Origin: Melioribacter roseus
Lineage (GTDB): Bacteria; Bacteroidota; Ignavibacteria; Ignavibacteriales; Melioribacteraceae
Assembly: GCA_020722085.1 (NCBI GenBank)
Contig: DYLN01000006.1
Span: 11,978-57,403 of the forward strand
Reading direction: 5' to 3'
Length of the DNA stretch: 45,426 bases
Shown: piece after piece, positions 1-45,426 of the stretch
Position numbering within the stretch: the first letter of the stretch is position 1
How the letters are laid out: every line of letters starts with the position of its first letter
Notes under the pieces: model-generated
Databases searched by the model: none
Told to the model about the DNA's origin: nothing
What the model saw: only the letters and a program-made list of their open reading frames with translations
Program-made: the position numbers and the translations under genes

Positions 1-152
1 TTCTGTCAATTTTAAAATTGAAAAATCACGAAAATTCAGCCGAAAACGAAGTACCCGCCTGAAATTCCTGCTTAAAATTATGGTTTTCACTTTTGATTTT
101 ATTAGTTATATTCTCAAGTGCAAATCAATTTAATATAAACACGGAGGAAAAA

Positions 153-738
153 ATGAAACAAATAAAAGTGATTTTTATACTTGCTGTTTTTTACTTTGTA
201 ATGCCTGCTGCTGCTCAGGAAAATCAACAGGAAGGCGCAGACCAAATGAAAATTTGGATGGAGTATATGACTCCGGGCACTATGCACCAGCAAATGGCAA
301 AAATGGCGGGTGAATGGAAAACAACAAATAAAATGTGGATGGACCCCGAACATGGAACCATCTGTAACCGAAGGCAAAGCGGTTATCGAGTCACTTCTGG
401 GAGGAAGATATTTGAAGACCACCCATACAGGTACTTTCATGGGAATGCCTTTCGAAGGATTCAGCATTGAAGCTTATGATAATGCAATGCATGAGTTCTC
501 TTCAATATGGGTTGATAATTTCGGTACTGGAATGATGTATATGAAAGGGAAATACGATGAAGCCTCGAAAACCCTAACTTACACCGGAACTTCCGTAGAC
601 CCGATGCAGAAAAAAGAAATCGGTGTAAAAGAAGTATTTAAAGTGATTGACGATAATAATTTTACAATGGAAATGTACATGACAGACGGCAGCAAAGAAG
701 TTAAAACAATGGAGATAAATTATACCAGAAGCATGTAA
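153..738 (+). pseudogene. DUF1579-family secreted protein, frameshifted
   Basis: The reading frame opens at 153 behind a strong ribosome site (GGAGGA at 143-148) with a signal peptide ending ...PAAAQ. It runs through MKIWMEYMTPGTMHQQM and AGEWKTTNKMWMDP, typical of the N-terminal half of DUF1579 proteins. It then leaves frame near 344-351, and the rest of the family (LLGGRYLKTTHTG, MPFEGFSIEAYDN, VFKVIDDNNFTMEMYM) continues one frame over to the stop at 738. Removing one C from the CCCC run at 344-347 restores a continuous read (MDPNMEPSVTEGK). The function of DUF1579 is unknown. Either the gene is broken or the base is a homopolymer sequencing error; the good conservation of the downstream half suggests error or very recent mutation. 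The codons of the second half do not look decayed. Confidence 0.8.
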
Positions 739-776
739 TAAAAATCTTTTTTGTTTGAAACTTTTGTGCTGCATTA

Positions 777-800
777 GTAGGGGCGAGGTTTCCTCGCCCT
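777..800. repeat. GC-rich palindromic hairpin (GGGCGAGG/CCTCGCCC)
   Basis: A perfect 8-bp stem, GGGCGAGG at 781-788 and CCTCGCCC at 792-799, closes on a TTT loop and is preceded by GTAG. It lies between two converging genes. An almost identical copy with loop TCT is at 24446-24468, so this is a dispersed repeat rather than an ordinary terminator; no T-run follows. It may still stop transcription from both sides. Confidence 0.75.
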
Positions 801-844
801 GAGAGTAAATTCCAAAAATTTTGATGAATGCAGTCGGAATTTCA

Positions 845-1357
845 TCAATACTTGTCTTCCTCGTCATCCAAATAATCATCGTCGTCAAAAATGTCGTCAT
901 CGAACTTAATATCTTCATCAAAACTTTCCGGCTCTGTAATTTCTTCTTCGTCGTCTTGGTCCTCTTCCCGTTCTCTTTCAACGTAAGAAGATTCTTCCTC
1001 GTCAAAGTAACCGCTTTTTGAATAACCGCTGTCAAGTTTATCCATAACTTTATCGGTCAGTTCTTTAATAAGGTCATCCTTAATCTCTTTTGTGCTCATC
1101 ATTGAGGGTTCTTTCCCGCTTTCGAGTCCTACATCGGAATCTTCCCAAAGAGCGGTTAAAGTTTTTTTATCAAACTTATTCAGATATTTATCTGCCTCTT
1201 GTTCAATTGCCTTTATCAACTCTTGATCCCATTCCCCTTCATCGGAAAGCTGGCTTTGCAATGTTTCCCAGATCGATTTTTTCTTTTGACCAGGTGCATG
1301 CTGCTTTTTAAGTATAGCCACAATATCGTTTACCGATTTTCTTAATGTTTGTGCCAT
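845..1357 (-). CDS. Hypothetical protein with highly acidic C-terminal tail
   Basis: The protein has 170 residues. The start is supported by GAAGGTG six bases upstream of the ATG. The first ~110 residues are mixed-charge and probably helical (QKKKSIWETLQSQL, DQELIKAIEQEADKYLNKF, TKEIKDDLIKELTDKVMDKL). From about residue 118 on it is mostly Asp/Glu, ending in DDDIFDDDDYLDDEEDKY. No signal peptide, membrane segment or known catalytic motif is seen, so it is probably cytoplasmic. Acidic tails of this kind occur on proteins that bind basic partners or metal ions, but nothing here decides a role. It stands alone, converging on the DUF1579 gene. I do not recognise the family. Confidence 0.75.
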   Translation of the reverse strand: MAQTLRKSVNDIVAILKKQHAPGQKKKSIWETLQSQLSDEGEWDQELIKAIEQEADKYLNKFDKKTLTALWEDSDVGLESGKEPSMMSTKEIKDDLIKELTDKVMDKLDSGYSKSGYFDEEESSYVEREREEDQDDEEEITEPESFDEDIKFDDDIFDDDDYLDDEEDKY

Positions 1358-1420
1358 GGATTCACCTTCTCATATATTCATGTATTTCTAAATTAATAAA
1401 TTGTTAAAAAATTTTTTATG

Positions 1421-2821
1421 CTATTTTGTTTCATGAAATTTTTTTAATGGATGTGCTTCTGTATTAAAAATCATTCTGTTAAAATCAAATGTACTTTCTT
1501 CTGCAAAGAGCAAATAAAGATATTTCAACGTCTCGGCTAAAAAGAAACTCTGCATATTATCTGCCTTTTCTTTAGTCCTTACATCCTTAAGCGACGCATA
1601 CGCAGAATCCGTCCGGCAGAATTTTATTATACTTTCTAGATAATACTTGCCCATATCAAGATATTTATCATCGCCGGTAAAGTAATACAGGTAATATGCC
1701 GACTCTATATTTTCGGGTCTTAATACATACTGCGGTGAAATAATTTTCATTGATTTATAATTTATTTGTTCGGGTTCTATATCAAAAGTTTTCCACATAT
1801 TAAAACATGACTGCTGTAATTTTTCCGCCCTCTGCATATCGCCGCTTAAAGCAAGCACTGCAGGCATAAATGCATTAAGCGCACCAAAAGTTGTTGATAA
1901 TCTTTTCCCTGTGTTCATATCAACGGTTCCGTACCAAAAGCCGGTACTGACTGTATCGGCTAAATATTTATTCACTGCTGCGATACTTGAATCGTACATC
2001 ATCTTAAAATCTTTATCGCCGAACAAAAGGTAACTTTTTAACAGGTATTCGTAATAAGAATCAATCATTCCACCTATATGACTTTTTGTATTAACCCATT
2101 TACCGGTGTTTACATTAATCAATGTGCCTACAAGTCCAATTGCCGATCTTCTTTTATATAGTTCTTCAACTGCATGTTTGGCCTTATAATAATAGATCGG
2201 ATTGCCGGATAAAATGCTCAATGTTCCAAATTCAAGCATTAGTGTTCCAATCTCAGCCGGATCGTTTATTTCATTTTTTGTTTCGCCGGTTTTTAAATTC
2301 ACATAAACATACGGCATGCCGGTTTTAGAATTGAAAGCAGGCAGAAGGCGTTTTCCAAGGTCTTCGGCTAAGTTTAAAAATCTTTTGTCGCCGTCCAATT
2401 CATAAGCCGAAAGGAGACCACCCAGCAGCCGAATTGTTATTTCAAAATTTTGTACAAAAATATTTTTATCAAACGAAAGATTTTTTACGATTAGTTCTTT
2501 TGCGCCGAATGCTTCGTCTTTTAACCCCATCAATACCATTGTATCGAAAGCATCTACGGGAGTCATGAAGAGTGATGTGCCATACCAATCTTTAAATGTT
2601 TTGCTAAGTGGATTCAGATCGTCGTGTCCCCATGCAAATTTTTTATAACCATCCCAAGCGTGCAAAAATTCCCGTTTAACCTGCTCGGCATATTTTTTCT
2701 TTTCCATTTTGGTTTGAACATTTTCAGCGGCATAAAAAATTTTTTTAGCCTGTGCGTAATTTCCAACAGATAATTCTGAAAGCAAAACAATAAATAATAC
2801 CGGTAATAATTTTATCTTCAT
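1421..2821 (-). CDS. GH47 alpha-1,2-mannosidase, secreted
   Basis: A 466-residue protein with a Sec signal peptide (MKIKLLPVLFIVLLSELSVG) and a GH47 catalytic (alpha/alpha)7 domain over nearly all the rest. Family marks are visible in order: AWGHDDLNPLS, VDAFDTMVLMGL, NFEITIRLLGGLLSAYEL with the presumed catalytic acid Glu (~127), IDSYYEYLLK with an active-site Asp (~254), YVLRPENIESAYYLYYFTGD with the RPE glutamate (~371), and the C-terminal FNTEAHPL whose Thr is the calcium ligand in this family. GH47 enzymes remove alpha-1,2-linked mannose and are much commoner in eukaryotes than in bacteria. A ribosome site AAGGA precedes the ATG. It lies 42 bp downstream of the GH125 gene on the same strand, so the two are probably co-transcribed and act in sequence on mannose-rich glycans. 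Confidence 0.9.
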   Translation of the reverse strand: MKIKLLPVLFIVLLSELSVGNYAQAKKIFYAAENVQTKMEKKKYAEQVKREFLHAWDGYKKFAWGHDDLNPLSKTFKDWYGTSLFMTPVDAFDTMVLMGLKDEAFGAKELIVKNLSFDKNIFVQNFEITIRLLGGLLSAYELDGDKRFLNLAEDLGKRLLPAFNSKTGMPYVYVNLKTGETKNEINDPAEIGTLMLEFGTLSILSGNPIYYYKAKHAVEELYKRRSAIGLVGTLINVNTGKWVNTKSHIGGMIDSYYEYLLKSYLLFGDKDFKMMYDSSIAAVNKYLADTVSTGFWYGTVDMNTGKRLSTTFGALNAFMPAVLALSGDMQRAEKLQQSCFNMWKTFDIEPEQINYKSMKIISPQYVLRPENIESAYYLYYFTGDDKYLDMGKYYLESIIKFCRTDSAYASLKDVRTKEKADNMQSFFLAETLKYLYLLFAEESTFDFNRMIFNTEAHPLKKFHETK

Positions 2822-2863
2822 CTTTAATCCTTGATTATTTTTTACAGAAATAGTAAGAAAATT

Positions 2864-4288
2864 TCATCCCAACAAATACGGATAATTTTCCGAAGTTTTT
2901 ATAATTAGTTCACCAAACAATGTATTTGCCCACGCAAACCATTCGCGGGAAAATTTGTCGGGGTTATCTTTATTAAAAGATTCATGCATAAATCCAGTGC
3001 CGGCATTTGACCTTTTCAGCATCGAAATGCAAAACTTAATTTCTTGCTCGTCATTGCTTGTTAATGCGCGTATAATAATACTCATCGGCCAAATTTTATT
3101 TATTCCCGTGTGCGGACTGCCTACTCCTTCAGCCGATGCTCCTTTGAAAAAATAAGGATTGCTGCTGCTTAAAACAAATTTTCTTGTATTTCGATATAGC
3201 TCGTCAGAAGAATCTATCAACCCAAGGTATGGAAGAGAAAGCAGACTGGGAACGTTTGCATCGTCCATAAATAATTTGTTGCCAAAGCCGTCGACTTCAT
3301 ACGGTATAATTTTCCCGAAGTCTGGATGATCAGCTACGGCATAATTACTTAATGCGTTTTCAACTTCTTCGGCAAGCAGAGTAGATTGAGCCGCTGTTCC
3401 TGAATCTTTAATAACATCCCGGAAAATTTCCGCAAGCTGGCGGAGCGACTTAACTACAAAGTAATTCGAAGAAATTAAAAAAGGAAAAATCGTTGCATCA
3501 TCCGAAGGGCGGAAAATAGAAACAATTAATCCAACCGGTTTAACAGAATTACCGTAGCCGCCTCCCGCTACAGTATCCGATTGCCAGCCGGTTACTCTCT
3601 GAAATTTGTAAGGTCCGTTTCCATTTTTTCTTTGTTGTTCTCTAAAAGTTTTAATTACCAGTTTCATAGCTGCCGTCCAATCACTGTCGAAACAAGAAAC
3701 ATCTCCGGTTGTTTTCCAGTAGCCGTATGCCAGTCTGATTGGATAGCAAAGTGAATCAATTTCCCATTTCCGCTCGTGAAGTTCAGGCTTCATATCAGTT
3801 AGATCTTTCGACCACGGGCTTTTTCCGGGACCATCGTAAAAAGCATTCGCATAAGGATCAATCAATATACATTTAGTTTGACGGTTAATAACACCGGCAA
3901 TTAAATCCTGCAGCTTTTTTTCTTTGTTAGCCAGCCAGAGGTATGGCCAAACCTGGGCAGAAGAATCTCTAAGCCACATTGCATCAATATCACCTGTGAT
4001 AACAAACGTATCCGGCTTGCCGTCAATTATTCTAAAATTAACGGTGGTATCAAGCGTGTTCGGATAACAGTTTTCGAAAAGCCATGCTAGCTCATTATCT
4101 TTAATAATTTTTTTCACTATCAATATTTCGTTTTCAACAGCCTCGCTTACAAATTTTCTATCAGAAATTTTCGGGCGTTTACTTTCCAAAGCAGCCGGTG
4201 AGAAAGTTTCTGCAATTGAACTGTTTGCCAATGATATGCCCGCAAATGCGAATCCGCTTATCTTAATAAAATCTCTTCTGGTAGGCAT
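2864..4288 (-). CDS. GH125 exo-alpha-1,6-mannosidase, Tat-exported
   Basis: A 474-residue protein of the GH125 (formerly DUF1237) family. The N-terminus MPTRRDFIKISGFAFAG is a twin-arginine signal, suggesting export in folded form. The family core starts near residue 50 and shows the diagnostic stretch TGDIDAMWLRDSSAQVWPY around 118-136, then SLCYPIRLAYGYWKTTGD and SPHTGINKIWPMSIIIRALTS near the C-terminus. Known GH125 enzymes are metal-independent and cut terminal alpha-1,6-mannose from N-glycans or mannan. The start has AAGGA upstream. It is first of a two-gene unit with GH47, which is consistent with stepwise removal of alpha-1,2 and then alpha-1,6 mannose. The length is normal and the frame intact. 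Confidence 0.9.
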   Translation of the reverse strand: MPTRRDFIKISGFAFAGISLANSSIAETFSPAALESKRPKISDRKFVSEAVENEILIVKKIIKDNELAWLFENCYPNTLDTTVNFRIIDGKPDTFVITGDIDAMWLRDSSAQVWPYLWLANKEKKLQDLIAGVINRQTKCILIDPYANAFYDGPGKSPWSKDLTDMKPELHERKWEIDSLCYPIRLAYGYWKTTGDVSCFDSDWTAAMKLVIKTFREQQRKNGNGPYKFQRVTGWQSDTVAGGGYGNSVKPVGLIVSIFRPSDDATIFPFLISSNYFVVKSLRQLAEIFRDVIKDSGTAAQSTLLAEEVENALSNYAVADHPDFGKIIPYEVDGFGNKLFMDDANVPSLLSLPYLGLIDSSDELYRNTRKFVLSSSNPYFFKGASAEGVGSPHTGINKIWPMSIIIRALTSNDEQEIKFCISMLKRSNAGTGFMHESFNKDNPDKFSREWFAWANTLFGELIIKTSENYPYLLG

Positions 4289-4462
4289 AATGTTTTTCCT
4301 TTTTAGTTTGAACTGACGTGCGGCAGCAAACGTTAAATTATAATAGAAAAATAAATGAATTTCCGGTCAAAACTTATTCCCTAAAATCGACTAAATCAAA
4401 AAAATATTTTAAGTACTATGAAAAACAGACCAACTTTGGTTAATTTTGAAATGCATAAAAAA

Positions 4463-4491
4463 TTGACGAAGTTTTTAGTTAACAATTTATT
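4463..4491 (+). promoter_or_regulatory. Putative sigma-70-type promoter for tRNA-Arg
   Basis: TTGACG (4463-4468) and TTTATT (4486-4491) are separated by 17 bases and would start transcription near 4498, about 20 bases before the tRNA. The -35 is close to consensus; the -10 is weaker. Inferred from spacing and position only. Confidence 0.4.
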
Positions 4492-4518
4492 AAGAGTCAC
4501 TAATTTATTTAACCAATA

Positions 4519-4590
4519 GCCCCTGTAGTTCAATGGATAGAACGCGAGCCTCCGGAGCTCGAAGTGTGGGTTCGATTCCCGCCGGGGGTG
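4519..4590 (+). tRNA. tRNA-Arg (anticodon CCG)
   Basis: The cloverleaf folds by hand: acceptor GCCCCTG/CGGGGGT (first pair G-U, one inner T-G), D-arm GTTC/GAAC, anticodon stem CGAGC/GCTCG with loop CTCCGGA giving anticodon CCG (4552-4554), T-arm GTGGG/CCCGC around TTCGATT, discriminator G at 4590. CCA is not encoded (CTG follows). It decodes CGG. It stands alone between the mannosidase pair and the GH20 gene; no integrase or att duplication is seen beside it. Confidence 0.95.
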
Positions 4591-4707
4591 CTGTAAAAAA
4601 TAAGTAAAAAAAGTAATCCACGAGGAGAGTGGCAAAAGTTGCCAGCTACGCCTGCTAAGTAGAGTGCAGGAATTCCAAGATTGGAAAATCAATCAACGAG
4701 ATAAATT

Positions 4708-6354
4708 ATGAAACGTTCACTAATATTTATTTTTCTTTTAACTATTCTGCTCGGATGTGCAAGGTTAACAGAAGTACAAAAGCTTCCTGTTGTGCCTTTT
4801 CCCTCAAATGTTGAAACAACCGAAGGAAGTTTTTTACTCAATGCTCAAACACAAATTGCCTATCATTTTGAAAATAAAGAAGAAGGCAGAATCGCAAACT
4901 ACCTTGGCGAAAAACTCCGAGCTTCAACCGGCTTTCCCTTTCAATTTGTAAATATAGAAGATACAAAAGGCAACTGCATTTCTTTTAATCATATAAAAGA
5001 TGAACAGCTTGGTAAAGAAGGATACGAACTAACAATAAATCCGAACAATGTTATGATTGAAGCAAACGGAGATGCAGGATTCTTTTACGGTGTACAAACG
5101 CTTTTGCAGATTTTGCCCCCGGAAATTTTCAGTCCAACAAAAGTAAACGGTGTAAACTGGTCTTTGCCCTGTCTGCATATAAGAGATTACCCAAAATACA
5201 AATGGCGCGGAATGCATTTTGATGTTGTGCGTCATTTTTTTCCGAAGGAGTTTATCAAGACTTACCTCGATATACTGGCAATGCACAAAATCAACGTCTT
5301 TCACTGGCATTTAACAGACGATCAGGGCTGGCGCATAGAAATAAAAAAATATCCAAAGCTGACTTCTGTTGGGGCGTGGCGCGTTGACAGAGAATATCAG
5401 GATTGGACTCACCGCGATCCGCCTAAACCAGGAGAGAAAGCAGCATACGGCGGTTACTATACTCAAGAGGATATAAAAGAAATTGTAGAATATGCAAAGG
5501 AAAGATTCATTACAATCGTGCCCGAAATTGAAATGCCGGCTCATTCTCTTGCAGCCCTGGCTTCTTATCCACAGTTTTCATGCACCGGTGGTCCTTTTAA
5601 TGTGGCGGTCGGAAGTTATTGGCCTATTACCAATATTTTTTGTGCCGGCAACGACAGCACGTTTATTTTCCTCCAAAATGTTCTGGATGAAGTAATAAAA
5701 CTTTTCCCCGGCAGGTACATTCATGTTGGCGGCGATGAAGCAAATAAAACGGAGTGGGAAAAATGTCCAAAGTGCCAGGCAAGAATTAAAAGCGAACATT
5801 TGAAAGATGAAGCCGAACTTCAAAGTTATTTCATGAAAAGAATCGAAAAATATTTAATTTCAAAAGGCAAAAAACTAATCGGGTGGGATGAAATTTTAGA
5901 AGGTGGATTAGCTCCCGAAGCCACCGTTATGTCCTGGCGGGGAATGAATGGAGGAATTGAAGCAGCAAGAAGCGGGCATGATGTTGTTATGACCCCCACC
6001 GATTACTGCTATTTTGATTATTATCAGGGCGATCCGGAAACAGAACCGCCGGCAATCGGTGGAAATCTTCCGCTCAAAAAAGTTTATTCTTTTGAACCAA
6101 TACCTGAAGATAGCTTAACTGAAGAACAATACAAACATATTCTGGGTGGACAGGCAAATTTGTGGACAGAATATGTACCTACGCCTTCCCATGCAGAATA
6201 TATGCTGCTTCCAAGACTGGCGGCATTAGCTGAAGATGTATGGACACCTTCGGAACTAAAAAACTATAAATCGTTTTTATTCAGGGTAAATGAATTAGTC
6301 AAAAAATATGAAACTTTAGGGTGGAATTACTGCAAAACAAATTTGGACGATTAA
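4708..6354 (+). CDS. GH20 beta-N-acetylhexosaminidase lipoprotein
   Basis: A 548-residue protein. The N-terminus MKRSLIFIFLLTILLGC is a lipoprotein signal with the modified Cys at about 17, so it is probably anchored in the outer membrane or periplasm. A GH20b-like N-domain (~30-150) is followed by the GH20 barrel from RDYPKYKWRGMHFDVVRHFF onward. HWHLTDDQGWRIEIKKYP, VPEIEMPAHSLAALASYP and the catalytic Asp-Glu pair in YIHVGGDEANKTEW (D343/E344) are all present. QANLWTEYVPTPSHAEYMLLPRLAALAEDVW closes the active site. These enzymes release terminal GlcNAc/GalNAc by substrate-assisted catalysis. It diverges from the GH47/GH125 pair and would suit the same glycans. The leader holds a small GGCAAAAGTTGCC hairpin (4631-4643) of unknown role. 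Confidence 0.93.
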   Translation: MKRSLIFIFLLTILLGCARLTEVQKLPVVPFPSNVETTEGSFLLNAQTQIAYHFENKEEGRIANYLGEKLRASTGFPFQFVNIEDTKGNCISFNHIKDEQLGKEGYELTINPNNVMIEANGDAGFFYGVQTLLQILPPEIFSPTKVNGVNWSLPCLHIRDYPKYKWRGMHFDVVRHFFPKEFIKTYLDILAMHKINVFHWHLTDDQGWRIEIKKYPKLTSVGAWRVDREYQDWTHRDPPKPGEKAAYGGYYTQEDIKEIVEYAKERFITIVPEIEMPAHSLAALASYPQFSCTGGPFNVAVGSYWPITNIFCAGNDSTFIFLQNVLDEVIKLFPGRYIHVGGDEANKTEWEKCPKCQARIKSEHLKDEAELQSYFMKRIEKYLISKGKKLIGWDEILEGGLAPEATVMSWRGMNGGIEAARSGHDVVMTPTDYCYFDYYQGDPETEPPAIGGNLPLKKVYSFEPIPEDSLTEEQYKHILGGQANLWTEYVPTPSHAEYMLLPRLAALAEDVWTPSELKNYKSFLFRVNELVKKYETLGWNYCKTNLDD

Positions 6355-6391
6355 TTTGCTCTGAGATTGACAAAAAAAGCAAGAAAGTCTT

Positions 6392-6497
6392 GAGGGATTG
6401 TCTCAAAAGTCTTTTTGTGAACCTTTGTGCCTTTGAGCATTTTCCAAAAGAAAGTTCTTCAGACAAGACGCGAAGAAAGCTGCTTTTGAGACAACCT
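6392..6497. mobile_element. MITE-like element with TTGTCTCAAAAG terminal inverted repeats
   Basis: TTGTCTCAAAAG at 6398-6409 is matched exactly in reverse by CTTTTGAGACAA at 6483-6494. The match extends outward to GAGG on the left and CCTC on the right, with two extra bases on the left side. The ~106-bp unit has no coding capacity and sits between two converging genes. Short non-coding elements with such ends are usually non-autonomous derivatives of insertion sequences, but no transposase is in the window and no clean target duplication was found. Confidence 0.6.
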
Positions 6498-6592
6498 CAC
6501 ATAATAATTCGCTCCCAAATGGATTTCGGGAATAAGAGCAACACTATTGAGTTACTTTTGGTCGGTCTCAAATCTGTCGAAGAACAGATAAA

Positions 6593-7147
6593 CTATTTGT
6601 CTTTGTGCTTTAACGAATCCATTGACGGAATGTTAAACTGCTCGGACAGTTTGCCTACCGTTTCAAGATCAATTTTGCCTACTATGTTAACAAAGGAGGC
6701 TCTGTTTTCTTTTCCAATTGCCGTTACTACCAATCCGCTGTAGCCGTCACCGCTGTCACTTTTCACGTAAATATTGGCAATGCTGTTCTTTGATTTTGTC
6801 TTAACTATCCGTTCCCACTTTTTGTTTAATAGTTCCTTATCGAGAACAGCTATTTTATGGGCTAATTGCTCTTTATTGGAAGTAGTTACTTCGTACTCAC
6901 TGACTTTAATAAGCTTAATGGAACCGATTAAATCTGCGAGTCCCGGATTTTTTTCGCCAGTCATTTTTGCAACCATCTTCAGCAAAGGTTCTTCAATAGT
7001 TATTTCTGTAATCGGTTCATTATTTTTAATCATTGAAAAATCCCCGAAGTTAAAGTACCCTGGTTCTTTCGTGTAGTCTTCCTTTTGTGCAAATATCAGA
7101 ACGGAAGACAAAAATAAAATTGCTGTTAAAAAGAATCTGCTTTTCAT
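6593..7147 (-). CDS. DUF4252 family exported protein
   Basis: A 184-residue protein starting at MKSRFFLTAIL (ATG at 7145-7147), behind AGGGGG about 6 bases upstream; an in-frame ATG 24 bases earlier would overlap the preceding gene and is less likely. The signal peptide ends ...SVLIFAQ. The mature part fits DUF4252: EPLLKMVAKMTGEKNPGL, IGSIKLIKVSEYE, WERIVKTK, SGLVVTAIGKENRASFVN, GKIDLETVGKL. The function of the family is unknown. It lies downstream of an ECF sigma factor and a membrane protein in the anti-sigma position, an arrangement often seen for DUF4252 genes, so it may be an effector or sensor part of an envelope-stress circuit. That role is inference. Confidence 0.85.
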   Translation of the reverse strand: MKSRFFLTAILFLSSVLIFAQKEDYTKEPGYFNFGDFSMIKNNEPITEITIEEPLLKMVAKMTGEKNPGLADLIGSIKLIKVSEYEVTTSNKEQLAHKIAVLDKELLNKKWERIVKTKSKNSIANIYVKSDSGDGYSGLVVTAIGKENRASFVNIVGKIDLETVGKLSEQFNIPSMDSLKHKDK

Positions 7148-7160
7148 ATTTAACCCCCTT

Positions 7161-7778
7161 TTAATTAACATTATTTTGTGGAATCACCCTGAAAACGGCA
7201 TCCACACTTTGATTGATTGGTTTGCTTACTTTGTTTTTTAAAATTTCTTCGCTGATTGTGTTTTGTGTTTCATCAAATATTTTACCGATTAAAGCGAGAG
7301 TGTACGCAACCTGTTTATCGGCATTTTCAATTTGATATTTCGAGAATGAGTACGAAGGAGCCTGTTGATTTTTAATCACGGAAAATGTCACGGCAGCTAT
7401 TAAAACAAGAGCCGTTAGAAGCGATACAACAGGGCGTTTGAAAATTATATATAGGAAATCATCTGAAAATGTTCTTTCAACTGCAAAGCGACCCGCCTTG
7501 TTTCTATTCCGGCGGAGCGGATTAATTCCGATAACTTTTTGATCGGTAATTTTCTCAAGTACATTTTTCAGCGATTCTTCGGGAAACTCTTCCGGTTTAA
7601 TTAACCGTACCCCCCGCACGGTTGTTTTATATTCTTTGTATAAGTTCCGGATTTCTTTATTTGTCAAAGAGAGCAAAAGAATTTTAATTCTCACAAATAA
7701 AGGAGCATCCCCGTACGCTGCGGAAATTATTTCATCTTTTAATTCTTCGTCGAGATAATTATGTATTTCGGGATTCAT
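7161..7778 (-). CDS. Putative anti-sigma factor, single-pass membrane protein
   Basis: The protein has 205 residues. The N-terminal ~110 are hydrophilic and would be cytoplasmic; one membrane helix (PVVSLLTALVLIAAVTFSVI, ~115-134) is followed by a short periplasmic part. The start overlaps the end of the sigma-factor gene by 20 bp, with AGGAGG upstream inside that gene, implying translational coupling. Position and topology are those of an anti-sigma regulator of the upstream ECF factor. No zinc-binding anti-sigma motif (HxxxCxxC) is visible, so the assignment comes from context and topology, not from a recognised domain. Confidence 0.6.
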   Translation of the reverse strand: MNPEIHNYLDEELKDEIISAAYGDAPLFVRIKILLLSLTNKEIRNLYKEYKTTVRGVRLIKPEEFPEESLKNVLEKITDQKVIGINPLRRNRNKAGRFAVERTFSDDFLYIIFKRPVVSLLTALVLIAAVTFSVIKNQQAPSYSFSKYQIENADKQVAYTLALIGKIFDETQNTISEEILKNKVSKPINQSVDAVFRVIPQNNVN

Positions 7779-8292
7779 AACTTCTCAATTCCTCCTGCAA
7801 TTTTTTTCGTGCCCGCAGCAAATAAACTTTCACACTATTGAGCGGTATATCAAGCACCTGGCTGATCTCCATATATTTCAATCCTTCAATTTCGTAGAGC
7901 ACAAAAACACTTCTAAGTTGTTCAGGCAGGCGTTTAATCGCTTCCTTTATTTTTTCACCAATCATTTTGAAATGAGTAGCATTAACAGGATCATTTTCAT
8001 TCTTGATATCAGGAATTATCTCTTCTGCGGTTTCATCAATTTCAAAAGTCCTCTTTAATTCAACCGAGCGTTTCCGAAGGTAATCGATACAAAGATTATG
8101 TGTTGTTTTCATTATCCAGCTTGCAGCAGAGCTCGGCATAAACTTATCTAGATTAAGCCAGATTTTTATCAATACTTCCTGTGTAACGTCGTCTGCGTCC
8201 ATTTTGTTTTTCAGCATGTACAACGAATAAGAATAAATTTTGTTTTTATACTGCTGAACAAGGACTTGATATCTTGCCGGCTTAAATATCAT
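7759..8292 (-). CDS. ECF (sigma-70 family) RNA polymerase sigma factor
   Basis: A 177-residue protein. Region 2 is seen at DADDVTQEVLIKIWLNLDKF (~33-52), with the DNA-melting segment around AASWIMKTTHNLCIDYLRKR. Region 4 is the C-terminal helix-turn-helix LKYMEISQVLDIPLNSVKVYLLRARKKLQ (~137-165), preceded by LPEQLRSVFVLYEIEG. The length is normal for an ECF factor and no extra C-terminal domain is present. It is the first gene of a tight three-gene unit with a putative anti-sigma factor and DUF4252, and probably directs an extracytoplasmic response including its own operon. The ribosome site at its start is weak. Confidence 0.93.
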   Translation of the reverse strand: MIFKPARYQVLVQQYKNKIYSYSLYMLKNKMDADDVTQEVLIKIWLNLDKFMPSSAASWIMKTTHNLCIDYLRKRSVELKRTFEIDETAEEIIPDIKNENDPVNATHFKMIGEKIKEAIKRLPEQLRSVFVLYEIEGLKYMEISQVLDIPLNSVKVYLLRARKKLQEELRSYESRNT

Positions 8293-8361
8293 TTTTTACA
8301 AATTATAGACGATTGCGTTTATTAGAATGTTACAATAAGCCGCCTATTTCATACATATTTT

Positions 8362-8805
8362 TTATGAAAGATTCGGGATTTCTATGGGTCTGACAGCAAA
8401 CGGATTAATAATTTTAATGCCTTTAATAGTTTGTTTGGAATTAAGATCATCTGTAATTACCGCCGCACACTTAGCAGTATCTGCAGCAGCAATTATCAGA
8501 GCATCCCAAAAGGAAATTTTATGAAGTATGTTTATATCGATAGCATCTTTTATTATTTCGGGGGTTATGTGAACAATCTCTATCTTCTCAAAACTTGTAA
8601 TTATCTCTTTAACCACAGCCGGACTCGCATTCATTTTTTTTGTAGCCGCCACATAAAATTCCTCTAGTACCTGAGTAGATATAACACATGAATTTTGGGA
8701 AATTAGTTTTTTAAGAAGCAGGCGAGCTTTTTTCTGTTTAGATCGGTTAAACTTATCAAGGGTGTAAACGAGAATGTTTGTATCTATGAAAAATTTATTT
8801 TTCAT
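8362..8805 (-). CDS. PIN-domain toxin (VapC-like)
   Basis: A 147-residue PIN-domain protein. The acidic metal site of the fold is complete: FIDTN (Asp8), QVLEEF (Glu48), SFWDALI (Asp101) and ITDDL (Asp119/120). PIN toxins are Mg2+-dependent ribonucleases that usually cut tRNA or rRNA. The start overlaps the last 11 bp of the antitoxin gene, a typical coupling in type II toxin-antitoxin pairs with the antitoxin first. Nothing in the sequence suggests inactivation. The RNA target cannot be told from sequence. Confidence 0.9.
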   Translation of the reverse strand: MKNKFFIDTNILVYTLDKFNRSKQKKARLLLKKLISQNSCVISTQVLEEFYVAATKKMNASPAVVKEIITSFEKIEIVHITPEIIKDAIDINILHKISFWDALIIAAADTAKCAAVITDDLNSKQTIKGIKIINPFAVRPIEIPNLS

Positions 8806-9019
8806 ACAAATCTTTTCTTGCCCATCTTTTTCCCCTTGAATTCGCCCCTGCTCTGTCCATTAACAAATAGCAGTAGTCAAGCCAATCGGTTTTATTTTGA
8901 GAAATTTCTCTGGCAAGAAGCTCTCTTATTAAATCATTTAAGGATTTTCCGCGTTTCTGCGCATATTTCCGGCTCTTTTTTAACAGTCCTTCATCAAATG
9001 ATAGAGTTACATTAGGCAT
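8795..9019 (-). CDS. Antitoxin, ribbon-helix-helix type
   Basis: A 74-residue protein beginning PNVTLSFDEGLLKKSRKYAQ, followed by KRGKSLNDLIRELLAREI: a short beta-strand then two helices, as in ribbon-helix-helix antitoxins. The C-terminal part (DWLDYCYLLMDRAGANSRG) would wrap and neutralise the toxin. It precedes and overlaps the PIN toxin gene. As in other such pairs it probably binds its own promoter in the 9020-9169 gap, which also faces a divergent gene. Confidence 0.85.
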   Translation of the reverse strand: MPNVTLSFDEGLLKKSRKYAQKRGKSLNDLIRELLAREISQNKTDWLDYCYLLMDRAGANSRGKRWARKDLYEK

Positions 9020-9169
9020 ATTTTAACCATTTTTAATTACACATATTATGTGAAAAATAACTATTTTGTTCCCGCCTGTCAAATAGTTTTAGGGAACACA
9101 GGTGTAAAGTGCTGCATCAAACATATAAAATTATTTTTTATAAGGAATTATTTTTCTTCTTCGAAAAAA

Positions 9170-9661
9170 ATGAAAGAGCTAAATTTTAATCCTAAAAAAT
9201 CGACACAGGAATTTCGGGACAACTATAAACTGCACGACCTTGCAGAAGAAGTTGGATTAAATTTGCTTGTACAGTGGGGATTTAATTTCGAGAGTTTCGG
9301 AAAGGATAGAAGATACGAGAAACTATGGGAAAAAGGAGAAGATAAGCCGGATATGATAATCACTTATAACGGGAAGTCTGCACTGCTGGACTGGAAGGGA
9401 AAGCAGTCAAAAGGCTGGCTTGTAAACGAGCGGGCTGTTAAAGCTTACGAAAACTGGGAACGTAAACTTAAGATGAAAGTAATTGTCTGTTTCTTTGTTT
9501 TTAATTCAAGTAAAATTCTTGAAGATAGAAGATTTGCGGTAGTCGGTATTCATCCATTTGTTGGATCAAAAAATAAACAGTGGGATAATAATAAAACTGT
9601 AGAATTTGCCGACAAACTGCCGGTATTCAATAAAGAAAATTTAATTTCACTATTTGAATAA
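9170..9661 (+). CDS. Putative PD-(D/E)XK-fold nuclease-like protein
   Basis: I take the start at MKELNFNPKKS (9170), giving 163 residues. The frame stays open upstream to 9050, but that extension is Cys/hydrophobic-rich and poorly protein-like. No good ribosome site precedes either start. The core has KPDMIITYNGKSALLDWKGK, which fits a PD-(D/E)XK active site: Pro60-Asp61, then Asp74-Trp-Lys76 after a beta-hairpin, with a possible early Glu in LHDLAEEVG. That fold covers restriction enzymes, resolvases and RNA/DNA nucleases. The ending LPVFNKENLISLFE is hydrophobic. It diverges from the toxin-antitoxin pair and is 5 bp from a helical-repeat gene. The family is not recognised; nuclease activity is inferred from the motif alone. 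Confidence 0.6.
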   Translation: MKELNFNPKKSTQEFRDNYKLHDLAEEVGLNLLVQWGFNFESFGKDRRYEKLWEKGEDKPDMIITYNGKSALLDWKGKQSKGWLVNERAVKAYENWERKLKMKVIVCFFVFNSSKILEDRRFAVVGIHPFVGSKNKQWDNNKTVEFADKLPVFNKENLISLFE

Positions 9662-9666
9662 CTGTT

Positions 9667-10209
9667 ATGACGAATGAGAACCTTTATAGACAAATAGAAG
9701 ATAAATTCAGGAACTCATCCTCTTCCGGCGAGCTGTTTGATGCTTTCCAAACGGCTCTTCAGAACAAGATTTCGGACGCCGATATTTATAAAATTCTTCT
9801 TGCCAATCCCAATTTAACCAACGAAGAAATTATGATGTTCACGGAAAAACTGGCTCTGGAATTTCCTCAGTTTAAATACGATTTTTATATGTGGACAGCA
9901 CAGGTGTTTGAAAACAATTTGTTTGATGTCAACTCAATAGAGAACTCGCATAACTATTATGTTAAAGCATGCTCTGCAAAACCCACTGAATGCGAGCCGC
10001 TCCTCAGATTAATCGGTCTGTATAACTATGATCTCGATTTACCTCTTAACACAATAATTATAGAAAATGTTTTAGAGCGCGCTGCCGCTGTAAATTTGAA
10101 AAGCAGAGTTTATTTTGCATTAGCCGAACATTTTAAGAAAACCGGTAACTGTGAGATGGAAAAAATTTATCTGGAACTTGCTGAGAAAGCTGCTAAAAAT
10201 GAAAAATAA
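9667..10209 (+). CDS. Hypothetical helical-repeat (TPR-like) protein
   Basis: A 180-residue, all-helical, soluble protein. The C-terminal part reads like two or three TPR-type hairpins (NSHNYYVKACSAKPTECEPLLRLIGLY; RVYFALAEHFKKTGNCEMEKIYLELAEKAAK). No signal peptide. It follows the PD-(D/E)XK-like gene by 5 bp, so the two are almost certainly co-translated and perhaps partners. It ends only 5 bp from the convergent patatin gene, leaving no room for a terminator between them. No family recognised. Confidence 0.7.
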   Translation: MTNENLYRQIEDKFRNSSSSGELFDAFQTALQNKISDADIYKILLANPNLTNEEIMMFTEKLALEFPQFKYDFYMWTAQVFENNLFDVNSIENSHNYYVKACSAKPTECEPLLRLIGLYNYDLDLPLNTIIIENVLERAAAVNLKSRVYFALAEHFKKTGNCEMEKIYLELAEKAAKNEK

Positions 10210-10214
10210 ACATA

Positions 10215-12947
10215 TCAATAATAATAGCCGATAGTGAAATAAAAGAAAGTAGGCCCCCACACAATTGTGTTTTTGGGTAAAGTATTAGCTAAGTAAAAAC
10301 TCTTTCCTATTGAAAAATCCACCGGACCAATGGGAGTATCGAAAGAAAGAGCCGTGCCTATTCCATGTCGTAAATCTTTCAGACGAATTTGCACTCTTTC
10401 ATCCCATATCGAGCCCAGATCATAGCGGGCTTTTATATACGTATCAAAGAAAATTTTTGTAGGAAGTTTTAATCTATATTCTAACGAAGAAATAAAAATC
10501 TGTCTGCCCCTAAATTCATTATCCCGGAATCCGTAAAATGAGGATTGACCACCGAATGAAAATTGCTCGGAAAGGGGAAGGGTGTTATCTGCAAAACCTG
10601 CAGCAATACGGGCATCAAAAACATTACTTTCATTAATGTTGAAATAGCTCTTGTAATCAAGATAAGCTTTGGTATAACCAATGTCGCCGCCAAATGCCGC
10701 TTGCGCAGTTTCGTAATATGCTTTTAACAGTGAACCGCTTGCGGGATACGGATATTCATTTTGTGTATCAATTGATAATGTTGCTCTTAGACTGGCAATA
10801 TCTACTTTGCCGGTTACGCCGGTGTAATTATATTTACTCTTAATTTGATCTCTCTGGTACTTTGCTTCAATAATCAGATTGCCGAGTTTTTGAACCTGGG
10901 TACCGATTCCAAACGAGCCGCCGTAATAAATTTGTCTGTACTCGCCAGTTTTAGATCTTGAAAAACGATTAGGTGCACTTACCGAGTCGTTTTTGTAAAC
11001 ATTCACATCATTAAACTCATAAAACGCTCTCAGTTTGTAAGTGAAGTACGAATCGAATATGCGGTTTGCTTTGTGTTCAAGAATATAAGAGCGGTTTCTT
11101 AAACCGCCGAAGATAATTGCCCCAAGCTCGGTACCAGTACCGAAAAGATTTTCGTCGCGGATATCGAGCGACAACTGTGTTTGATTCTCGTTATCGATTC
11201 TCATCCCAAAACGAAGAACACTTGAAGGTTTTTCATCTACGTCAATCGTCAAAATATTTTTGCCGTTTTTTTTAGCAACTAGAAGCTCTATATCGTCGAA
11301 TAAATTTGTGCTTGTTAAGTTTATTAATCCCTGCTCTGCCGCAGAGTATTTGAAAAAGTCACCCTCCCGCAGTTTAAAATCCCGTGTAATAATCTGCGGC
11401 TTGGTTTTATACAGCCCTTTAAGAACCACTTCTGAAATCATTCCTTCGGTTAAATCAATTGTAAGCAAGTTTGTTTGGGGATTGAAATTTATTTTATCTA
11501 TCCTTGCCAGGGAATATCCTGCTTTTTTGTAACTGCTTAAAATTTCCAGTGCAGCCTGCAGTACCCGGTTTGAATTAAAAGGTTTGTTCAATAATTGAAG
11601 GGTATACCCTTCAATTTCGTCATAAGGAAAAAGCGAAACGCCGTTGATCTCTATTTTATTTACGGAAGGATTTTTTTTCTCCTCAAGTCTTATAGCCGAA
11701 TAGCCATTCTTCTGAATAATCTTAGCCGATAGGTACTCATAATCTCCGGTTTCAAACAAACGGTTTAAGTCGAATAAAAGTTGATAACTGCTTACAGAAT
11801 CATGCCCGGCATACTTTTCAAAAAAATTTATTTCGTCTTCGGAAGGATTTTCAGGAAGAACAGGATTATGGATAAAAAATTCTTTTTCGTCAATCTTTTT
11901 TTCAAATTCTTCTTTTATTTTTTTCTTGATTAACGCCGCTGCAGAATCTGCTTTAATATAGCCGCTGTTAATTAGGTCTTTTATATTGCTGAAATCAGTA
12001 TTTTTTCTATCGTCAAGACGAGGAGTAATAACCACATCTGCCATTTCAAGCTGCTGTTCATTGAGAATTTTCATCGGTATGCTTACAAGCTGATCAGCAA
12101 TTATCCAGGGATATTTCAATTCGGAACTTGTGTAAAGAGGACTGGGCGTATTGCAGGCAATTACTATATCGCAGCCGTCGTCCTTCAGCGGTTTTACAGG
12201 AATATTTTCAACCAAGCCGCCGTCCACAAGCATGAGAGAATCTTTCTTTACAGGAGGAAGAAGAAACGTTACACTGGAACTTGCACGCATGGCTAAACTT
12301 AGAGAGCCGCTGCTTAGCAAAACTTCATTGCCGGTAATTAAATCTGTACTGACTGCACGAAATTTATAGAGCAAACTATCGAATGACGAATCTGTCGAAA
12401 GCGGTGCATTTAACGTAACCAAGGTCAAAAAGTTTGCTACGCGCTGGCCTGTTGTTAACGATTTGGGAATAACAAGATTGAATCCGTCAAGTCTAAAAGT
12501 AAGGAGTGCTTTATCTTCGGTAACCTTTTGGTCGATGAATAATTGATTTCTATCTGTCTGTTGAGTTGAAAAGAATTCATTCCAGTTCGTTGCATTTACA
12601 ATTGAGTCAATGTCGTAAATAGTATAACCCGAACAAAAAAGTCCACCCACAATACTACCCATACTCGTACCGGTAACCTCGTCAATAGGTATATGATTTT
12701 CTAAAAGGGCTTTTAAAATTCCGATTTGGGAAAGCGACCTTGCGCCGCCGCCGCTTAAAGCTATTCCAATTTTGGGCTGATAAGAAGAAACTTTTTTAGT
12801 AAGTCCAAAAGGTAGATTTTCAGTTTGAAGTTTTAATGAAAGAACTTTTGTTTGCGCTGTGCATAATGCTTGAAAAGTAAAAATAAATATTAACACTCTT
12901 CTAAAATATGTACACATAGCGCAAACAAAAATGTTAAGTGAACTCAT
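10215..12947 (-). CDS. Patatin-like phospholipase fused to POTRA/outer-membrane barrel (PlpD-type)
   Basis: A 910-residue protein. The start at 12947 has AGGAAA seven bases upstream. A hydrophobic export signal ends ...ALCTAQ. The patatin domain (~58-330) shows GIALSGGGARSLSQIG (oxyanion loop, with Ser where Gly is usual after GGGAR), the nucleophile elbow GTSMGSIVGG (Ser95) and LVDGGLVENIPV (catalytic Asp ~242). Next come one or two POTRA-like modules (VNKIEINGVSLF; ISEVVLKGLYKTKPQIITRDFKLREGDFF). The Omp85/BamA-like barrel fills ~570-910, with FSFGGQSSFYGFRDNEFRG and a terminal aromatic FTIGYYY. Proteins of this layout are self-displayed lipases (type Vd, as PlpD). Substrate specificity is not evident. 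It is preceded by GC-rich repeats and is probably transcribed alone. Confidence 0.92.
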   Translation of the reverse strand: MSSLNIFVCAMCTYFRRVLIFIFTFQALCTAQTKVLSLKLQTENLPFGLTKKVSSYQPKIGIALSGGGARSLSQIGILKALLENHIPIDEVTGTSMGSIVGGLFCSGYTIYDIDSIVNATNWNEFFSTQQTDRNQLFIDQKVTEDKALLTFRLDGFNLVIPKSLTTGQRVANFLTLVTLNAPLSTDSSFDSLLYKFRAVSTDLITGNEVLLSSGSLSLAMRASSSVTFLLPPVKKDSLMLVDGGLVENIPVKPLKDDGCDIVIACNTPSPLYTSSELKYPWIIADQLVSIPMKILNEQQLEMADVVITPRLDDRKNTDFSNIKDLINSGYIKADSAAALIKKKIKEEFEKKIDEKEFFIHNPVLPENPSEDEINFFEKYAGHDSVSSYQLLFDLNRLFETGDYEYLSAKIIQKNGYSAIRLEEKKNPSVNKIEINGVSLFPYDEIEGYTLQLLNKPFNSNRVLQAALEILSSYKKAGYSLARIDKINFNPQTNLLTIDLTEGMISEVVLKGLYKTKPQIITRDFKLREGDFFKYSAAEQGLINLTSTNLFDDIELLVAKKNGKNILTIDVDEKPSSVLRFGMRIDNENQTQLSLDIRDENLFGTGTELGAIIFGGLRNRSYILEHKANRIFDSYFTYKLRAFYEFNDVNVYKNDSVSAPNRFSRSKTGEYRQIYYGGSFGIGTQVQKLGNLIIEAKYQRDQIKSKYNYTGVTGKVDIASLRATLSIDTQNEYPYPASGSLLKAYYETAQAAFGGDIGYTKAYLDYKSYFNINESNVFDARIAAGFADNTLPLSEQFSFGGQSSFYGFRDNEFRGRQIFISSLEYRLKLPTKIFFDTYIKARYDLGSIWDERVQIRLKDLRHGIGTALSFDTPIGPVDFSIGKSFYLANTLPKNTIVWGPTFFYFTIGYYY

Positions 12948-12972
12948 AACGTTTCCTGATGGTTCAGTTAAT

Positions 12973-13250
12973 GGTCAAGTCGTCAGACCCCGACGGACTC
13001 TGGCGAGGAAACCCCGACCCTACACCGTTTTCTCAACAAATCGTGGGCTGTAGGGGCTGGTCGCCAGACTTCGGTCGAAGACTCCGCCCGTCTCGTGACT
13101 TCGTCACGGACGAGGTCACGGATTGGAGTCCACGGACTCTAACGAGCGAACTCTGACAAGGTTTCCCCGCCCGCTATTATTTCTGCGTTTTGTGATTCGG
13201 TCGAGTCGTCAGACCCCGACGGACCCTGGCGAGGAAACCTTGACCCTACA
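12973..13250. repeat. GC-rich intergenic island with two ~52-bp direct repeats
   Basis: The segments 12973-13024 and 13199-13250 are direct repeats, nearly identical over 52 bp with about four differences. Both start GGTC(A/G)AGTCGTCAGACC and end GACCCTACA. Between them are more palindromic pieces: TTCGGTCGAA (13074-13083) and GTGACTTCGTCAC (13095-13107), a perfect 5-bp hairpin. The 339-bp gap between yidC and the patatin gene contains nothing else; the short open frames across it are not protein-like. A related sequence is at 24446-24678. Confidence 0.75.
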
Positions 13251-13286
13251 TTCCACAATTTCAACAGGGTCGGGATTACACCGATT

Positions 13287-15152
13287 TTATCTTTTTTTAT
13301 AAGCAGATTTTTTCTGTGCATGCGCTTGCTTCTCAGCCGCTTCCATCATTCTTGCCATAAATCCGCTTTTTTTCTTTTTAGGATCTTTTACCGGAACTAG
13401 CTCACCGTCAGTTTTGGAATGATTAACAAAATATTGCTGAATAATAGAAAGCAAATTGAACATGAGATAATATATGTTAAGTCCAGAAGGAAAACCCATA
13501 AAAAGCGCCGTAAACATAATCGGCATAACATAAACAAGGGCTTTTTGTGAAGGATCTTTCGTGCTCATCTTCTGCTGAATAAACATCGTAACTCCGAGAA
13601 GCAGTGCTGTCCCGCTGATTATATCCACTCCGAAAATCGGAATCTTAAACGGCAGTCTATAAATAACATCAGGCGAAGCCAGATCGTGAATCCATAAGAA
13701 AAACGGTTTTTGCCTGATTTCAATTGTTACTTTAAATAAACTCCACAGAGCGATTAAAATTGGCATCTGCAGCAACATCGGCAGGCATCCGCCCATTGGA
13801 TTTATTCCATAGGTCGAATATAATTTCATTGTTTCTTTTTGAATGCGCTGCTGATCGTCTTTATATTTCTCTTTTATTTCTGCTATCTTTGGCTGCAAAA
13901 GCTGCATCTTTTTCATCGACTTGTAACTTTGTTTTGTAAGCGGATGCAGCGCAAGTTTTATTAGAATAGAGAAGACAATTATTACCAATCCGTAATTTGG
14001 AATAAAGCTGTGAAGAAATTTAAATAAAGGAAGAAAAATATATTCTGAAATAGGTCTAATAATAAAAGTTAATCCGAGAAAACTTCCAAAATCAAAAATA
14101 GATTGAAAATTTTGATTGTATGATTTAAGTATGTCATAATCTATCGGTCCGAGATAAAGCAGAAAAGAATTTTTCTGGAAAGCAAGATTCTTAAAAGGAA
14201 TTTTCAAACTTGCACTGTAGATTTCCCTGGAGCCTTCGCCTATTGTTAAATGTTTACCTTCAATATAAGCTCCGCCTTCCTCACTTGGATTTTTAGGCTC
14301 AAGAATCATCGCAAAATATTTACTCTTTATTGCAACCCAATCAACTTTTCCGTTAAGATCCCTTGTAATAGGCTCATTAGGAGATTTAGCATCGATAGAC
14401 AACAGTTCGCCGCCGGAAAACACACTTGCATCAGAATATGCAGCTTCATCTACGGAATTTTTTTCAGTGAAATTAACCCCGTTAGACCAGACTACATCGT
14501 ATCTAAAACTGCTGATTACATCCTGCATATTTTTAAGTTCAATATCAACATTGGAAGCGTAGTTGTCTGCATAAAATGTAAAGTGCTTTATTACAACGCT
14601 GTTATTCCGGGATGTGTAAGTAAAGTTGATACTTAATGAATCGTTATTCTTAATTCTGTAATAATAATTTGTTTTATCGGGATTGAAATCCAGTACAGCG
14701 GTGTTTACCAGTTTTCCTTCTTTTGTTACGAATATGATATTAAAGTCACCGCCTTCTACAGAATTAATCAACTGAACGTGACGGTTATAGAAATCCGTTG
14801 TATCGAACTCATTATAATACCATGTATTATATTCTTTCAGGTAATATTTTCTTATACGGGCACCTTTTGAGGTAAGCTCAATTTTGGCAAGATCCGTTTC
14901 AATGGTAATTACTTTCTCCGGTATCTCTCCCGCTTTGAATTCAGATGTATCTTTTACAGTTGCAGCAATCTTGCCGGACTGTATCTGCTTCGATGTTTTC
15001 AACGTATCTTTCAGATTTACGGTATCAGAGGCAACTTTCGTAGTATCTGTTTGTTCCGGAAGCTGCTGTGGTGGTTTTGGAGAATTAAAATAAAGCCAAA
15101 TTACAAGAATGATTCCAATAAGAGTAAAAGCAATTACAGTTTGTTTATCCAT
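13287..15152 (-). CDS. yidC: Membrane protein insertase YidC
   Basis: A 621-residue protein of the YidC/Oxa1 family. TM1 is at ~6-25 (VIAFTLIGIILVIWLYF), the large periplasmic P1 domain at ~80-345, and the conserved insertase core follows (LHSFIPNYGLVIIVFSILIK, ALHPLTKQSYKSMKKMQLLQ, STYGINPMGGCLPMLLQMPI). The tail is Lys-rich (KDPKKKKSGF; KKSAYKKR), as in many YidCs that bind ribosomes. The groove arginine of E. coli is a lysine here (LIKLALHPLT), which is usual in Bacteroidota. It inserts and folds inner-membrane proteins with or without SecYEG. The frame starts 33 bp after yidD with GGAAA before the ATG, as last gene of rpmH-rnpA-yidD-yidC. Confidence 0.97.
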   Translation of the reverse strand: MDKQTVIAFTLIGIILVIWLYFNSPKPPQQLPEQTDTTKVASDTVNLKDTLKTSKQIQSGKIAATVKDTSEFKAGEIPEKVITIETDLAKIELTSKGARIRKYYLKEYNTWYYNEFDTTDFYNRHVQLINSVEGGDFNIIFVTKEGKLVNTAVLDFNPDKTNYYYRIKNNDSLSINFTYTSRNNSVVIKHFTFYADNYASNVDIELKNMQDVISSFRYDVVWSNGVNFTEKNSVDEAAYSDASVFSGGELLSIDAKSPNEPITRDLNGKVDWVAIKSKYFAMILEPKNPSEEGGAYIEGKHLTIGEGSREIYSASLKIPFKNLAFQKNSFLLYLGPIDYDILKSYNQNFQSIFDFGSFLGLTFIIRPISEYIFLPLFKFLHSFIPNYGLVIIVFSILIKLALHPLTKQSYKSMKKMQLLQPKIAEIKEKYKDDQQRIQKETMKLYSTYGINPMGGCLPMLLQMPILIALWSLFKVTIEIRQKPFFLWIHDLASPDVIYRLPFKIPIFGVDIISGTALLLGVTMFIQQKMSTKDPSQKALVYVMPIMFTALFMGFPSGLNIYYLMFNLLSIIQQYFVNHSKTDGELVPVKDPKKKKSGFMARMMEAAEKQAHAQKKSAYKKR

Positions 15153-15185
15153 TAAAATTTTCCGATTTAGTAGACTTTAGCTGAA

Positions 15186-15395
15186 TTATTCAAGGGGATC
15201 ATAACCGCCTTTATTAAATGGGTTACACCTCAAAACTCTCCATGCTGCTTTCACCCCTCCTTTAACCACACCGTATTTCTGAAACGCTTGAACTGCATAC
15301 TCAGAACATGTAGGATAAAACCTGCAAGAGGGAGGAAACAATGGAGATATTAATTTCTGATAAAGCTTAATGAGCCATATAAACAAATACTTCAT
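15186..15395 (-). CDS. yidD: Membrane protein insertion efficiency factor YidD
   Basis: A 69-residue protein covering the whole family: an amphipathic N-terminal helix ([17 protein letters not shown]), then the conserved cysteines in [14 protein letters not shown] and the third in [13 protein letters not shown]. It assists YidC-dependent insertion at the inner membrane. The ATG follows the rnpA stop (TAG) by a single base, so translation is coupled to rnpA. Confidence 0.97.
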
Positions 15396-15396
15396 G

Positions 15397-15819
15397 CTAT
15401 AAACGACTTCTTATCTTTTTCATCAGTTCAACTACATCCGGCAAAACATCAGCGAGTGAAATTTTTTTGTTGTTTTTTTGATTAATCTTATTCGGTAAAA
15501 AGGCAACATATAGTAAAATATTCTTTTCTTCGGCACACGAAACCAAAATATCTTTATTCAATCTGTATGATTCTTTCAACAATCTTTTTAACCGGTTTCT
15601 CCACACTGCATTACCAGCTTTTTTAGATACACCAAACCCAGCTTTGACACTCCCCCCTGAAACAGACGGAACCGGTTGAGCCGGAGTAACTTTATCTGCA
15701 AAGAACAAAGCCTTTATTTTGAAATTATCTGAAATCTCAACTTTTCCGGCTTTATACAATAATTCAAAATCTTTGGTGTTTTTGATTCTTTCCTTTGAGG
15801 AAAGACTATGCTTTTTCAA
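15397..15819 (-). CDS. rnpA: Ribonuclease P protein component
   Basis: A 140-residue basic protein. Family features: an N-terminal [14 protein letters not shown] segment, [27 protein letters not shown] carrying the RNR signature that binds pre-tRNA and P RNA, and a C-terminal helix [11 protein letters not shown]. It is slightly longer than usual, with a [12 protein letters not shown] loop before the core. It starts with TTG directly after the TAA of rpmH (TAATTG), so expression depends on rpmH translation. With the RNA subunit it matures tRNA 5' ends. Confidence 0.95.
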
Positions 15820-15978
<159 letters not shown>

Positions 15979-16005
15979 TTATTATTAAAGAAATCGAAAA
16001 TTAGT

Positions 16006-16035
16006 AAAATATGCCTAATAAACAAAATAAGACAA
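16006..16035 (-). promoter_or_regulatory. Weak candidate promoter for rpmH operon
   Basis: On the minus strand TTGTCT (16030-16035) and TATTTT (16006-16011) are 18 bases apart and would start transcription about 30 bases before rpmH. Both hexamers deviate from consensus, and in this phylum promoters may differ, so this is tentative. Confidence 0.3.
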
Positions 16036-16420
16036 CTAACTGCCCTATAGCCGCCAGCAAAAAAGCAATTTAGTCAATGGATAAATGTTTATAAAAACAG
16101 AAGGCGGCAATTCGGAAAGACAGCCCAGCCGAGTACTGTTTCCCAAACCACCGCCGCTACAGTAGAAAGCTTAAATTTGAGGGTTAATTTTTTTGCTTTC
16201 TTAAAGAGGGTGCTTATTTACTTAATATAAGCCAAACTATGTGCCATAAAGTTAATCACTGATTTGCTTCATTTTCGAATATTTTGTGTCGTTACGTTTC
16301 CGTTTTTTGTTTCATTCTGAAATGCAATATTAAAATAAGACGTAGAATGCTCGTCTTCTGAGTCTGGGGTGAGGGTGTTATATTCTTAATAGACATCATT
16401 AAATGGAACTGCTAAAATCA

Positions 16421-16450
16421 AAAACCCGGTCCTCGTGAGACCGGGGTTTT
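16421..16450. terminator. Bidirectional rho-independent terminator
   Basis: AAAACCCGGTC (16421-16431) pairs with GACCGGGGTTTT (16439-16450) around a CTCGTGA loop; one G bulges. A-rich and T-rich flanks on both sides make it work in either direction. It lies downstream of the large adhesin gene (minus strand) and most likely ends its transcript. Confidence 0.8.
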
Positions 16451-16525
16451 AGATTTGTGTATTGTTTGTAGATTGAGGATATCTCAATCCTACTCTAATT
16501 TTGATTATTTACAACCGAGTATCTT

Positions 16526-16577
16526 GAAAACCTCCGAGGTTTTGATGTGCAAGTTGATGGTAAACCTCGGAGGTTTC
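16526..16577. repeat. AACCTC(C/G)GAGGTT inverted repeat pair
   Basis: AAAACCTCCGAGGTTTT (16527-16543) and AAACCTCGGAGGTTT (16562-16576) are each near-palindromes and are reverse complements of each other across 15 bases. The pair sits 6 bases after the adhesin stop codon. It may be part of the transcript end structure or a dispersed palindromic repeat. Confidence 0.65.
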
Positions 16578-16582
16578 GATTA

Positions 16583-19500
16583 CTATTTCGTTAAAATCAT
16601 CTTCTTCGTGATGTTTACATTTTGTCCTGAGAGTCTGTAGATATAAATGCCCGATGCGAAGTTCGATGCATTGAATATAACAGTATGGAGACCACGCTGC
16701 AATTGACCCTCCATTAGAACAGCTACTTTCTGACCGATTATGTTGTATACCGTCAACGTGTATTCTCCCGCAACAGGTATTGCAAAGCGGATTGTTGTTG
16801 TCGGATTGAACGGATTTGGATAGTTCTGATTAAGCTCGAACTTAGTAGGCATCTCCTCGGTTTTATCACTTACAGCAGTAGTTGAGTTTACCGATGCCAT
16901 CATAAACATCTGACCTGCTTTGGTTCCGGCATAGACATTACCGTCATTAGGATTAACTACCAGTGAGCTTACACCAAAACCATTCATGCCGAGCGAAGTC
17001 CATGTAGCACCCATATCGCTTGATGAATATACGCCGCTTGCCCATGAACTTACATAAATATTATTACTTCCGTCAACAGATATTGAATATATAAACTGAG
17101 CATTAAGGTTGTTTGATTTAGTCCAGGTAGTTCCGCCGTCCTGCGAAATATAAAGTCCGTCTCCGTATGTACCGGCAAGTAAAACATTGGTTGATGTCGA
17201 AGCCAGTGCCCACACGAAGTTGTAACTGATATTTAATTGAGTCCATGCAGAACCGTTATATTTGAATACTCCTCCGCCAAGCGTAGCAGCAAACACCTGT
17301 GAACTTGGTGTTACAGTAAGTGCCTGAATAGTCAAATTGTAACCTAAACCAGAATTTATTGCTGTCCATGTAACACCAAGATCTGCAGATACATAAACTC
17401 CAGCACCATAAGTTCCGGCATATAAATTACCGGAATTATCTGCTGTAACAGCATGAACATCAATTCCACTGAATCCTATGAGTGTCCACTCTGAGCCGTT
17501 AAACCTGTACAAGCCCTGCTCTGTTGCAGCAAAGATGTACGAACCAACAGCTTTAAGTGACCAGATGAAACCAACATGTATATCAGAATTAATGACTGTC
17601 CACGTATGTCCGCTGTCGGATGATTTATAGATTTTACCGCCCCATGTGCCGGCATAAATATTTCCGTTTGCATCGTAGGTGATGGCGTAAACAATTTCAT
17701 CGGAAGTGAATGAACTTACCTGCTGCCATTTATTGTTGTCACCATTTCCGCCGCTGCCATTATTATTACCGGTTGTAGGTGTAATTGTAATGGATGCACT
17801 TGCACTGTTATTATCCGGATTAGGATCTTCGGTTAGCGATCCAGTAATTCTTGCAATGTTCACTATCTCTTTATCCGAGGGAATATTTCCTATAAACAGT
17901 GCATAATTAAATTGTCCCGGTCCCGTCAATGATTTACATATCATTTGACCGTTCTGGACACCGCTTACAAAATTAACTGCTGCAAACGGTGCAAGAATTG
18001 ATCCTCTAAAATCTATTCCCTGTATAGTAATATTTGTAGCTTGGTAGAAATTAAACAGAATATTTTGATTTGTACTGCCGCTTACACTCATACCGCCGCT
18101 TATTGAAACAGTTGTACCGTCTACATTAACAAGTGCAACCGAACCGCCGGGTACATTAATATGAATATTATTTGCACCGGATAAATCGGAACCGGAAACA
18201 CTAAATACATTCAAGAAAGGATCAGTACCTGTAAGTGACAACCCACCATATTGATAATTAACAGTGCCGTTTGTTGTATACGCAGCTAATGAAGTAGAAA
18301 GGTTTTCTAAGTATACTTTTGCTGCGGCAAAATTAATTGGGCTGTCCTGTCTGAGTGTACCTCCGGTTATACTTACGGAAGGCTGAGGTAAGTTTGTGCT
18401 GTTTCCGTAAACTACATTACCATTATATACTGCACCGCTGGTATAGGTAAGATTACGTCCGACTATCAATACATCCCCACTATTCGGGGGCAGTTGATCG
18501 CCAATACTGTAATTTGCAAGGTTCGCATCTCTTCCTACAGCTACTTTACCTTGAGTATCAGCGGACGGCTGTGTAGCATCTTCAATTACAAATAAGTTAA
18601 AATCCTTCGCTACACCAAGGTCAAATACGCTGCTGCTTATTTCTTCACAGTCAATTTTTACAGTAATTGTTAATGTTGCATAAGCGCTGCTTGCCAAATT
18701 TCCAACCATCCACAATCCTGTGTTCGGATCATAGGTACCCTGAGATGCATTGCTTGATACATATTCTAATCCTGCGGGCAACAAATCGGTTACCTGGATG
18801 CTCTTTGCTTCATCGGGTCCATTATTAGTTACTTCTATTGTAAATGTTACGTTATCTCCGCATTGTGGATTGGAATTATTAACGGTTTTTTCCAATTGTA
18901 AATCTGCGTTTTTATCCTGAGGAGGTTCACAAACCCAAGGATACCAGTAGAGATCACGTCCTGCTCCGTTTTTAATCGGGTTACCATCGCAATCGAGCAC
19001 ATTAACGCCATAGTGAATTTCAACCACCTGGTCACTCGGTCTTATACCCGGCCAGAGAGCAGTTATTGTAAATGTAGTATCCTTTGTAATTTTTACGGTT
19101 GAATAATGTGTTGAATTATCAACACTGCCGTCATTGGGTTCTACTATCCTCCAGCTTGTCTGCAAATATGCAGTGCTTGGGTTAGGTGTCAGGTGAACCG
19201 TACCGTTTATAGTAATATTTTTTGAATCATATTCACAAATTGCAGAATCAGGACCCAGTTCAACCGACCAATCAGTAACACAGACTTCGCCGCATTCAAC
19301 TTGAACTGTGGTAGAAGATTGTGCCGTAACATTTGCGGAACCGTCTACCGGATGCCCCACAGCAGTAACAGTATTTACTAACTCACCACAATCATTCGCA
19401 TCCGGAGTGTACGTCATAGTAAATGTGGTTGACTGCCCGGGATCAAGAACATTAATGTGTTTTATTTTGTGATCGCCGTCTTTGTTAAGCATTTCATCGT

Positions 19501-22012
19501 AAACATCAACACCGCCGTGAAGCTGAACATCACCACAATTTTCAACTACAAAAGTATAAGTAATCATATCACCGGGACTTACTGAATTCGTGCTGGCAGA
19601 TTTTTCAATGGCAACACATGTCTTGTAAAAACCGAAATCGATAGTCAAGTCGTCATTACAATTCAAAGTGACTGATGCAGGGCTGCTGCCGGAAGCGTCG
19701 CTGTCTTTTGCGTTATCACTTCCCTGATTAACTTTTGTTGAATACCATTTTGTTTGAGCGCTGCTTGCAAGTACGCCGGAAGTAAAATTAGAAGCAGCAA
19801 CTCTTACTTTGTATGTGCCGTTATCAAGATTCGAAAATTCATAATAACCGTTTGAATCGGTTGTATCGGATGTTATTAAGTTATTGTTTGAATCAAGCAG
19901 TTCGACAACTACGCTGGGAATTCCGGGTTCACCTGCATCCTGAATGCCGTTGATGTTCGTATCGTGCCAAATGAAGTCGCCGATTTTGTTTTCACACGGT
20001 GAACATATTTCCGGTACAATCAAATTATCGAAATTCAGTTTGTTAGGAGAATTATGCATTCCAACTACTTCAATTTTACCAAATCCTGCTGTGCCAAACG
20101 CTGAGCTGCTGACAGTTGCTTCATAAATCATATCGAAAATCCAGTTCGGGTAGCTCGGATTAGCTGTATAATTATTGTCAGTAGAAGGAGAATTTGTTGT
20201 TAGTACATATCCATAATCATTAAAGTTTTTGCTTAGAGAGGTGTTTTGATAAAGAATATATGGAGAGTTACCCGATTTAATATAAGAGCCGTATCCGCTT
20301 GGTGTAGGTTTACCTCCTTCAATATAATCGATTACAAAGTCAAGAACGGGATTGTTATTGGCATCATATAATTTAAATTCAGCCTGATCACTGCTTTTCA
20401 ACTGGTTAAAAGTATGTCCGCCCGACCAGCCTATAGCACCGGTACCGTAGGTATTATCGTTTAATGATTTTTCCAGTTCTAATCTGAAATTAATATTCCC
20501 ATTTGAGAGGTAATTAGTATATAGTTTTGCTACCGGATAATTAACATGACTCTTGTTTGTTGCACAAAGGTCGGTTACAATTGTTTGAACAGTATCTACG
20601 CCGCAATCCAAATAACCGTTATCTGCAGTACCGTTATCAAAATTTTCGTTTATAGCGGTTGCAGCGTCGTTAACATCGCTGTAAGAGTAAGTTGTTAAAT
20701 CACCACTCAATACCTGATTTGCAATTGTTAAAAACTGATTAACAGTCATTCCAGCAAACGCACCACCGACAATAGAGAGGTCGCCGAGATTTGTTGAGTT
20801 AGTTCCAAGATAACCTGCAGCGTCAAACTGAACATTCAAAGTTAAAGCAACAACCTGTCCGGCAAGAACACCCGCACTTGTGGTTGTCGGATCTGTGTAA
20901 TTTGAAGTCAGCTTATAAGCTGTTCCGCCCTGCGGCAGAAAATTCTTCACCGCAGAAGCTGAAGTTAGAGTTAAAGTTTTGGTTCCGCCGACAGTTAAAC
21001 CAGCCGGGAAAACTGTTGAGAAATACATATCTCTCAATTTCCCCGGCGCACTGTTAGAAGGACTTCCCCACCCTCCTTGCGTAAAAGTTGTAAATCCTCT
21101 GGTATCGCAGTCTTGAGGAGTGTACCACTCAACAGTAGCTGTTACTTCCTTAGTATCAAACGAAGGGGTTGCAAGTACCAATTTTTGCTTGCCGTTGGGA
21201 TTTGTCTTGTGAACATATCTTGTTCCCTGAGGAATTTCAACATCTGCCTGAGCTTTAATAGTTGCGGTGCCAGTCCCGCTGTAAGTTAAAATTATTGGTC
21301 CGGCATGTCCGTTTGCATCCGTGGTAACAGTTGATGCACTCAATGTGCCAAGAGTAGTCGAGAGATGTACCTGCACGTTTGCTACCGGATTGCCGTCAAT
21401 ATCGGTTGCATACACATCAAACGATGCCGGATTTCCAGCAGGCCAGGATTGAGAAGGAGGAATAATTAACAACGTTTGAAGAAACTCGTGGTCGCCATAA
21501 TTAGAATTTGCATCGTTGATTACATCAAGTGCGCGCGATTTAATTGTATTGTCGGTAATAGTGTTCGCATCAACGCCATCGCTGAAATGCCAGATAGCCA
21601 GTTGAACAGCGGCGGCTTCTTTGTCGTTATCGGAGAGTTTACCCGAATAAGAAGTTTTATACGGATAATAATTATTCAATATGTAGGTAATCTCTGCTGG
21701 GGTCTGACTTTCATCCCAGTAGTCTTTATTGTATTCAAGAGAATGCTGAAGATCGATACAATAAAATTTTTCGGAATGTCCGTTCAACGTACCCTTGAAC
21801 GTTCCGGCAAATGAAGTCTGATTGTTATTGGTAAAAGGATTTTTGTAAGTCACACTCTTACCGTCTGCTGTTCCGGAAATTTTAGCAATGCTAGTATAGT
21901 CGGTGACTTCCTTAGCCCCGTTTTTGGTTTGTGCAAAAGTGAAGGTAGAAAATGCAATTAAAAAAACGGAGAACAGAACTAATCCAAACACGCAGTTCGA
22001 GAGGTGTTTCAT
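16583..22012 (-). CDS. Giant T9SS-secreted adhesin with N-terminal thioester domain
   Basis: A 1809-residue protein. A signal peptide ends ...FTFAQ. A thioester domain (~40-180) carries FYCIDL (Cys85) and AAVQLAIWHF (Gln137), the pair that forms an internal Cys-Gln thioester in Gram-positive adhesins. Next are a Big_1/invasin-like domain (~185-265), a long segment unassigned here, an SdrD-like B domain (~672-770, KIGDFIWHDTNINGIQDAGE), DUF11-type repeats (KSASTNSVSPGDMITYTF; ADLQLEKTVNNSNPQCGDNV), a choice-of-anchor-A domain (~1130-1370, GKVAVGRDANLANYSIGDQL), a sortilin/BNR-like propeller (~1425-1690, repeats of YAGT.....SSD.G.TWT) and a T9SS type A sorting domain (NQNYPNPFNPTTTIRFAIP, ~1720-1809). 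It should be surface-exposed and may attach covalently to amines on a target. AGGAG lies before the ATG. No neighbour shares its operon. Confidence 0.9.
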   Translation of the reverse strand: MKHLSNCVFGLVLFSVFLIAFSTFTFAQTKNGAKEVTDYTSIAKISGTADGKSVTYKNPFTNNNQTSFAGTFKGTLNGHSEKFYCIDLQHSLEYNKDYWDESQTPAEITYILNNYYPYKTSYSGKLSDNDKEAAAVQLAIWHFSDGVDANTITDNTIKSRALDVINDANSNYGDHEFLQTLLIIPPSQSWPAGNPASFDVYATDIDGNPVANVQVHLSTTLGTLSASTVTTDANGHAGPIILTYSGTGTATIKAQADVEIPQGTRYVHKTNPNGKQKLVLATPSFDTKEVTATVEWYTPQDCDTRGFTTFTQGGWGSPSNSAPGKLRDMYFSTVFPAGLTVGGTKTLTLTSASAVKNFLPQGGTAYKLTSNYTDPTTTSAGVLAGQVVALTLNVQFDAAGYLGTNSTNLGDLSIVGGAFAGMTVNQFLTIANQVLSGDLTTYSYSDVNDAATAINENFDNGTADNGYLDCGVDTVQTIVTDLCATNKSHVNYPVAKLYTNYLSNGNINFRLELEKSLNDNTYGTGAIGWSGGHTFNQLKSSDQAEFKLYDANNNPVLDFVIDYIEGGKPTPSGYGSYIKSGNSPYILYQNTSLSKNFNDYGYVLTTNSPSTDNNYTANPSYPNWIFDMIYEATVSSSAFGTAGFGKIEVVGMHNSPNKLNFDNLIVPEICSPCENKIGDFIWHDTNINGIQDAGEPGIPSVVVELLDSNNNLITSDTTDSNGYYEFSNLDNGTYKVRVAASNFTSGVLASSAQTKWYSTKVNQGSDNAKDSDASGSSPASVTLNCNDDLTIDFGFYKTCVAIEKSASTNSVSPGDMITYTFVVENCGDVQLHGGVDVYDEMLNKDGDHKIKHINVLDPGQSTTFTMTYTPDANDCGELVNTVTAVGHPVDGSANVTAQSSTTVQVECGEVCVTDWSVELGPDSAICEYDSKNITINGTVHLTPNPSTAYLQTSWRIVEPNDGSVDNSTHYSTVKITKDTTFTITALWPGIRPSDQVVEIHYGVNVLDCDGNPIKNGAGRDLYWYPWVCEPPQDKNADLQLEKTVNNSNPQCGDNVTFTIEVTNNGPDEAKSIQVTDLLPAGLEYVSSNASQGTYDPNTGLWMVGNLASSAYATLTITVKIDCEEISSSVFDLGVAKDFNLFVIEDATQPSADTQGKVAVGRDANLANYSIGDQLPPNSGDVLIVGRNLTYTSGAVYNGNVVYGNSTNLPQPSVSITGGTLRQDSPINFAAAKVYLENLSTSLAAYTTNGTVNYQYGGLSLTGTDPFLNVFSVSGSDLSGANNIHINVPGGSVALVNVDGTTVSISGGMSVSGSTNQNILFNFYQATNITIQGIDFRGSILAPFAAVNFVSGVQNGQMICKSLTGPGQFNYALFIGNIPSDKEIVNIARITGSLTEDPNPDNNSASASITITPTTGNNNGSGGNGDNNKWQQVSSFTSDEIVYAITYDANGNIYAGTWGGKIYKSSDSGHTWTVINSDIHVGFIWSLKAVGSYIFAATEQGLYRFNGSEWTLIGFSGIDVHAVTADNSGNLYAGTYGAGVYVSADLGVTWTAINSGLGYNLTIQALTVTPSSQVFAATLGGGVFKYNGSAWTQLNISYNFVWALASTSTNVLLAGTYGDGLYISQDGGTTWTKSNNLNAQFIYSISVDGSNNIYVSSWASGVYSSSDMGATWTSLGMNGFGVSSLVVNPNDGNVYAGTKAGQMFMMASVNSTTAVSDKTEEMPTKFELNQNYPNPFNPTTTIRFAIPVAGEYTLTVYNIIGQKVAVLMEGQLQRGLHTVIFNASNFASGIYIYRLSGQNVNITKKMILTK

Positions 22013-22056
22013 TTATATTTCTCCTATTGGTTTTTCTTTTAAGTGAAAGTCAATAG

Positions 22057-22073
22057 GACAAGATAGGTGCCAC
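22057..22073 (-). promoter_or_regulatory. Sigma-54-like -24/-12 promoter of the adhesin gene
   Basis: The minus strand reads TGGCAC, five bases, TTGTC (GTGCCA at 22067-22072 and GACAA at 22057-22061 on plus). This fits TGGCAC-N5-TTGC with one mismatch (T for C) and correct GG-to-G spacing. It would start transcription ~45 bases before the ATG. A TTGACT hexamer just downstream offers a competing sigma-70 reading. The rest of the 22013-22308 gap shows no gene. Confidence 0.5.
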
Positions 22074-22308
22074 TCCAAAAGCCGCGTTTTTCAAACGAAA
22101 TCGTAGAATTTTGACATAAATTTAAAATGCCGGTGTCTCAGATTGATATTTGCCAGTTAGATGAGTCAGTGAAAAATAAATTTGATTGGGCAAAGTAAAA
22201 TTAGAGATTTTATGTTATTGGAGAGAAAGTCGAGTATCTTAAATATCAGATCAATCGGTAAATCTTATAATTCATTTCCCCTTATTTCTTGTCAAATAGT
22301 TTCTACTA

Positions 22309-24396
22309 CTATTTATCTATTTTTATTTCAAAATCATTCCTTGAAAGTACTTTCCCTGTTCTATCGGAGAGAAAAACTTCAATTTTATGATTACCTTTTT
22401 GCAAGTCTTCAGGAAGATGAAACTCATTGTTTTCCCACGAAAAATATTTAACGGAATTCTTATCAATTTCACCGGTATTCATTTCGGCGATAGTCTTTCT
22501 ATCCAGAATCAATTTGAGTATGCATCCTGCAAATTTTTGATGAAGATCGTTAATTATCCAAAAACTTATTTGAAGCTTTTGTCCAGCAAAATAAGTATCA
22601 CGCATTACTTTTATGGAAACGTAGAGCGGCTGAAATGCTTTCTGAAGGGCAAAATAACCTTTTTTCTTTTGACCGTAATAATCTATTACCGACCAGGTAA
22701 TTGAACTCCAGCAATCGACAAACATAAATTGAAATAAGGCATTTACCTTTTTAAACTTTTCCCGCCGGTAAAAATCTATTGCGGTTTTTAAGAGTTCCGC
22801 TTGATAAGATTGTGAGTTTGAAACAAATTCATCTATACACTTTCCTTTATCGATTTTTGCAATGTGAAAAGTCTGCTCGTACTGAAAATTATGATATTTC
22901 CATTTAGCCCAATCCGGTTTGGAGATTTCCTCTTCCGATAAAAATTTTTTTAAAGAATCAACTGCGGGTAAAGCTTGTGCGCCAAACTCAGTTACCAGCG
23001 GTCCCATAGGACATGCTGCAAAGTGTTCTTTGCTACCCCAGTACCAGCCGTCATAAGGGTGTTCTTCGTAATTGGAGGCAAGTCGAATAATTCTGCTTTT
23101 GTCAACGCTAAGAACAGCATCATATAAAACCGGGTCGAGTGAATTTATTTGTTTCCCCGGTTCGTTGTGACAGCACCAAAAAGCAATCGAGGGATGGTTA
23201 TAGTTTTGTCTTACCATATCTTTGATTTGACGTGCAGCATTACGAGCAAAATTTTTAGAATCATCGTAAGTCCACTGCAGAGCAAAATCCTGCCAGATTA
23301 AAATTCCCTGTCTATCGCATTCATCATAAAATTCTTTTCTGTTTACATGCGCGTGTACACGCAGAATGTTAACGTTTGCTTTTTTAGCCCATTTGATTTG
23401 TTCGGAAATTTTTCGTGAATTTAATTCAGACAAAAACTGGGTTGGGATTATGTTTGTTCCCCGAAGGAACAATTTTTTCCTGTTCAAATAAAAAATTTTG
23501 TTTTCATCGAGCTTAACTTCTCTGATTCCGAACTGTGCTGAGAGTTCATTAATGATTTTTCCCTTAATATTTATCTCGTACAGATAAGGTCTGCCAGTAT
23601 CCCAGCTCCACCATAATTTGGGTTTGTCGATTTCAAAAGAAAAATTGAATGTGGATGATTTTCTTAACAGCCTAATTTTCTTATCAAACTTAAGCCTAAC
23701 TTTGCTGCCGCTTTCGTTCACTTCAATAGTTATTAAATCATTGACCGATTTTATCAGATGCGAAGTATATTCGGCTGTAAATTTTACAATTGCTTTTGAG
23801 AAGTCCCGATTTAATTTCGTATCGATACGAAAATTTGTAATGAAAACATCTCTTGCAGAAATTAAATTTACATCGTTCCAGATACCGCCGGTATTTTTAT
23901 CCTGTCCCTTTTCCGGGTCCCAGCCGCCGGGTCGGCAGTCGTGATGATTAAAAATTCCCTTGATTAATTTTTTCTTGTTTGGCCAGACGGCACCGGGTTC
24001 TTCAAAAGGCGAATTTACTTTAACGATCAAATCATTTTTCCCTTCCTCACGTACAGAATCCGACACATCAAAACTAAATTTCTGAAAATATCCTTCGTGA
24101 TGACCGATGTAATTGTCATTCAGCCACACATCACAAAAGTAATCCACACCATTGAATTCAAGAAGCTGCAGATTGTGACTATCCTTTTCAAAAATAAAAT
24201 TTTTGTAGAACCAGATTGAACCGCTGTAATTATCTAAACCGGCTAATTGCCAGTTTGCCGGAATTTTCATGAAAGGTAAATTTTCAGTCGAGAATTTTTT
24301 TTCTACTGAATTAAAATCCAGCCTGCCTTCGGGGTCAGTAATAAAATTCCATCTTCCGTCTAATGAAATATTTTTTACTTTGTTTTTCATCACCAT
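22309..24396 (-). CDS. GH2 family glycoside hydrolase (beta-mannosidase/galactosidase type)
   Basis: A 695-residue protein. The sugar-binding jelly-roll N-domain (LDGRWNFITDPEG, FNGVDYFCDVWLNDNYIGHH) spans ~8-190, an Ig-like domain ~195-310, and the TIM barrel begins at FLRGTNIIPTQF. The acid/base is in SIAFWCCHNEPG (Glu412) and the nucleophile in PLVTEFGAQALP (Glu470). A C-terminal beta domain ends it. There is no signal peptide, unlike every other hydrolase here, so it probably acts in the cytoplasm on imported oligosaccharides. The TEFGAQALP context resembles beta-mannosidase-like and exo-glucosaminidase GH2s more than LacZ, but substrate is uncertain. A second ATG two codons in is equally possible. 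A GC-rich repeat island separates it from the cluster upstream, so it may have its own promoter. Confidence 0.88.
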   Translation of the reverse strand: MVMKNKVKNISLDGRWNFITDPEGRLDFNSVEKKFSTENLPFMKIPANWQLAGLDNYSGSIWFYKNFIFEKDSHNLQLLEFNGVDYFCDVWLNDNYIGHHEGYFQKFSFDVSDSVREEGKNDLIVKVNSPFEEPGAVWPNKKKLIKGIFNHHDCRPGGWDPEKGQDKNTGGIWNDVNLISARDVFITNFRIDTKLNRDFSKAIVKFTAEYTSHLIKSVNDLITIEVNESGSKVRLKFDKKIRLLRKSSTFNFSFEIDKPKLWWSWDTGRPYLYEINIKGKIINELSAQFGIREVKLDENKIFYLNRKKLFLRGTNIIPTQFLSELNSRKISEQIKWAKKANVNILRVHAHVNRKEFYDECDRQGILIWQDFALQWTYDDSKNFARNAARQIKDMVRQNYNHPSIAFWCCHNEPGKQINSLDPVLYDAVLSVDKSRIIRLASNYEEHPYDGWYWGSKEHFAACPMGPLVTEFGAQALPAVDSLKKFLSEEEISKPDWAKWKYHNFQYEQTFHIAKIDKGKCIDEFVSNSQSYQAELLKTAIDFYRREKFKKVNALFQFMFVDCWSSITWSVIDYYGQKKKGYFALQKAFQPLYVSIKVMRDTYFAGQKLQISFWIINDLHQKFAGCILKLILDRKTIAEMNTGEIDKNSVKYFSWENNEFHLPEDLQKGNHKIEVFLSDRTGKVLSRNDFEIKIDK

Positions 24397-24445
24397 ATAA
24401 AGTAATCTTCAACTTCTTTGAGCTGACCTTGAAGTTTCAATCTTT

Positions 24446-24678
24446 GTAGGGGCGAGGTCTCCTCGCCCACATTTTTGTTATTACGTTCGTCCCATTATTC
24501 GGTCGGGTCGACAGACTAAGTAGGACTCCCGACAGGGTCCGTTCGACAGAATTCGCTCGCCTCGCTTCGCAGTCGGAGCGGGCTCTGCGGTTGAAAACCT
24601 CGTCGTATTTAGACGGGTCGGAGCGGGTCGGATTCTGTTGAATGACTGACGAGGAAGCCCCAACGCTACAGCCCCGCC
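24446..24678. repeat. GC-rich repeat island between GH2 and six-hairpin genes
   Basis: It opens with GTAGGGGCGAGG, a TCT loop and CCTCGCCC (perfect 8-bp stem at 24450-24457/24461-24468), almost the same as 777-800. It then carries TTCGGTCGGGTCGACAGAC, similar to the 13191-13215 repeat, several GGTCGGAGCGGGTC-type pieces, and ends GAGGAAGCCCCAACGCTACA. The ends read TGTAG...CTACA, as a bounded element would. The 323-bp gap holds no credible gene; the short open frame across it is low-complexity Arg/Pro-rich. Confidence 0.7.
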
Positions 24679-24719
24679 TTTTAACGTATTTACTGATTTA
24701 AATATACAATGATAGAACG

Positions 24720-27700
24720 TCAATAAAAAATTTCAAGACTAACGGGAGTCTTGCCGACATAAAACGAAATCGAATCCTCAGTAAAATTTTTTAATTCAAT
24801 TCCGTTTGCAGTTACTTTCTTCGGCATTTTCCTTCGGTTAAAGTTCTTTAAAATAACTTTCACATTCTCATTCTGATGAAGTACAACATCAACTTTATAT
24901 TTTTCATTTTCTTTCTTTACGAAATAAGAAATGTCGCCAAAATAAGATGGCAAATGTTCAATACTAATCCCCTCCGGCGAATCAATCCAATCTTGATAGA
25001 GACCGGCTCCAATAACAAGCGAAGTATCATATTCATTCTCGTAGAGAAACATTGTGCGCATCGAATTAATAAATTCCGAACTGACCCAAGTATGAGGCAT
25101 ATCGCCGATAAATTTGGGTGCCCGGTAATCTTTCCAAACAACCTCCGCCCATTGATTCCAGTTTTTCGGTCTTTGATCCAAAAAGAAAAAATTCATTTCG
25201 TCATGAGCGCGGTTTATTTCGTTCAATAAAATCATCGCGCCTATCGTTCTCAATTCATACGGAGTATAGTTAATCCAATCAGTTTCGTTCTTCTCTCTTT
25301 GCTTAAAAAATTTATAATATTTATCAAATGTGTTTTTAAGAAGTTTAGGAGGTAAGTTTTCTTTTTCATTGCAAGGATAAATTGCAATTGCTGTTGAGGT
25401 GGGATCAAAGTCACCCAATTCAGCAGAGCCCGGGATGTAATCTATCTTTTTGTATTTGACGGCAAGGTTAATAGAATTATAAAGATTCTTCCTGAATTCG
25501 TCTCTAATTTCTGCGAACTTTTTATGATAAGCATGCTCTTTAAGAGTGGAAGTAATTTCTACTGCATCGTTCAATCCTTTGAGTGCCCAAAAGTCATCCC
25601 AATAAGAATGCATCGGTTTGGCAGAATAGCCTTCATGGCTAATCGACTCGGGCAATAATCCGTATAAAGATCTTACGCTGTCACTTGTATTTTCTTTAAA
25701 ATAATTTGTTGATCTCAGTGCGATAAGATACTCAAGATATTCAACAGCTTTAACTATGTTATCAAATTTTGATCTTAAGAAGGTTGTATCCTTTGTAAAA
25801 TTAAAATACTGTTTTATCAAATAGATAAACTCACCGTTGCTGTCATTCTCATCAACCGGATCGGGACCTCTCCGGTCAACGACACAAGGAACTTTACCGT
25901 TGTCGAACAAAAATTTTGAATACCATTCGATAAAGTCTTTTACTTCTTTCGTCATCCCGTTTTTCAGTAAAGCTGAAGAAGTAAGTGCACCGTCTCTAAT
26001 CCACGAACGTTCGTACGATCTTGAACCGGGCTGAATTCCAGCATTATCCCGGTTTATTAATATATAAGCCAAATTAGACTTTAAAGAATTGATAAGCCAT
26101 TCTGCAGAGTGCGGAAGTTTGTATGTAACATTATTTAATTTTGCCGTCCAGTATTCAACTGTCTCATCAAAACTTTTCAACAAAGTTTTTTCTGTAAAAT
26201 CTTTCACGGGTTCTGAACCATGAAACGGTATGCACAATGCTGCGAACTTTTCTTCTCCGGCAGACAAATTAAATTTATATTTGAAAGTGCCAGAAGCAAA
26301 ACCGGTTGTATCTGTAATGTTTTTTGTGTTTGGAAGTTCATTTTCGGCAAGGTAATTTACAATCTCAGCATTATCAAAATTTGATGCACCGAAATCATCG
26401 GCATTTTTCATTGTACAGATAATTTTGTTGTTGTCTATTACAGCATAAGATTTTTTGTACTCAATTTTTTTGATTTTCGCTGCGCCGCCAACATCATTCA
26501 AAAATTGGTAATATGGATTTACTTGAAATGGTCTGACCGCGAGAAACAGATTCCCGGTTTTGTTTTCGGAAGAAATATTTTTCAGCCGATATGTTATAAA
26601 TAATTTCGAATCGCTGTTTGGCTTCCCTCCGGCAAACGCTTTTATTTCTAGTTTTAATTGTTCATTGCTCCAAATGACAGAAGGAATCGGCAGATAATTT
26701 TGTTCTAACGACTGCTTAATCTTAACATCATTACGGGTTATTAATTTCCCGCCGCAATAAATGAACGGTTCAATAGAAAATTTCTGCTTATCAACTTCTA
26801 TCATACCATCTTCATTGATCAATGCTTCTTTAGTATCTTTATCAACACCCACTACAGTCCAGTAAGAAGCTTCTTTATTAAAATAACGCGGGAAAAATCC
26901 ATGCGGAAAATCTTTTGACAAGTTTATAAAAAAATCGTTGTCGTTTTCCGAATATTCTGCCGGGAGCACTTCTATTTCGGCGATACCGAATCTGCCGAAT
27001 TTTTGTGTGAAATCTAATTTTAAATAATGTGCTTCCTGTTCTCTCAGAGAAATGTAATTTGAGTAATATGAACTCTTCTCAAATTCATAAACATTTTCCC
27101 AGTTTACCGAATCCGGCGAGGCTTTTATTCTGCACAAAACATCAAAGTTATCTTTTGACCAATTAATTTTTAATCCGCCGATTTCCCGGTTTGTTTTCAA
27201 GTCAATTAATATTTCCGCTTCAGAATTTTCAAAAGGATACCAGATCGTATTAGTGTCATCGTCAGATAAATATTTTTCTTCGGGTGTTTCAGGCAATGTT
27301 GATATTTGAGGCTGCGACGGATTTAAATTTACTTCCGGCAGTTCGGTAAAGTAAAACTCTTCAATATAAATTGTCCCTTTCCCGCCGTTATAAGAAGATA
27401 TAGTAAATTCAATTTTATCAATTTCGCGGAGTGAATGATCCTGAGCAGGGCCCCATGCAAAATTAATATGCTTCTTCTTAATGTTAACTTTTTGCCAGTT
27501 ATGAGGGAACTCAAAATTTCTTTGGTTCACCCACCAAACATTTTCGCCGCTTTTATCAAGCAGCTTAAATTCCAGATTGTTGTTCGGTGAATCCCCTTTA
27601 ATATAAAAAGAAAATTTATAATTAGGCGGCAGTTTAATGGGAAATACTTTTTGTATCCCGCCGTAGCCTGTTCCTTTTGTAAAATTATAATCAATTCTTA

Positions 27701-27884
27701 CTGCGCTGCCGTTGAGTCTTCTTACCGAAGATACTTTTAACGAAACTCCTTCGGAGGTTATTACCTTCCAATCGCTGACCGATTTAAAATCATCAATCTG
27801 TATGCTTTGTGAAAACGTATTCACAAATGTGAAGCAGATAAAAATCAGTATCAGTCCAATTATTTTGATATAATTTTTATTCAT
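24720..27884 (-). CDS. Secreted six-hairpin glycosidase-like protein with CBM11-like and discoidin domains
   Basis: A 1054-residue protein. Signal peptide to ...FVNTFSQ. A CBM11/CIA30-like beta domain lies at ~28-185 (IQIDDFKSVSDWKV; FSFYIKGDSPNNNLEFKL), then an F5/8-type discoidin domain at ~205-310 (EILIDLKTNREIGGLKINWS; FGRFGIAEIEVLP). A beta-sandwich (~330-590) precedes an (alpha/alpha)6-type domain (~595-960) with SYERSWIRDGALTSSALL, DSNGEFIYLIKQYF and SYWDDFWALKGL. This layout is seen in glucoamylase/debranching-like enzymes, but I cannot assign a GH number. It follows the sulfatase remnant by 3 bp and is last gene of the GH3/GH144 cluster. It is probably periplasmic or surface-exposed, as it lacks a T9SS tail. 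Confidence 0.75.
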   Translation of the reverse strand: MNKNYIKIIGLILIFICFTFVNTFSQSIQIDDFKSVSDWKVITSEGVSLKVSSVRRLNGSAVRIDYNFTKGTGYGGIQKVFPIKLPPNYKFSFYIKGDSPNNNLEFKLLDKSGENVWWVNQRNFEFPHNWQKVNIKKKHINFAWGPAQDHSLREIDKIEFTISSYNGGKGTIYIEEFYFTELPEVNLNPSQPQISTLPETPEEKYLSDDDTNTIWYPFENSEAEILIDLKTNREIGGLKINWSKDNFDVLCRIKASPDSVNWENVYEFEKSSYYSNYISLREQEAHYLKLDFTQKFGRFGIAEIEVLPAEYSENDNDFFINLSKDFPHGFFPRYFNKEASYWTVVGVDKDTKEALINEDGMIEVDKQKFSIEPFIYCGGKLITRNDVKIKQSLEQNYLPIPSVIWSNEQLKLEIKAFAGGKPNSDSKLFITYRLKNISSENKTGNLFLAVRPFQVNPYYQFLNDVGGAAKIKKIEYKKSYAVIDNNKIICTMKNADDFGASNFDNAEIVNYLAENELPNTKNITDTTGFASGTFKYKFNLSAGEEKFAALCIPFHGSEPVKDFTEKTLLKSFDETVEYWTAKLNNVTYKLPHSAEWLINSLKSNLAYILINRDNAGIQPGSRSYERSWIRDGALTSSALLKNGMTKEVKDFIEWYSKFLFDNGKVPCVVDRRGPDPVDENDSNGEFIYLIKQYFNFTKDTTFLRSKFDNIVKAVEYLEYLIALRSTNYFKENTSDSVRSLYGLLPESISHEGYSAKPMHSYWDDFWALKGLNDAVEITSTLKEHAYHKKFAEIRDEFRKNLYNSINLAVKYKKIDYIPGSAELGDFDPTSTAIAIYPCNEKENLPPKLLKNTFDKYYKFFKQREKNETDWINYTPYELRTIGAMILLNEINRAHDEMNFFFLDQRPKNWNQWAEVVWKDYRAPKFIGDMPHTWVSSEFINSMRTMFLYENEYDTSLVIGAGLYQDWIDSPEGISIEHLPSYFGDISYFVKKENEKYKVDVVLHQNENVKVILKNFNRRKMPKKVTANGIELKNFTEDSISFYVGKTPVSLEIFY

Positions 27885-27887
27885 TGT

Positions 27888-28388
27888 TCAATCCGTAAAA
27901 ATTACATTCCCTTTTCTCTTGTTTGCCTGCCAGTTCGTGGTTCTTTTCACAAGTATTTTATTGGCATTGTTTGCATTCAGCCAGTTGAAAACTTGCTTTG
28001 TCATTTTCTCGACCAGATCTTTATACTCGGGAAGGTCAATAAGGTTAAACATTTCATTAGGATCATTTTTAATGTCGTAAAGTTCATCGGTGTCCCAGAT
28101 ACCGTAATAAGTCATGTATTTATATTGAACACCTTCTTTTGCCATCTTATCCATTGCAGGTGTTTTCAGAAATGACAGCTTTCCCGTGAATCCCATAAAA
28201 TCATACCGGTGATCATCACTTAAAATAAAAATGATGTTTGGTTTTGCAGTGCCTTTGGAAGAAGGAAGCAGTTCCATTTGTGAAAACGATTTTTCTTTCA
28301 CCCCACCAAATGTATTCAGTAAAGGAACAGCGGCTGAACTTATTCCAAGCTTTTCAATAAATTTTCTCCGTGTGTAAAGCTGTTTCAT
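27888..28388 (-). pseudogene. Sulfatase remnant: internal deletion, frame kept
   Basis: The likely start is 28388, since GGAGGAA lies just before that ATG; this gives 166 residues. The N-terminus has a Tat-like leader (TRRKFIEKLGISSAAVPLL) and the first sulfatase strand with its metal aspartates (PNIIFILSDDHRYDFMGFTG), then LKTPAMDKMAKEGV. At about residue 87 (near 28128) it jumps to QYKYMTYYGIWDTDELYDIK and NDPNEMFNLID, which is normally near the C-terminus of a ~450-520-residue S1 sulfatase. The formylglycine motif CxPxR and the middle ~300 residues are missing, so it cannot be an active sulfatase. The reading frame is intact across the join. It is spaced tightly (14 bp and 3 bp) between GH3 and the six-hairpin gene. 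Confidence 0.85.
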
Positions 28389-28402
28389 TTGTTCCTCCAT
28401 TC

Positions 28403-30652
28403 TTATTGAATTACTTCAAACGAAGTCGAAATTAAATCGGCAGAATTTCCTCCTATCATTACATAAAATCTGCCGGGTTCTACAACTTTTTTCAACTCCG
28501 CATTTAAGAATGAGAGCATATCGGATGTGATCCTAAAACTTACGGTTCTCTTCTCACCGGCTTTAAGTTTTATTTTCTGAAAACCTTTTAATTCTTTAAC
28601 CGGAAGAGTAACACTTGCAAATTCGTCCTGAACATATAACTGAACGACTTCTTCGCCGTCAACATTTCCCATATTAGCAACGTCCACAAAAACGTAAAGT
28701 GAATCATTGGCTGAAATATTTGGTTTATCTACGCGAATATCAGAATAATTAAATGTGGTATAGCTCAAGCCAAAACCGAACGGATAAAGAGGTGTGCTTG
28801 GAGAATCAATGTATCTCGATGTATACTTTTCATCATCCACAGCCGGTCTGCCGGTACTTTTTTGATAATAGTAAATCGGTATCTGTCCGGTAGATCTTGG
28901 AAAAGTAACAGGAAGTTTACCGGAAGGATTGAATTCGCCAAACAAGACTTGAGCAACAGCGTTACCCGCTTGGTTTCCAAGATACCACGCTTCAACGATT
29001 GCCGGTATATTTTCTGAAATCCAGTTTATTGTTAAAGGTCTTCCGTTCATTAAAACAACTACAAGAGGAATGGCTGATTGGCTGAATGCCTGGTTGGTTG
29101 AATGAGCTGCATAGCACACCTCATATATTTTTTTAATTAACTTTTCTTGAACGCCGGGCAAATTTAGATTGGTTTTGCTTGCTGCCTCTCCAATCATTTC
29201 TCTGGATTCGCCTGCTACAAAAACCACAGCATCGGATTGTTTTACAATTTTTACTGCTTCTTCAAATCCTGAGGTATCGCTGTCATTAATGCCGCAGCCC
29301 TTTGCATAATTTACTTTTATTTTTTCCCCGAGAAGATTTCTAATTCCCTCCACAACAGTGACAGCATCTTCGGGTTTACCTGCTGCCGACCATGATCCAA
29401 GCATATCATTCGGACTGTCTGCCAGCGGACCAATAACAGCTATCGATTTAATTTCTTTTTTCAGCGGGAGTAAATTGTTTTCATTTTTTAAAAGTACAAT
29501 TGATTCCCTTGCAAGCTGCAATGCAACACTGTCTTTATACTTTTGCGAAGGAACATTTTTCTTAAAGTATTCTGTGTCAATATAAGGATTTTCAAAGAGA
29601 CCGAGTTTAAATTTCATTCTCAAAACATTACGAACCGATTTATTAATTTGCTCTTCGGTTATCAATCCTTCTTCTACAAGATTTTTAAGATTGGGCGAAT
29701 AAACATTTCCATCAATAGTATCGCCTACCATATCAATGTCAACACCGGCAGTGAAAGATTTTAAGGCGGCTTCTTTTTTATCTTTTGCAAAACGATGATT
29801 AACCAGCTCACCAATGGAATTATAGTCACTTATTACAACGCCATCCCATTCCCACTCATTTCTTAAAATTTGGGTTAAAGTATAATAATTTGCGGAAGCA
29901 GGGATGCCGTTAAGATCGTTAAAAGCACTCATAATTGATGCGGCACCGCTTTTAACTGCAGCATAAAATGGAGGGAGATAAACACTGCGGAGGGTTCTAT
30001 CGGAAATATCCACAGTATTATAGTCTCTGCCTCCTTCAGCGCCTCCGTAAGCAACATAATGTTTAGCACACGCAGCAATTTTAGTTTTGTCTTTCAAGTC
30101 ATCGCCTTGAAAACCTTTTACTCTTGCTGCTGCCATAACACTTCCCAAATAAGGATCCTCGCCAGCACCCTCCATAATTCTTCCCCATCTTGGGTCTCGG
30201 GCAATATCGACCATTGGCGCATAAGTCCAGTGTGTTCCGGCTGAAGCTGCTTCAAATGCTGCAATTTCACATGCTTTCCGAACAAGAGTTGGATTCCAGC
30301 TCGAAGCCTCAGCAAGGGGAATCGGAAAAATTGTGTTGTAGCCGTGTATTATGTCGTTTGCAAATAAAAGAGGGATTCCCAATCTTGTTTCTTCAACAGC
30401 AATCTTTTGTATCCTGTTTGATTCTTTGGCTCCGCGGATACCGATTAAAATAGAACCAACTTTTCCTTCTCTTATCAGATTCTCTTCATCTTTATCAACG
30501 CCAACAATTTGCACAAGCTGCCCAATTTTTTCATCCAATGTCATTTTGGATAAAAGCTCGTCTATTTTAGCATCGTATTGCTGCTGCGCGAAGGAAAAAA
30601 CAAAAAGCGGGTAGATAATAAACGTATAAACAATAAAAGAAATTTTTTTCAT
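28403..30652 (-). CDS. GH3 beta-glucosidase, exported
   Basis: I start it at MKKISFIVYTFIIYPLFVFS (30652), 749 residues, because this gives a clean signal peptide; an in-frame ATG nine codons earlier is possible. The GH3 N-barrel shows MTLDEKIGQLVQ, PIPLAEASSWNP, GRIMEGAGEDPYLGSVMA, ACAKHYVAYGGAEGGRDYN and the nucleophile in DGVVISDYNS (Asp276). The alpha/beta sandwich (SIAVIGPLADSPNDMLGSWS; FVAGESREMIGEAASK) and a C-terminal FnIII domain (GEEVVQLYVQDEFASVTLPV) follow. The layout is that of BglX. Beside two GH144 genes it probably cleaves beta-1,2-gluco-oligosaccharides such as sophorose. Around residues 515-531 it has an extra low-complexity insert (AAHSTNQAFSQSAIP) where relatives read straight into VVVVLMNGRPL. 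Confidence 0.93.
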   Translation of the reverse strand: MKKISFIVYTFIIYPLFVFSFAQQQYDAKIDELLSKMTLDEKIGQLVQIVGVDKDEENLIREGKVGSILIGIRGAKESNRIQKIAVEETRLGIPLLFANDIIHGYNTIFPIPLAEASSWNPTLVRKACEIAAFEAASAGTHWTYAPMVDIARDPRWGRIMEGAGEDPYLGSVMAAARVKGFQGDDLKDKTKIAACAKHYVAYGGAEGGRDYNTVDISDRTLRSVYLPPFYAAVKSGAASIMSAFNDLNGIPASANYYTLTQILRNEWEWDGVVISDYNSIGELVNHRFAKDKKEAALKSFTAGVDIDMVGDTIDGNVYSPNLKNLVEEGLITEEQINKSVRNVLRMKFKLGLFENPYIDTEYFKKNVPSQKYKDSVALQLARESIVLLKNENNLLPLKKEIKSIAVIGPLADSPNDMLGSWSAAGKPEDAVTVVEGIRNLLGEKIKVNYAKGCGINDSDTSGFEEAVKIVKQSDAVVFVAGESREMIGEAASKTNLNLPGVQEKLIKKIYEVCYAAHSTNQAFSQSAIPLVVVLMNGRPLTINWISENIPAIVEAWYLGNQAGNAVAQVLFGEFNPSGKLPVTFPRSTGQIPIYYYQKSTGRPAVDDEKYTSRYIDSPSTPLYPFGFGLSYTTFNYSDIRVDKPNISANDSLYVFVDVANMGNVDGEEVVQLYVQDEFASVTLPVKELKGFQKIKLKAGEKRTVSFRITSDMLSFLNAELKKVVEPGRFYVMIGGNSADLISTSFEVIQ
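29071..29104. repeat. Quasi-tandem TGGYTGA(A)T repeat inside the GH3 gene
   Basis: The plus strand reads TGGCTGATTGGCTGAAT, GCC, TGGTTGGTTGAAT: repeated 8-9-base units inside coding DNA. On the minus strand it encodes HSTNQAFSQSAIP, an insert not expected in GH3 enzymes between the Rossmann strands before VVVLMNGRPL. The total length keeps the frame. Confidence 0.55.
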
Positions 30653-30685
30653 GTGCGTATATAAAAAGTAAAAGTGCATAAAAAT

Positions 30686-32035
30686 TTATTTTGTATTTTG
30701 CTTTGTAAAGCCCAGCTTCTGCAATCCATTTACAACGATAGGATCTTTCATAAAATATTTCCAGACGAAGCCATTATAATAGTTTTCAATCATCAGAACT
30801 ATCGGTCCTTCATCTAAACCTAAATAATCTTTATCATACCAATTAACGGTCGGATTAAATGCATCGTAAAGTCCGTACCGGCCCCACAATCCTCGTGAAC
30901 CATATTTTTCTCTGATATTTATTAAAGTAGGAATACAAATTTCTGGCGCAAACGGGATTGAAGCTGCTACAGAATAAGGAGCTAAGGTACCGTCGTCAAA
31001 TGTTGAATCTGGACCAGATGTACCCCTTGCAGAATAACCCCAAAATTTCTTTTCATCAAAGTTATATTTGCTGCCAGGCCCGTCGGATGCACTTAGTCCC
31101 CAAGTCAGACTGTCATAACCGGTCCATCCGTTTGGATTTTCAATTGCATATTGTCTTTGAACGTACGTCGCTCTTCTTGAATTTTCAAAATAATCTATCC
31201 CTTTTACTTTCATATATGAGTCCGTCCAATTTCTCATATCCAAAAAAATCATGGAAAACTGATGAACAAACAACGCCGGAAAAACAACATGTCCTAATCC
31301 TTCATAAGGTTCTTTCCATTTGTAATAACTCAGCCAGGTTTCGTATCCCTTTTCAACATTCTGCATATCCATTCCTGCTGCAATTATATATAAAAACAAT
31401 GCTTCGGTATATCCCCACCATCCAAGTTTGTTAAAACCATTTTTAGATTCCCATCCCAACGAAATAGTGAACGGATACTGTGGTGAATCTTTTAAGGTAA
31501 ACCATTCCCAATCTGCTCTGTTTAATAACTGTTCCGATAACTTGCGTACCTGGGTTTCTTCTTGTGAGGACTGATTATAAAACTGTCGGGCAAAAATAAA
31601 ACTACAAAACAGAAGTCCCGAATCAATTGAAGAAAGTTCGCTATTCCAAAATCTTTTTCCGGTATTCATATCGAGGAAGTGATAATAAAAACCTTTATAG
31701 CCCGTTGCAAGAGAATCCAGCGATTGGTCAGAATTCCAAAAAAACCTTAAAGCTGCAAGGGTAAGATCAATTGCTTTTTCTCTTTCGATCCATCCTTTTT
31801 CGGATGCCAGCGCCCATATTGGAATTGCAAAAGCAACAGCAGCAATAGACGCAGGTGAATCTTTTGTGCTTCTATCTTTAACAAGACCATTATCGGGATT
31901 AATTTCGTTAATAAAATAAAGGAATGAACGATATTGCAGAGTATCGAGGAAAGCTTTTTCACTATTGCTCAAGGTTTTTTGAGCAAAAGAAAACTGCAGT
32001 GCTGCTAGACAAAAAAGGATAAATAATTTTTTCAT
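30686..32035 (-). CDS. GH144 family endo-beta-1,2-glucanase, exported
   Basis: A 449-residue protein with a signal peptide (MKKLFILFCLAALQFSFAQ) and one domain of the GH144/glycoamylase type (PF10091 family) filling the rest. Landmarks: FLDTLQYRSFLYFINEINPDNGLVKDRS, FLDMNTGKRFWNSELSSIDS, YTEALFLYIIAAG, GLSASDGPGSKY and the closing DEGPIVLMIENYYNGFVWKYF. Characterised GH144 enzymes cut beta-1,2-glucan to short sophoro-oligosaccharides. The gene is 33 bp upstream of GH3 on the same strand, with a paralogue just upstream. Lacking a sorting domain, this copy probably works in the periplasm on imported oligomers, while the paralogue works outside; this division is inferred. Confidence 0.88.
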   Translation of the reverse strand: MKKLFILFCLAALQFSFAQKTLSNSEKAFLDTLQYRSFLYFINEINPDNGLVKDRSTKDSPASIAAVAFAIPIWALASEKGWIEREKAIDLTLAALRFFWNSDQSLDSLATGYKGFYYHFLDMNTGKRFWNSELSSIDSGLLFCSFIFARQFYNQSSQEETQVRKLSEQLLNRADWEWFTLKDSPQYPFTISLGWESKNGFNKLGWWGYTEALFLYIIAAGMDMQNVEKGYETWLSYYKWKEPYEGLGHVVFPALFVHQFSMIFLDMRNWTDSYMKVKGIDYFENSRRATYVQRQYAIENPNGWTGYDSLTWGLSASDGPGSKYNFDEKKFWGYSARGTSGPDSTFDDGTLAPYSVAASIPFAPEICIPTLINIREKYGSRGLWGRYGLYDAFNPTVNWYDKDYLGLDEGPIVLMIENYYNGFVWKYFMKDPIVVNGLQKLGFTKQNTK

Positions 32036-32096
32036 GAGATCTCTTAAATTATTATTAACCTTGTTGTATAAAAAAACAAAGAGAATATTTTTAATA

Positions 32097-34514
32097 TTAT
32101 TTCTGCAAAATCATTTTACCGGATAATACTTTATCAGCTACCTTGATTGTGCAAATATAAACTCCTGAACTAACCGGTTGGCTGAAGTTATTATCTCCAT
32201 TCCATTTTATTGTATTAATACCCGAATTGACTTTACCTTCAAATAAAGTTTTTATTCTTCTGCCAAGGATATCAAGGACATCAATTGTAACAACTTGAGA
32301 CGACGGAATAGAAAACTCAATTGTTGTTGAGGAATTAAACGGATTTGGATAGTTACCCAGTAGCTTAAAATCCGAAGGTAGTGTATTTTTTTCTTCGTCA
32401 ACACCAACGTCAGTAGAATCTGGAACAAAACCTATTGCATCCAGCATCGGTTGAATTTCGGGATTTGCCATAAAGTTTTTCCACAATAATTGAGAACGGT
32501 AATTTTCTATCATTATTATGATTGGTCCCTCGTCTATTGCGAGATAACTTTGAGCAAACCAGTTGTATTTCAAATTAAAAGCATCCTTAAAGCCGTAAGT
32601 CCCCCAAAGACTTCCGCCGTATTCATAATAAAAACTCTTCAGCGCATCCATAGATTCTTTAGGTGTATAAGGAAAAGAAGAGAGAGCCGCAGTAGGAGAT
32701 ATTGTTCCATTGTCTTTATTGCCGGAAAAATCGGGTTCATGTGCTAAATAACCAAATGGATTATCGCTTGCCGTTAATCCCCATGTATCGGAATCATAAC
32801 CGGGGAATTTATGCGGATTATCAATACAATATGCCCTGTTGATTAAAGTATGATTTCTGTTATTTATAAAATAATTTGTATAGGCATCCCGTTTACTCCG
32901 CGGATCGAAACCGAGAAAAGAATAATGAGCAAAGAAAAGCGGACCGCCGTAATCCCAGCCGACTTCTAAAGGAATTCCGTAAAACGACTTGCCGTTAACA
33001 TAATCATGACTGCTTGCCCATCCATCGTGATATAATGAAGCCGGAACCGAATGAGTTGGCGAAGCAATTGCAAGAAGATAGGTAATCATTGTTTCATTCC
33101 AGCCGATGAGCGGAAAGTTCATTTCCCACTTATAATTTGGTGACCAATGCCAGTAAAGATAATTGCCGTTGTCTTTCCTGTACCAATCCCATTCAACAGA
33201 TTCCCAAATTGAAGTTATTAAATTTCTGATTTGTTCTTCTTCAGAAGTATTTTGATTGAAGTATTGTCTTGCAGCTAATAACCCCTGAATCATATAAGCA
33301 GTTTCAACGAGATCGCCGCCGTCATCTTTAGGGCTAAACGGAATTACTTTCCCTGTAGTACCATTCATCCAATGAGGGAATGCACCGTGAAATCTATCGG
33401 CTTTTGTTGACAGGAAATTTAATATGGTCAGCATTCTTGAAACACCTTGATCTCTGGTAATAAATCCTCTTTCAATTCCAACCAATATTGCCATTACTCC
33501 AAATCCCGAGCCGCCGGTCGTAACAATTTCATCCGAGCCTAATCGTTCACGCGCCATTCCCGAAACTGGATGCGCATAATCCCAAAAATATTTGAAAGTA
33601 GCTTGCTGAACCATATCAAGCAAAACACTGTCGGGTTCCGAAGTTGTTGATGCAGTTGCTTCTTCACTTAAAAGAGACTCATTACCGCTTAAATCGTATG
33701 CAGATATTTTGTAGCTGTAAGTTTTAGGAGGGATACCAGTATTATCATTATGATATGTAGCGTTTGCAGGCTTAAAAGCAATTATTTTATATTCATTTCC
33801 ATCAGAACGGTAAATTCTGTAACCGGCAAGATCGCTTTCATTATTTTGAGTCCATTTTAAAAGTATATAACTATGATAGCCGGTTGCCGAAAAACCCGTG
33901 GGAACTGCAGGCGGAATTGTATCGATATCACTAATCGACATGATTCTGATTTCATCAATGTAAAGTGTATGAAGAATTCCATCCGGGTAATCTTGTCCAA
34001 AATAAATTGTCTTTATTTCTTTTAGGTCAGCACTGCCGGGAGAATTTATAAAAGGAGTTAACGGAATAGAAACCTTAATCCATTTATCCTCATCAATTCT
34101 ATTAATAAAACTTGATAATTTTTGTTTAGGCGTTTTTCTGTTTTGTGTATCTTCAAGAAATACTGCCGGAAGCGCGGAAGAATCAAGCCGAGCAAGTGTA
34201 AACACATAAAAAGTTATTGAATCTTTGATTGTAACATCATGCGCTATCCAGCCAGCTTCCGCAACAGCCATTCCCCAGTTGCCACCAGCAACAGATTTCC
34301 ATCTTAATCTTAAAGAATTAATTCCAGAAAATTTATAATTAATATCTACTGGAAATTTAGTCCCGTCGTGTGTAAGAGCTAAAACACTTGGATTGCTATA
34401 AAAGCCAAAGCTTGGATCATAATAAGTATTATTCGGGCTGTCGCTGAAAAAGATATAATCCTGAGCATTAACCAAGGTTTGCAAAAACAAAAATATGATA
34501 AAAAATACTTTCAT
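32097..34514 (-). CDS. T9SS-secreted GH144 enzyme with FnIII domain
   Basis: An 805-residue protein. Signal peptide to ...TLVNAQD; an N-terminal beta domain like a carbohydrate-binding module (~20-195, ending TLYIDEIRIMS); a fibronectin III domain (~200-290, PTGFSATGYHSYILLKWTQN); a GH144 domain (~297-705) with FKYFWDYAHPVSGMARER, MNGTTGKVIPFSPKDDGGDLVETAYM, WGLTASDNPFGY and DEGPIIIMIENYRSQLLWKNF; and a C-terminal T9SS sorting domain (LLGNYPNPFNSSTTIEFSIP, ~725-805). It should be released or anchored at the surface, as the first enzyme to attack polymeric beta-1,2-glucan. A 107-bp gap separates it from the GH43 gene, so an internal promoter is possible. Confidence 0.9.
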   Translation of the reverse strand: MKVFFIIFLFLQTLVNAQDYIFFSDSPNNTYYDPSFGFYSNPSVLALTHDGTKFPVDINYKFSGINSLRLRWKSVAGGNWGMAVAEAGWIAHDVTIKDSITFYVFTLARLDSSALPAVFLEDTQNRKTPKQKLSSFINRIDEDKWIKVSIPLTPFINSPGSADLKEIKTIYFGQDYPDGILHTLYIDEIRIMSISDIDTIPPAVPTGFSATGYHSYILLKWTQNNESDLAGYRIYRSDGNEYKIIAFKPANATYHNDNTGIPPKTYSYKISAYDLSGNESLLSEEATASTTSEPDSVLLDMVQQATFKYFWDYAHPVSGMARERLGSDEIVTTGGSGFGVMAILVGIERGFITRDQGVSRMLTILNFLSTKADRFHGAFPHWMNGTTGKVIPFSPKDDGGDLVETAYMIQGLLAARQYFNQNTSEEEQIRNLITSIWESVEWDWYRKDNGNYLYWHWSPNYKWEMNFPLIGWNETMITYLLAIASPTHSVPASLYHDGWASSHDYVNGKSFYGIPLEVGWDYGGPLFFAHYSFLGFDPRSKRDAYTNYFINNRNHTLINRAYCIDNPHKFPGYDSDTWGLTASDNPFGYLAHEPDFSGNKDNGTISPTAALSSFPYTPKESMDALKSFYYEYGGSLWGTYGFKDAFNLKYNWFAQSYLAIDEGPIIIMIENYRSQLLWKNFMANPEIQPMLDAIGFVPDSTDVGVDEEKNTLPSDFKLLGNYPNPFNSSTTIEFSIPSSQVVTIDVLDILGRRIKTLFEGKVNSGINTIKWNGDNNFSQPVSSGVYICTIKVADKVLSGKMILQK

Positions 34515-34621
34515 TAATCTTTACCATGTAATAGTAATATCGCACTAAATTCTTTTCTATCATCCGGCGTTTTTACCGAAGTCCGATACACATGTTTATT
34601 AAAATGAATTAGATTTACAAA

Positions 34622-36418
34622 TTACTCTACTTTTATAGCTTTTGTTCTCTTACCGACACCACCTTCATTAAATGCTTCTATCTGAAAATAGTAGGAAGCA
34701 TTCCTGTCTAATCCGGACATGAAATATTCATTTTGTGCATACACAAGAATATTATTGTAAAGTTTATGAGGCGAAGTTCCATAATAAATTGTATATCCGA
34801 TTGCATTATCAACCTGCTGCCATTTTATCCATGCACTCCTAGGTTCGCTTTCACCGCGAAGTATTTCAAAACTTTTCACAGTATCTGGTAAAGCTTTATC
34901 TGCTTTACCGAAAATCCGAAATCCGCTTACTGCAAACTTTCCCGTTGGAACATGCACGTTTTCTATTTTAAGATACCTGGCTCGCACAGGTTTATCCAAT
35001 TCCACATAATCGTGGGGCGTATCTCTATTACTCTTACTTTTATCAACTGTTACATCCCACTTTTTTCCATCGCTTGAGTGATAAATGATATAACGATGAT
35101 ATATATTAGATTGTTTTCCAATTAATTCCGCATTCTGATCAGCATAGTTTACTTGGACAGCATATACGATACACTTTTCTCCTAAATCAGAAGCCAACCA
35201 TTCACCGGCTTTGCCTGTTGCGGCGGACCAATATGTCCTTATGTTTTCGTCGACAGCAAAATTAGGAACATATCCTCCAAGCGTAGAAGAAACACGTACA
35301 GGTTTGTTATAATTCAACAGCATCCAGCCGGCAAATCCGCCTGTAGAATCATTCTCTTTCCGGGGGGAAAGAAAATGCGGGTAGTCGCCGTAAGCAGTAT
35401 TACAAAACAGAACGCCATCTTTATCAAATCCTGCAGGCCACAGGCCAATCCGCCGTTCCATATTATTTTTAACAGAAATTCTAATTGTAGCTACATGCCA
35501 CCAATTTCCGTTTAGATCCTGAAAAGTTGAACCATGACCGGCTCCTTGAACAAAACCTCCGGGTTTATATGAAAAAGGATTATGTTTTTGATAAACGAAA
35601 GGACCAAGCGGATTATCACCCACATAAACACCGTCTGCATAACCTCTAAATTCAGTCCCAGGTGCTGCATACTGAAGATAGTACTTCCCATTATATTTAT
35701 TCATCCAAGCTCCTTCAATAAAAGGGCGAAGGAATACATTATCGTTATATTCGCCAAATCGTTCCCAGCCGTGAATATCGTCATGCAAGCGTATTAATTC
35801 TTTTCGTTCACCAATGGGTTGAAATGTACTGCGGTTAATTTCCTGTCCGTAAATCGGGTAAACATTACTTGAGCCGAAGTAGATATAAAGACGTCCGTCA
35901 TCATCAAGTAAAAAAGCCGGGTCCCAAGCCCCAACCTGAAAAGAATCCACTGCCTCTTTCCAACCTGCCTGCGTGCCTACGGCAGGCAGGTCATCCATTG
36001 TTGGATTTGTACTCATCCACAACGGAAAAGTTTTAGTATGTGTTGAGCCAAGAAGAAGCAATGTATCGCCCAAAGACACTGCCGCAGGTGCGCAGAGGTC
36101 GTCGTAAACATGGTGATACGGTTTCAGAAATGAACGAGATACAAATTCCCAATTCATTAAATCTTCACTCCACCAGTATCCATATTGATTGGTTGAAAAG
36201 AGGTAATATTTATTTTTAAATAAAACAATTACCGGATCTGCAGTAGTTCTATGATTTCCTTTTACATTAAAATTGGGAATAGCATTGTATGCATAATCAA
36301 TATTAAGCGGATTGCAATAAGTTTTTTGTTGAGCTGCGGACTGCTCAAATGTTGTTAAAAATAATGAAACTACGAAAAAGATAAACACTAAATACTTCTT
36401 TTCGATAAAATTCATCAC
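34622..36418 (-). CDS. GH43 family glycosidase with discoidin and FnIII domains
   Basis: A 598-residue protein with a signal peptide (...TTFEQSAAQ). The five-bladed GH43 propeller (~30-355) has the expected three acids: Asp61 in TTADPVIVLFKNKYYLFS (base), Asp166 in VGAWDPAFLLDDDGRLYIYF (pKa modulator) and Glu235 in RPFIEGAWMNKYNGKYY (acid). A F5/8 discoidin domain (~375-505) and a fibronectin III domain (~515-598) follow. GH43s are usually arabinofuranosidases, xylosidases or galactan exo-hydrolases; the linkage cut here is unclear. Residues 143-152 (DLPAVGTQAG) are encoded by a palindromic repeat inserted in frame. It begins 31 bp after the PPIase gene. Confidence 0.88.
   Translation of the reverse strand: MMNFIEKKYLVFIFFVVSLFLTTFEQSAAQQKTYCNPLNIDYAYNAIPNFNVKGNHRTTADPVIVLFKNKYYLFSTNQYGYWWSEDLMNWEFVSRSFLKPYHHVYDDLCAPAAVSLGDTLLLLGSTHTKTFPLWMSTNPTMDDLPAVGTQAGWKEAVDSFQVGAWDPAFLLDDDGRLYIYFGSSNVYPIYGQEINRSTFQPIGERKELIRLHDDIHGWERFGEYNDNVFLRPFIEGAWMNKYNGKYYLQYAAPGTEFRGYADGVYVGDNPLGPFVYQKHNPFSYKPGGFVQGAGHGSTFQDLNGNWWHVATIRISVKNNMERRIGLWPAGFDKDGVLFCNTAYGDYPHFLSPRKENDSTGGFAGWMLLNYNKPVRVSSTLGGYVPNFAVDENIRTYWSAATGKAGEWLASDLGEKCIVYAVQVNYADQNAELIGKQSNIYHRYIIYHSSDGKKWDVTVDKSKSNRDTPHDYVELDKPVRARYLKIENVHVPTGKFAVSGFRIFGKADKALPDTVKSFEILRGESEPRSAWIKWQQVDNAIGYTIYYGTSPHKLYNNILVYAQNEYFMSGLDRNASYYFQIEAFNEGGVGKRTKAIKVE
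35964..35990. repeat. CCTGCCTGC...GCAGGCAGG palindrome inside the GH43 gene
   Basis: CCTGCCTGC (35964-35972) and GCAGGCAGG (35982-35990) are exact inverted arms around GTGCCTACG. The 27-bp length is a multiple of three, and on the minus strand it encodes about nine residues (LPAVGTQAG) in a loop before the second catalytic Asp of GH43. It looks like a REP-like palindrome that landed in coding sequence and was tolerated. Confidence 0.75.
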
Positions 36419-36449
36419 TAAAATTTTTATTTAAAAAATCCGAGTACTT

Positions 36450-38276
36450 CTACTGAGCTATATTTTTACTCTGCTGCCATATATCATACCAACCCGAGAA
36501 CTGTTCGGTATAAGGAACCGCAAATATTTCCCCTCCGAAGCCCATATACCTTACAACAACTAAATTCATAAAGATATCTTCGATTCCTTTTAAAACATCT
36601 TCATTGATTTTAACACCGTACTTCAGAGCCAATCTGGCATTGTATTCATTTACGTATTTTTCAAATTTTTTAAGTGTAACCTGCATTACCAATCGTTCTT
36701 TAACATCGTTATAGCTTAACGCTTTACCTGTCGTATCCTGTTTTTTATCGATCAGTTGAAATACCGAATAACCTTCGTCAAGTTTTATTGGTCCGCATAC
36801 ATCTCCAATTTTCATTTGAGCAGCTTTTCTTCCCAATTCTCCATGCGTGAAAACTGGGAAATAACCAAACACACCGCCTCTTTCTTTTAGAGAATCTCTT
36901 TGAGTATATTTCCTTGCAAGTTCTTTTATATCCTTTCCTTTGGCAAGTTCATTCATTACAGTTTCAATTACCGAAAGGCTGTCATTCAGTACTTCCGCAA
37001 TGTTCACCATCTCCACAGGAATATTTTTTCCTTTTTCTTCCTTATATAATGAGTAAGCTTCTTCGTCGCTTACTCTTAGGGAGTCGAACATATTCACCAT
37101 CAGCATTTTTGATAAATAAGAATCTTCCCACATGCGCATATATTTCTGCACGTCTGGAATGTTTTCCAATCCTCGTCTGATGCCTTCATCGGTAAGTAAT
37201 TCATCCTCGATAAACTTTCTTATATAAGATGACAAGGATGCTCTTATGCTTATATCCGATAAATCTTTCACAAAAAGCCCATCCTGACTTAACTGATTCA
37301 CAAAATATTTCAGCTTTACCTGTTTTTCACCAAGGTTGATGAAATTTTTTGCAGCTAAATCTGGCGTTATAAATTGCAATACGGAACTTACTTCGTCATA
37401 TCCTCGCAAAAAATATTTATCATTACCGGAAATCTGATTTGAATATTTTTCTTTGAATTTAGTGATAAAAAGCTCAGTGAGCTTTTCAAAGATTTCTTTA
37501 TCGGCGGCGGCTCTGTGACTGCTAAAAAAATTGCGATAGTATCGGAGGTAACTTTTATAAGTTGCCCGTGCTTCCACAATTCTTTTAACATCTTCAAGAA
37601 CATTATCGCCGCTTTTTAATTCCGGATTGTTTTCGATTCCCGTCAGCTTTAAAATATAATATCCGTCTTTCGACTCTAAAGGTGCAGTAAATTCATTAAT
37701 TCCGAGATTGTAAACGCTGTCTTCAATTTCCTTTTCCATTGTTCCAAAAGTTATAGTTCTAGGAACTTTTTGATTTTTAACTTCGGGTCGAAGTGATAGC
37801 AATGAATCGAACGAGGCACCCTTTTCAAGCTGCGAATAAATGTATTTCAATTCCTCCCTATCTTTTGAATAAATGAACTTAACTTTGAGAAGCTTTTTAA
37901 TTCTTTCAACGCCCTCTTTTATTTCATCATTAGAATACGAGGCTTTATTTTTTACTTCACGTTCATACAAAGCGTCTCTAACGAACATATTTCTCAAAGG
38001 GCTGATAATATTTTTGAATACTTCCAGGGTATCGTAGCCTTTTTCCCTGGCATTAAGAGACAGGAGTTTTTCGGCAATAAGCTGATTTAAAAATTCCTGT
38101 TTTATAAGCATAGAATCTTTTTTCTGCAAGAGATTGGGATGAACACTAAAATCAAATCTTTCTTTAAATTCCGATTCATAAATTTTGTAATTACCGACTT
38201 CTGCAACCACTTTATCTTCCTGTGCATGAAACAATTCAAATGTTATAATCAGTAGAATAAAAATTCTAATTAGCAT
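36450..38276 (-). CDS. Periplasmic parvulin-type peptidyl-prolyl isomerase (SurA/PpiD-like)
   Basis: A 608-residue protein. Signal peptide MLIRIFILLIITFELFHA; an N-terminal chaperone region (VVAEVGNYKIYESEFKERFD; FLNQLIAEKLLSLNAREKGYDT); a first parvulin-like segment (~125-215, FGTMEKEIEDSVYNLGINEF, APLESKDGYYILKLTG); a helical middle; and a second, clearer rotamase domain (~405-510, LARKYTQRDSLKERGGVFGY, GELGRKAAQMKIGDVCGPIK, DEGYSVFQLIDK). Such proteins escort outer-membrane barrels. AAGGTGAT precedes the ATG. It lies between the PorV-like gene and GH43; its position suggests it serves the receptor and PorV-like products nearby. Confidence 0.88.
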   Translation of the reverse strand: MLIRIFILLIITFELFHAQEDKVVAEVGNYKIYESEFKERFDFSVHPNLLQKKDSMLIKQEFLNQLIAEKLLSLNAREKGYDTLEVFKNIISPLRNMFVRDALYEREVKNKASYSNDEIKEGVERIKKLLKVKFIYSKDREELKYIYSQLEKGASFDSLLSLRPEVKNQKVPRTITFGTMEKEIEDSVYNLGINEFTAPLESKDGYYILKLTGIENNPELKSGDNVLEDVKRIVEARATYKSYLRYYRNFFSSHRAAADKEIFEKLTELFITKFKEKYSNQISGNDKYFLRGYDEVSSVLQFITPDLAAKNFINLGEKQVKLKYFVNQLSQDGLFVKDLSDISIRASLSSYIRKFIEDELLTDEGIRRGLENIPDVQKYMRMWEDSYLSKMLMVNMFDSLRVSDEEAYSLYKEEKGKNIPVEMVNIAEVLNDSLSVIETVMNELAKGKDIKELARKYTQRDSLKERGGVFGYFPVFTHGELGRKAAQMKIGDVCGPIKLDEGYSVFQLIDKKQDTTGKALSYNDVKERLVMQVTLKKFEKYVNEYNARLALKYGVKINEDVLKGIEDIFMNLVVVRYMGFGGEIFAVPYTEQFSGWYDIWQQSKNIAQ

Positions 38277-38374
38277 ATCACCTTTTCAGTACAGCAATTT
38301 TATATTGAGCAAATACTTACAAGAACCTCTAAGACTGAAATGGAGTTACATTTACAGCCTGATTGAATATTTCG

Positions 38375-39391
38375 TTAGAAACGAATTCCTACAGTAAACC
38401 TATGTGTACCATTTAATCTGCCGTAATCTGCCCAAGCATAGTCAAAACTTAAGTTAGTGTTTCCCGAAAAGCCGACTTTAGCGCCTGCTCCAAGTACAAG
38501 TCCTCCCTCAGCATCTTTTAAGAATAAGTCGCGGTAACCGCCTCTAACAGCGAACGTATTGAGGAACAAAAGTTCACCACCGATATTGATTCTTTCGGTA
38601 TTATCGTTTGTGTGGATAGCATCGGATGCAACAATCAATTGATTCCAATTGCTGATTTGCAGTCTATACGACAGTCCCACTCTAAATAGTGTCGGCAGGC
38701 TGTAAGATCCCATTCTTAATTCTGCGGGGAGTCTGGGATGATCGCCGTGTTTTGTCGGATCAGCATCATAATTAAAATAAACATCTCTTCCGCTGTAAGA
38801 AGCCCGCGGACCAAAATTGGACACACTTGCACCAACTACCAAACCATCAATTGCTGTTTGATATTGCATACCGAAGTCAAATGCTACATCAACTAAATTT
38901 GTATTATAAATTGTTTCTTGTATATATTTAACCGCTAATCCTGCGGAAACCCTATCGGTAAGCATTACACCATAAGCCAATCCCAAACCTAAATTTGTAA
39001 CCTGATAATAAAGGCCGGAATTCTTTTCTTTTTCTACAGTTGTTATTTCAATATCGCCGGAATTTAACGAAGTAATTTGTAACGCAATAGTTCCTATTCC
39101 TTCCAGATTTAATGCAGCTATTGCATAATTATATTTTATATCTGCCAGCCACTGGTTATAAGTAAATTGAATGTCGATCCCTTGTAATTTACCTAAGCCG
39201 GCAGGATTATAAAAAGCTGCAGATGCTTCTTCGGAAAGGGAAACACCGGCATTCCCTAAACCAACCAATCTGGAACTTGGTTCTATCTTTAAGAATTGCC
39301 CAATTGTAGTTCCAACTTTACTCTGGCTGTAAAGTCGATTGACCGGTACGAAAAGAAGCAAACACGCAAATATTATACAAAGATTTTTCAT
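38375..39391 (-). CDS. PorV/PorQ-family outer-membrane protein
   Basis: The start is taken at MKNLCIIFACLLLFVPV (39391), 338 residues with a signal peptide ending ...NRLYSQ; the frame is open further but that part overlaps the preceding gene. The first ~60 mature residues carry the PorV/PorQ signature (TIGQFLKIEPSSRLVGLGNA, GVSLSEEASAAFYNPAGL). The rest is an outer-membrane barrel of alternating strands ending NGTHRFTVGIRF. PorV shuttles T9SS cargo to the attachment complex; PorQ relatives also serve in T9SS. It starts 20 bp after the 1083-residue gene, itself probably a T9SS cargo, which hints at a dedicated shuttle. Confidence 0.87.
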   Translation of the reverse strand: MKNLCIIFACLLLFVPVNRLYSQSKVGTTIGQFLKIEPSSRLVGLGNAGVSLSEEASAAFYNPAGLGKLQGIDIQFTYNQWLADIKYNYAIAALNLEGIGTIALQITSLNSGDIEITTVEKEKNSGLYYQVTNLGLGLAYGVMLTDRVSAGLAVKYIQETIYNTNLVDVAFDFGMQYQTAIDGLVVGASVSNFGPRASYSGRDVYFNYDADPTKHGDHPRLPAELRMGSYSLPTLFRVGLSYRLQISNWNQLIVASDAIHTNDNTERINIGGELLFLNTFAVRGGYRDLFLKDAEGGLVLGAGAKVGFSGNTNLSFDYAWADYGRLNGTHRFTVGIRF

Positions 39392-39410
39392 ATTGATCTC
39401 GTGAGCTTTC

Positions 39411-42400
39411 TTATTTAATAATTGCAAATTTACCGATGTAGTCATCCACGCCGGGAGCTTCAACATGGTAGATATAAAGTCCCGGAGCTATTTCTAAATT
39501 ATCCTTAGAACGCAAATTCCATGCTACATAATTCTGGAAGCCCGAATCATGATGCAGCGTTTGAACTAATTCTCCGTTAATAGTATATATTCGGATTGTT
39601 GCATTCTGAGGCAGACCCCGAAATTCGATTCTTCTGTCGCCGCGTCCGGATTGTGCGTATGGAGCCTGCTCAAACGACGCCATTCCTAAATAAGGGTTGG
39701 GTACAACATAAGGTTTTTCATTATAACCATTTTTTAATGCTGCTTGATCAATATAAGAAGAATCAGTCTCAAATCTGAATACATCGGACCTATTAAAAGG
39801 AACTGCGACAGCAAGTTGATAAACATCTCCTTTTCGAGGGAATATTGCGTTTTCATATTTAGGTCCTATTACTGCATTAACAGTTATCCTCCAGACGGGC
39901 AGCCTGCTGCCAGTTGGAGTAAGTGCAAGAATATCGATAAACTCATTATCTTTACTAATTGTTTGATTCCCATCGGCATCAAAAAACCTGAAATCTACAG
40001 GAAATGTTTCCCCCGCTTTGGTTGTGCCAATAATTTTGAATTTAGTATAAACGGCAGGCACGCCGGGTGCAGCAACGGAAGTATCTACAACCACATCATC
40101 AAATATAATAGAATAATCTGCCGGATAGTTAGGTCGTTCTGCATTTGAAGAAATTGTGGTTTTTGTAATTCTCGCATCTAAGACCATATTGGTTTTACTG
40201 CTGGGTAAAAATCCAGTATTAGCTGAATCTATTTCCAGACGAGGGGAAGTAAATATAACGGGCATTATCCCCGACCCTACGGGACCTCTGCCTAAAGCAA
40301 GCAAATCATTCCCGTTAACAAAAACAGTATCTTCTCTTCCGTTGGTAACATCGTACATTTCATAAGTGCTTGCTCTAATTGAATCTTTAGGGGATTTGAA
40401 TCTAATTTCAAAAGTATGATTCTTTGGAACAAGATCCGGATTTGGAATTACTATTTCCACACGTCCTTTTCCAAAGCCCTGAGAATGTTCAAGATTCCTA
40501 TAAGTACCTGGTTTATATCCGGGTGCTTGAGCATTGGGATAAACTTCAACAACATTTTTCGGAAGAATCAAACCCCCTCTTAAAGTCTGGTTAACAGAAA
40601 TAGCATTTTCGGAAGGATAAATATCCAGCGCCTCGTTTCCTCTGTCGTAAGCAGTAACGGCATAAAAATAACGCTGACCGTTAACTACCGTAGTATCGGT
40701 ATATACATGCTTAATTCCGGAGTCATTACCAAGGAAGTATTGAATTCCTTCAACAGAAATATTACTGTAATCACGAACTCCGTTATCAAGATCAAATACC
40801 GCCAGCGGCTTTCCGTGACCTATCGGTCCTAATCCCTGAGCATCATAAATTATTTGAGGATCCAAAAAACTTTCGTCTGTGCTGCGGTAAATTTTATATC
40901 CTTCAAAGTCGTTTGTATTCGACACCGGATCGAACGCATCTTCTGAGTTGTTACTCCAGGTAAGTCTGACAAACCCATCCCCAGCGTAAGCATTCACTGT
41001 AGGCAAAGGCGGAGGAGTGGAAAATTGATAGTTAGCATTATAAATTCTTTGAACGATAGTAACGGTTTTTCTCAATTGAAAAAGATCAACGCCAAAAGCT
41101 AAAGCAAGGCTAAATCTTTCTCTTTTTGCAGTATTCAAATAAAACGGACCTGAAGCAAAAAAGAATCCTATATTATAATTTACAACACCCAGTGAGTTTT
41201 CAAATGGAGTTGGTCCGCTCCACATGTTGTATAATTTTTGTGGCCATGTTTTAGCATCCATGTAAAATACAATATCATCTGTCTGACCAATTGCCCCGGC
41301 TCCTACCCTAATTCTATTTAATTTAAATCCGGTTAAACCAATCTGGTCGGATTCGTCAATATCTGTTTTGTCAAAATTCCGCTCACCATCTGTAGGGATA
41401 CCATCATCTTCGCCCGTGTCGTGCGTGCCTCTTATTCCGTCACCACCGGTATCATTATTCAATGTCCAGTCTAAGTCTTCATCTCCCGTCCACCAAGTCC
41501 CTGCAATATAAGCCGGTCGCTGTTCAATTGGTCCATAATGTTTTTCAAATTTTACCATGTTATAATGGTTATTAACATAATTCAAAATCGCATCACGTCC
41601 TTCTATTTTTTGACCGGGACCACCGTCCCTTTTTTCATCGACAATACCGTCTTCATCGCTATCTCTTCCGTCGGTATCATTGCCGGGTGTCTCCAGGTAA
41701 GCATATCCACAGTAACCTGTGGGTCCAAACTGTCCATGACCGTTGTAATCCCATGTATAGACAAGGTTCATTCCGTTTGTAGTATCGAAGTAAGCGGCAT
41801 CATCATCGCTTTCATAGACAAGATCGTAAGGACTTAACGAACCACCGCCAACGCCGGAGTCATTATACAAACCAAATATTACATCATAATTATAAACAGT
41901 TGTTCCTTCATTCGAAATATCATAATGCCAGAAGATAACATCTCTTGCCTGAATATTAGACCATTGGAAACCCCGCTGCTCTACTTTTAACGCCATCCCT
42001 CTTCTTGTACTATCGCGAAAGTCTGGATAGAAATTCCACTTACCATAATAGTCATCATCATATACACAAAAACTCTCCTGGTCTGCATTCGGCTCTTTAC
42101 CAAAATATCCGTTCCAGCTGCCTCTCCATCCCGGATCATCAGGATCGTTTTCTTTGTCCGGCCAGCTATCCGGCCAGGTTCTCGGGTCGTAACTTACAGC
42201 GGGAGATCTACCAATATTTATTGCCGGATTAAGTTGAAGAAACCCGGGTCGCGGGTTAAATCTTTGAAGTCTTCCTGTTTTAGGATTTACTTCTTCTCTT
42301 TCACGGTAACCTGTTTCCATTATGTAAAAATCTTGAAGTTTACCTTTAACATTTTCCTGAAGTTTGGCAAGAACGAACGGCGTTACGCCGTCTGTATAAT

Positions 42401-42662
42401 TTTCCAGAGAGCCTTTTGGCCATTCCATTGAGTGAAAAATCGTATAGTCGGGATTAACTTGATAATCACCAACCATACCGTAATTAAAAAACATGGTTCT
42501 AATTCTATTCGCATCATGCGTACCCTGTCTTACGTAGTCTTCTCCGCCCCTTTGATCTTGGGGAACAACCGGAAGGTACTGGGCAATCAAACTATAATTA
42601 AAGATAAATATGATTACCGCAGTAAATTTCAAGAGCGGCAATATTTTTTTGAGACTCATCAT
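39411..42662 (-). CDS. Large secreted surface protein with FnIII domain and T9SS-like C-terminus
   Basis: A 1083-residue protein with a signal peptide (...FIFNYSLIAQ). Residues ~28-525 form a conserved-looking region of unknown fold (RTMFFNYGMVGDYQVNP; DVIFWHYDISNEGTTVYNYD). It contains two acidic Ca-binding-like stretches (DTDGRDSDEDGIVDEKRDGG ~330; DTGGDGIRGTHDTGEDDG ~410). A fibronectin III-like part lies around 555-690 (DGFVRLTWSNNSEDAFDP; RYFYAVTAYDRGNE). The C-terminus (YVVPNPYLGMASFEQAPYAQ to DDYIGKFAIIK) is a divergent T9SS sorting domain with PNPY for PNPF. It begins 2 bp after the receptor's stop codon. The family has no function known to me; with the TonB-dependent receptor it may take the place of a SusD-like binding partner. 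Confidence 0.75.
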   Translation of the reverse strand: MMSLKKILPLLKFTAVIIFIFNYSLIAQYLPVVPQDQRGGEDYVRQGTHDANRIRTMFFNYGMVGDYQVNPDYTIFHSMEWPKGSLENYTDGVTPFVLAKLQENVKGKLQDFYIMETGYREREEVNPKTGRLQRFNPRPGFLQLNPAINIGRSPAVSYDPRTWPDSWPDKENDPDDPGWRGSWNGYFGKEPNADQESFCVYDDDYYGKWNFYPDFRDSTRRGMALKVEQRGFQWSNIQARDVIFWHYDISNEGTTVYNYDVIFGLYNDSGVGGGSLSPYDLVYESDDDAAYFDTTNGMNLVYTWDYNGHGQFGPTGYCGYAYLETPGNDTDGRDSDEDGIVDEKRDGGPGQKIEGRDAILNYVNNHYNMVKFEKHYGPIEQRPAYIAGTWWTGDEDLDWTLNNDTGGDGIRGTHDTGEDDGIPTDGERNFDKTDIDESDQIGLTGFKLNRIRVGAGAIGQTDDIVFYMDAKTWPQKLYNMWSGPTPFENSLGVVNYNIGFFFASGPFYLNTAKRERFSLALAFGVDLFQLRKTVTIVQRIYNANYQFSTPPPLPTVNAYAGDGFVRLTWSNNSEDAFDPVSNTNDFEGYKIYRSTDESFLDPQIIYDAQGLGPIGHGKPLAVFDLDNGVRDYSNISVEGIQYFLGNDSGIKHVYTDTTVVNGQRYFYAVTAYDRGNEALDIYPSENAISVNQTLRGGLILPKNVVEVYPNAQAPGYKPGTYRNLEHSQGFGKGRVEIVIPNPDLVPKNHTFEIRFKSPKDSIRASTYEMYDVTNGREDTVFVNGNDLLALGRGPVGSGIMPVIFTSPRLEIDSANTGFLPSSKTNMVLDARITKTTISSNAERPNYPADYSIIFDDVVVDTSVAAPGVPAVYTKFKIIGTTKAGETFPVDFRFFDADGNQTISKDNEFIDILALTPTGSRLPVWRITVNAVIGPKYENAIFPRKGDVYQLAVAVPFNRSDVFRFETDSSYIDQAALKNGYNEKPYVVPNPYLGMASFEQAPYAQSGRGDRRIEFRGLPQNATIRIYTINGELVQTLHHDSGFQNYVAWNLRSKDNLEIAPGLYIYHVEAPGVDDYIGKFAIIK

Positions 42663-42664
42663 TT

Positions 42665-45337
42665 TTAGTTACTCCTAAATGAAATGCCAAATTCAATTCT
42701 ACGGGGTTCATTCAGTCTGCTAGGGTCAAGAGGCTCACCAGGTCGTAAAGTTAAAGATGTTGTGGGATTTCCAGTGTCTGAATAAACAAACCCGTTGCTG
42801 TAATTTTGATTTAACAAATTAATTATGCGTAGAAAAATGCTGAAATTTGCAAAGCCAAAAGTGAGATATTTTTCGGCTCGTAAATCGACAGTTGTATAAC
42901 TTGGTTTTCTGCCCGAATTCCTCTCCTGTTCGGTCATAAAACCTACTCCTAATTCGGGTGTATAAGGCTGTCCGGAGGCATATCGTATTATAGTGCTAAT
43001 AGAAAAGTCACCCGGCACCTGATATATTGCGGTAATATTTAAGGTATGTCTTTGATCCCAGTTAAATGGGATATCCCGGGGTCGCGGGTCCTGACCTCCT
43101 AATGCTCTATCAGCAGTTTCTCTCGGATCGCTGGAATTTCCGTTTGCAAATATGAGGCTATAATCAACAGAAGCTCCGAAATTTTTGAAAGGTCTTTGTA
43201 CAAGTGAAAAAGTTAATCCGGAAACACTTCCGTAATCAACATTTGTGTTCCTTGCATATTGTCCGAAATTATATGTCTCGATAATTTCCGTCCCCAGAAG
43301 ATCTCTAATATCTTTATAGAAAAAAGTCAAATCAACACCAAGATTTTCATTTAACTCCTGCTTTAATCCAACTTCATATTGCACGGTTATTTCGGGACCA
43401 ACATCCGGATTGCCCAAATATTCCTGGGTATATGTAGCCCCTCCGGTTAGAAACTCGAGAACCTGATAATTAGCATTTTGATATAAAGCACTGTATTGAG
43501 GCATCTGATAAAAATGACCGTAAGAAAAATGCAGCGTTGACTTATCGGTTAGCGGAAATCCAAACCCCAGACGCGGTGCTAAAGTTTGTTTAATCTTAGC
43601 TTTTTTTAGAACCGATCCAGGAACATTTTTTATTGAATTAGCAGGATTCTGCAGATTGCTCGGCACGTACGCATTAGGATCGAAGTACTCATATCTTAAC
43701 CCTGCTCTAATAACAAAATCTCCCAGTTCAATTCTATCCTGTATATATGCGGCTGCTTGTTTGGGATAATATGTTTCGACCTTTTTAAAACGAGGATCGA
43801 CCGGATCTATCTCTTTGGGCTGCAGTTTTACAATGCCCGTTTTGGGGTCGGATTGTATCACAAGTTGTCCCGGCGGACCAAATTTTAATTGGTTTGTTTG
43901 CCCTTCGATACCTGCTTCAATATAATTTGTCTTGTCAGCCTGCCAGGTAAAATCGATTTTTGCGAGACCAAAATTTGTCAACTGGGAATTTCTGCCGTAA
44001 TCGATACCCGATATAACAGCACCATATTCATAACCTGTAATACTTTTAGGATAGTCAGCCTGCAAATACCTCGGATCATAAATGGATTCGTATTTATATT
44101 CTTTATAGTCATAATAATTATGCCGCAAGCTGATTTTATAAAACATCGAGCTTGAGATAGTGTGAGTTATGTCTATACCGTGGTTGATAGAAAAAGTCTT
44201 CCAGTCTTTTTGGCCGTCAGGGTTCAATCTAAAAGCAAAATTATAACTTTTGCCCCAAAGGTCATTTATAATACCGACATAACTTATTGATATTTTATCA
44301 AAAGAGTTATTAGTTATTTTAAACTGCCCGCTCCATTCATTATAGGGTCTCATTGAAACTTTTTTCCTGTCGCCGGTAGGATAAACTATTCCGCGAGCAA
44401 TATCATTTGTATCGGTCGGTAGAAATCTTCTTTCGCCATATAAAAAACCGTTGTTAAAATACCGTCTTCCGCTTAGAAGAAAAGTAGTATTTGGGAAAAA
44501 AGTAGGTCCGCTGACAGTAAGCTGGTAATTTTGAATAGTCTGGGGCAGAAAATCCTGGTTGTTGGGATAATCAGTGTTATCTAACGGTAAATAATCGCCG
44601 CCGTAGATTTCACCTGAAAAAGCAAAATGATCACCGCCGCTTTTTAATGTTGCATTTATAACTCCCGACATTGCCTGTCCGTATTTGGCATCAAACGTAC
44701 CGCTGACAACCGATACTTCTTCAAGAATTGAACGGTCTAGTGAGAGGCTCGATGAATTATCATAAGGATTATTAATGCTTACTCCATCAACTTGAAATTG
44801 GACTTCACCTGCTCTTCCGCCGCGTATATGGAATTCGTCTCCGGCTTGAACAATACCCGCCTGGAGATTAATAATATCGGTTAAACTTTGTACGGGAAGA
44901 GCACTTATTTCCTCTGAGGTTACGGTTTTAACCGAACTAGTCTGGTTAAATTCAACCACAGGCTTTTTAGCAACTACATATACGGTTTGAGCTTCGATAG
45001 TACTCGGATTAAGCTGAACATCATTAAAAGTTGTCTTGTCGGCTGAAATCTGAATATTGGCAACCACTTCAGCATTATATCCAATGTATTGGTAGCGTAC
45101 TGTATATGTTCCGGGACGTAAATTAAGAACAGAATAATAACCATCAATATCGGCAGCCGCACCCATTGTAGTTCCCACCACTATAATATTCGCCCCAACC
45201 AAGGGTTCTCCGGTACTTTTATCAGTGACCCTGCCAGATAACTTACCTGTTTGTGCCCAGTTTAACTGTGAATAAAATATAGTAAGTATTATGAGTGAAG
45301 GGAACCACATTCTTCTTATTCTTAACAAATTTTTCAT
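42665..45337 (-). CDS. TonB-dependent receptor with carboxypeptidase-regulatory-like domain
   Basis: The start is taken at MKNLLRIRRMWFPSLIILTI (45337), 890 residues; an in-frame ATG 12 codons earlier is less suited to a signal peptide. The mature N-terminus is a CarboxypepD_reg-like domain (GKLSGRVTDKSTGEPLVGAN, YYSVLNLRPGTYTVRYQYIGYNA). The plug follows (ISALPVQSLTDIINLQAGIV, DEFHIRGGRAGEVQFQVDGV, GQAMSGVINATLKSGG), then a 22-strand-type barrel. It ends LNEPRRIEFGISFRSN, a typical barrel close. It is somewhat shorter than SusC proteins and no SusD gene follows. It imports a ligand too large for porins using TonB energy; the ligand is unknown. It heads a tight run with the 1083-residue protein and PorV-like gene. 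Confidence 0.92.
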   Translation of the reverse strand: MKNLLRIRRMWFPSLIILTIFYSQLNWAQTGKLSGRVTDKSTGEPLVGANIIVVGTTMGAAADIDGYYSVLNLRPGTYTVRYQYIGYNAEVVANIQISADKTTFNDVQLNPSTIEAQTVYVVAKKPVVEFNQTSSVKTVTSEEISALPVQSLTDIINLQAGIVQAGDEFHIRGGRAGEVQFQVDGVSINNPYDNSSSLSLDRSILEEVSVVSGTFDAKYGQAMSGVINATLKSGGDHFAFSGEIYGGDYLPLDNTDYPNNQDFLPQTIQNYQLTVSGPTFFPNTTFLLSGRRYFNNGFLYGERRFLPTDTNDIARGIVYPTGDRKKVSMRPYNEWSGQFKITNNSFDKISISYVGIINDLWGKSYNFAFRLNPDGQKDWKTFSINHGIDITHTISSSMFYKISLRHNYYDYKEYKYESIYDPRYLQADYPKSITGYEYGAVISGIDYGRNSQLTNFGLAKIDFTWQADKTNYIEAGIEGQTNQLKFGPPGQLVIQSDPKTGIVKLQPKEIDPVDPRFKKVETYYPKQAAAYIQDRIELGDFVIRAGLRYEYFDPNAYVPSNLQNPANSIKNVPGSVLKKAKIKQTLAPRLGFGFPLTDKSTLHFSYGHFYQMPQYSALYQNANYQVLEFLTGGATYTQEYLGNPDVGPEITVQYEVGLKQELNENLGVDLTFFYKDIRDLLGTEIIETYNFGQYARNTNVDYGSVSGLTFSLVQRPFKNFGASVDYSLIFANGNSSDPRETADRALGGQDPRPRDIPFNWDQRHTLNITAIYQVPGDFSISTIIRYASGQPYTPELGVGFMTEQERNSGRKPSYTTVDLRAEKYLTFGFANFSIFLRIINLLNQNYSNGFVYSDTGNPTTSLTLRPGEPLDPSRLNEPRRIEFGISFRSN

Positions 45338-45384
45338 AAAAATACCATCAAATTTTTGGTAATAAAAATGCAAACAAAATATCC

Positions 45385-45417
45385 AGAGGCTGCCAAAAAT
45401 TACTTTGGCTAGCCTCT
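45385..45417. other. Hairpin upstream of the TonB-dependent receptor gene
   Basis: AGAGGCT-GCCAAA (45385-45397) pairs with TTTGGC-T-AGCCTCT (45404-45417), one extra T, loop AATTAC. It starts about 48 bases before the receptor start codon on the minus strand. It may be the terminator of a gene beyond the window or a leader structure; no strong T-run follows on either strand. Confidence 0.55.
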
Positions 45418-45426
45418 CCTTAAAGA

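Follow-up and report, generated by a model that had tools for sequence, protein, structure and literature searches.

A putative thioester adhesin with a type IX secretion sorting domain in Melioribacter roseus and related Ignavibacteria

Thioester adhesins are known mainly from the surface of Gram-positive bacteria, and the present locus raises the question of whether such a protein can be delivered by the type IX secretion system (T9SS) in a bacterium with an outer membrane. The window, i.e. the 45,426-nucleotide stretch of a Melioribacter roseus contig that was analysed, carries on its minus strand a gene (16583..22012, ATG at 22012) whose reading frame and Pfam and NCBIfam profile matches define a protein of 1809 amino acids. 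Frame 1 of the plus strand contains many stops over 16583-22012. Sequence, structural models and analogy with characterised proteins make it fairly probable that the product is a covalently cross-linked surface thioester adhesin exported by the T9SS.

All features described below lie on the minus strand. A probable signal peptide was recognised by eye at residues 1-27 (21932..22012), with cleavage ahead of Gln28. The Pfam thioester domain profile (TED) matched residues 83-165 (21518..21766) with 51.9 bits for a cut-off of 22, and the TQXA_dom profile of NCBIfam scored 29.7 bits, slightly below its cut-off of 30.4. The same chain ends with a T9SS type A sorting domain at residues 1731-1806 (16595..16822), detected as Por_Secre_tail by Pfam (38 bits, cut-off 27) and by NCBIfam (40.3 bits). 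With T9SS genes being present in the genome as well, the pairing of both domains proposed by a previous sequence-only reading of this DNA was upheld.

For structure prediction, 80 rows were available, namely the window and 79 named loci; the latter stem from the best 80 of 127 loci that two peptide patterns had retrieved. One input alignment comprised 63 of these rows, chosen by hand, and another 77, from which L064, L077 and L117 were omitted because their frames run off the 5' end of the loci. The AlphaFold2 model of residues 28-187 (mean pLDDT 86.3) matched thioester-domain structures at ranks 1-13 of a structure search (Z 14.2 to 7.2), the next hit having a Z of 3.7, as the sequence-only reading had anticipated for the N-terminal region. 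Twelve of these were assigned by their title or as Cpa, and the remaining one, 5dcq, is FNE, likewise a thioester-domain protein. A second model, covering residues 28-301, reached a mean pLDDT of 93.7. The beta-barrel and the three helices of the thioester-domain fold are present in the models and in their structural matches.

Class II thioester domains are defined by a beta-sandwich inserted between helix 3 and strand P (PMC6194298). In the longer model (model numbering), the third helix (128-147) is succeeded by strands 154-233 and then by the final short strands at 237-253, which is the class II order of helix 3, sandwich and last strands. The model residue 249, corresponding to Gln276, is located after the sandwich and strand 237-241, two residues ahead of the short strand 251-253. 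The best solved matches of this model were the class II structures 6fwv (Z 16.2, 240 residues aligned, rmsd 9.1) and 6fwy (Z 14.1, 233 residues aligned, rmsd 7.9), which were also the top matches of Foldseek for residues 28-301 (E 3.7e-11), with TM-scores below 0.5. These rmsd and TM values indicate that the two lobes seem to be set at a differing angle compared to 6fwv and 6fwy; whole-module superpositions, which bear on the class II slipknot topology in which the P-Q hairpin brings the Gln back to the Cys, gave rmsd values of 7.9-9.8. Ranks 3-5 were occupied by intimin and other Ig-type chains (Z 12.2-12.4) matching the insert alone, and the class II domain of SaTIE (6fx6) was found only at rank 21 (Z 10.8).

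Taking profile, model and structure matches together, the Big_1/MG4-like stretch at residues 193-258 (21239..21436) most plausibly represents the beta-sandwich insert of class II within the same thioester domain, and the complete class II module is predicted to span residues 28-301 (21110..21931). The Big_1 profile of Pfam scored 33.5 bits there, slightly below its cut-off of 34.9. A separate Big_1 module downstream of the thioester domain, as listed in the sequence-only reading, was dropped since the class II structure matches favour an insert. When the PDB was searched by sequence with the entire module, thioester proteins were found only weakly (5dcq, E 0.0021), since matches to intimin and invasin were attracted by the Big-like insert, and an hhalign comparison with the thioester domain of pLS20 gave no support (probability 0.5). 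With a LAETG-anchored 'Cys-Gln thioester bond-forming surface protein' of Streptomyces (L160), hhalign gave an E-value of 7.1e-13 and 27% identity in an alignment that covers the positions of Cys85, Gln137 and Gln276.

Two glutamines are described in thioester domains, one in a TQxxPhiW helix motif that is not essential and one in a late strand that makes the bond (PMC4450167, PMC6194298). Spacing, fold, homology and natural variants that lost the cysteine all point to a bond that most likely joins Cys85 in FYCIDL (21758..21760) to Gln276 in KQKLVLATP (21185..21187), and this assignment is strongly favoured. The 191 residues between them fit class II thioester domains (171-204 in four published cases), the known values being 195 for BaTIE, 204 for EfmTIE86 and 171 for SaTIE (PMC6194298), and 188 for TIEpLS20 (PMC8092201), the latter having been reproduced here on pLS20. 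YCID at residues 84-87 corresponds to the motif [YFL]C-hydrophobic-hydrophilic, and KQKLV surrounds Gln276 as the PhiQ-zeta-Phi-Phi strand motif, from which it deviates by a Lys ahead of Gln276 where the motif has a hydrophobic residue; this strand motif is described as weak (PMC4450167).

Gln276 lies outside the Pfam TED match (83-165) and in neither of the peptide patterns by which the named loci were found. It is invariant in 77 of 77 aligned rows. A broader comparison was made on 121 distinct modules from 142 proteins, including that of the window; they originate from 26 relatives, the 79 named loci and 36 array modules, sets which overlap, and the array modules were selected with a profile spanning all three positions. 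The states of the Cys, the helix Gln and the strand Gln were C-Q-Q in 113 modules, S-Q-P in six, F-Q-P in one and C-Q-K in one, so that the Cys is kept in 114 modules and the strand Gln in 113. The C-Q-K module retains the Cys with a Lys at the position of Gln276.

The seven modules that lost the Cys (replaced by Ser in six and by Phe in one) all have Pro at the position of Gln276. They form a single clade (support 100/99) and, therefore, Cys and Gln were lost together in what counts as one event. The six Ser forms share five new Cys, two of which occupy the sites equivalent to residues 82 and 275, near the lost pair. A Cys at either of these two positions occurs in none of 106 Cys-bearing alignment rows (some of them duplicates), and the Phe form has none of the five new Cys. 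This pattern suggests that the strands of Cys85 and Gln276 touch each other, and that a disulphide may have replaced the thioester. The Cys-swapped clade keeps the fold as judged by sequence, and is also compatible with a structural role for the cross-link.

Short (about 470 amino acids) thioester-T9SS proteins are encoded in gene clusters in one family of the class, with up to seven genes per cluster, as in L161, where seven such genes are located on one strand within 17.7 kb. These were read in 14 regions from the 77 TED-positive genomes of the class, selected non-randomly among class members for multiple matches or for long frames, and the T9SS tail was found in 35 of 35 complete module-bearing frames of the clusters. 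Among the named loci, eight short members (458-478 amino acids) display only TED and the T9SS tail above Pfam cut-offs; none of them has a pAdhesive match at E-values up to 0.01, and all keep the Cys and the strand Gln.

By analogy with the Gram-positive proteins, covalent adhesion is considered moderately probable as the function. It is rather improbable that the thioester forms but merely stiffens the domain or represents a relic, adhesion then being non-covalent and mediated by the choice-of-anchor-A domain or the propeller. Such a role would agree with the clade of seven paralogs devoid of Cys and Gln, six of which have acquired Cys beside both sites as if for another cross-link, and with the presence of pAdhesive_15 in 26 of the 27 family members, window included. 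It is difficult to reconcile with the retention of Cys and Gln in 113 of the 121 modules and with the short members that keep the thioester pair in the absence of a pAdhesive match, and characterised thioesters appear not to be stabilising and react with amines (PMC4450167).

Downstream of the thioester module, the SdrD_B, DUF11 and choice-of-anchor-A modules named in the sequence-only reading were borne out by Pfam and NCBIfam scores. An SdrD_B stalk domain (97.8 bits, Pfam) was found at residues 676-795 (19628..19987), followed by a Pfam match to DUF7507 (CLIPPER_2) at residues 800-893 (19334..19615), in which an isopeptide bond is predicted between Lys804 and Asn880 with Asp839. The families DUF11 and DUF7507 now bear the names CLIPPER and CLIPPER_2, respectively, because many are predicted to contain isopeptide bonds (PMC12617251). 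The DUF7507 triad is complete in 12 of the 13 family members with Lys at position 804, and 14 of the 27 members have a gap at this position. The first part of DUF11 (118.5 bits in the 1809-residue protein) covers residues 1037-1122 (18647..18904; profile positions 1-86 of 114) and includes Lys1042 and Asp1076. The choice-of-anchor-A domain follows at residues 1132-1374 (17891..18619), with 203.4 bits for pAdhesive_15 and 204.3 bits for choice_anch_A, and behind it residues 1379-1408 (17789..17878), including Asn1385, match the final part of DUF11 (profile positions 86-114).

From this arrangement it looks as if the choice-of-anchor-A domain is inserted in a DUF11/CLIPPER domain, with a predicted Lys1042-Asn1385 bond closing the loop. 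The CLIPPER domain appears to be split by the adhesive domain because Asn1385 comes after choice-of-anchor-A, in a fragment that matches only the end of DUF11: its last 29 positions are the sole family match of the fragment (E 0.00034, 21.3 bits, below the cut-off of 24.6), and the corresponding fragment of a same-genus relative also matches only the last positions of DUF11. Lys1042 is conserved in 27 of 27 family members, Asp1076 in 26 of 27 and Asn1385 in 26 of 27, the remaining one having a gap at the Asn position. The solved CLIPPER isopeptide involves Lys715, Asp748 and Asn806, and the bond is missing in some DUF11 domains (PMC12617251); the Lys-Asp spacing is 34 here versus 33 in the solved domain. 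A domain inserted within an isopeptide domain has a precedent in Cpa (PMC6194298). Altogether the thioester domain is located at the distal, N-terminal end of a stalk of isopeptide-type domains, the bonds of which are inferred from the conserved Lys, Asp and Asn. The propeller of the sequence-only reading was retained only as propeller-like repeats at about residues 1438-1660 (17033..17701): repeat matches are indeed present, but the Pfam ones are short or weak and the NCBIfam match (NF045728) is below cut-off.

Export of the thioester protein by the T9SS, judged from the sorting domain and the gene content, is very likely. The T9SS components searched were PorU, SprA and PorV; the window's genome gave a full-length match to PorU (970 bits), adjoined by PorV (323 bits), and a match to SprA (155 bits). 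Sorting-domain matches in this genome amounted to 63, with 62 above cut-off. Of the 121 distinct modules, 107 belong to proteins that end in a T9SS tail, 13 to proteins truncated by the contig end and one to a protein with another C-terminus, as counted with a letter pattern and a list of contig-cut frames. The exception, L093, is labelled Anaerolineae and has this module as well, its C-terminus consisting of a hydrophobic stretch and a basic tail in place of a T9SS domain; in the tree it is positioned among Ignavibacteria rows. L153, a further member of the phylum with a weak TED match (23.7 bits), encodes a small thioester protein that ends in a PEP-CTERM tail. Both genomes contain an exosortase match and no SprA match, and in the window's genome, which has SprA, no exosortase match was found. 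The type of anchor may thus follow the available machine, as far as two cases can tell, and L093 may represent a binning error.

The following course of events is proposed. The Sec signal would direct the protein to the periplasm, where residues 28-301 would adopt the class II thioester-domain fold and the Cys85-Gln276 bond would form with loss of ammonia. Since T9SS substrates fold in the periplasm ahead of transport (PMC10202324), the thioester would need to form and to survive in that compartment. The type A C-terminal domain would then deliver the protein to SprA and PorV, and PorU would remove this domain, the new C-terminus being joined to lipopolysaccharide or the protein being released, as known from T9SS biology. 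On the cell surface, the thioester domain would be held at the distal end of the SdrD_B and CLIPPER stalk, which would be locked by the predicted isopeptides Lys804-Asn880 and Lys1042-Asn1385, the latter bridging the inserted choice-of-anchor-A domain. By comparison with the Gram-positive relatives, an amine on a neighbouring cell, a matrix protein or a particle would open the thioester and give a lasting amide.

Anchoring to lipopolysaccharide is likely to prevail over release. A PorU-processed protein that leaves the cell as a soluble cross-linker or matrix protein is an unlikely outcome: some T9SS substrates are indeed released and not attached (PMC10202324), but a stalk of this length, with its two predicted isopeptide domains, suggests that the protein is presented off a surface. 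The presence of PorU fits both anchoring and release. Extending the anchored, covalent reading to the whole class, Ignavibacteria would possess a full covalent adhesion system, with thioester domains on isopeptide-locked stalks that pass folded and loaded through the periplasm and SprA and are fixed by PorU to lipopolysaccharide, and with clusters holding inert Cys-pair siblings beside live ones; we give this an even chance.

The residues of the proposed pair of the sequence-only reading, Cys85 in FYCIDL and Gln137 in AAVQLAIWHF (21602..21604), were placed correctly in the protein; the bond between them was rejected. Such a bond is very improbable, even though neither residue varied in the first alignments. 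Both models place Gln137 within a helix (model residue 110, helix 102-118), and it matches the TQxxPhiW motif, of which the Gln is dispensable for the thioester bond according to published mutagenesis (PMC4450167). The Gln is found at this position in 121 of 121 distinct modules, including the seven without Cys, in which the Gln276 position has changed to Pro. Within the 79 named loci, part of this conservation follows from the search itself, Gln137 having been included in one of the two patterns.

Compared to known systems, the best reading is that the protein is a Gram-negative counterpart of the TIE adhesins, sharing their head and standing outside the ordinary TIE class. Like the Gram-positive class II TIE proteins (BaTIE, EfmTIE86, SaTIE and TIEpLS20), it has an N-terminal thioester domain with a beta-sandwich insert, a similar Cys-Gln spacing and a stalk with predicted isopeptide domains. 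In both groups the C-terminus holds a transpeptidase sorting signal, except in TIEpLS20, which is described without one (PMC8092201). This signal is LPXTG for sortase in TIE proteins, a usual but not universal mark of that family, whereas the Ignavibacteria protein ends with a T9SS type A domain for SprA and PorU. The stalk consists of CnaB isopeptide domains in TIE and is of CLIPPER type here, and the Ignavibacteria protein has an additional choice-of-anchor-A domain and propeller as well as an outer membrane to cross. The Streptomyces protein L160 aligns with the thioester module over most of its length; unlike the present protein, it has 461 amino acids, is sortase-anchored (NF041528, 58.2 bits) and has no T9SS tail match.

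Among Gram-negative systems, SprB and RemA of Flavobacterium are also T9SS-dependent surface adhesins, RemA with a type A C-terminal domain as well (PMC10202324), but they serve gliding. The Acinetobacter protein B9T28_05395 is a fibrillar adhesin with isopeptide stalk domains of CLIPPER type as here; it differs by a CshA_NR2-like head and an OmpA-like anchor, and no thioester domain is described in the sections consulted (PMC12617251), in which isopeptide domains are reported to co-occur with Por_secre_tail. An early survey of thioester domains found matches in Gram-positive bacteria only (PMC4450167), a later one with a class II protein had 99.6% of its matches in Firmicutes (PMC8092201), and a large survey of fibrillar adhesins was limited to Firmicutes and Actinobacteria (PMC9210967). 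In the text of a T9SS review, 'thioester' occurs only for the PorU-substrate intermediate (PMC10202324). The open-licence PMC literature returned no report pairing a thioester domain with type IX secretion, in line with the novelty supposed by the sequence-only reading, although absence there is not proof, and nothing related for thioester work on Ignavibacteria as judged by title and the start of the abstract. What is new is the joining of a known reactive domain with a known secretion route; the logic is the same as in Gram-positive TIE proteins. In the present case the domain occurs commonly in one class of bacteria with an outer membrane, where it is tied to another secretion and anchoring machine. 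The control of thioester access is an open question (PMC6194298). Provided that the bond exists, the reactive thioester must cross the periplasm without firing, by which this control would become testable, and the cluster siblings without thioester offer natural controls. The finding also suggests that covalent thioester binding need not be a matter of pathogen and host.

The pairing of TED and T9SS tail is a lineage trait that is common in Ignavibacteria. In a set of 38 genomes, made up of that of the window and those of 37 relatives, the TED profile was detected in 22; it was further detected in 77 of 391 genomes sampled in the class, own included, and in 33 of 395 across the phylum, 31 of these being the window's own or from its family or order. 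The window's genome has one TED, and none was detected in 14 named control genomes. All 25 complete proteins of the 26 relatives end with a T9SS-type tail, the remaining one being cut by the contig; with the window's protein added, Pfam found TED in 27 of 27, Por_Secre_tail in 26 and pAdhesive_15 in 26. Within the named loci (best 80 of 127), 63 of 66 whole frames pass the tail pattern; L066 and L109 fall outside it by a Phe replacing Tyr in their T9SS tail, and L093 has no T9SS tail. The combination thus recurs in other Ignavibacteria, as the sequence-only reading had proposed to verify. Titles of the named loci (best 80 of 127) mostly refer to Ignavibacteria, Ignavibacteriales, Melioribacter and kin; groundwater, mines and a fen are hinted at as sources, and many titles name none.

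This recurrence in related genomes excludes a join by chance or by assembly: the genome assembly to which the window belongs is a draft in 338 contigs, yet a Gram-positive fragment fused to an Ignavibacteria contig is practically inconceivable when the entire chain aligns with 26 relatives, one of them (L034, same genus) at 82% identity, and when Stygiobacter electus strain 09-Me, the record of which is not labelled MAG, has two such genes. A chimera or contamination was ruled out on the same whole-chain alignments. A link with the neighbouring glycosidase-type genes was also considered and set aside, the flanks compared being of limited length and giving no hint that these genes and the adhesin form one cluster. 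Six of the seven neighbouring genes (22309-36418) had no match in these flanks of 105 related loci. The seventh, coding for a protein of 805 amino acids with a T9SS tail, matched 78 of the 105 loci, presumably via its tail.

The gene for the thioester adhesin is adjoined by the genes for YidC and the RNase P protein (window positions 13287–15819). A match to rnpA was also obtained in 13 of the 105 related loci, some genomes being counted twice among these, and this recurrence suggests that the neighbourhood of rnpA and the adhesin gene is an old shared place. Adjoining yidC, a single protein (10215–12947) combines a patatin-like phospholipase, POTRA and an Omp85 barrel. A cluster of glycosidase-type genes, including GH2, GH3, GH43 and two glucoamylase-like members, is located beside the adhesin gene (22309–36418). 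Six of its seven genes were unmatched among the 105 related loci, and one gene product of the cluster carries a T9SS tail.

Within the adhesin itself, the stretch between the thioester module and the SdrD_B domain (20003–21106, residues ~303–670) did not represent the best stretch of any of the 25 Pfam families listed. A TQGGWG stretch is conserved within these residues in the family consensus.

Short thioester-T9SS genes belonging to one family of the class Ignavibacteria were found clustered in four regions, L161 (1501–17543), L162, L163 and L164, with up to seven genes per cluster. The same clusters combine modules bearing the Cys-Gln pair with one clade from which it was lost and in which new cysteines were acquired in most members. 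In L163, one thioester module (946–2343) displays a lysine at the position of the predicted bond-forming glutamine, the cysteine and the helix glutamine both being present.

Thioester modules with other C-termini were also detected. On a contig labelled Anaerolineae (L093, 4129–5796), the same module is followed by a hydrophobic and basic C-terminal tail, and a frame of 228 residues in a distant member of the phylum (L153) encodes a small thioester protein ending in a PEP-CTERM tail. No match to SprA was found in either genome; an exosortase match is present in both.

A gene for a PorV-family protein was identified in the window at 38375–39466 (191 bits), and 13 PorV-family matches were obtained above the cut-off in the window's genome.

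Follow-up and report, generated by a model that had tools for sequence, protein, structure and literature searches.

Type B CTD proteins are anchored by PorP-like barrels (PMC9143113), and PorP/SprF shuttles are dedicated to their cargo; for type A signals, a single PorV is described as serving them all (PMC12618676). In PorU and PorZ, an extra hairpin is a mark of the uncleaved tail (PMC11285876), and in another setting the FadL-like barrel BamG holds the extracellular protein BamH (PMC12611786). Regarding glycan uptake, a GH144 gene lies inside a SusCD locus of Bacteroides xylanisolvens (PMC11739564), and the Ignavibacteriales harbor many carbohydrate gene clusters, while SusCD genes are scarcely found there (PMC10576277).

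We studied a three-gene locus of Melioribacter roseus in a window of 45,426 nucleotides, that is, the whole stretch of DNA analyzed. We found no description of this trio in the open-access papers searched, and it is not described in the lanthanide paper or in the Caldithrix genome paper. The genes for a TonB-dependent receptor, a 1083-residue protein (MID), and a PorV-family protein all lie on the minus strand. The gap between receptor and MID is 2 bp, as given together with the correct coordinates in the first-pass annotation, whereas the distance from the MID stop to the ATG of the PorV-like gene is 19 bp rather than the 20 bp given there. The features of the locus, with their basis, are the following:

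42665..45337, minus strand, TonB-dependent receptor, 890 aa, ATG at 45337 (open reading frame, Pfam and NCBIfam profiles)
39411..42662, minus strand, MID, predicted surface protein of 1083 aa with a signal peptide and without a lipobox (sequence and predicted model)
41025..42554, minus strand, MID residues ~37-546, beta-supersandwich domain (VIA structure matches)
41634..41663, minus strand, MID residues 334-343, DxDxDGxxDE-type calcium-loop-like motif (conservation in 79 homologues)
41346..41483, minus strand, MID residues 394-439, further stretch of conserved acidic residues (conservation in 79 homologues)
40524..41024, minus strand, MID residues ~547-713, fibronectin type III (FnIII) domain (VIA structure matches)
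39414..39710, minus strand, MID residues 985-1083, T9SS-type C-terminal domain nearest PorZ/PorU (NCBIfam, VIA and PDB profiles)
38375..39391, minus strand, PorV/PorQ-family outer membrane barrel, 338 aa, ATG at 39391 (NF033709 and predicted model)
36450..38276, minus strand, SurA/PpiC-like peptidyl-prolyl isomerase (family profiles)
34622..36418, minus strand, GH43, F5/8 type C and FnIII protein, 31-bp gap (family profiles)
32097..34514, minus strand, PF10091 protein with CBM30 and a T9SS type A tail (family profiles)
30686..32035, minus strand, PF10091 protein, presumably GH144-like (family profiles)
28403..30679, minus strand, GH3 beta-glucosidase, BglX model above cut-off (family profiles)

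To determine how the three genes are arranged elsewhere, we collected 80 public loci picked by MID similarity alone. The receptor precedes MID in all 78 loci with upstream DNA, at a median gap of about 30 bp, and the PorV-like gene follows in all 77 with downstream DNA. These loci are spread over many lineages of the FCB group, and the genome studied here contains nine paralogous trios in one gene order. A full-length MID was never seen outside a trio, and 290 of the 294 genomes sampled from the class Ignavibacteria gave MID matches, the weakest of which rest on the shared tail only. Occurring mostly apart, which had been named beforehand as evidence against a unit, is the case for the receptor and PorV families and not for MID. 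In six single-contig genomes a receptor gene lies upstream on the same strand of 22 of the 55 PorV-family genes, versus 0.75 expected. The divergence of the three trio proteins was also correlated (Mantel r of 0.76, 0.91, and 0.75; p <= 0.0022), most strongly between receptor and PorV-like protein. With the same order in every locus that has enough flanking DNA, across many lineages and in nine copies in one genome, we reject a chance or purely historical neighborhood without joint function: nothing was found in its support, and its probability is negligible. The proposal that the three genes form a unit thus stands. As for further neighbors, a gene with a type A T9SS tail, in some cases with CBM matches, is the immediate upstream neighbor of the receptor gene in 44 of 60 trios, and a SurA/PpiC homologue is present in 20 of the 80 loci, directly after the PorV-like gene in about half of these.

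The receptor harbors CarboxypepD_reg, Plug, and TonB beta-barrel domains, and both PF07715 (48.0 bits) and PF00593 (102.9 bits) score above cut-off, as expected for a TonB-dependent receptor. Its N terminus is SusC-like, and yet its SusC/RagA score falls far short of the cut-off (TIGR04056, 72.7 bits versus the 368.25 needed).

MID does not belong to the SusD sequence family, having no Pfam match at E 0.1. While SusD proteins adopt a mostly helical fold with TPR units, the predicted model of MID is overwhelmingly beta (pLDDT 89). Read by eye, the signal peptide ends in ..LIAQ-Y, without the cysteine of a lipobox; among the 79 MID homologues, 20 have a cysteine anywhere in residues 9-45, mostly within the signal peptide. 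A PF07980 search detected no SusD in this genome, in good agreement with the earlier description of the cassette as SusD-less. Across genomes, none of 23 SusD-rich genomes has MID, and MID is missing only from such genomes, a pattern confounded by phylogeny. Simple presence/absence exclusion was rejected, since some SusD is present in 26 of the 52 genomes with MID.

Structure comparison resolved two domains ahead of the tail in the MID model. The beta-supersandwich resembles accessory domains of GH15, GH94, GH116, and cyclic glucan synthase, with VIA matches to 9ju0 (Z 19.9, rmsd 3.1, 266 aligned), 1ug9 (Z 19.0), and 8rf9 (Z 18.4). This fold is also found in enzyme parts without a proven binding role. 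The following domain matches FnIII chains at Z 8.7-8.9 (~95 aligned, rmsd 2.4-2.8), so that the FnIII domain claimed in the first-pass annotation is visible by structure, Pfam giving no match. Whole-chain Foldseek matches of MID to multi-FnIII chains were discounted (TM ~0.08), and the VIA matches were taken instead. The acidic loops described earlier as calcium-binding-like are real as well: the full DxDxDGxxDE-type motif is present in 59 of 79 MID homologues versus 4 of 304 open reading frames from regions of the same genome, and ten acidic residues (D334, D336, E343, D394, D404, D408, E427, D434, E437, and D439) are invariant in all 79. Being common to all clades, these residues cannot set substrate specificity.

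The tail of MID had been called a divergent T9SS tail, and both the sub-threshold score for the type A signal (TIGR04183, 16.5 bits versus a cut-off of 23) and the weak match to the NCBIfam PorZ C terminus (E 3.7e-4) bear this out. By VIA, it superimposes on PorZ 5m11 up to residue 1083 (Z 11.4, rmsd 2.2, 92 aligned, 25% identity), and a PDB profile search matched PorU and PorZ weakly. MID combines the two marks of a T9SS CTD, namely, an Ig-like CTD fold and a near-terminal lysine, and the last lysine, K1083, is kept in 79 of 79 homologues. Family scans, run on 39 of the 79 alignment rows, gave no type B CTD model among the NCBIfam and Pfam matches, which is an absence of match only. No PorU peptidase match was detected in MID. 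We dropped the extra hairpin as a sign of an uncleaved MID tail: the corresponding MID loop is matched in length by some ordinary tails of the same genome and speaks neither for nor against cleavage.

The PorV-like protein passes the PorV/PorQ model NF033709 (191.8 bits versus a cut-off of 90) and fails the canonical equivalogs NF033710 (PorV, 72.4 versus 250) and NF033711 (PorQ, 95.7 versus 220). Its predicted model (pLDDT 91) matches T9SS PorV best (8gl6_F, Z 33.7; 6h3i_F, Z 33.4), sequence and predicted fold thus agreeing with the earlier label "PorV-like." One could argue that this protein works as a FadL-type channel through which small molecules diffuse, unrelated to T9SS, and that MID is exported otherwise; indeed, PorV is within the FadL fold family, and FadL chains reach a Z of about 30. 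This seems very unlikely to us, as T9SS PorV ranks highest (22% identity versus about 15% for FadL) and the gene always follows one encoding a protein with a T9SS-like tail. The SprA translocon is encoded in this genome (SprA_N, 154.8 bits, contig C161), and SprA is present in all seven genomes tested. In the PorV tree, the trio barrels fail to separate cleanly, as a single clade, from other PorV-family members, a placement that long branches make unsure.

Is the barrel an anchor or a shuttle? It may be only a transient shuttle, MID being handed to PorU, its tail cut, and the protein released or LPS-linked as for type A cargo. By hhalign, the MID tail shows a relationship (92%) to the type A tails of its own genome, its last lysine is invariant, and on contig C137 another, higher-scoring PorV-family gene adjoins the gene for a PorU-like, T9SS-tailed protein of 1316 aa. 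However, a single PorV is shared by ordinary type A cargo (PMC12618676), while every MID comes with a barrel gene of its own, and PorZ and PorU, with the nearest tails, are uncleaved (PMC11285876). We regard purely transient shuttling as possible, if rather doubtful. Since PorU and PorZ keep their CTD, permanent anchoring and shuttling are equally likely, and "shuttle," the word used in the first-pass annotation, may be the wrong one.

The neighborhood points to glycan uptake. Behind the window trio, GH43, two PF10091, GH3 (BglX), and GH2 genes follow on the same strand, so that a receptor unit and several glycosidases share one gene run, as in a polysaccharide utilization locus. Among 93 genes found after trios, 15 encode PF10091 proteins, 14 sugar-type SBPs, and 12 GH94 enzymes. 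This signal is clade specific: PF10091 or GH94 lies downstream of 23 of 24 window-like trios, in most of which a PF10091 counterpart directly follows the trio, versus 5 of 40 other trios. For some trios (e.g., in Neomarinimicrobiota and Gemmatimonadota), the family searches turned up no sugar genes. Given the conserved gene order and the frequent neighbors for sugar breakdown and uptake, the trio is probably an undescribed sugar-capture route standing in for the classic SusC/SusD pair.

We somewhat favor, as the better than even reading, an oligosaccharide uptake unit in which T9SS exports the surface partner and a dedicated PorV-family barrel holds it. The trio would then act as one functional outer membrane unit, in which the TonB-dependent receptor imports the oligosaccharide. 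MID would be exported by Sec and then, through its C-terminal domain, by T9SS, and would sit on the outer surface above or beside the receptor. There, its beta-supersandwich/FnIII ectodomain would capture the glycan, the acidic loops probably binding calcium. The co-encoded barrel would receive MID from the SprA translocon and then, most likely, retain its tail; we propose that such retention provides a protein anchor in the role of the lipid anchor of SusD. Trios of the window clade probably take up a fragment of beta-glucan, possibly with beta-1,2 linkages, which PF10091, GH3, and, in relatives, GH94 enzymes would process. The earlier uptake complex proposal is partly supported: the unit, the non-SusD partner, and the PorV-like barrel are retained, while contact of MID with the receptor, its export by T9SS, and its pairing with this particular barrel are still proposals.

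Alternatively, MID and its barrel could form a T9SS-delivered surface structure (an adhesin, an enzyme scaffold, or a binding protein), with a coregulated receptor that does not touch it and imports the released product alone. The PorV-MID pairs are nearest to known T9SS pairs, most of the 93 TonB receptors of the six single-contig genomes are without MID, the 22 PorV-family genes mentioned above have a receptor upstream, and the 44 upstream genes add a further T9SS-tailed protein. Nevertheless, receptor and MID genes are never apart in the loci read and lie close together, and the receptor and the PorV-like protein show the tightest correlation of divergence. We consider a separate structure rather unlikely.

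The trio is a candidate receptor system for the Ignavibacteriales, where such a system has been missing, and could serve as a marker for glycan uptake loci in uncultured lineages. It further points to a diversification of the PorV branch of T9SS carriers into dedicated anchors, as documented so far for the PorP/SprF branch. We give an even chance to a broader hypothesis, namely, a TonB uptake class widespread in the FCB group, where a calcium-dependent glycan binder, exported by T9SS and tethered by its own PorV-family barrel, replaces SusD as the receptor lid, different clades serving different glycans.

Compared with known systems, the trio resembles BtuB-BtuG of vitamin B12 uptake, where the surface partner of a TonB transporter is likewise not a SusD, but BtuG is a surface lipoprotein rather than a T9SS-tailed protein (PMC10404256). 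In BamG-BamH of the Bacteroidota BAM complex, a FadL-like barrel, as proposed for the barrel of the trio, is the anchor of an extracellular protein, whose fold is of the carbohydrate-binding type; however, BamH is a lipoprotein, and the BAM complex builds the outer membrane (PMC12611786). SprB-SprF and PG1035-PorP share with the trio a T9SS-tailed surface protein that has a barrel gene of its own directly behind it, and in both cases a genome carries several paralogous copies (PMC9143113, PMC12618676). Unlike these type B CTD/PorP-SprF systems, the trio has a type A/PorZ-like tail, a barrel of the PorV branch, and a TonB receptor in the unit. PorU-PorV and PorZ-PorQ, whose retained-CTD proteins are complexed with PorV/PorQ-family barrels, come closest in the tail, which matches PorZ and PorU best, but they differ from MID in its beta-supersandwich and FnIII ectodomain, its many copies per genome, and the receptor alongside. 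Finally, like SusCD pairs, the trio combines a CarboxypepD_reg TonB receptor with an adjacent gene for a surface partner, occurs in multiple paralogues, and has glycosidase neighbors. Unlike them, it has an all-beta, nonlipidated, T9SS-type partner instead of the lipoprotein SusD, a receptor far below the SusC/RagA cut-off, and an additional PorV-family barrel gene.

Three adjacent genes in the window encode a TonB-dependent receptor, a 1083-residue predicted surface protein (here called MID, the middle gene product) and a PorV-family barrel, a set that we refer to as the trio:

45337-42665, minus strand: TonB-dependent receptor with CarboxypepD_reg, Plug and barrel domains
42662-39411, minus strand: MID, 1083 aa, no Pfam family, weak PorZ-type tail
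39391-38375, minus strand: PorV-family barrel (NF033709 PorV/PorQ family)

The gaps are 2 bp between receptor and MID and 19 bp between MID and barrel, and on the receptor's upstream side the window reaches the end of its contig, C188. The third gene scored 191.8 bits against NF033709 (cut-off, 90) and fell under the cut-offs of PorV proper and PorQ proper. The best structural match of its model (pLDDT 91) was PorV of the SprA-PorV-RemA CTD complex (8gl6_F, Z 33.7; 6h3i_F, Z 33.4), followed by FadL (Z about 30) and BamG (Z about 26).

Five MID paralogues, used as queries against 84,980 species genomes, recovered 80 loci, selected by MID alone. Their record titles place them in Ignavibacteria, KSB1, Calditrichota, Eisenbacteria, Krumholzibacteria, Neomarinimicrobiota, Gemmatimonadota, WOR-3/Stahlbacteria, Delongbacteria, and Rhodothermus-type bacteria. 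A receptor lay immediately upstream in all 78 cases with upstream DNA and a PorV-like gene downstream in all 77 with downstream DNA, mostly within 60 bp; in two loci (L130 and L145), a PPIase gene separates MID from the PorV-like gene. Starting from the barrel, we took six genomes of the class that consist of a single contig and found a same-strand receptor upstream of 22 of their 55 PorV-family genes (0.75 expected by chance; maximum of 5 in 2000 random draws). A MID-type match directly preceded the PorV-family gene in 17 of these 22, while the remaining five had an alternative order, with the MID-like gene farther upstream and the receptor directly before PorV at 331 to 659 bp, hit to hit. 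This order occurs in five of the six complete genomes (G113, G119, G165, G032, and G151). The unit of three genes is thus real and MID is tied to it. Receptors and PorV-family genes also occur outside trio roles, and the top-scoring PorV of each genome lies outside the trio; in the M. roseus genome it is on contig C137, adjoining a PorU-sized, 1316-aa protein with a T9SS tail (C-terminal sorting domain).

The M. roseus genome itself harbors 23 receptor matches and 13 PorV-family genes over cut-off. In the fetched regions we found nine trios of identical order and strand, on contigs C188 (window), C257, C146, C55, C123, C104, C283, C240, and C37. At about 700 aa, the middle protein on C240 and C37 is a shorter one, assigned from position and tail, and the C283 trio has two tandem MIDs. 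The latter pair (locus L064, 7813-11535) lies between a single receptor and a single PorV-like gene. Pairwise identities co-varied across the nine trios for receptor and MID (Mantel r 0.76, p 0.0014), receptor and PorV (r 0.91, p 0.0002), and MID and PorV (r 0.75, p 0.0022). All nine come from one genome, so the correlation is explained not by species history but by duplication as a unit. Separately, the receptor and tail matches on contig C139 recur on C158 with identical scores, so the assembly may contain a duplicated piece.

A Pfam scan of MID matched no family. Its AlphaFold2 model (79 sequences, pLDDT 89, pTM 0.80) is nearly all beta. In a VIA comparison, the N-terminal half resembled, with Z from 19.9 down to about 15, the beta-supersandwich domain that occurs in GH15 glucodextranase-type enzymes, GH94 phosphorylases, GH116, and cyclic glucan synthase, and was followed by an FnIII domain (Z about 8.9). 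The end resembled PorZ (5m11; Z 11.4, rmsd 2.2, 92 residues, 25% identity) through the last residue. A profile built from 39 MIDs retrieved no T9SS chains from the PDB other than PorU (E 0.19) and PorZ (E 0.76), both weakly; in single scans, the PorZ model was matched by 14 of the 39 and the PorU model by 9. The tail is also related to the genome's own type A (ordinary) tails (hhalign, 92%). A lipobox was looked for in the MID signal peptide and was absent; the peptide ends in AQ. Across 79 homologues, two acidic stretches are invariant or almost so, one of them fitting the calcium-loop pattern DxDxDGxxDE in 59. The invariant residues are common to all clades, so their role may lie in folding or with a constant partner rather than in substrate choice.

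Downstream of the window trio, on one strand and with small gaps, lie genes for a PPIase, GH43, two PF10091 proteins, and GH3, and farther along the same run a sulfatase-like fragment, a 1054-aa F5/8C protein, and GH2. The fragment, a 170-aa ORF (27888-28400, minus strand), matches the beginning of a sulfatase domain as well as the C-terminal part of SGSH, and therefore looks like a sulfatase without its middle. The 1054-aa protein (24720-27884, minus strand), with F5/8 type C as its sole recognized domain, lies within this glycosidase gene run and may be an enzyme or binding protein not described before. Elsewhere in the window we noted a Patatin-POTRA-Omp85 fusion resembling a type Vd autotransporter (10215-12947, minus strand) and an 1809-aa adhesin-like protein (16583-22012, minus strand) with thioester (PF08341), SdrD_B, DUF11, and ice-binding-like adhesive domains and a type A tail. 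Thioester domains are known chiefly from Gram-positive adhesins.

Among the 93 genes after other trios, PF10091 accounted for 15, sugar-type solute-binding proteins for 14, and GH94 for 12. PF10091 or GH94 was nearby in 23 of 24 window-like trios (MID at least 49% identical to that of the window) versus 5 of 40 others, and solute-binding proteins in 1 of 24 versus 19 of 40. Neighbor gene content thus tracks MID clade; the C257-type clade has a PPIase, a solute-binding protein, ABC permeases, and GH130. In one clade, a PpiC/SurA-type isomerase gene directly follows the PorV-like gene (L126, L131-L133, L135-L137, L141, L151, and C257), possibly encoding a dedicated chaperone. PF10091 includes the GH144 beta-1,2-glucanases. 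The GH144 of Bacteroides xylanisolvens is located in a SusCD locus (PMC11739564). On these two grounds, our guess for the substrate of the window trio is beta-1,2-glucan. In 44 of 60 trios, the gene directly upstream of the receptor encodes a protein with a type A T9SS tail (L081, L096, L108, L118, and others; in M. roseus, C55, L061:15996-17648, and C123, L062:14656-16560); some of these proteins have CBM9 or CBM4/9 matches and others FG-GAP repeats. This protein is a likely candidate for a fourth cassette member.

With PF07980 as the sole means of detecting SusD, the lipoprotein of the classic SusCD glycan uptake pair, we found none in the M. roseus genome; 17 of the 61 genomes of the class had a match. 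Among 118 genomes of the phylum, MID was present in none of the 23 with at least six SusD matches, and MID-bearing genomes had at most five each; though phylogenetically confounded, this split is consistent with the reported scarcity of SusCD in Ignavibacteriales gene clusters (PMC10576277).

The best reading of these data is that the trio takes up oligosaccharides. MID would be exported by the T9SS, whose translocon SprA is found in this genome, and act as a surface partner that the PorV-type barrel would anchor. There are precedents for such an arrangement: type B cargo is anchored by PorP-like barrels (PMC9143113), PorP/SprF proteins serve as dedicated shuttles (PMC12618676), the CTDs of PorU and PorZ stay uncleaved (PMC11285876), and BamH is held by BamG (PMC12611786). 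We found no description of the trio in open-access papers. Its working mode can be likened to that of SusCD, but it is not a member of that system, since the tested SusD features are absent and the receptor scores below the SusC cut-off. It is likewise similar to SprB-SprF, but has another tail type, another barrel branch, and an added receptor.
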